Source of the DNA: Laetiporus sulphureus 93-53
Taxonomy: Eukaryota > Basidiomycota > Agaricomycetes > Polyporales > Laetiporaceae
Length of the DNA: 64,000 bases
NCBI RefSeq assembly: GCF_001632365.1
Contig: NW_024468520.1
Location: forward strand, 284,271-348,270
Direction: 5' to 3'
The position numbers and the translations under genes are program-made. Position 1 is the stretch's first letter, and the number at the start of each line of letters is the position of its first letter. Below, piece after piece: positions 1 through 64,000 of the stretch. Below the pieces are notes generated by a model. That model searched no databases, was not told where the DNA came from, and saw only the letters and a program-made list of their open reading frames with translations.

Positions 1-527
1 ATGTTACATAGTTTTAACTGTTTACTATATCTGTTTATTTATAGTTGGGCCTGTACATAGTAAATAGATGTATATATATAGTATAAATAGTTTTATGATG
101 ATATAGGGCTATTGAGTGCACAATTGCTAGATTTGACAGCACAACAGTGAGCCAATTGAAAGTCATAGTGTTTAACTGCAGTCACCACTGACAGTTTATC
201 ATCATATAGGCTCATGAACATGAGTTTCTTGTCATTTTTGTATGACATAAGATTTTCTGGTCATTTCTGGTGCAAGTGTTGACATTGAATGCTTGTTTTC
301 TGCTCACTGTCATGTGCTTGCTGATGCAAACAGGTCCTTAAAGGCCTCAACAATCACAGAGGCTGCTCACAGTTGAGTAAAACTCCATCAAAAGACGGGA
401 CCAAAAAAACTATATAAACTTTATATAAACTGTTTATATAACATATAGATAACTGTTTACTATATACTATTTATTTACACCTCAGGAGTGTAAATAGTAT
501 AAATAGTTGGAGCCTTATGTCGCAGAC
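1..527. repeat. AT-rich repeat region with two direct-repeat blocks
   Basis: This is an AT-rich stretch with no coding ORF. A block at about 15-98 and a second at about 451-507 share the 15-mer AACTGTTTACTATAT and, further on, an AATAGTATAAATAGTT core, so they read as diverged direct repeats about 440 bp apart. The second block also contains an imperfect inverted repeat around 467-506 (TTTACAC against GTGTAAA). The blocks lie directly before the truncated Helitron ORF. They may be the ends of a small insertion that removed the Helitron N-terminus, or internal Helitron repeats. The window edge prevents a decision. Confidence 0.5.
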
Positions 528-2709
528 ATGGTTCAAGGAAATTTGATGCCTCGATCGCCTGCAATTCTTGCACATCTGATTGCCATTACATTCGTCGGAA
601 AGGGACGTCTACGAAAGGAAGCCTTGCACAGAACGTATCGAGTACGACGAACCGTTGTTGCTGAGGCTCTTCGATGGCTCAAAGCACACAACAGATATTA
701 TCATGACATCGAGATCAGTGTCGATCGACTGGACGCCCTGCCTGAAGATGATGTGCCAGATGAGCTTCTTGCGGTAACACGTCAAAATGAAGATGTTGGA
801 ATGCTTGATGCAGAGGATGACAACTATGTTCCCTCAGAGAACAGAGAGTCAGTTGATGAAGCAGAGCGAAACGAGCTGGGTAAGTTCATCACACAGTGCA
901 TGATTGACAAATAATTGACCAAACACATGAATTTGCAGATAACGATTCTGATGACCCTGATGTCATACCACTGCGTTACATTGCTGGTGCAGACACGGAC
1001 ATGTATGGCATCTCCTGCGATGAACTGATGTCATGGGGAGTCGAGAATTCCTGGCAAGACGGAAGGAAAGGCCAATACCTCGTGAGACACAGCAGACATC
1101 CACTTCGTGATTTTGGCCAGCCACAAAGAGGCGAGGATCAGAGAAACAATGACAACCTGTTTGAGAAGGCATTCCCAACACTGTTTCCATATGGTGTGGG
1201 AGGGATAGAAGGAGAAAGACCAGTGCGAATATCATTCATCGACCATGTCCGCTGGACTTTGCAGTATTATGACGGTCGATTTCGAAGGCATCCCTCATTT
1301 TCATTTTTGACATTTGGAATTGAGCAACGGCATCAGGCCATTAACTCAGCTCACATTCAAATCAGCCGTCATCAGTTTGACAGGGATGCTCGAATTCTGT
1401 CCAGTATCACACTGTCTAACTTGCAACGAGCGGCGAAGGAGGAATCTATGAATCACCCAATCAGCAATCCAGCAGTGTGTCTCCTCAAGAAGCATGTACA
1501 TGCAGTTGGAGGTAGAGTGATGGGATCAGATGAGGCACGATATCGTCTACGCAGCAAAATCTGGTCAACTTCAATCCATCTTTCACCACCAACATTGTGG
1601 CTCACCATCAATCCCGATGATCTGCATGATCCCATTGTCCAAATTCTCACTGGAGAACAGATCAACATGGACCAATTTAATCCATTGATAGGACCCGACA
1701 GAAATCAATGTGCATCAAATGTTGCACAGGATCCCATGGCTGCTGCGGAGTTTTTTCGATTTTTGATCAAGACAGTATTGGAGACTCTGTTTCAGATCCA
1801 CATCGTCGAGGGTGGTCAAAGGGTTATAAGCAAAATGGGTGTTCTGGGACATCTCAGTGCATATTTTGGTGTTGTTGAATCTCAAGGACGTGGAACGCTT
1901 CACCTGCACATGTTTGTTTGGCTGAAGAATGCACCATCTGCTGATGAGATGGTAAAGCTGCTGGATCAAGAGAGCTTTCGTGAACACATGAAAAATTACA
2001 TCAAACATGTGCTTAAGGCCCATCTGGATGGCTTTGAATCAGAAGATGCAATCAAGGCAGCTGCACCAGAGAAGGAGATTGCATATAATCGCCCTCCTGA
2101 TCCCAGTCAGCCCTTGTATGAGAATTCATTTGCATCATTCGAGAGACAGGTCGTGCGCTCCAAACAGGTTCATACCTGTTCAAGAAACAAATGCTTGACG
2201 AAAAAAGGTCCAAAGGCATGCAAGCGAGGTGCACCATGGCCACTGGCTCAAGATAACTGGGTCGATGCTGATGGCAATTGGGGACCAAAGCGAACATTTG
2301 GATTCTTCAATTGTTGGCAGCCAGATATATCGGTCGCAGCCAGGTGCAACAATGATATCAAGATTCTCACAAATGGACGTGACTCTGAAAATATCACCTT
2401 CTATGAAACAAAGTATGCTTCTAAGAAGCAGGGATGCCACCACAACATGTCAGCATTACTGGCTCAGTCATCAGCATTTCGAGTTCAGGAGTCCTCATAC
2501 ATTCGAGATGTTCAGAAGCAAAACCAGCTCATGCTGTTTTGCTGTATACATGCAATGAATGGACAACAAGAAATTGCTGCACCTCTCGTAATGATGTACC
2601 TAATGGGGTGGGGTGATACCATATGCTCTCATCGTTATGAACCAATCTACTGGTCAACATTCATTCACTATATGCAACAACATGATAGCTCGTTAAATCA
2701 AGTAGACAG
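528..2709 (+). pseudogene. Helitron Rep portion (N-terminally truncated)
   Basis: Exon 528-879, intron 880-938 (GTAAGT...TTGCAG), then a long exon starting at 939 and ending in a GTAAGT donor near 2710. The translation contains the region around SFLTFGIEQRH, the LTINPDDLHDP block before the active site, the HUH metal-binding histidines (HLH) and the double-tyrosine YETKY, all characteristic of Helitron Rep rather than of viral or plasmid Rep. The first ATG at 528 is only a convenience start: homology to the family appears to begin upstream, where AT-rich repeats now lie. Further small exons follow (about 2763-2827, 2880 onward). Confidence 0.8.
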
Positions 2710-2762
2710 GTAAGTCAACTGAATTCAGATACATTCAATTCATTTACTGACACTTAAACCAG

Positions 2763-5473
2763 ATTAGGTCAGCCCGAAAGAGACTCCTCAACAGGACGTA
2801 ATGAGCATGGAGTCATCAACGAAAATGTGAGTATATTATTTTATACAAAAGCATGATCAGATAACTCATTGGCATCTAGGAAGGAGATCATACCATTCGA
2901 CTTGGATTCGATGACAATCAAAGACTAATTCTCAGGAATCAAGTCACTGACTATCGTCTGAGAGGTGAATCATTGGAGAACTGCAATATCATTGATTTCT
3001 TTGTCAACACATATGAGAGTCACAAGTCACATAGCAGTGAAGATGCCTTGAACAACAGAAGAGGTGGCGTGGGCGGCCACCAAACACAAGAGTGCAATAC
3101 AAACCTGAACATCCTAAACATGCATCCATGGTTCGCATCATCTGATCGGAGGGTCACAATTTCCTGCCAAACTTTGTGGGCAAGTATTTTCCTCGCCGAG
3201 ATGATCCTGACCCTCAACATCAAAAATTTTACTGTGCTTCCATGCTGTTGCTGGTGAAACCTTGGCGATCATTGCATGACCTCAAGAGAGATGATCAGTC
3301 ATGGGAATCAGCATATGATGAGTTTGTTAGCAAAGAAGACACTCCTCTCAAGGTTCATCATATCATCTCCAATATTCAACACTATCACCGTTGTGAGTCG
3401 AGTGCAGTAGAGCATGCAGAACGTGAACACAACAAACAGAGATCAGATTCAAATCAAGATGATGTCCATGAGCAGGACTATGACCCTGATTGGGAGGATG
3501 TTGATGAAGACGGTCGCACTGAAAATGTAATGGACCATGAAAGGGACAACGAGGAGACACTCAATGCCATCATGACAGCCAGCAAATACACAAGGGAGCG
3601 TATACATGGCATACTGGCTGTAGAAGCTGGCCACAAGGCTGGAGTATTCAGCGATGGTGACTATGAGTGTCTACCTTCATCTGCAAATGCTAATGAAGGA
3701 GACATACAGCACTTGCTAGCGTGGAATGCAGAGCTGCAAAGACAGGCACAATAACTGAACCTGACCTACTCAGCGACAAATGGATTAGATGATGATAACG
3801 GAGATGTGGTTGCATATCAAGGTGGTGTCGAGGAGGGTGCATCAGTGGAAGTTCTCACACATAAGGCTTTAGAGGCATTGGATCAATCGGAGCTGCTCAC
3901 AGATCAGAAAAGAGCATATGACATCATCACATGGCACCTCAATCAGACACTCGCAGGGCACAAACCACCACAGCTGTTAATGTTAATTCATGGTGAAGGT
4001 GGCACAGGAAAATCCAGGGTTATCCAAACTGTGACTGAACATTTCAAACATCAGTCAGCAGAAGACTCTCTTGCAAAGGCAGCATACACAGGAATAGCAG
4101 CATCTGTGATCGATGGAAAAACCACTCACACCATCGCAGGTATCAATGTCAATGGAAGAAAGATGTCAGAACACAAGCGGAAGAAACTCAGCGAGTTCTG
4201 GTGCACAAAGCAATATCTTATTATCGATGAGATATCCATGATTTCAAAGGAAATGCTTGCACACATAGAACACAACATCAGTGCATGTCCCACAGGGCAG
4301 GAACAAAACAATGAACCCTTTGGAGGTATCAACATCATCATATGTGGTGACTTTCATCAATTTCCTCCTGTTTCACAACCTGCAAGTGCAGCACTTTACT
4401 ATCCAAGCACATCAACAGGACAAGATTCAGAAGATGCACGAGCTGGTCGAGCATTGTATGAGATGTTTCATGTTGTTGTGACACTGAAGGAACAGGTTCG
4501 CGTGAGCGACCCAGTCTGGCTAGATTTTCTTCAGCATCTGCGCATAGGAGATGTCCGAGAATGCGACATTCAAATGCTAAAACAACTAGTACTTGGACAT
4601 GAATCCTGTCCAGTTACCGATTTCACCACATCTCCCTGGAATTCAGCTTCACTGGTCAACCCCCGTCATGGTGTTCGGGAAGAATGGAATGATGCTGCAT
4701 TAAAGCGCCACTGCCAGCATCAGCAAAAGCAAATTTTTATATGCCCTGCAGAAGACACAATCCGAGGACGATCACTAAATATCCATGAAAAAGTTGCAGT
4801 TGCAGAACTCCAGCACAGCAGCAAACGTAAAAAGCAAAGGAGGCAGCTACCTTATGAAGTCAAGTTGGCCGTGGGTATGAAGGTGATGGTGACCCTGAAC
4901 CTCGCTACTGATCTCGATGTCACAAACGGTGCACGTGGAACCATAACACAGATCGTCTTATATCCAGATGAGCAGCCTGTGGGCAATGAACAAGTTGTAC
5001 GGCTCACTCACATGCCTGCATACATCATTGTGCATCTTGAAAGAACAAGAGTCACCCAGCTACAGGGGCTGGGAGAAGCGGAGATCTCAATAGAGCCTGC
5101 GGAGCAATCATTCACTATCAATCTCATGGGTGCAGGGCCAGAACATCGAACTGTTAAACTTAATGTGCTTCGAAGACAGCTGCCACTGACAGCAGCATAT
5201 GCATTCACCGACTATCGTGCTCAAGGTCAGACTCTTCCTTATGTCATTATAGACATAGCGAAACCACCGACAGGCAACCTGAGCCTGTTTAACTTGTATG
5301 TTGCATTGTCACGGAGCTCAGAAAGGGGGTCGACAAGGCTGCTGCGAGATTTCGATGAAAGGATATTTTATGGAGGGCATGATGAACAGCTCATGTTAGA
5401 AGATGAAAGACTTGCCAATCTAGACAGAGAGACAGATGCATGGTGGCACAAACTACAATGTAGGCATATTTAA
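2763..5473 (+). pseudogene. Helitron Pif1-like helicase portion with inactivating lesions
   Basis: The segment 3176-3754 and the segment 3806-5473 are in the same frame, separated only by a TAA at 3752-3754 (CAA to TAA would explain it). Upstream, the sense frame also contains TGA at 3143-3145 (CGA to TGA) and needs a frame change near 3075 to stay on the conserved path RPPNTRVQYKPEHPKH. The 555-residue part from 3806 is a complete SF1 Pif1-type helicase core with Walker A/B, the GDFHQFPPV block and the terminal VALSRS motif. Both stops are C-to-T changes, as expected from repeat-directed or methylation-linked deamination; this cause is inferred. Confidence 0.8.
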
Positions 5474-6085
5474 TGGCAGTCAACAGCAATTGTCTGAATA
5501 GCCGTGATGTAAAAGCATGTAGCATTATAACACAAATGGCAGCAATGGGCAGCAATTGTTAATCTAATGTCGATCTCTCGAGTGAAAAGCTCTGGTGCAG
5601 GCATATGCTAGAGATGTATCATTACAAACTCAAAGTAGCACAAACGTACTAGTTTTGATGACAAGTAATTCCGGCTTGAACCGAAGATAAAAATGTTTGC
5701 AATAGCAGTTATAGAGGTAAAAGGTACATACAGTAACATTTGTAATCCTGATGTATTAATCAGTAGTCGAGATTATGATTATACCATTGAGATGAAAGTG
5801 TAACAGGGTAAGGCACAAGCATCACAAACAGCGGTCAACAGCAACCATCTGCATAGCTCGAGATGAAAGTCTGAGAAATAAAGCACAAGCGTAGCTAGCT
5901 AACAGCGGGCGATAGCACGCGCGTAGGGGGTAGATTAATAAGCAATAACCGATTAAGGTAAATAATGGTGGCATGAGAATGTGCACAAACATGTACAAAG
6001 ACTTGAGCAGTTTTTGTGCGCATTCCCGACCTGCAGAGACCTTGCAATCGCAAGGTAATCTGTGGACGCACTATTTGTTCATGTA
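5474..6085. other. Helitron 3' flank, no gene
   Basis: No coding ORF. The stretch is AT-rich with loose internal repetition (several GTCAACAGCAA / CAGTCAACAGCAAT-like words near 5475 and 5836). A 7-bp hairpin, ACCTTGC-AATC-GCAAGGT, sits at 6039-6056 but is not followed by a CTRR terminus, so I cannot assign it as the Helitron 3' end. Confidence 0.4.
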
Positions 6086-6099
6086 GGTCCTACCATTGC

Positions 6100-7088
6100 A
6101 GAAGTGCTCGTACGCGGCGGCAGCCGCTAAACCTCGTCCGGCTCCTTCCGTGACGACTCCGAACCCGTCCGCTACCCCGAAGGCTCCTAAGCCCAAGCAG
6201 GTTGCAGAGCCCTTGCGGTACGTGGTTCGCTTTACTGGCTCCGCGCCGGTCCACTTGCTTCAGACTCCCCCTGCCCAACTGGTCAGTGATGTGAATGCAG
6301 CACTGGCTGCGATTCCAACTGCTGGAGGACTGGCTGCACTTGCGGTCTATCTGAGCTCCTCTGGCAACATCGTCCTGGCCTTCCCTCCTGCCACATCCTA
6401 CCGCCGCATTGACGAACATCTCCCGACCCTCCGTGCTGCCCTCAAGCTCGACCCGGATCACTATGTCTCCAGGGACGTCAAGTGGTCTCGGATTCTCATC
6501 GGCAATGTCAGCACCCAGGCAGCCCCTGGCGGCGCTGTCCACTCGACGTCGACCCTGTTGACCGAGCTCATCAAGAACCCCGTGCTTGCGCGCCTTCGCA
6601 TCACCCAACCTCCGCGCTGGGCACGTTGACCTGAGCAAATCGACGGTGCTCGCTCGTCCGTGGTCCTCGGATTCGAAGACCCGGATGGCTCCATCCTCAC
6701 TGCCCTCCTTCAGACCCCCCTCTTCGCTTTCGGTACTCCCGTCACCACGTCACGCTGGCGTGAGAAGCCGCGCCTCCGGCAGTGTACGAGGTGCTGGGGA
6801 CTCGGCCACCTCTCTGCAGGCTGTACGAAGCCACCCCGGTGCCGTGTGTGCGCCGGCCGCCATCTAGAATCGGTGCACCGCGCTCGGTGCGCCATGTTCG
6901 CGAAGGAGAATCGCGCCACCTCAGACCCTTGCACTCACGTGCGCTGCATGAACTGCCGTGGTCTCCACCACGCCGACTCCGACCAGTGCCCCAAACGCAC
7001 CGCTTTCCGGAACGCTGGCCCCGCTCCGAACTCTTCTCTCGAGCGCCCCGTGCTGCTCGCTGCTGGCGACTCCGATGTTGCTATGTAG
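6100..7088 (+). pseudogene. LINE ORF1 / gag-like protein with CCHC zinc knuckles, one nonsense mutation
   Basis: A single frame runs from the element edge to a stop at 7086-7088, broken only by TGA at 6627-6629 (CGA to TGA would restore arginine). The N-terminal part is Ala/Pro-rich, followed by a globular region with LRYVVRFTG. The C-terminal third carries zinc knuckles: CTRCWGLGHLSAGC (C-x2-C-x4-H-x4-C, coding from about 6783), CRVCAGRH...C and CMNCRGLHH...C. This is the usual nucleic-acid-binding tail of LINE ORF1 proteins in fungi. The start codon has been lost through 5' truncation, so it is unlikely to be expressed as a functional protein. Confidence 0.8.
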
Positions 7089-7747
7089 GGGCGAGTACGA
7101 CTTTAATTTCCCCCCACGTTCCTTTCTTTCCATTTCTAGCACCCCCCGTCTGCTCCCCTCCGTCACCACAAGGCATGCCTGCACCGAATATGGGATCCAC
7201 ATGCCGGCGTAGCAACACTTAAATGCAGGGGATCAGTTTTTATCCAGCCTGCTGCGTGGTAGGGTTCACCGCGCGTCACCCATTCATTCTGTTGATTCCC
7301 TCAGTTCTTTCCCTCTGCCCCGACATCTCTTTGGCTGCCAACTCACTCCACCCTTCAGCCCGCCGTTGTGCAATTCACTAACCCTGGTCCAGCCGGCTCC
7401 CCCTCAATGTTCAACTGGTCACCATGCCCCGCACGCCACTTTGCCTCTGCGGTGAATGAGGACTGTTTGGTGGGAGTATCTTGGGGGTTCGATTCCCCTT
7501 AAACAGTGTTTCTAACGAGTCAACGGACTGACCGCAGCGCCGTTTTCGAGTTTGGTTAGGCATATGCATTTTGTTAGGTTATCGGCGCTTGCGTGGTCCA
7601 TGACACAGCTTACCGGGCTTCGTGCCCTTCTACTATACGCCTGCTCTGTTGCATCCGTGGGGACCTGGTGTCCGTACGTTAAGCTTCTTCGCCCCCAGAT
7701 GCGTCTGGTCCTCCATTGTTACAAGACATGTATTTACACACCTCCGA

Positions 7748-7798
7748 CCGCCCCTTCGGGGCGGGATATAAATTGTATATTAAAAAAAAAAAAAAAAA
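7748..7798 (+). promoter_or_regulatory. LINE 3' stem-loop and poly(A) tail
   Basis: A 7-bp GC stem with a TTC loop (7748-7764) lies about 17 nt before a run of about 17 A residues ending at 7798. In LINEs such 3' structures are bound by the element's own reverse transcriptase; that role is inferred from position here. Confidence 0.6.
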
Positions 7799-7812
7799 GG
7801 CCCTACCATTGC

Positions 7813-10260
7813 CACCTGGTCCCGCCCGCAGAGGACCCTGGAACGTGTTGCGGCTCACGACATTGCTGTGTGGCGTGAGTTCGAAGAACTCATTAATATG
7901 AAATGGATGTGTAACTGTCGAGGTCACAGATACGTAAATTTCATCAGACGCTTCTCGACGCGGATACTGGGGACAGAGAGAACACACATGCAATCGAAAG
8001 TCGAGAGGAATCAGCAACGCGATGCTGCAGCATAGTGCACGAAAATGCTTGCAACGGATGTGCAAGTGTCAATAATCTGAGTAAGAGTGGGAGATGTCCA
8101 TGATGATAAGCCAAGAACACAATTTACGCTTCCAACTTCTGAGAAGGTTGAGAAGGCTGGAATGCATGTTGAGCGGACGCGACCAGCCGATTAGCGAAAT
8201 GATGCCGTGAATAACGATCACAGGTTAACAGAATAAGCAAGGCATACCTGTAGGCACCTCTTCTCGATGGAGGTCAGATTACAGCAAGGTGCACGGTATG
8301 TTCAAAGAGACTGCGATTGTGGTCAGAAGACTGTAATGAGCCACGTGCCCGGGAATCGCACCTGTGGCTGAAGGTTTCGCACAGTCTTCAACCAGTCCTT
8401 TATACACTACCAGTCCTTTATACAGAAGCACTTTTCTCATTCATTTTCAGGTCAAATTGCTCAGTAAAAAATATATTATGTAGCTATTGGTTAGAGGATT
8501 TATGGTCCATAAGACAAGATGCAGGTGGTATGCCTGTTCTTTTGCAATATGGCATTTTTTTCTGTTCAAGGCTTTTTTATGAAATTTTATTTTGGCTCTC
8601 ATAGCATGCAGCAAGAGAAATTCTGAAAGATCAACATGCCAAATATATCTATAGTCAAGAGGCATGATGTCTGCACCCAAATGAGCTGATAGCGTGTGTG
8701 TATCAACCACAGGAGGCGATTTATCCCTGGAGAGGAGGGGCCCAGCGAGTGCTGTCACGTGCTGTCAAGTGACGTCACATGTGACAGGTCCTTAAGACCG
8801 TTTCGTGGACCTTTTGAGAAAAGCCGCTCTCAAGCCAAAGATGGCGAAAATTGACGACAACGATGCCAGCGACAATGAGAGAGATGCAGATGGGTCGAGC
8901 ACAATGGATTCTGAGGCTGAGCGCTGAGTTCCAAGCACTGTGGCGAGAGCGTGACTATGCGTGACAAGTGTATAGAGGAGTCGGAGATGCGCATTTTGAC
9001 CATATTGCCTTCTTTTATTTTTGTACACCACATTTCTCATTCCTCTGCTCTGAAACATTCTTACAATATGCTCGTGGATGTGCTTGATAAATCTATATAC
9101 TTTGTTTGAGGTGAAAGTGAAAATTCCTTGTACAGGAATTTCGAAAACATTGAGCGTACAAAGGACCGGTTGAAGACTGTAGTAAGTAGCTGGCTCCCCA
9201 TCGCGCGACATACTCGCGACATGCTGCCATGCAAGGCTGCTGCAGCTCGTGAACATCTGATCCTGAAAAATAACAAAAGGAAAGAACTTGCTGGGTAGAG
9301 GTCTGCCTGGAATTTGCCACTTGTGCGAGAGAACAATGTTCCCGACTAGAACACCCGGAGAGAGGGCTTCACAGAAGGCGGGAAATGAGGGACCCAGGCG
9401 GACATTGAATCACGCGGCAATATAGTACATGGTCCAGCTCGATGGCCGCTTAGGCCTCCGTTCTCGACAGCGCTTGCTTTAATTTGCGTGCACTGTCACA
9501 TTGCCTACTGGACAACATTGCTTATCGGCGGGACTGAATGTGCATCGTCCTCTACCGCAGAAGTTGAAATGCATTCAAGTAATGTCTCTTTCGGCGACTT
9601 ACCAAGACAAAGGATACGATGAAACTCGGATACAGCAACGCTTCTCCCGCTATTGTTGAGGATGTGAATATTGAGAACTCGACCGACGACCACAGAAGAC
9701 GTGAATCCCTCCAAAGGACGGGCTCCAACTATGTCTTACTGTGCTGTGGCGTAATTTGCAAGAGCATTTCATCATTCTCTATCGTTCGGTAAAGTTGCGG
9801 AACTTGCCACGCGTTCGGAGATCATCGGCTCGCAGACGTGGTGAGTGTGTTGCTCTATAGTCGTATGAGATGAAGCAGGAGTTGAACATGCTCTGAAACT
9901 TGACATGAAAACGTCGCGAGCTATACGTGTTCTTCGGAAACAAGTCCTCATAGGAAAATATCATGAGGCATCTTGAGTGCCCCATGTTTGATTTTCTAGG
10001 ATTCGATCGAATCCTCCTTTCAATATGTACATGCGCACGACCATTTCAGCCGAAGTCTGCTCTGTGCATCGAGCAGCGAAGCGATTCGCTCTTGTACTGT
10101 CACCATGTCCACGACATTTGCCTGACCAACCGCACTAGGCGCAGGAGCTTCCGGGATTCGATAAAGCTACCAAATCGTTCTAGCAATCATGCGACGTTAT
10201 AGAATACCCTTCGCTGATTCATTCCTGCCAGCACACTATAACGTGAAAATATAGCCAGAT
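7813..10260. other. No confident gene
   Basis: Both strands carry only short ORFs without recognisable motifs or consistent splice frames. The only structured item noted is the palindromic cluster around 8745-8785, containing TGACGTCA at 8770-8777 flanked by inverted GTCAC/GTGAC words. Confidence 0.4.
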
Positions 10261-10470
10261 GTATCCAGCACAGAGATCGACTTCAACAACGCTATGACAC
10301 CTCCATATGATCTGACGACATGCTTCTCTCCCGGACATAAGTTCAATGGAAATCCCCACTCCTCAGCATCACACTACCGTCTTTATCCATCGTGACCTAC
10401 CAGCCTGTGAGCACAGTAAAATGCAGGAGCGGAGTGAATAGCTTACTTATATTGAGAGATGAGCGTGCGC
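10260..10470 (-). repeat. Degenerate 3' module of the two-TM family (copy 1)
   Basis: On the minus strand this stretch matches the modules found downstream of the other two family copies (at 29.8-30.3 kb and 43.2-43.8 kb). The shared parts are an intron-like GTAAG...CTGGTAG segment and the GTCACGATGGA junction followed by a GGAGTGGGGATTTCC-like block. It is more diverged than the others and lacks their open frame. Confidence 0.5.
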
Positions 10471-10546
10471 ACGCCTGCTCGACAATGGCCTTGTATTTTA
10501 TTTTATTCCAAATAATGACCTCAACTATCGAGTTCCGCGACAACGA

Positions 10547-11554
10547 TCAGTACGTCAATATGGGAGTGATTGAGCGGCGTCGGATGGCTCTCGGACGTCC
10601 ACTCTGGCGTGCGGACGCTACTGACGGTGAGAATGATCCATTCATAGGCGCGTCCGACGAGGACACCATGGCATATCTCTTGCGCATCTTCTCCTTAGCA
10701 TTCGCTTGTGGCTGACAATATTGAACGACGTCGGCAACTGTGACGCAGAGAAAAGAAGAACACGTACCCGTCCCCCGGATACACGAGCTCGACGAAGACA
10801 ATGACCAGCACCGCCAGCCCTGCTCCGAGCCAGAACCACTTATCCTGGTTTATGGGTCTCTCTGGGCTCCCTCCTCTCGTCCGGCTTGGTCTTCCGATAT
10901 TTCCGAAAATGCCAGGGCCATGGCAGAGGGAGTAGACGCAGTTGATGTCGACGTTGACGTCGATACGTTGGTCAACCATATCGCATCGGCTGCAACGGCT
11001 GGAAAGTCCAGCGAGGAGATATAGAGCTCTTGGAGACGCTGAAGATGCTCCAGGTGTTGGGACCAACTGGGCTGTGGCCGTTCGTGTTGGCCCGTTTCGT
11101 CTTTATCTTTGGCAGCCGCTGACGGGTACGTGAGGAGTCTGACCGTGGACGTCGCGAATGCCATCGAGAGATGAGTGTCATCGTCCAGGGCTTGTCGAGA
11201 ACGATGGATGTAGTCGAAGTGCTCGCCAAATATCTCGGCCTCAGAGACGGCCGCATACCATGAAGGGTCTCCGGCGATGATAGAGGGTCTATCATCGGTG
11301 CGCACATAGCTCACCCGGCCAGCCAGCCATTTAGTAGACCACAACGCAGATTTCATGGCATGTCCGCTGCAAGCGCGTCAGTATGCTATTTCAGACAGGA
11401 AGCAAAGAACGTGCCCGTCGAGTCGAATATACATTGACGGCCCACCCAGACATGGGTATCCGAATTTCATGTAAGCAGACTGGCAGCTCTGGTAGATGCC
11501 AGCTAGGGCGACCAAGAAATAAGTGAGCAGAGGAAGAGCAGGCAGGATGAGCAT
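10547..11554 (-). pseudogene. Two-TM family gene, copy 1, decayed
   Basis: This is a paralogue of the genes at 28635-29678 and 43916-44963. Exon 1 starts at 11554 (MLILPALPLLTYFLVALAG, a hydrophobic signal anchor) and would splice at GCACGT instead of the GTGAGT used by the other copies. Exon 2 follows MKSALWST... to a Ser/Thr-rich stretch. Alignment with copy 2 between the GAGGAG and TTCTGG anchors shows 41 nt here against 42 nt there, a one-base deletion that shifts frame before the second TM segment (FWLGAGLAVLVIVFVELV). A GTACGT...TCAG intron then leads to the basic tail. The frameshift makes a full-length product unlikely. Confidence 0.7.
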
Positions 11555-11625
11555 GATGGGTGATGGTAGTCAAGAGGTTTCTGGACAGATGGAGCGTGAG
11601 CGGATGAATTTAAACGCTGTTTTTC

Positions 11626-11680
11626 GGAGGCTGGCCGCAGTTGTGAATCAGCCCCGTCATAGCTGTTAATGTCAGCCTAA
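11626..11680 (-). promoter_or_regulatory. Promoter inverted repeat of the two-TM family, copy 1 (degenerate)
   Basis: GGAGGCTGGC and GTCAGCCTAA face each other across about 35 nt upstream of the copy 1 start. They correspond to the cleaner GAGGCTGAC...GTCAGCCTC arms before the other two copies. The TATA box is replaced by TTTAAA. Confidence 0.5.
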
Positions 11681-13124
11681 TAATGATGGCCGATCATGTC
11701 GATCAACATCATTGACTGAGACCAATTCGAAATGGCATACCTACGTACCGTAATCGGAGACTGCTAGCCGAAAAATGATGTCTTTATCTGCAGAGACTGT
11801 CCAGTGCGAGCTCGACGCGTCGGATGAAGCGTGAAGTCAGATAGTCAAACATGAATACAGAGGCGCAAGAGACGACGAAAGAAGTTCGGATCCTGAGCCA
11901 GAAGTCCACTTCGAAGACAGCACTTCCGTGTACCACGCGCGGAGCAGACCTACATTGCTAGTCCCACATGTTGTCAGATGCACAGCATTTACACAGATCC
12001 AGATACACATGGATAGTACTCACTATGCGACTTTCGAAAACTTGGCTAAATGCTCCCAGCGGCAGCATCTATGCATGTATAAGTCGCCAGAAGGTAAGAA
12101 AGCCTAGAAGAAGGCCAATATAAAATCTTCCGCTACTTAACAAGCCCATGTTGAATGCCTGCACTAAAATTCAGCATCACATAAAAGGATCAATACACAC
12201 CCATAAAACGGTCTCCTTCACAGCCGGCAGTCAAGAGCAGAAAAATACCGGATGCAGTGGAGAGAAACAAAACTTGCACTCGACGAAAGATACCGACTTC
12301 CATTCTAGTACTACAAGCACTATGTACATTACTTCGCCCAGGAACATCCACCACATCGACGCCAACGCCAGCCCCTCACCGCAGCCCCAAGCACAGCACG
12401 AACACGTACCGCACTTCGTCAGCAAAGGTAGCATATAGCAAACCCTCGACGACCAACGCGGAGCAATATCGCGACGCTGCCATAAAGGGCACGGACGACG
12501 ACAATGGCAGAAAAAGCCTGAACGCCACAGGCAAGCACAAACCGCGAACTATAACGTGAGTATGTTACCGAAAGCCAACGCACATGCAGCTGGACAGAAC
12601 GAAGAAAACGATAGGTAAACGACAGATGGCCGCGATGCAGACGCAGCGAGAAAGAAACAGGCAGGCAAAGAGAGACTGGGCTCGAGGAGAAACAAGGGAA
12701 AGTGTGATGAGCGTACGGATCGATGCACAGATGAAAAACGTCCACGTAGATACCGAGCAAGATAACAAGCTAGTTGCACAACAACAGCGCGGCGGCCGCT
12801 GGCGAAGTGGAAATCTGGATATCGAAAAGAAGCACAGAGAGCAGGATGAAACAACGAGAGAAAGGTCCGAGCGCCGCCCATACGAACGCGGGGCACGGCA
12901 AGACAATAGTAGCCAGCAAACAATAATGCAGCACGCGGCCGGCAGCGGTAGCGGTAGCGGATGGCGAACGGCGAAAGACGATAGGATGGTGCGCACAACG
13001 AACGACGAACGACCGAGCATTCGCCGCATAACAAGGCGAAGTGCGACTCGTGCGAGGGTATCCGTCACCTGGCAACACCGTCCACGAACAAGGACAAGGG
13101 TATCGTAGCGTCCCATCGCACAGG
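11681..13124. other. No confident gene; probable 3' region of the homeobox gene
   Basis: The ORFs on both strands here are Arg/Ser-rich shadows without motifs. The part next to 13125 probably holds the 3' UTR of the homeobox gene. Confidence 0.4.
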
Positions 13125-15819
13125 TCACGAATACCTCGTCTGCCCGTACGACCCGAACCCGACATATTGCAGCCCCTGGTTCGCCGGCACACACATATGC
13201 ATTCCGGTCAGCTCGATCGCACCGCCCTCGTATGCCGGGTCCGGCGACTGCTGCGTCGTCGCCGCGTACGCATAGGCGTCCATGTCGTAGCCCTCGGGAT
13301 ACGTCGCCACGTCGTAGCTCTCCACATAACTCACAGGGCCCTTCGTCAGCGAGTGGTCCTGCTGCTGATGATAGGAGTACGAGTCGGCGCCGTCGTGGCC
13401 GGCGATGGTGACATTGACGCTCAGCGGGGTGTTGCAGGTGCCAGCCTCTGCCGGAGGAGGATCAGCATACTCGAACCCGGCCGGGAGAAAGTACTGCATA
13501 CTGGTGTCAAGCACGGTCTGCAGACGTCACGGGGACAAACATGACCACAAAGTTAGCGCACACACACACGCAAGGCAAAGGCACCACGACGTACCTCTTG
13601 CTGCTCAGGACCTCGCAGCGCATGCGCCAACTCGCTAGAGCTCGAGCGCTGCATAGGCGGCGCCACGCACGTCTCGACGCTCGACGCCGGCGACGAATAC
13701 ACGTCCACATCATGCCCGTCGCTTTCCTGCGTCTGCTCTTCAGGCAGAGGGAGGAGGCTCGGACTCGAATGCGCGTGCGACTGGGAGTAAGAGAGCAGAG
13801 CGGCGCCGGACTGGTCGTTTCTGACGCCCATGCACGAGAACATCTCGAGGAAAGGCCCAGACGTGCTGCTAACAGACAGTATCATCAGCATGTCAACCCA
13901 CGCACAACAAGCGCGCATATATGCGCTGTCAAAGCCCTCCTTAACCCCACACGATCATCACAAGACGTCAAATGGACGGATCGCACCAGCCCAGGGCCCA
14001 AGGCAGCAGAACATTCCAAAGGACGACACTCACCAGCTTCCCCTTCTGTTCTCCAGGTCCGCCTCACTCTCCTTTCCAGCAGACCCGCCCTCCTCACTAC
14101 CATAATAACTCGTCCAGCTCGTCTCGCTCCCCGAAACGCTGGCAAAACTACTAAACCTCGACCCATAACCCGCCGAGTAACTCTCATACGCGCTGTCATC
14201 GCTCGAGAACGAGCCCCGGTGCCCGTCCATGTTCGCATTCGGGACCGCGCCGTAGTTCGCGCCGCTCTCATACTCGTACTGCGACTGGGGCGCAGGCTCG
14301 TACTGCGCAACAGGCTCACCAAAGTGGTAGTCGGGTGTGGGCAGCGGTCCATCGATCGGCGGGCCCACCGTCCGCGTCGGTACCGCATATGCGCCCATCA
14401 CGTGCCTCGCACTCGGCGCCGCCATGCTGCCCGCCTGCGCTGGAGCATCATACGCAGTGTGAGCCCCGTGCTCGTTCACCAGCGCGGCGACGTGCGCGAG
14501 CGGGTGCCTGCTCAGCCGAAGCGCGTGCGTGTCCTGTGGGATCGCAATCGACGCGCGCCGCAGCGGGTCGTACCCTGCGCCAGAGCCGACGTCGTGCGCG
14601 TGGTGTGCTGCAACCGGTGAGAGATTCGAATAGGACGATGCAATCAAGAGGTTGGGCATAGATTGGCGACGAAGGTCATATGCGGAGCGGACAGTCTCGT
14701 CCAGCGCGCCGCCGAGGCCATAGCGAGATTGCATAGACACGTGGCGCTGCATAAGATTTTGCTGGAGATGCTGGAGATGGCGAATGCCGGCATGCCTAGG
14801 GGGAGTGAGAGGGTACTGCAGCTGCGGGGACAGGGAATCAGCGGGATACGCAGATGGCATCTCAGTTTCGTTGGTAGGCGCCGAGCGGCTCCTCGTGGTC
14901 GCATCCGAGCTTGAGCTGGTGACGCTGTTCAATCGTCTATCGGGTTCCGCGTCGAGACCGGGCATCGCCGTGTCTGCTGAGCCTGTCGACCCGCCTGATG
15001 ACGAGCCCGAGCCAGAGCGGTCCCGCTCGTGACGCATAGTCCCCTGTGCGTCTCTCTGAGGCGGAAGATCAAGCTCTTCGTATGTTGGCGAGGGCATGAT
15101 GGGTGAGGGTGGCGGGCTGAGAGAGTTTCTGCGTGTGGAAGTGGACGAGGATGTTGAGCGCTGATTCTCTGCAAACCGCTTCTTGTTCTGATTCTTCGTC
15201 TTTGCGCGGCGATTTTGGAACCAAACCTGGTCAGTACATAGAAGGTAGACTTCTTCAGTAATGGAATGCAGCCCTCGGGATGGTCAGTACGCACCTGGAC
15301 GTTCCGGGGGGTCATATTCAGCTTCTCCGCAAGCTCCTTCCTAAGGCTTGCGTTCGGCTTCGTCTCCTTGCTATAAGCCTCCTCGAGCACCTTGAGCTGC
15401 GCGCGCGTGGTGCGCTTGCGGTGCTTGACCTCATTCGGCGTGTAGGGATAGAAGGTGCGCATGTCGACGCGCGCGGGGTCCATGCCCGGGGGGATGAGCG
15501 AGGGCACGCACGTCGTCGCGGGTGTGAGGTGCGTCGCGCGGTTGGCGTAGGAATCCTGGGGGAAGTATGGTGCAGCGGGGGCGGTGTGGGAGCGATGGTG
15601 AGGAGGCGGTGCGGGATGATATGGGAGATCGGTGAGCGAGGAGGGATAAGAGTAGACCTGCGACGGCGTGGGCGGTTGCGCAAGCTGCCGGGGCTGGGAT
15701 GGGAGGTGTCTCTGCGCGGGATACGCGTCGAGCGAGTAGAGCGCAGGTTGAGCTGAAGGAAGGCGGTGCGCTGGAGGGAGCGAGTGCAGTATGCCGCCGG
15801 GGAGGTTCGAGCGATCCAT
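13125..15819 (-). CDS. Homeodomain transcription factor
   Basis: Four exons on the minus strand (15819-15295, 15226-14034, 13868-13595, 13517-13125) give 794 residues; the exon lengths sum to a multiple of three. The homeodomain lies at about residues 132-188: KHRKRTTRAQLKVLEEAY, then NASLRKELAEKLNMTPRNVQ, then VWFQNRRAKTK. Intron 1 splits the recognition helix just before VWFQNRR. The single, typical (non-TALE) homeodomain near the N-terminus, followed by a long Ser/Gln/Tyr-rich tail, resembles the Hom1/Hom2-type regulators of fruiting in mushrooms; which one cannot be decided. There is no paired HD1/HD2 partner, so a mating-type role is not supported. The nuclear DNA-binding role is inferred from the domain. 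Confidence 0.88.
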
Positions 15820-16700
15820 TTATATGCAGGAAGGCGAGACGCGATGGAGGAGCCACAGGCTACGCGATCGGGCGAATGATGTGTGCTTTCGGGAGCAATA
15901 GAGGTGTTGAATAGGCAGGGCTCGTCTGCGTGGTGCGTCCCTGAGGCGGCGATTAGCGGGAGGGAAGGACACGCTTGGCTGGCAGAGACGCTAGATATCA
16001 CACCCGGACAGCGACGAGCCGAGAAATCAGCTGGGAGCAGGGCGTCTGGAGGGATGCAGATTGGCTCGGCGGGAGCAATTGCATGGGCTGCTTGGAGAGC
16101 GAGCAGTGGTGTGTGCGCGGGTGGGCGTGCGTCAGTCCTTGTGTGCGCGTGTCAAGGGGTCTCTCGCTGCAGGCACAGGGCGGGACGACTATGACGCGGT
16201 GGACAAGCGGAGTGGTATAGGAGGACGAGACGGGCTAGATGCAGAAGTAAACAGGACAGAAAGGAGAGCTGGAGGATCCCGACGGGGCAGACGGGGTCTG
16301 TGTATGTAAAGAGAGACGGGCGATGCGCGACAGATCCTGCCCAGCTGCGAGAGGTGGTCGCCAGGGGACAGGTGAGAGGAGGGCGCCTGTGCGGGCGGGG
16401 GACGCGCTGAAAATGGGCTAGCGAGTGATGGCGGGTGTCAGCGGCGTGATTGGTGGCTCGCCAAGCACGAGCGACAGGTCGCGGGGACGGCGCGGGCGAC
16501 GCGTGAGGGCGTGATTTTGAGGGCGGAAGGGGGGGAGGAGGAGGAGGAGGGAAGAAAGGAGGGCGGGGGACTCGGGCGGGACGAGGAGAGGCGCAGGCGA
16601 AGATGAGCCGACGAAGAGCGGGTGGAGGAAGAGCATCTCTGGGTGCATCTGTGAGCTGAGCTGGTGATGGGACTCAGTGCCGCGGGGCAGTTGCCGGAAC
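15820..16700 (-). promoter_or_regulatory. GC-rich leader/promoter of the homeobox gene with purine tract
   Basis: This is a GC-rich stretch upstream of the homeobox start. The plus strand has an uninterrupted G/A run at 16525-16563 with four GGA repeats and several G-triplets, which could form a G-quadruplex or triplex. No confident ORF is present. Its function as a long leader or promoter is inferred from position. Confidence 0.4.
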
Positions 16701-19700
16701 AAGCACGCACGGTCTGGATCGCCAGATCATCGCAGATGCAGTGCTTACGTAACGCGCGCTCTCCGGGCCATCCTCGACCCGATCACTGTTGCTCGCCACC
16801 TCGTCGGTTCATCCCAGCCTCTCCTCGCCACTCCTGTGAACTCCAACTCTCCGCTGCCATCGCATTCCCTCGGCGTCACAATGTCCGAATAATTCCTCCA
16901 TTCAGCGTAGCCACTGCGTGTAGCTAGGTTCTCGAGCTTCCTCCATCTGCGCACCTACCCACCATCAGCGCACTCGCAACATGACCTTGGTTCCCGCTCC
17001 CATCCGCGTCATCTGGCATCGGCAAGTGCATACGCGAAGCCATAAGTCGCCGCGCGGTCCATACGCTCCTGATGTGCTCGCCGTCCGCGGGGGCCTTCGC
17101 TTCCCTTCTTCGCATCCCCGGTCATGGTCCTGATCCCCGTCTGCCATACGCGACTAGCGCACACACGCCTACGATCGCGCCCGCCACGACCTCAACCTTG
17201 TGTTTGACACCCGGCGCGTGCTCACCCCCAAATGCGCACCTGCTCTTCCCCTTCTTAGGCACCGCAGTACCCGTACGATTAGCATTAGCCTCGCCGCTGC
17301 CCTCTGCCATGCCGCGGGATCAACTTCGCTTCTTCTCTCCAGTTTTTCGCCGCCGCGGCGATGACAGCCATGATTGCTGACGCCTATAGCGGTACGGAGG
17401 GCGCGATAATTGCCCAAATCCCCGCGTAGCCGGCGGCGCGGGCGGCGAAACTCACGTTCTCTGGCTGGGGGATCATTCTATATCGATAACTGAATTGCAT
17501 ACGTGCCGTGATCCACTAGTTGCACCTATCTCGCTCGCCTTCCCGTCCCATCCTCGGACACAATAGAGATTAGCGACCAACTAGTAACTTCTCGCCATCG
17601 AGTCCGCCTGCGGGGTGCCGCACATCCGGAGTCCGCGAGCATGTGCACAGAACGTCCGCAGAGGCGACCCGCGAGACACAGCCGTAGCGATCCGCGGTCG
17701 CCACCTCCAGCCCAACCGCGTCCTCCGAGTCTCGCAGGAGGCGACTCCGGGGCCAGGCAGCCAATCAGCACTCGCGCACGACATCGGGCACGTCCCCGAC
17801 CAGAAGCATTCAATAATTAATCAGCTCTTCTCTTCTTTGCATTTGCGCTGTCCTGATCGCATCTCAAGCAGCCTCGCCTCGCCTTGCAGATTGTGGCGCT
17901 TCCTATCCGGCTGTCCTGGCAATGCTATTGCCTCGTTCTGCGTCGACTCACCGCGTCCGGCGACACACACCCCGTTTGGTACCCGCTTCTACATACAGCC
18001 TGCGATGTGGCGTGGTCATCTCGGGTCTCGACTCGAGGAGGGTTGTCCTATCGCTTTTCGCAGGCTCTGCGCTAGTGATAGTGGCATTCCAGACCGCCAG
18101 AGATTATCTAGTGTCTTCTGAGAGTCTAAGACAGGCATAACACTGGTCTCGTACCCAGACATCTTTTTTTATTTACAGTGAAGACGTCTGGGTACGAGAC
18201 CAGCTGTATGCGTGCGGGGATATCATCTTTGGCAACGCAGAGGTGCAGAAACAGGAACAAAATTGCGGATAGAATGGTGTCGTGCCAAAGTGCGATGCTG
18301 GGCCCGGGTGGGGTCGGGGATTTGCAGGCACAGCCTCTTATTGCGTCGATTTGCGAATAGCGAGCACTTGGTCGGATGGAAAGCTCATTACGCGAGGGAT
18401 ACGCGTGCTTGGCGAGGACGACAGGACGAAGGCGCAGAACTTGTGCTCAGGACCGCAAGAGTCGATCAAATTTTCAATGTTTGCTGGCCGAGCCGCGGCG
18501 ACGTCGCTTCGTATACTATGCAATGGCCAGATGAGACGTATCCCCGAGCGCATCCGAAAGCATATCCGAGGCAATACAATGTCATGCGGGCCGCCGGCAG
18601 CTCGCCCCACATTGATTGGCTCTTCCAACTCTCTCGCAGAGTCGCCATGCGTTTCGCGTTCGCGTAGGCTACCGGGCGCGAATGATGGCTGGTGCTAAGC
18701 TTAAGGCTGCGTCTCGATTACGACGGTGTCGTAATAGTCTGCATGCTACATACCCGGTTGGGCCCAATATGTAGAGTTAGGGAGATAGACTCGGATGGTT
18801 TTTACTCTTGACACGGTTGCCGAGCCGTATCAGGTCTACTGCAGGTTGGCCTTCGCCCAGAGGCCTTGTCCTGTGTCGAGCTGAAAAGCACCTCGGTCTA
18901 TTTATCAAAATTCATTTTCCCATGTCTTCCCACCTGAGAAGGTAATGTCCCCGAGCTGTGTGTGATTACGTGTGTCTGTGTCATCCATGTTCTCAATAAT
19001 TTTATAGTTCTGTTAGTATATGTGAGATTCCATAACTACCACCAGGAAAACTCAAATCCGCTCTAGGACACTTTTATCCGCTTGCCGTCACTAAAAAAAG
19101 ACAGTAAGCTTGGCAAAGTCTGAGAACCTTCTTGTTTTGAGCTTTTTTCGCGGTTGGGAGCTATTTATCGTGAACTTATTCGCTTGTATAAGCCAATACC
19201 AGCAAGAACAAGTCGTAAAGAGGTTCTCGAACCAGAAGTCGATTTTGAGTTTTCCTGATGTATCAGCCTCAGGCTGCCAGTCCCGGTGACAAAGGTGAGT
19301 TAGTTGCACGAAGCTAGCACAGGTACATCATGCATGCAACTGGGCAGCTGGCTCCAGCAGGAATAGTGATGATGCTCCTGCAAACCTCTACAACACCAAT
19401 GCATGATCGTCAAAGTGGCATGGATGATGGTGTTTCGACTGCGCGCCCAGTGTGGCTATCCGTGCGAGCGGTGTTCGTCGCTGGGTTGTCGCGGGCCTCA
19501 CCGGCTGCAACCATGGTAGACGTCGTCGGGAGGGTGTCTGACACGGTGCACAGGCAGCCTTGGGCCTTCCCTTTCGACGACGGTGAATACAAGAAGGTAC
19601 GACCCAGCACGCACGTGTATTGTGAGCGTCTAGTTCATTCTCTATGACTCTTTCTGGCATCGCTCTTGCCTACTTGCTCGTCCCGCGACGACTCACCGCA

Positions 19701-22700
19701 TATAACTAGCTCCACATCTCACCTTCCTCTGTTAATGGCAGCGGCATAAGCATCGCATAATTGATCAACCCGGTATCTGTTGAACTCCCGCCGTTTGCGA
19801 CGTAGCGGTCGTGGAATGCAACAACCAAACGACGATCACGGCCCCGACTGTAATATCGCAGTCTCGCCTTCTGGATCCAGGCGCATGCATATGACAACTC
19901 GTCCCGCCCTGTCCGATTAGCACGGAAGATTGGCGTGTATCGGGCGCACAGCGGGTTTAGAGCGTCCGCACTGCACCCGGGAAACTACATAGGCGGATAT
20001 GCACTCCGGCTGTGCTGGAGGATTGTACCTCGGGGCGCTTTCGTCACGGTGCGGGACAGTACTTGCCGTGAACACACAGTTCAGAGAAAGGCCACAGGCA
20101 CTCTGGCGAGCGCATATAATCCATCTACCATCTGACCTCCACGTGGCGCTGCGCTCTCGTTCCTGCAGGGCCTCAGATAGTAAAGTCGGCCGTCTATCAA
20201 GCAAAGAAGTGCCTGTATGGGTGAGTCGCGGCCTCGACTAGGGACTCACGCTCACTACCAATCGCTTTTGCGAATGTCTAGTCGTCCTAATACAAATGCG
20301 TGTAATTATCTGCGGCGTTCAAGTCTGCTTCTCTGATGCCTCATACGTGAGCTTTCTTCTCTTCTGCCTACCACTTATCTCCTCCCTAGCAGTCTGGAAA
20401 ACATGAAGAGAAGCAGGTTGGGCACAAGGTCTTTATGCAGAGGTCGTCATGTCCGTCAGGTTCACACCGCGTCGGGCACCATCATTGGGCCAGGCACGCG
20501 TTGTGCCTGCTCGCGCGGACCGAGACACGCCGCAACGAAGGGCTGTCCTTGACGTCCATATATGCGCCGATATCGGTGTTTCCGAGCAAGGCCACTGCAT
20601 GGAATGTCGTGCTGATCAACAATAGCGGAATCAGACTAGCGGTGAGCGCAGGGGTGGAAGTGCTGACAAAACTCCCGTGATGGCCTGACGTTACCTCCAT
20701 ATTGATGAAACACTGGACCGGCCGCTTCTGGTGTCTGAGCTGGGATCAAATCGTCCAGAGTTCCCTTGACTGCCAGAGAAACAATTCTGCATTCTGGATG
20801 CACCAGCTACTTGTACTTGACTTCTCTAGGCTAACCAGCCATCGGAGGATACTTCTTCAGGGTACTCGGCGCTATTACCTGGTCCGATATCACTCGCCTC
20901 GGCGCAAGACCCTTTCCCGAGTCTCAGGCCGGAAGCAAAGTCCTTCGGGTGCACAAGGTCACGGCTTTCGCAATTTCGGAGCCAGTTCATGCTCGGTGTA
21001 AGCGAAACTGCACGCGGGTCGCGGTCCAACGTAAGGCCCTCCACATATCTTCATCGCGCGTCCGTTGCGATGCAGCGAAGAAGCCATTGGCGACCCTGTT
21101 GGAGAACATAAATATGTTACGGTATCAATAACGCACTTCTGCAGTGCGTGCAAGAAAGCGCTGGACTAGTGGACTGTTTCACATATCAGGCGCCACTGGA
21201 CACCGACTACGGGCCTCGCTTATGTCACAATACTCGCGTGTGCATTGTCTCCGCATGGCTGTTGCTGGCGGAAGAACGATAGTCGATCACATGCCCCGCT
21301 GGCAATAGCTCTCCAATGCGAGATGTTTTGCGAGCCACCCCTTTTGTCTCACGTTCTATAAATTCTTCTTGACAGGGTCTAGGAATGTCCCTGAAGCGTA
21401 TTAGCAGCGGCGACGAATGCGCTCCATTGTGGTTCGCTCCACCCGTGGCCTTCCGAGCAGTCATTGATCCTGTGGAGTGGCAGTGGTGCCTGGACGCAAC
21501 GATATGTTCCGCCTCATGCTTGGGCAAGAAGCCGTGTCCCGCGAACCTGGTGCCATCAGAGAGCTCCACGATGACTTCTCGATGCGATGCAAAGGACGAT
21601 ATCCTGTTTAGGCTCGTTTCACGGTGGTTATACGGCGATTACGACCTCCGGGTGCTCTCAGCTCATGTTCCGTCGCACAACGATCCCTTGCTGCTTCGTT
21701 CATGGACTTTGAGCGCTGGTAGAATGAGCATCTACGACATCTGCCTCCGACGTCGTCGGATGGGTTTGTCGACTCTAACTAGTTCGTCAAGCTGTCTTGA
21801 TGCCTGCATCCTTCCGTTGTGCGCGGAATTGGCTTGAAGGGAAGTCGGATGCATACGGTGTACGATCGATACCTCTGCATGAAGCAGAGCGCTATCCAGT
21901 GCTGCGCTGATCGATGATGAACACGGATTTGGAAGTCTGACGCAGTCGTATCGCTCTCGAATGCCGGCATGGAAGCAGGGCCGAAGATTGCGTATCGTTG
22001 AAGGTTTGCCTAACGGAGCGTTCTGGATGATGGGATGGACATTCATGGGGTGATGGGTCCCGTACCATGGTTATCTCGTATTACTCCGTCCCCGTCCAGC
22101 TCATGCGTCGGCCCACATCATGTTTGCGTGCTTATCCATGCATGCGCTCGTCAGGGAACGAGTCGATAGACTGCGGAAGAACATTCGTTACATTCGTCCG
22201 CCCAAGTCTCCGAGCCAATGAGGGCCGTAGAAACGGCTGTGGGCTGATGCCGCATGCTGGTCAATCAGAGGATAGCCAGCGAAGCTGTGGTCACGCAGGT
22301 CTACAATTTGCTACGGAGCTCCACTAGCACATGCGCATGAGAGCGTGCAGGTTGTCGTAGTAGCTCATCGTGGCTGGACCCTGAAGGTGCTAATCTGTTG
22401 GCTCGTAAGAATGCTGCGTGTGGCTTGCAATGCTAATTGTTTTATGTAGTCAGGACGTCCGCGTCAATATCGATCACTCCGGACTTGATGGTGGCGTTCT
22501 GCGGACCGGCGCCGAAGCTCAAGCTCCACTACTGATGTATGCGTTCATCCTAGACTCACAGGGTCGTATGGATGGCGATGGGTTCACCTGACTTGCAGCG
22601 TGTCCGGGCTCACAGCTTGGCAGTATCAGAATTCTAGTACATTGCACATATGCAAGAAGCACCCGAGTATGTACAGATTGTGAATATATGCACAGAGACC

Positions 22701-23005
22701 TGAATAGAGCGTGCCGATGTGTCTGCGAGAGATTAGACAATGAGTTGGTAAGACAAGACATGTCAATGTTATCCATGAAACAAGAAAACGGAAGACTTTG
22801 TTGCTACATACGTATAATCAAGGGCGATGAAGTTGGAACCAAAATCGTACACAATAGGAGCGAGCCAGGACCTGACTTAGAGTACGCAAAACCAACGGCC
22901 ATAAACAGAGCCGCGACGGAACGAGCAGGTATCCCTGAGTGCACAGGGAGACAACGGGATGCCATGCGAAAGACACACCACCCTAACGGGAAGCGCCGCT
23001 GAGGA
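16701..23005. other. About 6.3 kb with no confident gene
   Basis: Only short ORFs, none with a recognisable family motif or a consistent splice path. A perfect inverted repeat at 18143-18203 is listed separately. A minus-strand hydrophobic segment near 20600-20660 (SLIPLLLISTTFHAVALL) could be a fragment of a decayed membrane-protein gene, but I cannot connect it to other exons. The last few hundred bases probably include the 3' UTR of the Wee1 gene. Confidence 0.4.
18143..18203. repeat. Perfect 18-bp inverted repeat with 25-nt spacer
   Basis: CTGGTCTCGTACCCAGAC at 18143-18160 is exactly complementary to GTCTGGGTACGAGACCAG at 18186-18203. The spacer is T-rich. It could be the core of a fold-back element or a transcribed hairpin; no flanking duplication was recognised. 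Confidence 0.8.
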
Positions 23006-26000
23006 TCAGTGATCCCCTCGCTTTCTGTGGAGGATCTCCTTCAGGAAACCCTGTCCACCAGCGCCCAATGGACTAGCAGCAAAGACGTCCCCTTCGGCTT
23101 CCCTGACAGCCCGCATCGCTGCCCGAGCTCGGGACACGACAGGGTGCGCGGCGACAAGACGTATCTCGATGCGCGCATCGGGATCCGTGCGGAGCATACT
23201 CCGTATCAGCCCTCGCATCTCCAAGCTGAGGGACACGAGGCCCGAGTCGACTTGAGAGAAATCCTCCTGGCGTAGTCTGTGCCAGGCCTCGCCCCTACAA
23301 ACATCGTCAGCGGACGCTCCAGTTGACCACATGGATTATACGCACTCTCCGGGAACAACAATGTTGGTGGCTGCCTCGAGGATGGTGATACCCAAGCTAA
23401 AAACATCAGCTGCCTTTCCGTAGTGGCCTTGCAGGACCTCCGGTGCAAGATACATCTTATCACCTTCCCGTTCGAAAGCAGTCGTACCGACGGCATTGGA
23501 TGGAGGCAACGGGCGTGGCCACATTGACGCCATGCCAAAATCACCGATCTTCAGCCGCCCAGAGCTTGTAATGAAGATGTTCTCGGGCTTCAAATCAAGG
23601 TGAATGACTCCGCCGTCGTGTATGAAGCGTAGACCCTGTTGTCCACGATGCAAAGAGATTCACGTCAATGGTTTGCGCACGGCAACTGCAAAGTGAATAT
23701 ACGTACGTCAGATAGTTCGGTTAGGATGCGCCACACTCTACTCTCATCCAACTTCGGGTACGCGCGTCCATACGCCAACAGAAAATGTGCAAAATTCCCG
23801 AGGGAGCAGAGCTCTGTGCGGATGTAGAGCGCCTCGTCCTCTTCCCAGCTGTCAATATACGCGAGGACGTTCGGGTGCCCGCCGCGTGCTGATAAGTGCG
23901 AAAGGATGTCAACTTCTTCACGGAGACGGAGTCTGCAACACAATAGAGCGGGAAAAGTTAGTATTTGCAATCATAGATGATGACAGACAAGGAAAGACGG
24001 TGAATATGATGGACGCCTGCCGACTTGCTTCTCATGTCGATCCGCAGGACATACCGCCGGCAAACGAGGATGCAATTAAGCAATCATTCAACGAAGCCGC
24101 GGCAATCAGTCCGCGCACTCAACTCCGCGGATCAACGCCATCATACGACAACCGAGCAAGAATAAGAATTGAAATTGGCAAGCCAGACTCACCGATGCTT
24201 AGCGCCCTCGAACCGCTTGGATATCTTCACTGCGAACAGCTGACCCTCTTGACCGAGGGAAGCGGCAACTTCATCGTTGTATGTCACTTTCATCACTCGC
24301 CCGAATTCTCCGGTACCCAACTCGTCCACCTCCTCGAAGTCGCGTTTGAAACGACCTGGCTGTTCTTCGTCGTTCGGTGGCAGGAGTCGGGCGCGCGAAT
24401 TGACGACAGGAGAGGAATGCGACATGGGCAGACGCGCCGGGTGTGCATGAGTGTGCGGGCGGGAGAACAAAGGTGCGCGCACTGGAGTGGGTTGAGGGAA
24501 CATCGATGCTCCAGCGCGTTGGTGTCGGACGGACGCTGCAACGCTAGGCGAATCGTATCCAGCCGATTCCGCCGAGGCGGTAGGCGTTGCAATCTCTTGC
24601 GATGAAACTTGTGTTTGTCTCTTGACGGGGGATAGCGTCAGGCGAGGCGGTAGAAGCTTCCAATCTAGTGAGCCACGACAAACGTGAAAACTAATTCTTT
24701 ATTGAGTGACAGTACGTACGTACCCTTTACAGTTGATCTGGTCGGGGTTGCCATTGGCGTTTCACCGCCGCTGGAGAAATTGCTACTGCTCCTGTGCATT
24801 AGCAGATGCATGTGCATCCTGCCGCCCTTTGAGTCGTTTACAGACCGGCTTGAAGATGACTGAGGTCGTGAACCACGGCCAAGGCTCAAGCCCTCGTACC
24901 TGCCCCGTCGAAGAGCTATGGGACTCACGTCCTCGTCGTCATCGTCAGCATCAAAATCTACGGACAACTTCGGAATCTTGAAGGCGGCACGATTCTCCTT
25001 TTCGAGAATCGGGAAGGCCGCAGGCATGCTCTTGCGAGGCTTCGACTTTGCCCTTCCACCTTTCGGCACATTGTTGTCGAAGTCGAGATGTCCAACCTTG
25101 GACGCCATGACGCTCTGCCACGGCCTCACCATCATGTTCGCCGTCTTCACTTTCTTGACAGGCGTCCCAGGTACCTTCTTGGGTCCTTTGTGCCCTTCAG
25201 CTACATTGCTGGAACCCGTCATCAGAGTACGGAGAATGACCGCGTTCACATCCTCTGCGGACTCATCGTCCGAACGCGCAAGGGTAGTATCTGCAGCGGG
25301 CCATCCTGAAGTGGCACTGGGTACGAAACTGGGCGTGGGGAGGGCTTCCTCCGAGTTGACAGTGCTCACGGACGTAGACGCACGTGGCATAGGCAGCAGG
25401 TCGGGACGGCTACATGAGCGGGCAGGTTGTCCATCATCATCGCTCGAATTGAAAGCGACACCTGAGTCCCGTGGTCGGAACTTCTTGAGAAGCGGAGACG
25501 GCGCACTGAGCTTTTGTTTCTTCTTCGGACTTGGAATACCCTCACGCATGCTAGAGCTCGACGAGGTAGTGTCAGAGCTGTTAAAGAAGCGTTCTTCCTC
25601 AGAATCGTCCTCGCGCTTGCGTCGATTCGGCGAAGAACTCAGCGATGAAGATGCATCAGAGTCATCTCTCCACTTAGTGCTGTTCGAGGCTCGACCAGCA
25701 TAGCTGTGACGGTTACGAGCATGCAACCGTTTGCTCGCAGCTTTCTTACGGCCGGATGATGTGTTTGTGCCTGTGTCAGATGCGGGTTTCGATTTCCTCG
25801 GGTCCGGAATGGTTGGGCCGAAGAAAAGAGTAGCCGCACTAGCCATTCTTTCGAAGGTACGTGGCCTGGGAGGCTGCGTCTGTGTATCCAGCTTGGGAAG
25901 AATACTCGGCGTCGGTCGAGCACGAGAGGAACGAGAGACCAAAATGTCGAGGGAGCTTGCAGAATGACGGGAATGGAGTTGAGTGGGAGAAGGCGAGACA

Positions 26001-27134
26001 GCATTGAGGCTGTGGCCGTGATGGGCGTGTTGTAGCACAGGTTTAACCTAAGACTAGTCAACCTCGATTACGGCCCCGATGCGAGAGAAGACAAACCTGA
26101 GTCACACATGCGGCGGATGAAAACTGCGCTGACTCCAACAACTCTGAGGACACATGTCGGGCGCGTGCCCGTCGCTTCGTGATGTGATTCCCAGGAGACA
26201 CAGCCTCAGCGACGTCTTCGTTCTTGCGAATCGATAGATCATAAGCCGGTGAGCGGACTAATTCCAGTCTCTTGCCCTTCACCTTCACCTTAGCACCAAG
26301 CCGCGACGTATCACTGTCACTGAGAAGCGGCCTTCGTGTGCTTGCTTCTGGCTCTCCAAACTCTAATTCAGTGTCATAGTCGCTATCGACATCCGATCCT
26401 CGCTGGGAGTCAGAGATCTGCAGCATGGTCATTGTTTTCTCTTGTTTTCGCAAGCGCATATCCGTCTGAGCCTTATTGGGATGGCATCGAGGGGTGAACC
26501 GGGGAGCTGGGAGAGGAGCCAGGCGGTCAAAGGGCACAGACGCAGAATCGCCTTCACGTTTTGTGCTAGACGTAATCAAGAGAGGGGTCATAGTACGCTC
26601 GCGTTGCGGCGTGGCGCACATGCTCGAAGCCGGCTTTCGGTCAGTATTCGTGCCGATAAGAGCGGAGAGCAAGGTGTTGACCTGCTTCGGAGACAGAATG
26701 GGACGGTCCGGCGTCTCTAGAGAAGGCGTGGACCCCCTAGCCGGAGTCCGGAAGCTCGGACCAACGACGAAGGGGGAGGTGGATGGCGGCGGGACGAATG
26801 AAGGTGAATGATATACCGATTGCTGGTGACGATGGTCGTCCTCGGCGGGTGCATCAAAGTGGACGCGCGGTGACCGAGCTAGATAGGGCCGGTGAGTGTA
26901 GGATGGAGGGCGCAGGGGGGATTGGAAGACGTCGTCCATGTCCATCGGTTCTGCGGTCGGAGGTGCATGGCGCCGGAGCGGCGAAGGCGTAAGCAAAGGC
27001 GTAGAATGAGCAAATGGATGTCCTGCAAGACGTGGTGGCGATTCAAAGGCGGAGTGTCGAGAGTTTGGCACGCTTTCGTCGCGTCTTGAAGGTCTAAACG
27101 ACACGTAGTCTCCGGTAGGGGTTGGAGCAAGCAT
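23006..27134 (-). CDS. wee1: Wee1-type cell-cycle protein kinase
   Basis: Six exons (27134-26097, 26047-24724, 24664-24193, 23932-23707, 23635-23346, 23294-23006) sum to 3639 nt and give 1212 residues. Start is the ATG at 27134; an upstream in-frame TTG was ignored. The first two thirds are Ser/Pro-rich and disordered, with several SP/TP sites and the basic stretch SPKKKQKL. The C-terminal kinase has the glycine loop ELGTGEFGRV, lysine in LFAVKISK, helix-C LREEVDIL, HLDLKPENIFI in place of HRD, KIGDFGMA and GDKMYLAPEVL; the last three are Wee1-family hallmarks. Wee1 phosphorylates the inhibitory tyrosine of Cdk1 and delays mitosis. The family call is strong; substrate and nuclear location are from the family. 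Confidence 0.93.
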
Positions 27135-28450
27135 AGCAGACAAGGTAAGCAAGGTAACGCAGTAATGTGAATCCCGTTGTATTCTTCAGTCTTGCTGCAG
27201 CAGAGACGGGCAAGAAGAGTCCTGAGGTTATCGTAGTCAAGAGCAAGGTAGAGACAGATGGGTGTCGTTGCGGCAGAAAACGTGGTGATGGTATAATTGA
27301 AAGGAGGGTGAAGGGGACAGCTCAGACTCGCGCGTGTGAGTTATGATCAACAAGATCATGTGATCGTGGCGGTACGCATTAAACAAACGTTGGCGCCCAC
27401 ATTCATACTCCGATTGCAACTCCCTTTGAGATAAGCGCTCGCTTTTATTCGCCGGAAATGCTCTGCAATAACCTCGCTCTTCTTCACAGTGAAAGAGGAT
27501 GTGCTTACGCTCAATGATCTGTCTCTGCGAGCGTATCTGGCCATGAAACATGTTAATTGTGATGGTGCAGTCTGTATTTCTGTTGACTGCTGCGGTGGTG
27601 TGCTCCGGATCTCGCTCGATTCATTCTGCTGGATCTCGATTGCTTTGCTGGCAGGATGCTATGTTGACGACGACGCCTACCTTGGCTGTTTCGGATTCCC
27701 ATCGGATCATTAATTACTGTGCCAAAATGTCTCATCGTTGTTGAGTGGGTCGAGAGCCGCACTATATAGCTTTGCGCCACAGGCCATCCGACTACCATGC
27801 GAATATTGTCGCGATAACTGCCTTCAAATGTCCACCGGCACCTCCTGCATACAGGTATATTCCTCGTTGTCTCCTTGTTAGATAGTTGCCGCTTCCTTGT
27901 GTCTCCTACGCAAATTTGGTAGTTGAATCATCGGGATCAGACGTGGCAACTTACTGTTGCAGGATTTGGTCTCATGTAAGTTGGCATGCATCGCGGTCCA
28001 TCATGTCAATGATGGGTTGGGTTTGGTGAGGGTTATCGGCGTATTCTGTCCTGGTTGCAGCAACACACCGATGTTTAGGGCAGATCAAGCGGAGGACGGA
28101 CGTTGGCATCAGCGAAGAAAGCTAAGGTTGCAAACGGTCCCACGTCTATGCGAACATACAACCGAGCATTCCAGCCTGAAGAGATCAAGTCGACGAACGA
28201 CGACGGAGTCGTCCATTGCCATTTTATTAGCACAGTCAATGATGTTCCTCGGGCGAACCTAGGCGTACATGGTGCGTTTGTTCGAACTATTCTGATAAAC
28301 GTTCCAAGCCGTCCTCATAGCTACCATTTGGAATCATACACTCGCAGGAGCTAATACGATGAAATTAGTGAGCGTGTATGAGAACGAGGGCAAGCGTCTA
28401 TTCTCCGGCCACCGATCTGCAGCGCTCGCACTGGTATTCATCATGCCATG
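27135..28450. other. Intergenic; Wee1 promoter side, no confident gene
   Basis: This includes the Wee1 upstream region. A short frame at about 28106-28354 (KKAKVANG..., followed by PEEIKSTNDDGVVHCHF) is protein-like but has no ATG and no recognised family, so it is not called as a gene. Confidence 0.4.
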
Positions 28451-28508
28451 GTATGGTGGTTGTTCAGTGCGAATCGACCGTGGAAAGTCAAGGTGGCCGA
28501 CTATCAGT

Positions 28509-28581
28509 GGAGGTTGACATTGACAGCCGTGACAAGGGTGACGAGATCGTCACTGTCAGCCTCCACGAAACAAGATATAAA
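28509..28581 (+). promoter_or_regulatory. Promoter of two-TM family copy 2: inverted repeat plus TATA box
   Basis: GGAGGTTGAC (28509-28518) and GTCAGCCTCC (28555-28564) form facing arms, followed by TATAAA at 28576-28581, 54 nt before the ATG. The same arrangement occurs before copy 3. The block is more conserved than its flanks, so it is probably the regulatory element of the family. Confidence 0.6.
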
Positions 28582-28634
28582 CCCCTCCGCTCCTGCTCTC
28601 TACCTCAGAAACATCTTGCCTACCATCGCCCATC

Positions 28635-29678
28635 ATGCTCATCCTGCCTGCCCTTCCTCTGCTCACTTACTTCTTGGTCGCTCTGGTTGGCATCTACCAG
28701 AGCTACCAAGCGGTGTACACCCAGTTCAGGTTCCCGTGTCTGGGTGGGCCGTCGATGTATGTTCGACTCGACGGGTGAGTTGTTTGCTTCCTGTCTGCAA
28801 CGGTACGCTGACGGGAATGCAGCGGACACGCCATGAAATCCGCACTGTGGTCTACTCGACGGCTGGCCGGCCGAGTGGACTATGTGCACATCGACGATGG
28901 ACCCTCCGTCATCGCCGACGACTATTCCTGGTATACGATCGTTACTGAGGCCGAGGTGCTTGACGAGCGCCTCGACTATGTTTACCGTTCTCGACAACCC
29001 ATGGACGGCGACACTCATCCCTCGACGGCACTCGCGACGCCCACGGTCGAATTCCTTACGCTTCCCTTAGCGGCTGCTGAAGAAGACGAGGGCGATACGG
29101 ACCACAGTGCATGGCTACAGCCCAGTTGGTCCCAGTACATGGAGCACCTTCAGCAACTACAGGAGCTCTACGCCGCCTCGACAGCTTTCCCAGCCGCCAC
29201 TGTCGATTCGGCATCGATGGTCAACATATCGACGTCGACTTCGACTTCCATTGCGTCTACCCCATCTGCTACGGCCCCACCTTTGGCAACCTCGGAAGGC
29301 AAGGTCGAACGGGAGGAGAAGATGCGAACGGGCTGGACGACACAAGACAAGTTCTTCTGGCTCGGAGGGGGTCTGGCGGTGCTTGTCATCGTCAGCGTAG
29401 AGCTCGCGTGTTCGGAAGACAATGTATGCGATTTTCCCTGCTCTGCGATATCGCCGCTTACAATCCTCTCGTGTCAGCCGGAAGCGAACTCCAAAGAAAA
29501 GGAGAAGAAGAAGTGCGAGGAAGATGTCGCGGAGTCATCGTCGGACACGTCCATGGACGGAGCGTTCTCACCGTCAGTAACTTCCACACCCAATAGTGGT
29601 CGTTCTCAGGCCGCCCGACGCCGTTCAGCGACTCCCGCCTCGGAGACATCGATACTCGTCGCGGACCCTTTTGGTTAA
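28635..29678 (+). CDS. Two-TM hypothetical protein, family copy 2
   Basis: Three exons (28635-28774, 28823-29423, 29478-29678) give 313 residues, with GTGAGT and GTATGC donors. I do not recognise the family. The N-terminus MLILPALPLLTYFLVALVG is a hydrophobic signal anchor. A middle acidic and Ser/Thr-rich region includes the heptad-like MEHLQQLQELY and a run of alternating Ser-Thr. A second hydrophobic span, FFWLGGGLAVLVIVSVELA, sits near residue 240. The tail is Lys/Glu-rich, then RRRSATPASE. This suggests a small membrane protein with a charged cytosolic tail. The copy at 43916-44963 is nearly identical in layout and most residues; the copy at 10547-11554 is broken. The stop is conserved between copies 2 and 3. 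Confidence 0.65.
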
Positions 29679-29753
29679 CTGAATTGATTTCTATTCGAAG
29701 GTGAGCGCGATCTCCTGATGACTATTGCAATCTTCACTCACTGGCCATCTCAC

Positions 29754-30327
29754 AGAAGACAAAGCTGACGATAATCAAAGACAACCCACGATCATCGAGG
29801 AACAGATGTACGCACGCTGATCTCCAATTACAAGTAAGTCGTTGGCACTGTTCATGCATTCACTCGTGCTCACATCTAGCCGATAGGTCACGATGGACAG
29901 AAATGGTGGTGTGATGTTGGGGAGTGGGGATTCCCATCAGACTTGTGTGTAGGAGAGGAGCATGGAAGCACGGAGTTGAAGGACGCACGCAAGATTGCTG
30001 AAGTCGTGGGACGTACCGGACATGTCCGGTCGTATTTGCACTGCATATTATCGAATCGGCAGGAATGGAGCATAAAGTACAAGTAAGTCGTTGGCACTGT
30101 TCATACATTTACCCGTACTCACACCTAGCTGATAGGTAACGACGAACAGGAATGGTGGTGTGATGTTGGGGAGTGGGGACTTCCGTCAGACTTGTGTGTA
30201 GGAGAGAAGCATGGAATTGAAAAGACGCACGTAACATTGTTGAGGTCGAGGGACGTACTGCACATGTCCGGTTGTATTTGTATCGCGTATTCTCGAATTG
30301 GCAGGAATAGAGCATAATGGGCATCAT
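29754..30327 (+). repeat. Two tandem 3' modules downstream of family copy 2
   Basis: The modules begin at about 29880 and 30130. Each has an intron-like GTAAGTCGTTGGCACTG...GATAG segment followed by a GTCACGATGGACAG / GTAACGACGAACAG junction and about 170 nt that read open in one frame (WCDVGEWG, then LCVGEEHG, then GHVRSYL). Unit 2 has a small deletion that breaks the frame. A preceding exon-like block near 29757-29833 ends, in the frame with QPTIIEEQ, in a stop that is conserved in position across copies. These could be spliced 3' UTR, a separate small gene, or alternative terminal exons; I cannot decide. Confidence 0.55.
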
Positions 30328-31500
30328 AAAAGATTTGTGTCACGGCTGCAACGAGCTAGCTTCGGATTGGGTTCTCTACGCCAACCGTTTCGAATAAACT
30401 CGGCGGTGCGCTTGTATTGCATGTCATGCCAGTTGAATATAGCAGTTGACCGTTCATCCATCTGTCGCAGCACCTATAACATAGTGCATCAGAATAGCAG
30501 GACAGGGATGGAATGTTCATCGCAAGAATTACGTTTGTGGATGCTTGGCACGCAGATGAGTGCAAGCCTCCGTGCAAGCCTCCCCGGTTCCCGTGTGCCT
30601 GAGCATGCACTGGCAGTCGCTATGACACAAGAAGACTGTAGAAAATCGCCGCTGGCCGCTGTCCCGAGGGCGGCGATGAGTAGCCGAGTCGCGCCGCGCG
30701 GCGTGGTTACTATGAGGCAAAACGCTGGAGACCCCGTCCCCGCTATATAGTACCCGTATACATATATACAAATACACCGGTGGCGGCGCTGCCCATTGCC
30801 CCTCCGGCCCCAGATTGCGACAAAGACTGCGATCTCTGCTGCGCTCTTCAGTTGCGAGGTTGCAGCTACTGATGATATCCGAGGACAAATGTGCCTCTGG
30901 AGGATCGGAAGTGAGCCTCGGGTTCTCCGACTGTCCAGCCTTTTGAACGAGCGGTGTGATTCCGGGAAGAGTGGAAGAATGAGATGCTGCAGCTGCCGTC
31001 TAACAGTGAATAGACTGTGCGAGTGTTGCGACAGCAGTATGTGCTGATCGTAGTCCAAGCAACTGCTACACGTGGCACATGCTAGTTTGAGCTTGACTGG
31101 TCGAAGTCCTCTCGACGCGTCTGTGGCTGTAAGATCCTTGAGATGAACTTCACGAATGGCAAGCTCAAAGCTGCTCAGCGTGCAAACGGGCTAGTAGTCG
31201 CCGTCGTTTCGTAAGCTATTCCAGGCACCGTGGTGTTTCTCAGCCGTGATGCATATTCAACTCATCCATCAACGCTCCGATGGCAACCACTGGCAGGTAC
31301 GCCCGGCTATCCTCCTTACGGTCGTCGCAAGGCTATCTTGACGAAATTTCGATCAATTGTTCCTTAACACGTTCCATCCTGGCGTACATGTGAAGGAACA
31401 ATCTCGTTTGAGATGATCTGCTTATCCGAAAAAAACGCTATACATCAAAGTTTCGACGGGTCATTGTATGTTCTAACTGCCAAGGTCACGTTTTCGGGAT
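30328..31500. other. Within left duplication arm, no confident gene
   Basis: The segment is homologous to part of 42.4-43.2 kb in the right arm (block GATCTCTGCTGCGC, and the CTATAACATAGTGCATCAGAA region). Neither arm has a conserved long frame here, so conservation reflects recent duplication rather than coding. Confidence 0.4.
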
Positions 31501-31561
31501 AAAAATGCAGTGGGCCCGAGATGCATAGCACAGTCACGCTTGAGTGCCTTATCTCGGCAGG

Positions 31562-31660
31562 ATCCATGCCTTTGGTACGAATCTGCTTTGTATCGCTGCT
31601 TCCGTCGCTGTGCGTCGCGCATATATACTTGTTGGCACCAAAGGTGATGCAACCATAATG
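31562..31660 (+). pseudogene. Small secreted-protein-like gene, left arm member 1, start codon lost
   Basis: The frame from 31562 reads (I)HAFGTNLLCIAASVAVRRAYILVG and matches the intact right-arm member that starts at 41955 with MHVSGSTLLCIAASVAVHCAHIPVG. The initiating ATG is ATC here. A GGATAAAAATGCAGTG promoter word upstream is shared with the right arm. Confidence 0.55.
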
Positions 31661-32163
31661 CCGATCATCCGATCATGTTAATAAGGGAAGACACAAGCAG
31701 TGCTATTCTATGACTAACATCAGCTTTGCCGTGAGGACGCCACAACTTCTCTTTTACAGCGACTGCTGCAGCCACTCCCAACTTCTGTGACCTGTCGGCC
31801 GCTAGCTGCCTCTGTGCACAGTGGTGCAGAGCCGACTCTATTATATCATTGCAGCAATGCTATGAGCCTGCCGATAGCAATGTTGTCATGATCATCTTCA
31901 AGATCCCTCTGGCCAGGGTGCAACTTCATGCGACGCGCCGCACGGACGGACCGATTAACGTGTCCTTTATAACATCGTTGATATATCCAACATCTCTCCG
32001 TCTCAAGGCCACGTTTACCGCGCTGAGCGTCATGTAGCAACAGAGTGGAGGTCTCGCTTGAGACGATGCGCATCTGCTGTAGGATGAGATTCTCCAGTAC
32101 AACGCCCGTCTCAGTAGCCACATTCTGGGAATTCTGATTCAAAATGAACTAGCTCGTCGGTGC

Positions 32164-32169
32164 TATAAA
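32164..32169 (+). promoter_or_regulatory. TATA box of small secreted-protein-like gene (left arm)
   Basis: TATAAA lies about 60 nt before the ATG at 32229 and is also present before the right-arm counterpart. Confidence 0.5.
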
Positions 32170-32228
32170 TGCACAATGACAGAGAGGCATGCCACAATAG
32201 CCATCGAATCTTTTGTCCCCTACTTCAA

Positions 32229-32453
32229 ATGCATATCATCCGCGGATCCCTATTCTGCCTCGCCGTCGTTCTCGCCGTACATTGCAGGCGCGTACCAACG
32301 CATACGGAAGATATTGAAGGTTTCAGTTATCTATTAGCGCCACTGGTAGCTGAGGGATCGGCTCATAGTCACCACCACTGCGGACGATCAATCAGGTGGA
32401 AGAATCGCGCCGCCCATCATCATACTGCCTTCAAATTCTACGACCGTTTCTGA
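32229..32453 (+). CDS. Small secreted-protein-like gene, left arm member 2
   Basis: The ATG at 32229 opens MHIIRGSLFCLAVVLAVHC, a short n-region plus hydrophobic core typical of a fungal signal peptide, followed by a His-rich 50-residue remainder. The right-arm partner at 40922 starts MYIIHGALFCLAAALAVHC. Homology is strong only over the signal-peptide exon. In the other members a donor-like AGAG-GTGAG follows this point, so an intron probably interrupts the frame and the residues after about position 28 are uncertain. No known family recognised. The end given is the stop of the unspliced frame. Confidence 0.4.
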   Translation: MHIIRGSLFCLAVVLAVHCRRVPTHTEDIEGFSYLLAPLVAEGSAHSHHHCGRSIRWKNRAAHHHTAFKFYDRF

Positions 32454-32869
32454 CTCCCCGCCTGAACCGTCCGTGTATAATTGCAAGCATGGCATCCGGT
32501 GCCACATGGGGTTTTGATAGTGGTTCGTTACTGTGACCTGTATACTCGAGTCTCGGATGAGTGCGTGATAAAGCACGACACTGCCGGAAAATGGCTGACT
32601 ACGTAGCATTCAGCGATTACTTGCAATGATACTCCACAGGTTGCAAGGAGACATACCAGCCCCTTTACGGCATCTTCTGTGGGCGAGAATGTGAAATCTG
32701 ATGTCTTCACGAAGAGACGTACCGTTCCATCCTCTTTTGCGCAAGGCACATGCAGACATTGCCAGCAAGTTCTGATATTGTCGCATTTCCTCGCATAATC
32801 TAACACTCTTGTTCACCATGTACACGCGGCATGAAAATAGAGGTTTTTTAATTCTAGGTATTTAGTGTG

Positions 32870-33310
32870 TGCGGGCATGCAACGGCACGTCTAAAAAGCC
32901 AGAGTTTAATAAAAGATGCAGGCAAGTGAGGATGGACCCCTGTGCCAAATGGACGCGGTCCCGGCCCATGCTCAATCCAGGAGGGGGATCGCCACCGCCA
33001 ACCCCCAGCCCGAGGTTCGCAATTCCCGAGACGGTTGCATCTTAGTGTTCGCACTTGTTCCTGAGACACTGTTTGCCGAAGAGGATGGATACCGGCTGAT
33101 CTGGGCGGTCATCATGTGAGTCATGCAGCTGCAAGGCTCAAGCACAATCAGCACTTCGGTATTAGGAGAGTGACAACCTCTTTCTCACCTGCATCAGCAG
33201 TCTACGCATCTCTGCATGCATGCCTCGTAGTCCCTCACCTTTATACAGCGCATTTTGCGCTCGGGCACTAGCGAGAATAGTACTAGCGCGGGCCCGCCGG
33301 CGAGCGGCGT
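32870..33310 (-). pseudogene. Truncated relic of the RING/TRAF gene C-terminus
   Basis: On the minus strand the fragment matches exons 5-6 of the gene at 38553-40328: LASARAQNALYKGEGLRGM against LASARAQDALYTGEELRGM, then a GTGAG...GCAG intron, then LHDMMTAQ against LHDVMTAQ, then FGTGVHPHLPASFIKL against FGTGAHPHLPASFTKL. The stop (TAG) has become TGG and the middle of the last exon is out of frame. Nothing upstream of the repeat-like segment is present, so it cannot encode the RING or TRAF domains. Confidence 0.8.
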
Positions 33311-33466
33311 TGGGGCGTTCTACAGCGGTTTCCATTTTCGGATCACAGTGTGCCACTGCCACCTCGATACAGGTCCGAACGCACTTAATTCCTGTTAATC
33401 CCTGAGCTGTTAAGGTTTTGACCTTCACGCTATACTCATCATTCCTGAACAGCAATATTCACCATC

Positions 33467-34272
33467 ATGTCTGGAAAAGGAGGTGCATACGCTACAAGAG
33501 CCTCTGATACGGACTTCCGCAAAAAATGGGACAAGGAGGAATACGCCGAGAAGGCGCGGCAGCGCGACCAAGAGGAGAAGGAGCGTATGCAGGAGAATGA
33601 GGAGCGTATCAAACAAGGTACGTTGCAATATTACACCGATGGAAGGTCTTAACTTCACTCTACCCGTCACCTCACAGGCAAGAAACCGCGCAGAGGACGC
33701 AAAGAGGACCTGCCCAAGCCCACAGAGCTTATGAAGCGTCGCGAGGCATCCCTTGAGCTCGAAAAGAACCTCAATAAGACCATAGTCGTGCAGAACGCTG
33801 GTACCCGCGGTCCTGGAGTACCAGGCTTCTATTGCGAAGTCTGCAATCGGACATACAAGGACAGCGCTGGGTACCTGGATCACATAAATGGACGTGCTCG
33901 TGCGTGAACCCCATGTTCATCATCCCGATCTGAAGTTTTGACGAGACTCTAATGTATATAGACTTGCGCGCCCTTGGTCAGACGACGCGTATTGAGCGTT
34001 CCACAGTAGAGCAGGTCCGCGCACGGATAGCCTACCTTCGCGAGAAGACTCGCGAAGCCTCTTCGGCGAAATCGTACGACTTTGAGAAGCGGCTTGCCGA
34101 AGTGCGTGAAAAGGAGACCTCATTGCGTGCTGAGAAGAAGGCTGCAAAGAAAGTGCAGCGAGAGCAGGCGCGTGTCGAGCTCGTCAAGGTCACTGTTGCC
34201 GGCGACGCGCAGCACGAGGACGTCATGATGGAGATGATGGGCTTCAGCGGGTTCGGCTCGTCAAAGAAATGA
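33467..34272 (+). CDS. SNU23: U4/U6.U5 tri-snRNP zinc-finger protein SNU23 (ZMAT2-like)
   Basis: Three exons (33467-33617, 33678-33899, 33962-34272) give 227 residues. The N-terminus is charged (DFRKKWDKEEYAEKA). A matrin-type C2H2 finger follows: FYCEVCNRTYKDSAGYLDHI with its second histidine in INGRAH, split by intron 2. Then comes the diagnostic LGQTTRIERSTVEQVRARI and a Lys/Arg-rich helical tail. This order is that of human ZMAT2 and yeast Snu23, which joins the spliceosome with the B complex. It is convergent with IleRS (about 100 bp between stops). The derived duplication arm ends about 150 bp before the ATG, so the promoter has been rebuilt. Confidence 0.93.
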
Positions 34273-34372
34273 ACGGCATGGTCCAGTCACGAAAGCAAGC
34301 TGTATTCTACACGCACACCAATGTACTACATCCCACTGTCTTCATGTATATCATATAGCTGATATCTAACCT

Positions 34373-37300
34373 CTATCGCCACGCTAGGGACAGCACGAAC
34401 TTTACGTCAGCAATCTCCTGCTCCTCCTCAATCAAGATCTTTTGCTCCGGTTTCCGCTCGGAAACGTCCTTCGGCACACTTCGCACCGTCTTTTGGATCA
34501 AATCAGAGTATTCGCGCATCGCTTGGAGCAGCTCCTCGCCGGAGCCCTCCTCGAAGGCATAGAACACATCCACATCGTCCGTCGCCTGCAGACCTGCCCG
34601 CTTGCGCAGCTTTTGAATGCGATTGATGAGCTCCCGCGTCAACCACTCGCTCTGCAGTTCTTTGTGCACCTGGATGTCGAGGCGTATAACGACATCGGTG
34701 TCGGTGTGCGTCGCATACTGCGCCTGGCCTTCCACCGGCTCTGGCAGGTCGATGTACCGCTGCACGGCCAGATCGCCACTGACAAGGGCAATGCCGTCGA
34801 CGGTGATTTTGCCCGTCTGGACGTACTTGCGCACATCGTCACTCGACAGGTTCGGGAGCGCGGCCTTCACGCGAGTTATGTCCTTGCGCAGCTTCTTGCC
34901 CAAAGTCGCCCAGTCAGCCACCGCGCGATAGCGAACGCCGGCCATGTCCTCGTCCGAGGTGAAGATGATGTCCCGGACATTCAGCTCGGACTGAATGTAC
35001 CGTTGCAGCCCACGAGCGTCCTCCAAGAACTCCTCCTCGGCGTGGAACACGAGCAGCTCGCGTAACGGTGTCTGAACAGGCGGTATGAACAATGAGAAAT
35101 AGATACAATGCATATAATCTGTACCTTTAGCGAGAGGTTATGCCGCTCACGGATGTTGCGCGTGAGTTCAATGACTGTCTGTAATCGCTCGACCTGGCGC
35201 TCGATCGTCGCATCGAAGTATTCTTCCTTCACCTCTGGGAAAGGCAGGAAATGCACGGAGCGGGTATCGCTCGCTTTGGGATTATCTGGGATGAACGGCC
35301 GGAGAGCTTGATACATGTTTTCTGTGACGAATGGTGTGTACGATGACTGTGCGACGACGGGACGTCAGCAAGACTGCAGCATTGATGAATACAGTTATGA
35401 CATGCCATTGTCCTGCAGAGCGTGAACAACGTCTCAAAGAGGGTGTTCAATGCCGCTACGGTATCCTCAACGCCATCCTCGCCCTTTAATCGTCTTCGGT
35501 TGAAGCGAATGTACCAATTTGTCAGCTCGTCGATGAGATCGAGCAGACGGGGTATGATCGTGTATAGGCGGTACGCGGCCATCTCCTCGCTCACGAGGCG
35601 GATAAGTGACTGGCAACGCGCGAGGATCCAGCGGTCCATGACGTTCGACGACACGGGCGCGTGCGCGGCGTACATGAACTCCACGCCCGAGGTTTTCTTG
35701 AGCAATGCGGCTTGCCCGAGGAAGAAGCGCAGGGCGTTCAACCAGGGGAGGAGCACGCGCGAGACGACTTCGCGGACGCCCTCTTCCCGGAAGCGGAGGT
35801 TGTCTCCGCGGACAATGGGCGAGTTGACGAGGAACATTCTGATGTAGATACGTCAGAATGTGGCGGCTCTCATCGTGGCACGCGGCTTTCTGACCTGGTC
35901 GCGTCCGCACCGTAAAGGTCAATGATAACATTGGGATCAGGGTAGTTTTTCAGACTTTTGCTCATCTTCTTGCCGTCACTGCACACATCGCAAATCAGCA
36001 CAATTAAGAATATATTTGTACGAATCGAGGGACAACGCTCACGCTGCAAGCACCAGACCATAGACAATGAGGTTCTTCCATGGTGCCGTGCCGAACAAAT
36101 GTGTCGACAGCACCAGCAACGTGTAGAACCAGCCACGGGTCTGATCGATACCCTCAGAGACGAAGTCAGCAGGGAACGTGTTCTGGAACTTCTCCTTGTT
36201 CTCGAACGGATAGTGGATTTGCGCATACGGCATACTTCGAACAAGACGTTAGAAATTCAATCTGCAGCCCAAACCACGAAGCAAGAACGTACCTGCCAGA
36301 CTCGAACCAGCAGTCAAATACCTCCTCGACACGCTTCAGTTGGCCTTTCCCTTTTTTCGATGGGATAGTGATATGGTCGATCTTTTCCCGGTGCAGATCA
36401 GTGAGGCCAGTGACGCCCGAGAGCCGTTCGAGCTCCTCAACGGAACCCACGCAGACTATCTGTGCAGACAGCGAGGTAAGGTCAGTATAGGCGCTCGATG
36501 CAGGCGAGACATACCTCCTCCATGTCCTCACTCGCCCATAGCGGGATAGGCGTGCCCCAGTAGCGATTCCGCGAGACATTCCAGTCGCGTGCGTTCGCGA
36601 GCCAGTTGGCGAAACGGCCGTCGCCGACGTTCTGCGGTACCCTGGCGCATGCAAATTGTCAGCTGCAGCATGTCGTGGTGATATCTGCAGGTACCGACCA
36701 TCTTGTTTGCTTGTTGTTCGCCACTAGTTGGTCGACGATGGGCGTCACGCGCACGAACCACGAGGGGATGGCACGGTAAATGAGTGGTGTATTTGATCTG
36801 GAGGGGGGAGTAGTATTGTTTGGTACGGCGGAAAGAAGAATGCTCTCATGCAAGCCGCTCACCTCCAACAGAAAGGATACGAGTGCGTGAGCGTCGACTG
36901 CACGATCAAGCGGCCTTTAGCTTTCAACACCTTCTGGATCTCCTTGTCCGCAGCCTATCGAAGTGCGACATGTTCATGCGTCAGACGAGAGCAAGCGGGG
37001 ATGTGGACGAAGCCTACTTTGACATACATGCCCGCAAAGTCCGGCACCTCCTGTGTGAAGCGGCCAGTATCATCAATTGGGCAGGGAGGCATCTCCTCCA
37101 CACGAAGCATGCCGTTCGCGATCGCAATGCGGTGATCGTCCTCACCAAATGCGGGCGCTTGATGGACGATACCAGTACCATCTTCGTCGGTAACATAAGT
37201 GTCAGTGAGAACACGGAATGCCCTGTCCTCGTACTAAGACGATGGCTTCAGCGGCAGAAATCGTTCAATGGGTTCTGTGCTAACCTGCTCAGTGAAGTAC

Positions 37301-38223
37301 TCGAAAAGGGGGACGTATCGCCAGCCTTTCATGTCCGAGCCCTTGAAGGTGCTGAGTTTCTTGAACTTGGCCTTCTTCGGATCCTTGTACAGCGTGCGAA
37401 GCAAACCCTCGTGCAGGATGAAGTTCTGATCACGCGCCTCATCGTGGATCTTGACGTAAGTGTAATCCGGGTGCACGCACAGCGCGAGGTTGGACGGAAG
37501 CGTCCATGGCGTGGTCGTCCACGCGAGCAGCGATGTCTTCCTGTCATCCACGAGCGGGAACGCGACGGTGATCGCCGGGTCGCTCACGTCTTTGTAGTTC
37601 AGGCCCGCCTCGAAGTTGGACAGCGGCGTGAGGCAGCCGGTCGAGTACGGCATGACCTTGAGCCCGCGGTAGACCATGTCCTTCTTGTATAGCTCGCTGA
37701 ACGCCCACCACACGCTCTCCATGAAGGTCGTGTTGAGCGTCTTGTAGTCGTTGTCGAAATCGATCCAGCGGCCTATGCGCTCGACGGTGCGCCGCCATTC
37801 GGACGCGTACCGCATGACGATAGCGCGGCACTCGGCGTTGTAGGCGGCGATGCCCATCTTCATCACGTCTTCGCGCCCGGTAATGCCCAGCTTCTTGTCG
37901 ATCTCGTGCTCGACGGGTAACCCGTGTGTATCCCATCCGAATCGGCGAGTGACATGGAATCCGCTCGCATGTGCGTGTCTTGTTACGATGTCCTGTGCAA
38001 AGTAAGGCTTCCATCCGAGCATCAGGAACGGACGACTCACTTTGATGGTACCCGCAAGCAGATGACCGTAGTGTGGAAGACCGGTCGCAAATGGCGGGCC
38101 GTCGTAGAAGGAGAACTCTGGCCTGCCCTCGGAAAGCTTCAAGCTAGTCTGAAAGGCATCAATCTCGCGCCAGTACTCGAGAACCTTTTCCTCCTCCTTG
38201 GCAAAGTTGAACGGTGCAGACAC
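34373..38223 (-). CDS. ILS1: Cytosolic isoleucyl-tRNA synthetase
   Basis: Multi-exon class I synthetase starting at 38223 ([18 protein letters not shown]). Exon 1 is 38223-37285 and exon 2 is 37233-37018; further exons continue to the stop at 34373. Visible motifs: the HIGH signature as PHYGHLLAG, the [16 protein letters not shown] block, the editing-domain TTPWTLPSN and [15 protein letters not shown], and the KMSKS loop in [14 protein letters not shown]. The DPDV-type zinc ligand region and the long C-terminal extension ([10 protein letters not shown]) match the eukaryotic cytosolic enzyme, not the mitochondrial one. It charges tRNA-Ile with isoleucine and edits valine. It diverges from the RING gene with 329 bp between starts. 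Confidence 0.95.
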
Positions 38224-38552
38224 TGTGAGATCGCGAGAGTCAAAACAGATCTACGGATATGAATATGCAAATTGGCTTCACGCACGATCATGCGGAGGAA
38301 ACGGCATGGCTGCAATTTCTATCGGCAGAATGCCACAATATGAGCTCTTGCGAGTAGGAAGAAAGGGTCAGAGCTTGAGCAGACGTGGGTTTTGAGCGGG
38401 ATAAATGCGACGAAGGAACAATCCGATGACTCGAGGTAAACCTTGCAGGAAACGGGCGCTTGTGAGAGGTAAAGATCAATCGACTAGATCATCAGAGCGT
38501 GACCTGCCAGGGGATGCTCAACCAGCTCCGAGCTCGTTTGTCTCCGCCCACC

Positions 38553-40328
38553 ATGTCCGCCTCGTTCTACTCCTACGTTGACTCACCAAATCCGAACCTG
38601 GCAAGTAACGCCTGTTCTTCTAGCTTGTGGGACTTGCTAATGTACTCCTAGGTATGCTGCATATGCAGGTATGCACTGTAGCAAAAGTCTGTGATGGCTA
38701 GCTAAAACTGACCGCTGCGCAGAAATCCCTTCTTCGACCCGTATACAACTCGGACATGTGCACACACGTTCTGCCTTGACTGCATCGCACGTGCTATTGC
38801 TATCTCGCCTCAATGCCCCATCGACCGATGCCCCCTCTCTATGCACGATATTGCTCCTGCCGATCCTGTTATCCGGAACGTGTGTATTCCGTCTTCGCAT
38901 GCCTCTGTCTTCTCAACTTACGAATTTATGTAGCTTGTAGACGAGATCCTCGTTGAGTGCGTGAACCGCAGCGCAGGATGCCCCTACACTTGCCAACGGC
39001 AGCTCCTCCCCATGCATGTCAAGGATTCCTGCGGTTTCGTCGAGCTCCCATGTCCCGTCGGACAGTGCGACAGATCAGTACTACGCAAGGATCTTGGGTC
39101 ACACAGTCATGACCCTTCAACTCCTTCCTCCTCGACAACTATTGAGCCGGACGCGGCAGCATCCGAGGTGAGTCCGACCGACGCTCGGAATTCTTAGTGT
39201 ACTCACCGGATGACATCACGCGGACGACTTGCAGAGGAAACTAGGGCCTTCTCATGAAGCAGATGGTGAACAGTCTGCACGCTCAAACGCCGCACCCTTG
39301 CCTGATGGGTCGAAGTCTCTCGCGACAGAGAACGCCGTCCTACGCTTGCGCCTTTCTGCCCTCGAAGGCGTCGTGAACGTACTTCATCAGGAACTACAGG
39401 CCGTTCAGCGTGCTCTTGGTCCATGGTACAGGTCAGGAGGAACAGAAGGGCAGGGAGCGGGCGCTTTCCAAGCAGACGGCCTTCGGCCAAACTCCGAGAA
39501 CGTGGTACCCAGTATGGCCCAGGAGCGCTCCCCGAGATCTTCTTCCGCGCCCATTCAACCAATCAGCCACTCTATTTCGGCCAATCCTGATAGCACGGCA
39601 GGCGACGACTTCGCATCGTACTTCCCACCTGTGGAAGAGGAGAATGTTTATTCCCTTCAAATTCCCCGCAGCGATTCCGACAATATTACTTTGGCGCGAC
39701 CCGCTCGCCGAGACCACAGCGCGATTGCACAGGGGATGCAGCCGCCTACGACCAGCAATCCACAGCGCATACACCCACCCTCCTATTCGTTCCCGCATCC
39801 CCCGTCCTTCCCATCACCATACCCATATGCATCCACCCCCACCGCCTTCTCTCCGGCCGCTATCACGGTGCCACCACTAGATCCGACCGTCCCTCTTCCC
39901 AGCACGCTCGCATCCATGCACGCGTCGCTTGTCTCGCTTGCCGGCGCGCTAGGGAGTCTCGCTAGTGCCCGAGCACAGGATGCGCTGTATACAGGTGAGG
40001 AACTACGAGGCATGCGTGCGGGGATGCATGGACTGCGGATGCAGGTGAGATCGAGGTTGCTCTCCTAACAGCGAAGCCGAAGTGCTGATTGTGCTTGCAG
40101 CTGCATGACGTTATGACTGCCCAAGTCATCCGGGACCCATCTTCTTCGGCAAGCAGCGTCTCAGGAACAAGTGGGAACGCTGTAGATGGGACCGTCTCGG
40201 GAATCGCGAACCTCGGGCTGGGGGTTGGCGGTGGCGGTCCCCCTCCCTGGACTGGGTATGGGCCGGGACCACGTCCATTTGGCACAGGGGCCCATCCTCA
40301 CTTGCCTGCGTCTTTCACGAAGCTCTAG
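38553..40328 (+). CDS. RING plus TRAF-type zinc finger protein
   Basis: Six exons (38553-38600, 38652-38668, 38723-38879, 38934-39167, 39235-40044, 40101-40328) give 497 residues. Exon 1 uses a GC donor (GCAAGT) and exon 2 is only 17 nt; together they restore the RING start VCCICRNPF, continuing TCAHTFCLDCI and CPIDRCPL. A TRAF-like zinc finger follows (ECVNRSAGCPYTCQRQLL, then CPVGQCD). A short coiled coil (ATENAVLRLRLSALEG) precedes a Pro/Ser-rich region and a Gly/Pro tail. This is the architecture of a putative E3 ubiquitin ligase; the substrate is unknown. Its last exons are duplicated in inverted, broken form at 32.87-33.31 kb. Confidence 0.8.
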
Positions 40329-40703
40329 CCTTGCAAACATGCTGTTGCATGCCCGCACACTCTGAATACCTAGGATATAGAAATCGCTATTCTCCTGCCG
40401 GGCGTACGTGGTGAACAGGGAATGTTGGACTATGCGAGGAAATGCGACAATATTAGTACTTGCTGGCAATTCCCTCGTGTGCCTCGCGCAAAGGGGATGT
40501 AACGCTACGTCCCTTCGTGAAAACATATCAGATTTCATGATCTCGCCCCTTTGCCCACAAAATCTGCCGTAAAGGGACTTATATGCTTGCTTGCAACCTA
40601 TAGAGTATCACTGCAAGTAATCGCTGGATGCTACATAGTTAGCCATTGGTCAGCGTCGTCCTTTATCACGCACTCACCCGAGTTGGGTCGTTACAACCCA
40701 CCG

Positions 40704-40922
40704 TCAAAACCCGTACTGTGGGTATGTCCTCAAGCTGGCGATGGGCAGTTCAGCAGACTGTATGGGCGTGATGCTTGTAGTGACTGTCATGTCATGTAAT
40801 CCCTTAATCATCGATGCAACTAAGTTCTTAGGAAGCTCACCTCTTGTATGCATTGGTATGGGCCTGCAATGCACAGCAAGAGCTGCGGCGAGGCAGAATA
40901 GGGCTCCGTGGATGATATACAT
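40704..40922 (-). CDS. Small secreted-protein-like gene, right arm member 2
   Basis: The ATG at 40922 gives MYIIHGALFCLAAALAVHC, a signal peptide, then RPIPMHTR and about 45 further residues in the unspliced frame. A TATAAA lies about 60 nt upstream. A GTGAGC donor-like site falls right after codon 27 at the same place as in member 1, so the remainder may be intronic. No family recognised. Confidence 0.4.
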   Translation of the reverse strand: MYIIHGALFCLAAALAVHCRPIPMHTRGELPKNLVASMIKGLHDMTVTTSITPIQSAELPIASLRTYPQYGF

Positions 40923-40999
40923 TCGAAATAGGGGACGGGGGATGCGATGGCTATCGTGGCATGCTTCTCCATCGTTGCGCATTTATAATACCGATGAGC

Positions 41000-43190
41000 T
41001 GACATTTTGAGTCAGATTGCCCAGAATGTGGCTCTGAGAGGAGCGTCTCATCGGGCCTACAGCAAATGCGCATCGTCTCGAGTGAGGTCGCCACTCTATC
41101 GCCACACAGCTCGGTGCTGTAACCGCGGCCCAGTGGGACGGAGTGATGTCAGGCATACTATGTTATAAAGACATGTTAAACGATCCGTCCGTGCAGCGCA
41201 TGGCGTGAAGTTGCTCCCTAAATTAGAAACTTGAAGATGATCATGACAACGTTGCTATAGGCAGGCTCATATCGCTGCAATCATGTATTTTAGGCTCTGC
41301 CATTATGCACAGGGACAGCTAGGGGCAAGATAAGTGAAGGAGAGGCTGCGGCGTCACCACGTCGCGGTATGACTGATATCAGTTATGAAATACCTTTGTT
41401 CGTGTTTGACCTTACTTCTATGCATGCTGTGTTTTCGGTTCGATGAATGACAGCATAATGATCCTGTGCCACAGAAAGACTGATATTATCGGAGATCGGG
41501 GTTGCATACTACATCGCCATTCCATTACTGATACGGTCGTGTGGCTATGGAGTTGAAGTAATCAATTTGCCGCTTGCAACTGTATGGTGCTTCGGTTAGC
41601 GAATAGTAATCACTCGTGCTGCCAGTGTCTGAGTGGTACTACTTCCATGCAGCCTCCCATCGGCCATTGTGGGCAGATCTCAAAACCCCATACCGCAAGC
41701 GGTACCTACGCCGATACCAAACTTATCTTCAGGGCATGATGACTCCGTGTACTGTGAAACTTCTGTTTGAGTTGTCTGAGTAGACAATTCATGTTGCTCA
41801 GGCTGTCCTAGCATCTCCTAGGATGTCAGCTAATCTCTCGTTTTCTCGGCGTCGCTCAGCGTTGAAACCTCACCTCTATTACCAACAGGTATGTGTGCGC
41901 AATGCACAGCGACTGAGGCAGCGATGCAAAGCAGAGTTGAACCAGAGACATGCATCTTCCCCAGAGAAGCACAAAACGTGATTGTGCTATGCATCCCGGC
42001 ACTGCACTTTTATCTTTAAGACATGACCTTGGCAATCAGAACATACAATAATCAAACAGAATGGCGTGTAGCATTTTTTTGCCATCTGAACTGAGTTTGT
42101 TCCTTCGTAAGTGCATCGGGAGGGAATGCCACTGGATGGAACGTATCAGGGACTGAGTGAACAGTCAGTCAAAATCTCGTCGAGGTACGATGATCATCAT
42201 CAGGGGGGGGCTAGTACTAGTATCCGGGCGCATCTGGTTGCCAATCGAGCTTTGATTGACAAGTTAATCATGCATCACGGCTGAGAACCACCACCGTCGC
42301 CTGGATCAGTAATGAAACGATGATGGTGAGTAGCTACACTTGCATGCTGCCTGAGCAGCTCTGAGTTCGCCACCGCGTTCAACCCCGAATCTCAAGATCT
42401 CAAGATCTCACTGTGACTACTAGCAGCAGTCAAAGTGAGCTCAGTGCTCAGTGACTACGGTCGGAATTTTCCTGGCATGTGGCACGTATAGCCTTCTCGT
42501 CAGCTCGAACCTTCCAGCCGTTGCTTTGGCTACAATCAGCATGACATACCGCTCTCGTAACACTCGCACAGTTTTCTCCACCAACGGACAGCATCAGCAA
42601 CAGCATCTCACTCTTCCCGCAATTACACCGCTCGCCCAAAAGGTTAGACAGTCTGAGAATCTGAGGCTCGCTTCCGGTCCATTGACATATTTGTCCTCGT
42701 GTGGATGGACTTGAAACATATAGAAGCGCTCTCCGAAAGAACATGCTAGCCGCGTAGTTCTCGGGTGCTCCCGAGCATATCATATATCGGATGTCGTCAA
42801 TAGCTGCGACTTCGCAACTGACGGGCGCAGCAGAGATCGCAGTCTTCTTGTGTCGTGACAACTGCAAGGTCAGGCACATAGGGAGTCGGGATTGATCTGT
42901 TTGCCAAGTATGCAGGTGCGTAGTTTTTTTGCGATGAACACTCCGCCCTTGTCATAATATTCTGATGTATGACGCTATATAGGTACTGCGACAAATGAAC
43001 GCGCGATTGCTACGCCTGAAACTTGCGTGACACGCAATAAGTGCGCACCGCCGAAATTGTTCAAGGTGATTGACGTAGAGGACCATAAGGAACGACTGTC
43101 TTCCTGTACGAAGGCCGATTTATGAGCCTACCCGACGTGAAGGTGGCTCGCCACAGCGGTGATCCAGGTCTTTTATGATGCCCATTATGC
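41000..43190. other. Right arm interior, no confident gene besides the secreted-protein exons
   Basis: This corresponds to about 30.3-32.2 kb of the left arm. It contains short duplicated words (AGATCTCA twice near 42396-42412), but no frame conserved between arms outside the listed genes. Confidence 0.4.
41870..41955 (-). CDS. Small secreted-protein-like gene, right arm member 1 (exon 1 only assigned)
   Basis: The ATG at 41955 encodes MHVSGSTLLCIAASVAVHC followed by AHIPVGNRG, then a GTGAGG donor-like site. The unspliced frame stops about 20 codons later. Only the signal-peptide exon can be supported; downstream exons were not identified. Confidence 0.35.
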
Positions 43191-43880
43191 TCTATTCCTG
43201 CCGATTCGAAAATATGCGATACAAATACAATCGAACATGTCCGGTACATCCCTCGACTTCAACAATGCTACGAGCGTCTTTCAACTCCATGCTTCCATGC
43301 TTCCCTCCTACACACAAGTCTGACGGTAAGCCCCACTCCGCAACATCACACCACCGTTCCGCTGTCCATCGTGACCTATCGGCTAGGTGTGAGCACGAGT
43401 GAACGTATGAACAGTGCCAAAGACTTACTTGTACTTGGAGATTAGCGTGCGTACGCCTGCTCGACGATGACCGTGGGTTGTCTTCGATGGTCGTCAGCTT
43501 TCTCTTCTGGGAGATGGCTAGTGAGTGAAGATTGAGATATTTATGAAAGACCGTGCTCACCTTTGAGTAGATATCAATTTCCAATACGTCCCTCGACTTC
43601 AACAATGTGACTTCAACTCCATGCTTCCATGCTTCTCTCCTACACACAAGTGTGGCCGAAATATTCCCCACTCCCCAACATCACACCACCGTTCCTGTCC
43701 ATCGTGACCTATCGGCTAGATGTGAGCACGAGTGAATGCATGAACAGTGCCAACGACTTACTTGTACTTGGAGATCAGCGTGCGTATGCTTGCTCGACGA
43801 TGATCGTGGGTTGTTTTCGATGATCGTTAGCTTTGGCTTCTGCGAGATGGCTAGTGAGTGAAGGTTGAGATTGTCGTGAA
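43190..43880 (-). repeat. Two tandem 3' modules downstream of family copy 3
   Basis: On the minus strand two units (about 43880-43560 and 43560-43190) each hold a GTGAGC...CTCGCAG or CTCCCAG intron-like piece, an exon-like block with QPTIIVEQ or QPTVIVEQ ending in YAR and a stop (TGA in one, TAA in the other), a GTAAGTC...CCGATAG intron-like piece, and a block reading WCDVAEWGLPSDLCVG in the second unit. The first unit has a rearranged end. These are homologous to the modules at 29.75-30.33 kb. Confidence 0.55.
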
Positions 43881-43915
43881 AGATATCGCTCACCTTCAAA
43901 TAGAATTCAATTCAA

Positions 43916-44963
43916 TTAACCAGAAGGGTCGGCGTTGAGTGTCGACGTCTCCGAGGCAGGAGTCGCTGAACGGCGTCGGGTGGCCCGAGAACGACTACTC
44001 TTGGCTGTAGATGTTATAGACGGTGAGAACGTTCCGTCCGTGGACGTGTCCGACGATGACTCCATGACATCTTCCTCGCGCTTCTTCTTCTCCTTTTCTT
44101 TGATGTTCGCTTCCGGCTGATACGAGAGGATGATAAGCAACGACGATGCAGAGCAGAGACAATCGCATACATTGTCTTCCGAACACGCGAGCTCTACGCT
44201 GACGATGAACAGCACCGCCAGACCCCCTCCGAGCCAGAAGAACTTGTCTTGTGTCGTCCAGCCCGTTCGCATCTTCTCCTCCCGTTCGACCTTGCCTTCC
44301 GAGGTTGCCAAAGGTGGGGCCGTAGCAAATGGGGTACACGCAATGGAAGTCGATGTCGACGTCGATATGTTGACCATCGACGCCGAATCGACAGTGGCGG
44401 CTGGGAAAGCTGTCGAGGCGACATAGAGCTCCTGTAGTTGCTGAATGTGCTCCATGTACTGGGACCAACTGGGCTGTAATTTTGCGTTGTGGTCCGTGTC
44501 GTCCTCGTCTTCTTCGGCAGCCGCTGATGAGAACGTGAGGAATTCGACCGTGGGCGTCGCGAGTGTCGTCGAGGGGTGAATGTCGTCGTCCTTGGTTTGT
44601 CGAGAACGATAGACGTAGTCGAGGCGCTCGTCAAGCACCTCGGCCTCGGTGATGATCGCATACCAGGAATGATCGTCGGCGATGACAGAGGGTCCATCGT
44701 CGTTGTGCACGTAGTCCACTCGGCCGGCCAGCCGTCGAGTAGACCACAGTGCGGATTTCATGGCGTGTCCGCTGGATTCAGGTCAATGTACTGTCGCATA
44801 CAGGAAGCAAGCAAGCAACTCACCCGTCGAGTCGAACATACATCGACGGCCCACCCAGACACGGGAACCTGAACTGGGTGTACGCCGCTTGGTAGCTCTG
44901 GTAGATGCCAACCAGAGAGACCAAGAAGTAAGTGAGCAGAGGGAGGGCAGGTAGGATAAGCAT
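43916..44963 (-). CDS. Two-TM hypothetical protein, family copy 3
   Basis: The start is at 44963 (MLILPALPLLTYFLVSLVG). Exon 1 ends in the same GTGAGT donor after YVRLDG, exon 2 opens with GHAMKSALWSTRRLAG, and the second TM is FFWLGGGLAVLFIVSVELA. A GTATGC...TCAG intron precedes the Lys/Glu-rich tail ending in NADPSG. Exon structure and most residues match copy 2, with mostly conservative differences and no disabling change seen. Family and function unknown; a small membrane protein is inferred. Confidence 0.65.
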
Positions 44964-45017
44964 GATGGGCGATGGTAGTCAAGATGTTTCTGGGGAGGAT
45001 AACAGGAGCGGAGGGGG

Positions 45018-45089
45018 TTTATATGTTGTTTCATGGAGGCTGACAGTGATGGTCTCGTCACCGTGGTCACGGCTGTCAATGTCAGCCTC
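45018..45089 (-). promoter_or_regulatory. Promoter of family copy 3: TATA box and inverted repeat
   Basis: On the minus strand GAGGCTGAC (45089-45081) and GTCAGCCTC (45044-45036) are perfect 9-bp facing arms with a 36-nt spacer, followed by TATAAA (45023-45018), 55 nt before the ATG. Same order and spacing as before copy 2. Confidence 0.65.
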
Positions 45090-45100
45090 TGTTGGCGGAC

Positions 45101-46052
45101 GATCGAGCGGAATACAAGTATGATTGGAATGCTTCACTCAACGAGGGATCGTGAAGGCCGACGGCGTACCTGGACAGTTCTAAATGCTTTTCATAACACA
45201 TTGGCAGGCACAACGAGCGCCTGCTTGCTCCTGGATAGTTGCAAGAGCAGTACGCAGGTTGCAAAGCATACAGATGACCGGCTGTCATAGGAGCTACAAG
45301 AACTGCGATATGAGCAGAAAACCCACTACGACATGTTGCCCATGATATGCAAATATAGGAATGCCATGCCTCGGAGGTGTTCGAGAAGGTAAGATACCGA
45401 GATGCTGCTGATGGCAGGAAAGCCTTGCCACCAGTTACAAGCCCGTGAGTTAGATGGTGCTTATTTATTGATGTACTATGTCCGCGCTCAGCGAATTGAT
45501 CATATACGTGATAAAGTGAGCGATTTTGCAGGAGATTGCCTCAGCCTCACAATCAGCGGTATCTCACTGCACTGGTCTGATCATAATAAGAAACCCGTGT
45601 GGCCGCACCGCGTGAAACATAGAGAGGGCTATCTGAACCTGCGGTCCGGTACCCAATCGTTATGCATTTGGCAAGAGAAGGAGGGAGTAGACGCGCCAGG
45701 GAATCCCCATCGAAACATACCTTACAATGCTTCTGGCAGCACAACCGAGACTCTATCGAGTATGCATGGTGGTAATAGCATCCACTGATCTAATAGAAAG
45801 CTAATTCGTCATGCAGCTACTGGGAACTCACCAAAGTATTACGCAAAACTCCGAGGCTGCATATCTTGAAGTCATTCGGAACACTGTTCTCGTAGACACT
45901 GCGATGTCATCGCGAGTTATATTCGGATGCAAAGACCGCGCGAGGCAGCACGCGAAAGATGTCACAACGGACACGCCCTTGCTGTACAGAGACACGCTCT
46001 GAAGAAGTGTCGAATATCGTGATGGGCAGGGAAAACAAGGAAATATACAGAA
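45101..46052. other. Intergenic, no confident gene
   Basis: An ATG-initiated frame of 128 codons at 45402-45788 has no recognisable motif, no counterpart elsewhere in the window and no splice support; it is left uncalled. The end next to 46053 is probably the 3' UTR of RPL12. Confidence 0.4.
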
Positions 46053-46704
46053 TCACTCGTCCGGCACCTCGATCTCGCCCGCGTCGATGGCCTCAATGAC
46101 GTCGTGAGGTGGCCGACCGTCGATTGTGCAGCCAACCGATTGTGCTGTGCCGAGGATCTCCTTCGCACCGTTCGCAAGAGTCTTTGCGAGCGACTTGCTT
46201 CGCATCGTCCTGGCAATGTCGACGATCTCGTCGAATGTGATATTGCCACTGTGCTTAATGTTCTTCTCTTTCTTGCGGTCCCGTGGGGGCTCTGGTGGTC
46301 ACACACTTAATGGATGTTGTGTCATATGCAAGCATGCCACACACCCTTGAGAGCCTTTATAACCAGCGAGGATGCAGAAGGGACGACGTCCACCTTTGCT
46401 TGCCGATTTTGGATAGTAAGCTGTACCGTCACCCGTAGACCCTTCCATGCGCCGGTTGCCTTCGCGATATCTTCACCGACCTTCTTAGGAGACTAAGGGT
46501 GCACATTCAGACGGAATCAAGACGCATATACCAGCGCACTCACCAGACCAAGAGGACCGATCTTGGGTGCAAGAGCGGATGATGCACCGACCTCACCACC
46601 AGTCGCGCGGAGGTAGATGATTTTGATTTCGTTGGGGTCCTACAGCAAATGAGAATGCAGCGGATACGGAGCGTTTCCTCAAACCTCACAATTTTGGGGG
46701 CCAT
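46053..46704 (-). CDS. RPL12: 60S ribosomal protein L12 (uL11)
   Basis: Four exons (46704-46690, 46639-46544, 46492-46345, 46291-46053) give 165 residues, the usual eukaryotic length. Exon 1 is only 15 nt and encodes MAPKI; exon 2 continues [19 protein letters not shown] and IGPLGL. Then [45 protein letters not shown] and [20 protein letters not shown] follow, all invariant L12 blocks. The protein binds 25S rRNA at the GTPase-associated centre beside the P-stalk. It diverges from the Pho80-like cyclin with 297 bp between starts, a likely shared promoter. Confidence 0.97.
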
Positions 46705-47001
46705 GGCGGTGTCGACGGCGGCGGAGAGAGAATGAAAGGTAGGACTGGCGGCGAGACTTGACTGACCTTCGCGCTCGACGACCAATAGATTCTTTCGTGT
46801 ACGGGTGAATTCAAGGTTCGAGCGCCGACTAGATAGCTGTATAGATCCGCTATTCCCAGACCCCAGTCTCCCTGATTACTACTTGCCTGCCAATTCCAGC
46901 ATCGTGTGGCGCCGAGTACCTCGCACAGTCCCTTGGTCCCTTCACTACGTCGCTCGTAACTCCTATCAGATCGCGGGCACAGCATCGACGGCGATGGGTG
47001 T
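46705..47001. promoter_or_regulatory. Bidirectional promoter between RPL12 and the cyclin gene
   Basis: 297 bp separate the two start codons on opposite strands. No clear TATA box was seen; both promoters must lie here. Confidence 0.5.
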
Positions 47002-48060
47002 ATGGAGGAAGCACCTGCGAGGATTGAAGTGCCGCTCGCGTTCGAAGATGTCGACATAGACGTTCTTGTCCAACTGATCGGTGTGTGTGACTTTCTTCGA
47101 GTACGAAGGCATGCTGATATCCGTCTATAGCTGACATGTTGGACCGTCTGATATCACATAATGACCAGATACCATTATCTCCGTGAGTGTGTTTTTGGAT
47201 AGGTAGGTCGATGTCCGATTGACTCTATGATAGCGAGGGCCTCACTCGTTTCCACTCACGTACTGCTCCTGGCATTTCTGTTCTAGAGTACCTGCGACGA
47301 ATAGTTAAGTTTACCAGGGTCGAGGTGAGTCAGGAGGCCGGCTATTTTTTCGCGTTCTGAAAATAGCTTTGTCAGCGTGTATGCCTCCTCATTACCCTGC
47401 ACTACATTGATCAGATATGCACGAGGATGCCAACCTTCACGCTCTCCTCGTTAACATGTCACCGATTTCTGATAACGGCTGTCACGGTATCCAGCAAGGC
47501 CCTCTGCGACGTCTTCTCCAGCAACAGCATTTATGCCAGAGTGGGCGGCATCCCTGTCGCGGAGCTTAATATGCTCGAACGGGAGTTTCTGCGCATGATT
47601 GACTGGCAGCTCACGGTTAGCACCTCTTCCTTCCATTTTATCCTTCTCCGATCGTTCCGCATGTCAACAATCAAAGGCACCAGGACTGAAATCCTCTTTT
47701 GTCGTACATGACCATTCGCTGGGCGCATTTCAGTGTACTCGCGAGATTCTGCAGGAGTACTACGTGAATCTCGTTCGGACTCACAGCGTAGGTCGATATG
47801 CGATCATTGCTCTGGAATCTTCCAGCAGCATCTCTTCGGACGATGACATGGATTGGGAGACTGGTCGATCCCGCTCACCCTCGCCTCCACAAGCCGGAAG
47901 CAGTAACCGCAACCGCGAGTTCGTCCCTGGTGAAGCGTCCACAATCCTTATCGACACCGTTACCCTTACCCGCCAGTCGCCAAAGCCGCCTACGCTGGAG
48001 CAGAACATGGCGTTTGCTGCGTTTCAACAGTCCTACATGCAGCAGGATGGAGGAACATGA
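47002..48060 (+). CDS. Pho80-like cyclin (PHO85 cyclin family)
   Basis: Five exons (47002-47080, 47131-47182, 47234-47324, 47367-47615, 47734-48060) give 265 residues. The cyclin fold shows the Pho80-type path: DVLVQLIADMLDRLISHND, TRFHSRTAPGISVLEYL, then CLLITLHYIDQICTR, HRFLITAVTVSSKAL, SIYARVGGIPVAELNMLE and FLRMIDWQLT. The C-terminal tail is Ser/Asp-rich. Such cyclins activate a Pho85-type kinase in phosphate and nutrient signalling. Position and sequence do not tell which Pho85 cyclin this is (Pho80 or Pcl6/7-like). A 50-nt-scale intron in each segment is typical. Confidence 0.88.
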
Positions 48061-48507
48061 AGTTCTCACATCCTGTATCTGTACATCTTCATTTGTAATT
48101 TGGAGGGATTATCTTCGTCATTTAGGATGTTGTATCACTATACGTACTTTGCATCAAGGACTTTCTTCCGTCACACACACATATACTAAAACCCCCAGCG
48201 AATGTATTCCCGACGAATCATATCGAAACACTGCTGGAACGAGGGAATATGCTATGAATGGGTTTACCATCTACGCCGAAGAGCTACTGTCCATGGATGT
48301 CAATCGCATGCGCTGCGGTAGAGGAGAATGCAAATTACGGCAAAGAACGATACATGAGTTGTGCGGTTGAGAATGCGGTATGGGGTTTTCCAAATAGCCT
48401 ACAATCGTGATAACCTACTCAATACAACGCCGCGCCCAAGCGGCGCGGACGTCAGTCCATCCGTCCTGCCCGACGGAAGCCCATGAATATCGAGCTCAGC
48501 GAGATCT

Positions 48508-51500
48508 TCAGCGCCGCAGAGCGGACAGCATCTTCGCCAAGGCGTTGATCTGACCCTTCTGCACCTTGCGCGGACTACCATCATGATCTCCGTGTCCGTC
48601 GCTACTTCCATCTCTCTCCGTGTCGCGAACGACGTGAGAGAGGTCCATGGTGCTGATAGCGGCATCCGTCTGTGAGGCCGACTTCATGTTCGGGCGTTCG
48701 TTGATCGTGTCGAGCACCGAGTCCTTGGGCTTACCGAGTCGCTTACGAGTAGGATTGCCGTATTTGAGCGAGCTAGGGCCCGAGTTCAGCGAGCGAGGCG
48801 TCTTTGACAGCTCCACCGGAACACCATCCATGGCTGTATCGAACGAAGCCTAAGTCCACGAACACATACTCGATGGACACAAGACACTTACCCTTAACAT
48901 TCGGCGGCAGGGTCCCCTTCTCGTAAGGATACTTGCTGACGTTGCTCTGGTTGCTGCGCCAGCTGCCGCCAGAAAGACTCGTCGCGGCCGTCGACACACT
49001 GCGCGAACTGCCATTGCTATACTTCGTGAACGCAGAGCTCGACGTGCCCGCACTGGACATCGAGCTGCGCCAATTGCGCGACACCATCGAAGAAGCCGTC
49101 GAGCTCGCACTGGACGCAAGAGGGCGTCCGCTACGGGTGCTCGTCGGTGATAAGTTGCGCTTGTTGCTGACTGGGGAAACAGTGCGCGGCGAGTGCTGAT
49201 CGACGCTGTGCACGGCGCGGCGGTCGACATTGCCGACAGAGGAGAGCACAGAAGTCGTGGACTGGCCCCACTGGCTGCTGACGTTACTAGCCGCACCGTA
49301 TGGATGATTTTGAGGACGACGGCCACGGTTCATGAACTGTCCCATAGCATCCTGCTCGAACCGTGAGCCAGAAGCAGGTATAGAAGACGAAGCATCTTGT
49401 GCATTAAGGCTCATAAGCAAGTTGGTGGTCCTGGTCGCAGTCGAGGGCATGGGTTTGGCAGGGGTGCTTGCACGACCGGCATCCGGTGCCTCAACGGACG
49501 GAGCCCTCGTGCTTGCAGAGTGGCTGCCCATGCCGAACGACAGCTTCCACTTGGTCGACTTCTTCGAGATCGACGAAACAGCCACCGAAGACGCTGACGC
49601 AGCGGCAGCGACATTGTCGGAAGCAGCAACAATGGGCGGCTGCGAAAGCGGAGAGGGCGCATCAACAGGGGCGTGCGTACCCCCCAAAGACGAGTGCTGC
49701 GACCCGTTGCGGGAGTTGCGGCTGATCTCGCGAGCCAGCGCCTGCGACGCGCGGGCAAGCGTTTCGAGGGAGTCGGGCTCATCGTCCTGCGCAGCCGCAG
49801 CAGACAGCAACGCGTTCTTGCCACGTCGCGCACCACGCTTCCGCCGCTTCTGGTTGGATGCAGATCGCGAATCAGGCTCCTGCTCAATCCCGACCCCGAC
49901 CGCGCCACGCTGCTCCGGCTCGCGCTCCTGGTACTCAATCTCCTGATCGGGAACAGTGGACAACATGCACACCTCTGTCTCCGCTTCAACCTCGTACGCG
50001 GGACCAAGCGAGGGTGCGCGAGACATCGATCGAGAGACACGCTGTGATGCGACCGTATCGATAGGGGTGCCCGAGCGCAAAGAAGGGCGGCGTGAATGTG
50101 GGATGGACGCGAGACGATAGCCTTGAACCGAGTTGATCGACACGGTGCGCGAGTGGCCTGGACGCGACGGACCGCCAAGGAGCGTGGGCAGATCCCGCAC
50201 CCACGTACCGAAGGCGCGCGCGCTGATACGCTTCGAATCGTCCCAATGGTCATCGAGGATGCAGAACACATTCGACGCGATGAACTCTGCGACCGGCTGG
50301 GCCATGCCGGTGAAGCGGTTCATGAAGAAGGCAACGGGTTGTTGGCGGTACGTCTTGAAGGACGAGCACGCACCCTCAGCAGCATCCGTCCAAGGGTTAT
50401 GATGGTACAACCTGCGCGGCGCAAGCATTAGACAAAACAAATAGGTGACTATATGCGCTAACGCACATATTGATAAGCACGATACCAAGTGACCAGACAT
50501 CGGCAGCACGAGGAGAATAAGTAGGGTGTAGGTTATTCCGGCATTCTGGTCAAGACGATATTCAGTATCCAGTATAGCATCAAATGATAACCTTACATAC
50601 CGAAACTCATGTAAGGAGCGCTGCCACAATCCATGTCGGCTGAATTCTTGTCCGTAGTGGACAGTCCAAAATCGGTAAGTTTGACAATTACCCTGCGCTC
50701 GCGCCTGCCGTCCGGCATTGTCATCCACCCGTCCGTGACGATGAAGTTCTCCGGCTTGATATCGCGGTGATACACCGAGTGGTCGTGGCACGTTGCCACA
50801 GCCTCGCACATCTGGGAGAACATCGAAGCGATGAGGCGCAGGCGAGTACGGGACAGTAGCTGGTTCGACGCGACCGAAGCAAGCAGGCTGGGCGTCGACG
50901 GCGTACGCGAGCTACTGCAGCTGGAATCCGATGGAGGGGTCGTCGAGAGGTCCGTGGTCGTTGCGGGGTCCACGTCGTAGTGGTCGCGGGCCTGTTCCAA
51001 GAAATAAAATAGATCCTCACCGGGCACGAACTCAAGGAGAAGCAGAAGGAAGGAAGGAGTCTCGAGTGTGCGATGCAGGGTGACGATGTTTGGGTGAGCG
51101 GGGAGGGATTGGTGGATCTTAGCCTATGGAGTGACCGTCCAGTCAGCAACAAGTAGCGCGCATAGCGAGACCCAATTATGGCGTACCTCACATAGCTGAG
51201 CCGCCAGGGCCTCCTCATCAAGGTTGGCTTTGGATAACACCTTGACAGCGTATTCTCGGCCGTACTCCGTGGGTTGGTGAGCAATATATCCGTCATCGAA
51301 CTCCATACGTCCAGCCACAGCAGCGCCATGCTCGTCGTCGGAAGAAGGGGAATGTGAACGCGAAAGCACCTCTCGCACAAGATAGACGACAGCATAGCTA
51401 CCGGTACCAAGCCTGCGAACTACCTCAAACTCCTTCGCCAGTTCATCATGGTCGGCCCGCGGCTCGGATGAGCTGATCAGGACCCGACTGATCATCTCGC

Positions 51501-51945
51501 CTTGCAGAGTAAGCCCTTCTCCGACCAAGTCGCCCTGCGACAGCACGTCCATGGCGACAGACGAGATCGAGGAGCACTTGCTGGACTTGCCATCGAAGGA
51601 GGACATGTTTGACTTGTGCAGATAGGAAGAGCGAGAGACCGGACTGGACAGCTGGCGAGGAGAAGAAACTAGAGGAGAACGAGGGACCTGCTTTGAGGGA
51701 AGAAAAGGCGTTGACGAAGGTGTGGATGGAGGGGACGAGGAGGAAGTGGAAGAAGGGGACATAGAAGTGGCGACGTGAAGTGGGCCTACATGGTAGGGGC
51801 GGGAAAGACTCTTGTCATTAGCAGCGAACGGAGAACGCTTGAAGGTACGACTCTGAACATCGTCGCTGGTGTCCCGTCGGACCAGATGAGCGCGCTTAGA
51901 GGACGTGAGAGATAGCGGCGGAAGCTGGACGGGATACTGCAACAT
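48508..51945 (-). CDS. Ran1/KSP1-like serine/threonine protein kinase
   Basis: Five exons (51945-51187, 51123-50601, 50545-50467, 50411-48892, 48833-48508) sum to 3207 nt and give 1068 residues. A Ser/Pro-rich N-terminus precedes the kinase: RRLGTGSYAVVYLVREV, REYAVKVLSK, AKIHQSLPAHPNIVTLH, EFVPGEDLFYFLEQ, VYHRDIKPENFIV, KLTDFGLSTTDK, then CGSAPYMSFE and ADVWSLGIVLIN. A Ser/Thr-rich insert (DSSCSSSRTPSTPS) interrupts the region before the catalytic loop. About 550 low-complexity residues follow. The activation-segment sequence points to the Ran1/Pat1-KSP1-VHS1 group, regulators of nutrient response and meiosis. The start could move if a further 5' exon exists; ATG at 51945 is in good position. 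Confidence 0.85.
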
Positions 51946-53270
51946 GAGCAACAATAATCAGCAGCCGAGGGGGTCTATTCTGCACTCCGTTCTCGGGCAG
52001 GGGAGAAAGGGCGAGAAGGATAAGACCGGCGTGTCGATTAAAGCGCTCGTGGGATGGACATGCAGGTAGAAGACGAGACGATTCTCGCTGGCAGACGGAC
52101 GGGACTCTCCTAGGTGCGGGCAGGCGAGCAGAGCGACGGCCTGCAACGTCGACGAGCTTTGAGCAAGCCTGGGGAGAGAGTGCGCCGACAACAGGCAGAT
52201 GGCAGCAGAAGGCAAAGCTGAGAGCGGGGATTGAAATGTAACGCGCAGGATAACAGCGAGCGTGGCACTGAGTCAGACGGGCGCTCGTGCGCAGAGGCTA
52301 TGCAGGACACTCACCAGCCTGGTTCTGAGCAACGGCTGCGACTGCGAGCGAGCGAGCGGACAGAGGAGGGAAAGGACGGGGAAGAAGGGACGAAAGAGAG
52401 GGTGGGAGGGAGGAAGATATTGAGATTGTATGGCAGCACATGGTTGGCTTCGCAGCACCACGCGCATTTTGCCGGATATGGCCATCACACGCCAAATCCA
52501 GCCACAAATCACTGAGGCGGTGCTTCTCCTCAACCCCAGCAGTTGCGGTATCTGTCGTCGGGCATCATCTGTTCAAACTTTGCGATGCTATCGTGGCTCT
52601 GGTAAGCTGCAGATAGAGCCATAATCGGCGAACGTTCGACAGGATTCGTATGCTCCGCCGCTCGCCGCATGCACATGGACGCACCCATGTGCATCTAGCG
52701 TCTGCTAGCGTCTGGTCCCTCAGCGGCTCTGCTTCTTGGCCTGATGCCAACGCTCATTTCGCCCTTGTTTACGTCCACGTCACACACTGCTCTTCGGCAC
52801 TCCTGCAACGCGAGAAGCACACACAGTTGCTATATTTTGCCGCGGCTTCGTAGTGCCACGACGTGTGCACGTATGCGAACCTGCGTGATCTCGGCGCAGC
52901 AGCACACATGATGATAATGATGAGGCTCCGTATCCTCGGGACAACCCGAGTAACCTACTCCACCACATGCCGAATTCGGGTCCGAACACGCTGCGCTGCG
53001 CGGGCATCTGGGCCATCTGCTCCAAACAGAGTCGTATCACCACCAGGAAAAGGCACACCATGGCGGGCGCGCACGCAAGCCACTAGCAAACAGGGATGTC
53101 TTGGACGCAGCACCGGCCGTATACGATGTGCATCGTCATCCGCGCGGTCGCGAGCGATAGCGGTGCGGTTGCGAGCAAGCCTGACAGGAGAACCCATGAG
53201 CCACGCGCAGGAACATCATCCAGAGCCGCCGGCTTACCTAAATTGGGCTGTGTCAACGTGGCAGACGCGA
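51946..53270. other. Upstream region of the KSP1-like kinase and 3' side of UTP6, no gene
   Basis: No supportable ORF on either strand; frames are short and without motifs. Kinase promoter and 5' leader presumably occupy the 51.9-52.6 kb part. Confidence 0.4.
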
Positions 53271-56022
53271 TCACGCGTCCACGTCGATGCCGCGATCATC
53301 CTCGGGCGTCTCCCGCCCTTCCACCGCCCGCTTCCATCGCCGTTCCACCTCCCGCACATCTTCTGCTCCTAGCCAGCTGCGCACCCGCACCACCACCTCC
53401 ATGCCCTCCTTCGCCCGTCCGTGCGCCAGCAGCCACCGCCCCCACTGCACCGTCGCGGTTACCCCGTCCTTCCGCCGCCAATATTCGTACACACTTTCTA
53501 GCACCCGTTGTACGCTCTCGCACCCGTACTTCACCAGCTCCTCAGCGGCATCTTCTTCTTGCGCGAACACTTCTTCCCAAACACGCGCAGTGGTCATCTG
53601 CGCCGTCCCCAGCTGCCACACTCGTTCCGCCCGCGCGGCTGCAACGGCCTCAACCTGACCCGTAAAGGCTATCTTCGCTTGACCCTTTTTGAGCGGCCCA
53701 TGTGATCGCGCCGTCGAGTATGCTTCCGAGAGCCCGTTGCCAGAATCTGCATTACCGACATCTTCGAGCGTTCGTTTTCTCTTTCGAATCCCTGCGCCAG
53801 GCTCCTGGGTATCCGTCACCATGGCTGCTTCTTCTGACTCCGGCTCGGCGGCCACTGCACTCTTCAGTCTACGAGAAAGTTCTGCGTGTGTGACGGCCGT
53901 GTACCTCGCCAAGAGCATCTCATGCACCCTGCCCCATGCTTCTGCATCCTGGATACGCCTGCTGTCCTTCAGCAGGCGCTACGTACACCAGAGTCACAGT
54001 TCACACAGGCACGTCAGACAATCCGAAAGAGTCCGCGAGTGAATGATAGCATCGTGCATTCGGTGTCAGATTCATGCTAAAAGGTAAACGCCGCACGGAT
54101 ACCACGTACCTCTAGAAGCTGCACCTGCTCAGGGTCAGGTTCGGAGGGGAGAGGCGCGAGATCGGACGACACTGCACCCTCGCCCGATGCGCGGACGTGG
54201 CCGTGGTCGAGCCCCCACAGCCAGACGCTCTCGATCCCCTTGCCCTGCACGGCACCGCGGGCATCGTCCCACGCACGATCGAGTTCTTCCCCACTTGCCC
54301 CAAACGCCCGCTCCGCGTCCAGGCGAGCGAGCCACACCTGCGCTCGGCCCGTGTTTTTCGTAGTGCATTTACGCGCGAGACGAAGGATCTTTTCGGGTGT
54401 GTTGCTCGATTGGGGGAGGTATTCCTGGAGGAGCTCGTGATATGATGTGAGAAGTCGGATGTTCGCGGAAACTAGTGCTGGGGGAGGCGCCGTAGTTTTG
54501 CGTTGTGCGAGAAGCTGGAGAGATGTGACGAGGTACCCTTTCTGTGTTAGATAGCAGATTCAACGCGTCAGTATCGGCATACACGTTGTAACGACGTGTG
54601 TGGCTAGATCAAGTTCGTCAACCTCTATCAGAATGACTTACCAGGCTATTGTCAATGTCCTTCTCACACCATTCTTGCACGAACTGCGCATATATTTCGC
54701 CCAGCTTTTCGGTGTTCTCGCCTTGGTTAGCCTCTTTCACGGCGATTGCGAGCTCCTCATTTGCCTTCCTGAGTGCATCAACGAGATCTTCGCCCTCTAG
54801 GTCCGGGGTGAGATACCGTGATGCGTAGAGCTTGATCGCTGTGGGATCAGAAGGCAGCACCGAGTGCAGCAGGGAGAATAGGTAATCAAGGAGAGAATTA
54901 CGTAGAGAAGGCAGACAAGGGTAGGCAGATATTAGTTCGTGCAGCGAAGTGAAGAGATGAATCTTGGGAATGGCTGCATGAAGGTTGAGTGATGAGTGAA
55001 GAACACTCACGCGTGGAGCAAAAGGCCGACCTTTAGCAGCGCTCGACATCACCGACTTCACGATCGCACCCTCTAGGATGGCCTTCTTCGCAGCATCCCC
55101 GTCATTACCCACTTCCTCTGCGTCAACTTCCATCTTCTCTACGTCTTCTCCGCCCTTGCCTTGCTCATCTGCATCCGCATCTATCTCCTTCTCCTTTCCC
55201 TTGCCCTTCTCTTGCCCTTTGCCCTCACCAACTTCGATACCCAACACGCTCCAGCGCCGCCTCATATTCTCCAGGAATCCCATCTCCATTTTCACGTACT
55301 CCCGCCACAACTCGACGCTCTCCGTGTTCAGACGGATCCCGCGCTGAAGCAGCGCACGCGCGGCGGATGGCGAGAGGTGCTCAAGCTCGTGTGATGCTGC
55401 GAGAATGTACAAAGCGGGCACGTTTGGATGCAATTGCAGTGCCCTGTGGTGGTGAACGATCGTCAACTCAACACATTCTCATCAATTGCAAAGGAATGAA
55501 TATCACGAACCGTGCACTGATCCGTCCTACTAGCGTCCTCGCCCCCTCCTTCTTCGCGACTCGAATATACTGGATCCACAACGCGACGTCACCCTTGAAC
55601 TTCTTCAACGCGCGCTCGAAGATGTGGAACTGCCGCCGCACGAGCGCATAGTCAGACACGGACGGCGGCGGGCGGGCATCGCCCTGTGTGAGACGTTTGA
55701 CGCGCTTTCGTCGCAGCGCCTCGAGCCCCATCTCGTACGTGGCGTAGCGGAGGTAGTCGTTCTTTTGCGGAATGCGCCGTACGAGCGCGGTCTCGAATGC
55801 GGTGCGTTTTTGCATGATCTGCTTTACCTCTCTCTGTTGTCGTAGGTGATGAGCATTTCACTGATAAGGTTGAGCACATTGAGATGCATACTTGAGTAAA
55901 GATACCTTTCTGGACGAGGTCCTTGAGCTCAGCGAGCATCTACATCACGAAACCTTAGTTTCACGGCATAAGCAGTCATTTCGAGACCATACCTGCTCTT
56001 GCTCAAACTGAACTCTCTCCAT
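53271..56022 (-). CDS. UTP6: U3 snoRNP / SSU processome protein UTP6
   Basis: It starts at 56022 (MERVQFEQEQ). Exons include 56022-55993, 55939-55892, about 55833-55511, and 55443 downward, ending at 53271. Exon 2 begins MLAELKDLVQKGIFTQ and exon 3 has IMQKRTAFETALVRRIP and NDYLRYATYEMGLEALRRKR, the conserved UTP6 N-terminus. The HAT repeat core follows: FHIFERALKKFKGDVALWI, RALQLHPNVPALYILAASHE, ESVELWREYVKMEMGFLE. A Lys/Glu/Asp-rich insert (KGKEKEIDADADE) interrupts the repeats. UTP6 acts in the nucleolus in 18S rRNA maturation as part of the UTP-B subcomplex. It diverges from the 56255 gene with 232 bp between starts. The exact 3' exon joins were not all verified. Confidence 0.88.
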
Positions 56023-56254
56023 TGTGTTATCCGCGCAAAAATGAGGTGGTCAGTTATGAGGGGTATATGTCTGCGACAGCAAGTTACGAGGAGGCTACGT
56101 CCAATCAGCGGCCACAGCAGAGAAATTGTTGCGCACGTGTCAGCCACGCGAGGTGCCTGGTTAGCCGATGTTCGGGCGGAGCATCAATAGGCGCGTCCGC
56201 CAACGCCGCTTCTCCGATTACTACACGCCCTAGCCATCCTGTCCACCGACCACA

Positions 56255-57738
56255 ATGCCGACCAGGGGCCACCGCACAGCGAGTGGGCTCACCCGCACGC
56301 ATTCGCGCACCAGCTCGGGCGGCGGCGGCGGGTCCAAGATCGGGCTTAATCTCCAGCTCACACAGAAGGATGTAGTACCGCCACCAAGGCTGCCTGATAA
56401 ATCGAGGAAGAATGCGCACGTTCATCACGAGGTGTGTATTTGTTTTTTTTGTATGAGCTAATGTGAATGTAGATGTCGACGAGATGCTGATGGAATTCTT
56501 TGTCTGACGTGCGCGCGTGCTTCTAGTCCGCGTTCGGGAGGGCCGCAAGCGGCCATCACATTGCATCGCGCGAACACATTGCGCCGGTGCAACTGCGACG
56601 CGTACCGACTCCGCTCAGCACCGTTCAGACACAGGAAAGCAAGCACAAGGTCGGATTTACGATCTCGAGCCCGTCCGAAGGCGACGATGACGATTGGATT
56701 GAGAGCGAGAGCGGAGCTGCTACGCCCAACAATGCCTGCGATTCCGATACCGAGGGAGCGTCCACTCCCATCGAATCGAACAAGCCTACTACACCGCCTG
56801 CTGAGCTGCAAGTCATCGATTTTCCCAAAGAAGATGTCCAGACTCCGAAGGCGGAACAGCCACCAGTGCTTCGCAATCCGACCTTAGAGCTGCCCTCGTC
56901 TGCCCCAACTGTGAAAGATCATGCACAACCACCCACACCGCCTTCCCCACCGCCACAGCCGGCGTCCCAGCCACAAGAGCCGGCACGTCATGATCAGCGC
57001 CCTCTTCAACCAGAACGACCCTCTAACCCTCCAGCTCCCCCGATAACCAAGTCCCGTTCCGCGACACATTCTCCGAGCAGACGTTCGCCCACCTCGCCGA
57101 CCCCTAAACGCCAGGCTGTGACAAGACCGCCATCGACACATTCTGTGGCAAGCAGGGGCGACGGCGCTCCTTTACGGCCACATCCGCTCATCCGTGGTCA
57201 CTCTTACGGTCCATTCCCGGCAAAGCCCGCGCCGCTGGCACCCTTGACAATGGTGTCCTCAGACGCCGCGCAAGCTCAGATGTCTACCGCTCCTTCGCCG
57301 ACGAGCCTTCACGGCGGTTCACCAACCAGTGCGATATCGGCATCGCCCGATGCGTCTTCTCCCGCGTCTTCTCAAGCACGCAGGCAGCTGAGGAGAACGT
57401 CTACCTCGTCCGTTGCATCGAGCGCTACTCTGCCAGCTCAGCATACCGCAAGTCACGCGAAGGGCAGCCATGACCGCCAGCGCACGATGTCCACGTTGTC
57501 GACATCTTCTTCCTTTGCAGCCTTGTCCAGCCTCGGCATCCGCTCAACCCCGTCCCCCACACGCCCCCCCATCCGGATTACTTCGCATTTCTCTGCTACC
57601 CCGTCGAGTTCCGATCTTGAAGCTATACATCCGCTTTTGCCGCCTCCATATCTCAACGCCCATATGACGGTACTTGCGTACCGCAATCCTATCCGGGAGT
57701 CCTATGACAGGATCACCCGCGCCAAGCAGGCTCGTTGA
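56255..57738 (+). CDS. Ser/Pro-rich protein of unknown function
   Basis: Two exons (56255-56431, 56527-57738) give 462 residues; the donor is GTGTGT and the acceptor TTCTAG. The N-terminus MPTRGHRTASGL is basic, followed by KIGLNLQLTQKDVVPPP and an acidic motif EGDDDDWIESESGAATP. The middle is Pro/Ser/Thr-rich and probably disordered. The last 60 residues are better ordered (PPIRITSHFSATPSSSDLE, then MTVLAYRNPIRESYDRI). The acidic DDDWIESE motif is reminiscent of fungal TOR/nitrogen-regulation proteins of the Mks1 kind, but that is a weak resemblance and no function is assigned. Confidence 0.7.
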
Positions 57739-60700
57739 TCCGTGTGGTAGCCGTAGACGGGATGGTATCTGGATATCTGGACTTGCATTTGATTATTAGG
57801 TACGTGGTCCGTGTGCTGTGGAATGCATGGTAACTGATGCAGGACACCGGCAGCTTTCCATATGTAATTCTATGGCTTCGTGACCGCTCATGCTTCGGAT
57901 TTTTGCAGCACGTACCTGTACCGCGTAGATTTCTTTATCGGATTTTACAGCGCGATTCGAGTGCTTGAACACATGCAAGGCATCTATGCATAGCTGTAAC
58001 AACCACGCTGGTTTCGCAAGTCCTCATCCTCAACTCCAGCACGCTGTTCCAACACGCTCCTCGGACCCGTAAAACCGGGAACGCGTCACATGGACCAACC
58101 CGAGATACATGCGCGCATGGTGACGCCTTCAACATTTGCATTTGCGGTATGTTGTCATCTTAACTCATCAGCCGTCCTCCACACTCCAGATCTATCTATC
58201 ATCTTCACTCCTTATCTCTGTGCAGCACAGACTTGATGAACATTGTCACAACGTCGCCATGCCGCGGCTTCCCACCGCACGGCCTCAAGGGTATATGCCT
58301 TGCAAGTTCCCCGGTGTGCGTCGGCTACTATATACTACGCAATCGGCTTCGCGTGGGACGCGCAGTGCCGTCTTACCGCTATCACAGCACGTTCCTCAAC
58401 TAGCCTGTTTCTAACTTGCGATGTGGAATAATCGCAGCAGCGCCGGCTTAGCGTGCTATTTACTGCCTTGGGATTGACGCCAGCAAGCGCTGTAGAACGC
58501 CGAGAAGGCGACCAGGTGAGATGCAGGAGCGGTCACGTTGTCGACGATAGTGAGAAGCGTAGGAGGCCGTTGAATTGTCGGGAGCACGGTTTTCCCAGCA
58601 TCAGGCTTCGTGGTCTCGCGCGACGGTTCGCTTCCGGATGTCCCTTTGCCTCTTTATCTTCCAGCTATAGCGGCTGTGCTGGTCGGCGGAGATGAGGTAG
58701 GCTGTCCTTATCTCAAAGTACTTACTGTAGTTGGTGGTGCATGAGACCTGTGCGAACTCACGCTCCGCGATCGGACTAGGCGACTTTCAGAATCAACGAA
58801 CAGCGTCAGTCTCGAGATGCAAGGACACCGTACGCCGTCTATTGTTATAGGGTTTGATTCTGCTAGAACTGTTTGCCGCGAAGCCAGAATTAAAACACGA
58901 CTGCATGCAATAGCTAAGATACAACATAGTGCACCAGTTATTTGGAAGCCCACGGTCATTCTTGAACGGGTTAAGGCACACTGGGCGGGTTACGTGGCAA
59001 CCTGTGAATCGACTGCCCGGTCGCCGGGAGTTCTGCCAGTACGTAAGATGTCTACGCACGTTCATCGATTGGCGATCTGATTCGATTGTGTTTCTTTAGA
59101 AACATGTCTCATAGTAGTCCTCGGTGAGGATACTGAACGCAGACAGTCCTTTCTGGTTCCCAAAGCGGTAAGGATCGACCAGCAGGCTCCATTCAATTAT
59201 TGGCGTTTTACTTGCGTGTGTTGCATCGGATCAACAGTCGGCCAGCTGATTTGGAGGCACATCCATTCGTAGGCCCTGCCTGAACTTAAAGATGGATACG
59301 CACTCCAGACCACCAGAATGCCGGTGGCGACCCAGTGAGAATTGTCCTGAACGCCTGGGCACCGCTCCTTCCGCCCCACACTGATACATGGCAGCTGACA
59401 TGCCGGCATACCCTTCAGCGATAGGAGCGAGACAACCTACCCGTCCCTCGGTGCGTCTTCGCCTGCTATGCACACTGTCCTACTCATCAGACCTCGCGAA
59501 GCGAGTGTTACCATATGCTCGGAGCGGAGGCGATAAGCGGTGCGTCTTTGCCTGCTACGCTCACTGCTCTACTCATCAGGCCACGCGAAGCGAGTGTTAC
59601 CATGTGCTCGAGGCCGAGGCGATAAGGCTGCCTTTCTTCCGCCTATCGCAGCTGAGATGCCTGGATGCGGTGCCTCGGTGCGGTGCGGTGCGTCCTGTGT
59701 GAATAGCGGTGTCAGCGACGGCCCGTGCGGTCCAGTCCACGAACACGTCCGAGCTGTTGACCGGAGGGTATCCTGTGCCATATCATATATGGCTTCGACT
59801 GCGATTTCCAGCACGCTATCTGAGAATGTATATGTCCACGTTATCTCTCTTTTAGCGGGTCATGTTGTCTATCCAATTGACAGCCGTAGGTTTGGAGAGG
59901 TCAGCTTATGACATGAACCGATGTTTCGACAAGGTCATTGCTGGCGTCGCTGGCCTACCATGGCATGTGCAGTGCCGTCTTAAAATAGAGTGGATAGTGC
60001 GATCTGTATTCGTTTGATAGCTAGGCACGCTGGTGTCCTGGACTGACCTCAATTGTTTGAGAACGGGAGGTCTTGATCCGTGAAGACTGTCGTTGTCCTT
60101 CCCCACTTTCGTTATCAGTAATGTTCCAATCGACTATACTAGCTACAACATTTGTATGAACTGCTTGCCGATAGTGTATGTGCACGTCGACCTGAGCCTC
60201 CAATTTTGTTTAGAGATGAATGGGTGCATACATGCATGCATACCAAGACACTCACTGGAAAGTATTCCCTACCTTATATCTCCTCGAACAACAATATGTA
60301 TATCGACCCACCTCCTCTTCGAGAAGGGCAAGTGTCTGAATTCATAAAATTACGGACCCCCGGGCGCGTCGTCTTTTTCATTCCTAAATATCACATCAAT
60401 GCTGTGCAGATTGCGGTCTGACGGGCACTTCGCAATTATTTGCCCATACGATTTTTACTCGGCGACGTCACAGGTACGTATTCCCGGCAGAGACTCTTCG
60501 GCATGGCATTCCGTCGCCGCCGAGTCGGATAATGACATACATGCCAAGAATACGAACAATAGAGCAACGAAGAGCGCGTTTTTTTTGAACAAGGCTGCAT
60601 CGTTAGCGGTCTGGAAACCTATGCGGTAGGCAATTGTATCTCTGGTGTCCTTGTCGAGCTTAGGCTATCATTACGCGCTCCGGCGCGCTAGGTCATTCGA

Positions 60701-61413
60701 GACACCGACAATGAATGTTCATCGATATCTCAATCTCACCATGCCACTCGCCGAAAAAAGGGTCGTCCGACGGGGAATTTAGTATGCAATAAATCTAATG
60801 TAGATCCGACTCGGAGCGGCCTTGCCACTGCAACGCATGGTTGCAGTCGCTCTCGGTACGTGCGTAAAAAAAGGGCCCGTGACGGGGATGCTCGGACTAG
60901 GGGCACATGATTGGCTGGCGTGTGCTCCGGCTGTCTATATGAAACGATCAAATCTGTTCTTGTAAGAAGTACGTACACAACGACGGACACTCGGCGACCA
61001 GAGCAGCGCACGCTCGCCGTTCGCAACAACTTGCGCCGCACGGGGACCAAATTGGAGGATATTGCCACCGTGATGGGAGTGGACATGATATTGATGTGGG
61101 AGGTGGCGGGGGGGCGAGGGCGGAAGTTCTGGTGGAAGGGATCACGCGCGCTCACGATCTGGGTCTGGCGCCCGAATAGGCAGTCGAGGTGGATTAGCCG
61201 ACGCGCGATCGAGTCTTTGTCGGAAAACGGTCGCGATGGGTTGCCACCGTGCTGGCGACCAGACCCCTGCGCTATCAAACGTGGCGAGCCTGAAACTACG
61301 CTAAATATCCCCCGCGCAGCACCCTCCATTATCGCCACCGCCCTCCTCCCCCCTCCCTGCCCCGCCTCTCGGGCAGACCAGTCGTTCCGTCGAACACGCT
61401 CCGAGTCACTGGC
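57739..61413. other. About 3.7 kb with no confident gene
   Basis: Short frames only. A minus-strand hydrophobic stretch near 60510-60620 (FVALLFVFLACMSLS) and another near 58870-58950 (GFQITGALCCILAIACSRVL) could be decayed membrane-protein exons, but no splice path joins them. A two-unit tandem repeat at 59450-59627 is listed separately. Confidence 0.4.
59450..59627. repeat. Tandem duplication of an 89-bp unit
   Basis: 59450-59538 and 59539-59627 are adjacent copies beginning GGTGCGTCTT and ending GGCGATAAG, differing at roughly a dozen positions. Each contains GCGAAGCGAGTGTTACCAT. Confidence 0.8.
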
Positions 61414-63433
61414 ATGGTGAACGACTGGCCTCCGTATCCTCCCCTAGATGAGACCGAACTTGAGAAAGCTGTGCGCTTAGAAGAGGAAAATGTTGCGAAA
61501 AGAATTAGGTACGCGTTCTGAAGCATAATCAGAAAGTCGACTGAATAGTCGGTTATAGCGATGAGATTGATCGCGCCATCGAACACGACAGACAGGAGAT
61601 GCGCAAGAAGCGCCACCAGACCAAGATCCTGCTTCTAGGTATGTACCACGAGAGCGAAACTCTTCGTTAGCTAAAGCTGCTCGACTCTTATCACAGGCCA
61701 AGCAGAGTCTGGCAAATCCACCCTCCTCAAGAATTTCCAGCTCCAGTTCGCGCCCAAAGCATTCCACGCAGAGGCAGAGGGGTGGCGCGCAGTCATCCAG
61801 CTCAACCTCGTCCGCTCCATCAACGTCATCCTCAGCCTCCTCTCCAAAGCGAACAGCAACCCCGCCTCGCCCTCCCCTCCACCGCGATTCAGCAAGCCCA
61901 AGGACGACCTCCGGTGGCTCAAGGTGCGCCTCGCGCCGCTCCGCCAGGTCGAGGTGATCCTCAACAGGCTGCTCGGCGTGAACCCCGACGAGACCGATGA
62001 CGCTGATTTGGTGTTGGACAGCGGCCGGCTCTCTGAGGTGGCCATCCGCTCCAACTGTGGGTGGCAGACCCTCATGCGGACCGAGCGCTCGAGTCCATCG
62101 AGTCGTTTTCTGTCCGACTTGGACGATGCTAGGAGGATTTTGGAGGCATGCCGGGACGACATTGTGTCCATGTGCGAGGACGCCGTGGTGCGGCGCATCC
62201 TGCATGAACAAGGCGTTGTGTTATTGAACGAGCCCGGATTGTCCGTAAATGATGTCGTCTATCTGGTAAGGAGACTGTTTTGATTAATGTGCACCGCAGC
62301 TTCTTCGACCAAGCCGAGCGGATAGCGTCGATGACGTACGAGCCGACACCAGGTCAGTGTGCTTCGTGCATTTTTGAAGTTCTCTTACTCAGTGAGAGCA
62401 TAGAGGATATCCTCAGGGCACGGTTGAGAACAGTGGGAGTGGAAGAGCATCGACTAGTCATGGAAACTCGTGAGTCGATCCCTCTTCCATTTACATCGGC
62501 TTATGCCCCAAAGTAACTGCCTCTATGGAGAAGGGGCGTGAGTGGGTCTTTTACGACGTCGGCGGCGCCAGAGGGCAGCGAGGTAACGGGTCCCATTATC
62601 AGCAAGTGTCCTGTTGGCTCACGCATCGTTTGGGACAGCCACTTGGGCATCGTACTTCGAAGACGGTAGGTCTCACGACAGTCGCAAACGGTGCTGTCCC
62701 TCACGAAGCGTCCTCTGTTAGTCAACGCGGTCATGTTCCTCTGCCCGCTTTCTGGCTTCGACCAGGTCCTATCGGAAGACAGGGCCGTCAACCGATTGGT
62801 GGGCTCCCCTTCTTGCAATCGGCCGAGTTCAAGCTAAGTGATCTCGCAGATAGATACCATGAAGCTGTGGAAGGTCATATCCTCCAGCAAGCTCCTCCAG
62901 AACGCGACGTTCGTCCTCTTCCTGAACAAGTCCGACATCCTGCGGAAAAAGCTTGACTCCGGTAAGAGCACATGGGACCCCCCATCCCAGCCCGATGGCT
63001 GAGCGGTCGGCAGGTGTCCTCTTCCGCGATCACATAGAGCAGTACAAGGACCAGCCGAACGATTTTGACAGCGTCACCACCTGTACGTCCGGGCCGGCGC
63101 TCGATGCATCCAGAATGCTCTGACAGTGTTGGGTGGCTAGACATCAAGAAGGTCCTCCTTGCGATACACAAAGACAACACACCGAAAAAGCGCGATGTGC
63201 ACGTACATATCACCTGTGCAACAGTGAGTCCCCTCCCCCTTTGTCTGACACGTCTCCACTGCAAAGATCTGACACGCGACTGCAGGATACGAACATGATG
63301 TCCATCGTCCTCAACAGCAGTGCGCCCCTCTTCTATTTTTCCTCCCGCAGCACATGGCACGCCTGACGATCGCCCTGCAGTACACGACGTCATCCTCATG
63401 AACGCCCTCGAAACGACCAGCCTGATATCCTGA
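61414..63433 (+). CDS. Divergent heterotrimeric G-protein alpha subunit
   Basis: Thirteen exons give 453 residues (canonical G-alpha about 350): 61414-61508, 61559-61638, 61697-62240, 62300-62352, 62404-62469, 62514-62582, 62639-62665, 62722-62798, 62850-62961, 63014-63082, 63141-63223, 63286-63319, 63381-63433. G1 is GQAESGKST, the switch I region DILRARLRTVGVEEH keeps the catalytic Arg and Mg-binding Thr, G4 is LFLNKSDIL and G5 ITCAT. G3 reads YDVGGARGQR, so the catalytic Gln of DVGGQR is Ala (codon 62567-62569). No MGxxxS myristoylation start; the N-terminus is MVNDWPPYPPLDETELEKA. The helical domain is enlarged. The tail ends ETTSLIS. A signalling GTPase with altered hydrolysis is inferred. 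The exon 3 donor GTCCGT is weak but is the one that yields the conserved FFDQAERIAS path. Confidence 0.88.
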
Positions 63434-64000
63434 CGGGCCAAGCACAGCACATCCCGACCTCCACTCGTGACTCTGGCAGTCCGCCATGTCACGTCATGTC
63501 ATGTCCATACTACTGTATACATACCACACGTTATGCTCCACATCACTACCGCACATGCTATATTCAAGTTCTCACGACCGCTCGGACACGCTGGTATAAT
63601 ACGGTAATGCGCTAGTGTATATTCGCTTAGGAATTCTTGTGATATCCGTGTAGGAGGTACACGTGTCGGGTGTCGCTGCTGTCTTGTTGCAATCGAAGAT
63701 GTTGTCGTTGGGAGGTCGTCGATATTAATATTCATCGCTCGTGTTATCCAGTGTCATGCAGAGCCGGCGACAAGAGTTTTCGGGCTCGCAGGGCCAACCA
63801 CCTTGATGGGCGAGCCGTGCATCGCAACGAATATGCACTAAAGAGGCAAAGCCTGGGACATCGACGCGCCACACGTTTAGACGCGGTCACGTGGATTGTC
63901 ATCAATATCGCGTCTCGGGATGACTCGGGAAAAGGCCGATGCCTCGGATCAATTCTAATTGTGGCCCTGCATGTGGCTAATCCGTCGACCGCTACCGAGC
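63434..64000. other. Downstream region, no gene seen
   Basis: The 3' flank of the G-alpha gene to the window edge contains no supportable ORF or structured element. Confidence 0.4.

What the first reader, a model, noticed from the sequence alone, without database searches (positions are those of the whole stretch)
28450..45100. Inverted ~5 kb segmental duplication flanking SNU23, IleRS and a RING gene
Four to five gene blocks occur in the same order in 28.45-33.31 kb and in reverse complement in 39.95-45.10 kb. The right arm begins inside an intact RING/TRAF gene while the left arm has only that gene's tail, so the direction of copying (right to left) can be read. Inverted arms around essential genes can mediate inversion of the 6.6 kb between them and may be a source of variation among strains.
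Basis: seen in the sequence. Interest (0 to 1): 0.75.

Follow-up and report, generated by a model that had tools for sequence, protein, structure and literature searches.

The report
Old inverted duplication around essential genes
A stretch of a wood-rotting mushroom's chromosome carries an old, worn, back-to-front copy of a 5 kb piece on either side of two housekeeping genes, an ordinary local duplication in which one small, little-known gene has probably kept swapping sequence between copies.

Summary
The inverted duplication is real. Left arm 28510-33276 matches right arm 45089-39957 in reverse complement, mostly 65-89% identical. The 38.6-Mb assembly appears to be Laetiporus sulphureus 93-53. 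"Four to five gene blocks" is not supported: the arms hold one complete gene (A: 313 aa, three exons, two hydrophobic segments), the RING gene's 3' tail, and about 2.5 kb of apparently noncoding DNA. The four alternate in orientation within about 58 kb; none was found elsewhere in the assembly. Right-to-left copying is supported because the left arm is cut short at both ends. Divergence is uneven: K2P and dS 0.11-0.16 around gene A (its introns 20-25%), 0.25-0.41 in the middle. A 117-bp identical tract and mosaic sites suggest past ectopic gene conversion, though silent sites alone leave the A2/A3 case inconclusive. Inversion of the middle segment is untested and, with arms this diverged, unlikely to recur. 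Low interest.

The parts
28510..33276 (+). left arm of the inverted duplication (inferred derived copy, truncated at both ends)
   Evidence: self-BLASTN and global alignment to 45089-39957 reversed; ends against right arm and A4
39957..45089 (-). right arm (inferred donor); its homology with A4 continues to 45164
28635..29678 (+). gene A copy A2: exons 28635-28774, 28823-29423, 29478-29678; 313 aa; open; hydrophobic stretches at residues 1-22 and 223-245
   Evidence: splice-site reading of four copies; Kyte-Doolittle 19-residue scan; its product from residue MKSALW on equals P0004, NCBI name LAESUDRAFT_65446
43916..44963 (-). gene A copy A3: ATG 44963, introns 52 and 54 nt, 313 aa, open
10319..11678 (-). 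gene A copy A1 with its downstream unit, decayed: first intron starts GCACGT, frame broken, early stop (218 aa as read)
29826..30317 (+). tandemly doubled unit of about 245 bp downstream of A2 (right arm: 43237-43912, spacing about 333 bp; related sequence near A1 and A4); some indels not in threes, so probably noncoding
30370..32552 (.). block B, left: apparently noncoding middle of the arm; alignable pieces K2P 0.25-0.41 to the right arm
   Evidence: found only in the two arms
40682..43084 (.). block B, right: apparently noncoding middle of the arm
33162..33276 (-). RING gene tail left over in the left arm (no RING or TRAF-type finger part)
   Evidence: alignment to 39957-40068
38712..40068 (+). 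RING / TRAF-type zinc finger gene (start codon and exon joins not settled); its last ~112 coding bases and 3' flank lie in the right arm
   Evidence: Pfam PF13923 E 7.5e-07 (over cut-off), PF02176 E 4.7e-05 (below its cut-off); last exon ORF 39214-40068
33467..34272 (+). SNU23 (ZMAT2) gene between the arms; start codon read by eye from the ORF list
   Evidence: ORFs; Pfam zf-met; phmmer to 5o9z_N E 1.4e-11 and 5nrl_L E 6e-06
34373..38250 (-). isoleucyl-tRNA synthetase gene in several exons, between the arms (5' end approximate)
   Evidence: PF00133 E 9.4e-66; PF08264, PF19302 and a further PF00133 exon; plasmid ileS matches up to 51.4% identity
29267..29383 (+). 117-bp tract identical between A2 and A3 (right arm 44327-44211): inferred gene-conversion tract
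   Evidence: 10 consecutive A2=A3 sites 29283-29368, permutation p 0.00025
43085..43134 (+). short dispersed element present in the right arm and absent from the left (48-column gap)

Best explanation
This is an old local inverted segmental duplication in Laetiporus sulphureus. A segment of about 5 kb (RING gene tail, its 3' flank, about 2.5 kb of intergenic DNA, and the complete gene A for a probable membrane protein) was copied from the right of SNU23/IleRS/RING to the left in reverse orientation (shown: anatomy; inferred: direction). Gene A also exists as two other local copies, A1 (old, dead) and A4 (frame-disrupted near its start). After the duplication the middle decayed, while the A units of the arms and of A4 were partly homogenised by ectopic gene conversion and held by weak purifying selection (shown: uneven divergence, a clustered identical tract and a site mosaic; inferred: conversion as the cause). 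The arms have no shown function of their own.
For: Arms aligned end to end. Block B seen in only these two places of the 38.6-Mb assembly; gene A in four, all on C11 (the tool calls its counts lower bounds). Left arm truncated at both ends. K2P 0.11-0.16 in A flanks and dS 0.147 in A, against 0.25-0.41 in B1-B4; Fisher p 2e-10 on 98/750 v 322/1311 differences, counts derived by me, introns left out. Longest A2=A3 run of 10 informative sites, p 0.00025. Shared-derived sites change partner 14 times, p 0.0024; A2=A3 derived run of 5, p 0.011. dN/dS 0.42 for A2-A3; syn v nonsyn Fisher p 0.0006 on back-derived counts. CpG transitions do not explain the faster block B.
Against: The conversion signal rests on one long run plus weaker mosaics. 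With only silent or noncoding sites the A2=A3 run falls to p 0.06, and the best silent run (p 0.001) is A3=A4 instead. Shared-derived runs for A3=A4 (7, p 0.055) and A2=A4 (3, p 0.33) are not significant. A4 is frame-disrupted, so A4-only changes could cluster through relaxed constraint; 4 of the 10 sites in the run are, however, A2/A3-derived states with A4 equal to A1. Introns of A2-A3 differ at 23 of 102 columns, close to block B, which favours selection over conversion for part of the contrast. RING 3' flank and tail are also low (0.13-0.17) without a test for conversion, and a 60-bp piece of block B (30823-30882) is 88% identical.
Confidence: 0.8

Rival explanations
1. Arms that act as a recurrent inversion switch: crossovers between them flip SNU23-IleRS-RING and strains differ in orientation.
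For: Inverted arms with 1.5 kb at 89% and a 117-bp exact match; conversion traces suggest that the copies have interacted.
Against: Arms differ by 10-33% and the middle is broken by many indels; conversion without crossover explains the traces; no second isolate could be read here.
Confidence: 0.08
2. No gene conversion: one duplication at one time, the A unit merely kept similar by purifying selection and the rest drifting.
For: dN/dS 0.42; introns of A2/A3 differ by 20-25%, near block B values; silent-site A2=A3 run p 0.06.
Against: Synonymous sites and A flanks (0.11-0.16) are well below block B (0.25-0.41); site mosaic among A2/A3/A4.
Confidence: 0.2
3. Gene A moves as its own ~1.8 kb cassette (transposon-like), and the arms are two insertions.
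For: Four copies plus a fragment in alternating orientation.
Against: Block B and the RING tail continue collinearly beside A in both arms; the copies found all lie on one contig within about 61.5 kb, fragment included; no Pfam match in the main gene A ORF.
Confidence: 0.05
4. Assembly artefact or misplaced allele (haplotype duplicated in the assembly).
For: Reads could not be examined.
Against: Arms differ by 10-33% with different flanks and a right-arm-only insertion; the copies are inverted on one contig, unlike the usual haplotigs (general knowledge).
Confidence: 0.02

Closest known systems
Local inverted segmental duplication with ectopic gene conversion between paralogues (general eukaryotic process; recalled)
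   Same: Collinear reverse-complement arms, truncated gene at one breakpoint, uneven divergence with a more alike gene block
   Different: Arms much more diverged than the young, near-identical arms usually linked to recurrent inversion; mechanism of the original duplication not visible
Mating-type switching by inversion between inverted repeats in methylotrophic yeasts (Ogataea, Komagataella; recalled)
   Same: Inverted repeats around unique genes
   Different: No KN-type homeobox or STE3 match in the window: 4 of 5 PF05920 matches lie on C48 and 1 on C2, all 5 PF02076 matches on C87; arms 10-33% diverged

Membership tests
Inverted segmental duplication | Two collinear reverse-complement copies in one chromosome, longer than 1 kb | tested here: met
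   flanks align at 0.30-0.43 only
Inverted segmental duplication | At least 90% identity (usual cut-off for young segmental duplications, recalled) | tested here: not met
   best 1.5 kb is 89.4%, longer middle blocks 65-75%: an old duplication
Ectopic gene conversion between paralogues | Tract of identity that departs from the rest in a site-pattern test | tested here: met
   run of 10 sites p 0.00025, one of three pairs tested; partner switches p 0.0024
Ectopic gene conversion between paralogues | Same signal with silent sites only | tested here: inconclusive
   A2=A3 silent run p 0.06; A2=A4 p 0.43; A3=A4 p 0.001
Inversion system driven by inverted repeats | Both orientations seen among isolates or cells | not testable with these tools
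   only one assembly of this species could be read here
Inversion system driven by inverted repeats | Long, nearly identical arms | tested here: not met
   longest exact match 117 bp, next 72 bp
Mating-type locus | KN-type homeobox or STE3 genes in or near the arms | tested here: not met
   PF05920: 4 of 5 matches on C48, 1 of 5 on C2; PF02076: 5 of 5 on C87. A PF00046 homeodomain gene lies at about 15 kb
Transposable element | Many dispersed copies, or transposase | tested here: not met
   gene A 4 copies on one contig, block B 2; no Pfam domain in the main ORF of gene A

The most novel reading that the evidence does not exclude
The four alternating copies of an apparently Laetiporus-limited membrane-protein gene form a self-renewing variation cluster: the inverted copies trade tracts by gene conversion and occasionally flip the housekeeping segment between them, so that isolates differ both in gene A alleles and in orientation.
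Probability: 0.06. Interest if true: 0.45.

Novelty: new member of a known kind. Interest (0 to 1): 0.2.

Why it matters
It documents, at sequence level, an old inverted duplication around two housekeeping genes in a brown-rot polypore, with a little-known gene kept more alike between copies than its noncoding neighbours. It is a small test case for how long diverging inverted copies keep exchanging sequence. It does not change what is known about such duplications.

Tried and rejected
Mating-type locus: considered because a homeodomain match lies at about 15 kb and inverted repeats are known around mating-type loci of some yeasts (recalled). Rejected: PF05920 matches lie on C48 (4 of 5) and C2 (1 of 5), and 5 of 5 PF02076 matches lie on C87. 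PF00046 has 14 matches in the assembly, 3 on C11, one of them this gene.

Block B as coding DNA: rejected. tblastx between the arms gives matches in all frame combinations (linked sets from E 1e-124 to 1e-66), in short pieces of at most 68 residues that change frame along the arm; the call also covered the RING tail. A frame-by-frame substitution test was not run.

CpG decay as the cause of the faster block B: rejected. CpG transitions are 12-24% of differences in B1-B4 and 20-22% in the A unit and second tandem unit. Without them B1-B4 stay at 0.155-0.265 against 0.076 (A unit, coding included) and 0.111 (tandem unit).

Wider family for gene A: a single-sequence search and an alignment search of about 5.8 billion proteins gave the same 5 proteins: 4 with longest contig 772203, which includes the window's own, and 1 on an 8980-base contig of unnamed origin (one search scored only the 7993 candidates sharing most words). 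That tool needs shared 5-residue words, so distant relatives may be missed and 'Laetiporus-limited' is provisional.

Literature: 'ectopic gene conversion / inverted duplication / basidiomycete' (13 listed), 'Laetiporus / gene conversion' (10 of 12 listed) and 'LAESUDRAFT' (0 papers). No listed title concerns this locus; none of those papers was opened. PMC10652036: outline and abstract only. PMC9602373: search listing only.

Full report
Where it is. The window is G000:C11:284271-348270 of an assembly of 38,595,550 bases in 124 contigs. Two gene A proteins (P0003 = A4, P0004 = A2) carry the NCBI name 'uncharacterized protein LAESUDRAFT_... [Laetiporus sulphureus 93-53]', so the window is from that brown-rot polypore or a very near relative. 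The search gives their longest contig as 772,203 bases, while C11 has 756,462; I did not resolve this difference. tRNA and Rfam scans of the window found nothing.

The observation. Self-BLASTN of the window gives a collinear chain of reverse-complement matches: 28510-30023/45089-43577 (89.4%), 30370-30557/43084-42895 (70.1%), 30823-30882/42846-42787 (88.3%), 30880-31067/42699-42516 (75.0%), 31157-31647/42372-41870 (66.9%), 31798-32305/41326-40846 (75.5%), 32552-33276/40682-39957 (81.3%). A global alignment of the two arms shows identity of 0.30-0.43 in the 100-column windows outside 28.5/45.1 kb and 33.3/39.95 kb. A more permissive scoring joins 31755-33304/41369-39933 at 73% and 30880-31647/42699-41870 at 65%.

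What the arms contain. The gene A end holds a three-exon gene. A2: 28635-28774, 28823-29423, 29478-29678, 313 aa. A3: ATG at 44963, stop at 43916, 313 aa. Introns of 48-54 nt have GT...AG ends in A2 and A3. The A2 product has two hydrophobic stretches, at residues 1-22 and 223-245, and the 288-residue ORFs have no Pfam match. In a search of about 5.8 billion proteins, single-sequence and alignment queries both gave 5 proteins, 4 with longest contig 772,203 and 1 on an 8980-base contig with 87% identity. Downstream of gene A lies a 240-340 bp unit in two tandem copies in each arm; some of its indels are not in threes in the alignment, so I read it as noncoding. The other end of the arms holds the end of the RING gene and its 3' flank. 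Between the two, about 2.5 kb (block B) looks noncoding: translated matches between arms occur in all frame combinations in pieces of at most 68 residues, and two ORFs there have no Pfam match over cut-off. So there is one complete gene per arm, not four or five.

Copies elsewhere. Gene A DNA and protein searches of the whole assembly find copies only on C11: A1 (window 10319-11678, minus), A2 (plus), A3 (minus), A4 (C11:350659-352552, plus; window-equivalent 66389-68282), and a fragment at 71621-71855. A1 has a changed splice donor, broken frame and early stop; A4 has a 4-bp insertion in exon 1 that breaks the frame from the first ATG, and NCBI's protein starts downstream of it. A search with the right arm 39957-43185 gave 34 matches: 1 itself, 6 in the left arm, and 27 on other contigs that all match only the dispersed element near 43085-43134. 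The tool calls such counts lower bounds.

Direction. Two ends agree. RING and TRAF-type finger exons lie only on the right; the left has the gene's last ~115 bases and then unrelated sequence leading into SNU23. Upstream of gene A, the right arm and A4 share a further 75 bp (89.9% of 69 aligned columns), while the left arm has 41% to the right arm and 38% to A4, the level of random pairs (mean 43%, max 53%, n=30). The left arm therefore looks like a piece of the right arm's context and not the reverse. Loss of the rest of a left RING gene after duplication is not excluded without an outgroup.

Timing and conversion. Between the arms, K2P is 0.11 (A 5' flank), 0.15 (A 3' flank), 0.16 (second tandem unit), 0.41, 0.26, 0.36 and 0.25 (B1-B4), 0.17 (RING 3' flank) and 0.13 (RING tail); A2-A3 dS is 0.147 and dN 0.062. 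Left out of these blocks: the indel-rich stretches between them, which align worst, and the 60-bp piece 30823-30882, which is 88% identical. A noncoding (98 of 750) against B1-B4 (322 of 1311) differs with Fisher p 2e-10 (counts derived by me proportions; the A introns, 23 of 102, were not included). CpG transitions do not explain it. Among 173 variable sites of A2/A3/A4, the longest run with A2=A3 is 10 sites (29283-29368), permutation p 0.00025 for one of three pairs tested (A2=A4 p 0.07, A3=A4 p 0.58); the 117-bp exact match 29267-29383 is the longest between the arms. Using A1 to polarise, 35 shared-derived sites switch partner only 14 times (p 0.0024), with five A2=A3 derived sites in a row (p 0.011); the A3=A4 and A2=A4 derived runs have p 0.055 and 0.33. 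Against this: with silent and noncoding sites only, the A2=A3 run gives p 0.06, while an A3=A4 run of 12 sites gives p 0.001; and the A introns differ by 20-25% between arms, like block B. My reading is an old duplication (block B level), with later patchy conversion among A2, A3 and A4 plus weak purifying selection (dN/dS 0.42-0.56 among the three). In the alignment the outside protein P0002 shares with A4, not with A2/A3, the residues Q of QTGW and A of LGAG inside the tract, which fits an A2-A3 exchange; its locus of origin is unknown.

Could it invert? SNU23 and the tRNA synthetase lie between the arms. Inversion would leave both intact. By contrast, recombination between the direct pairs A1/A3 or A2/A4 would delete them; this follows from the layout. 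No second isolate could be read here, so polymorphism stays untested. Arms 10-33% diverged with many indels are poor crossover substrates (general knowledge).

Right-arm insertion. The right arm has a ~48-bp stretch (within 43085-43134) missing from the left. It belongs to a dispersed family: a 27-base core has 24 matches in the assembly with up to 2 mismatches, this copy included; control 0. Of 21 copies given to a script (20 of the 27 found, plus the window copy), 20 were scored and one (L022) was not matched by the script's pattern. Of the 20, 4 have perfect 9-bp flanking direct repeats close to the element, one a 9-of-10 match, two weaker or more distant matches (L020 10 of 11, 24 bases away; L031 7 of 7, 19 bases away), and the rest at most 5 bases or none, the window copy among those with none; no shuffled control was run. 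Several copies share longer upstream sequence, so it may be the end of a longer element.

Verdict. A real, old, ordinary inverted segmental duplication, somewhat richer than described (four-copy local gene family, probable gene conversion) and not a shown inversion system.

Noticed in passing
window 43085-43134: Copy of a ~46-50 bp dispersed element (24 core matches in the assembly; 27 matches on other contigs). Most copies read end in CCTA and some carry 9-bp flanking direct repeats, as a very short non-autonomous transposon might.
   Followed up: partly
window 908-5473 (+): Helitron-like N-terminal domain (PF14214, E 8.3e-35) and PIF1-like helicase (PF05970, E 3.4e-26) ORFs: a Helitron, at least part of it open.
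   Followed up: no
window 14030-15819 (-): Homeodomain transcription factor gene split over two ORFs (PF00046 E 3.4e-10, and 0.0042 below its cut-off); not the mating-type locus.
   Followed up: partly
G000:C48 about 142-149 kb and C87 about 48-63 kb: Likely mating-type loci: four KN-type homeobox matches on C48 and five STE3 receptor matches on C87.
   Followed up: no
window 59449-59626: 89-bp direct tandem duplication, 87.6% identical.
   Followed up: no
L009, window-equivalent 68991-69663: Direct tandem repeat with a spacing of about 321 bp, 85% identical, just downstream of A4.
   Followed up: no
window 46053-46298 (-): Ribosomal protein L11 family exon (PF00298 E 8.2e-13) next to the right arm.
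   Followed up: no
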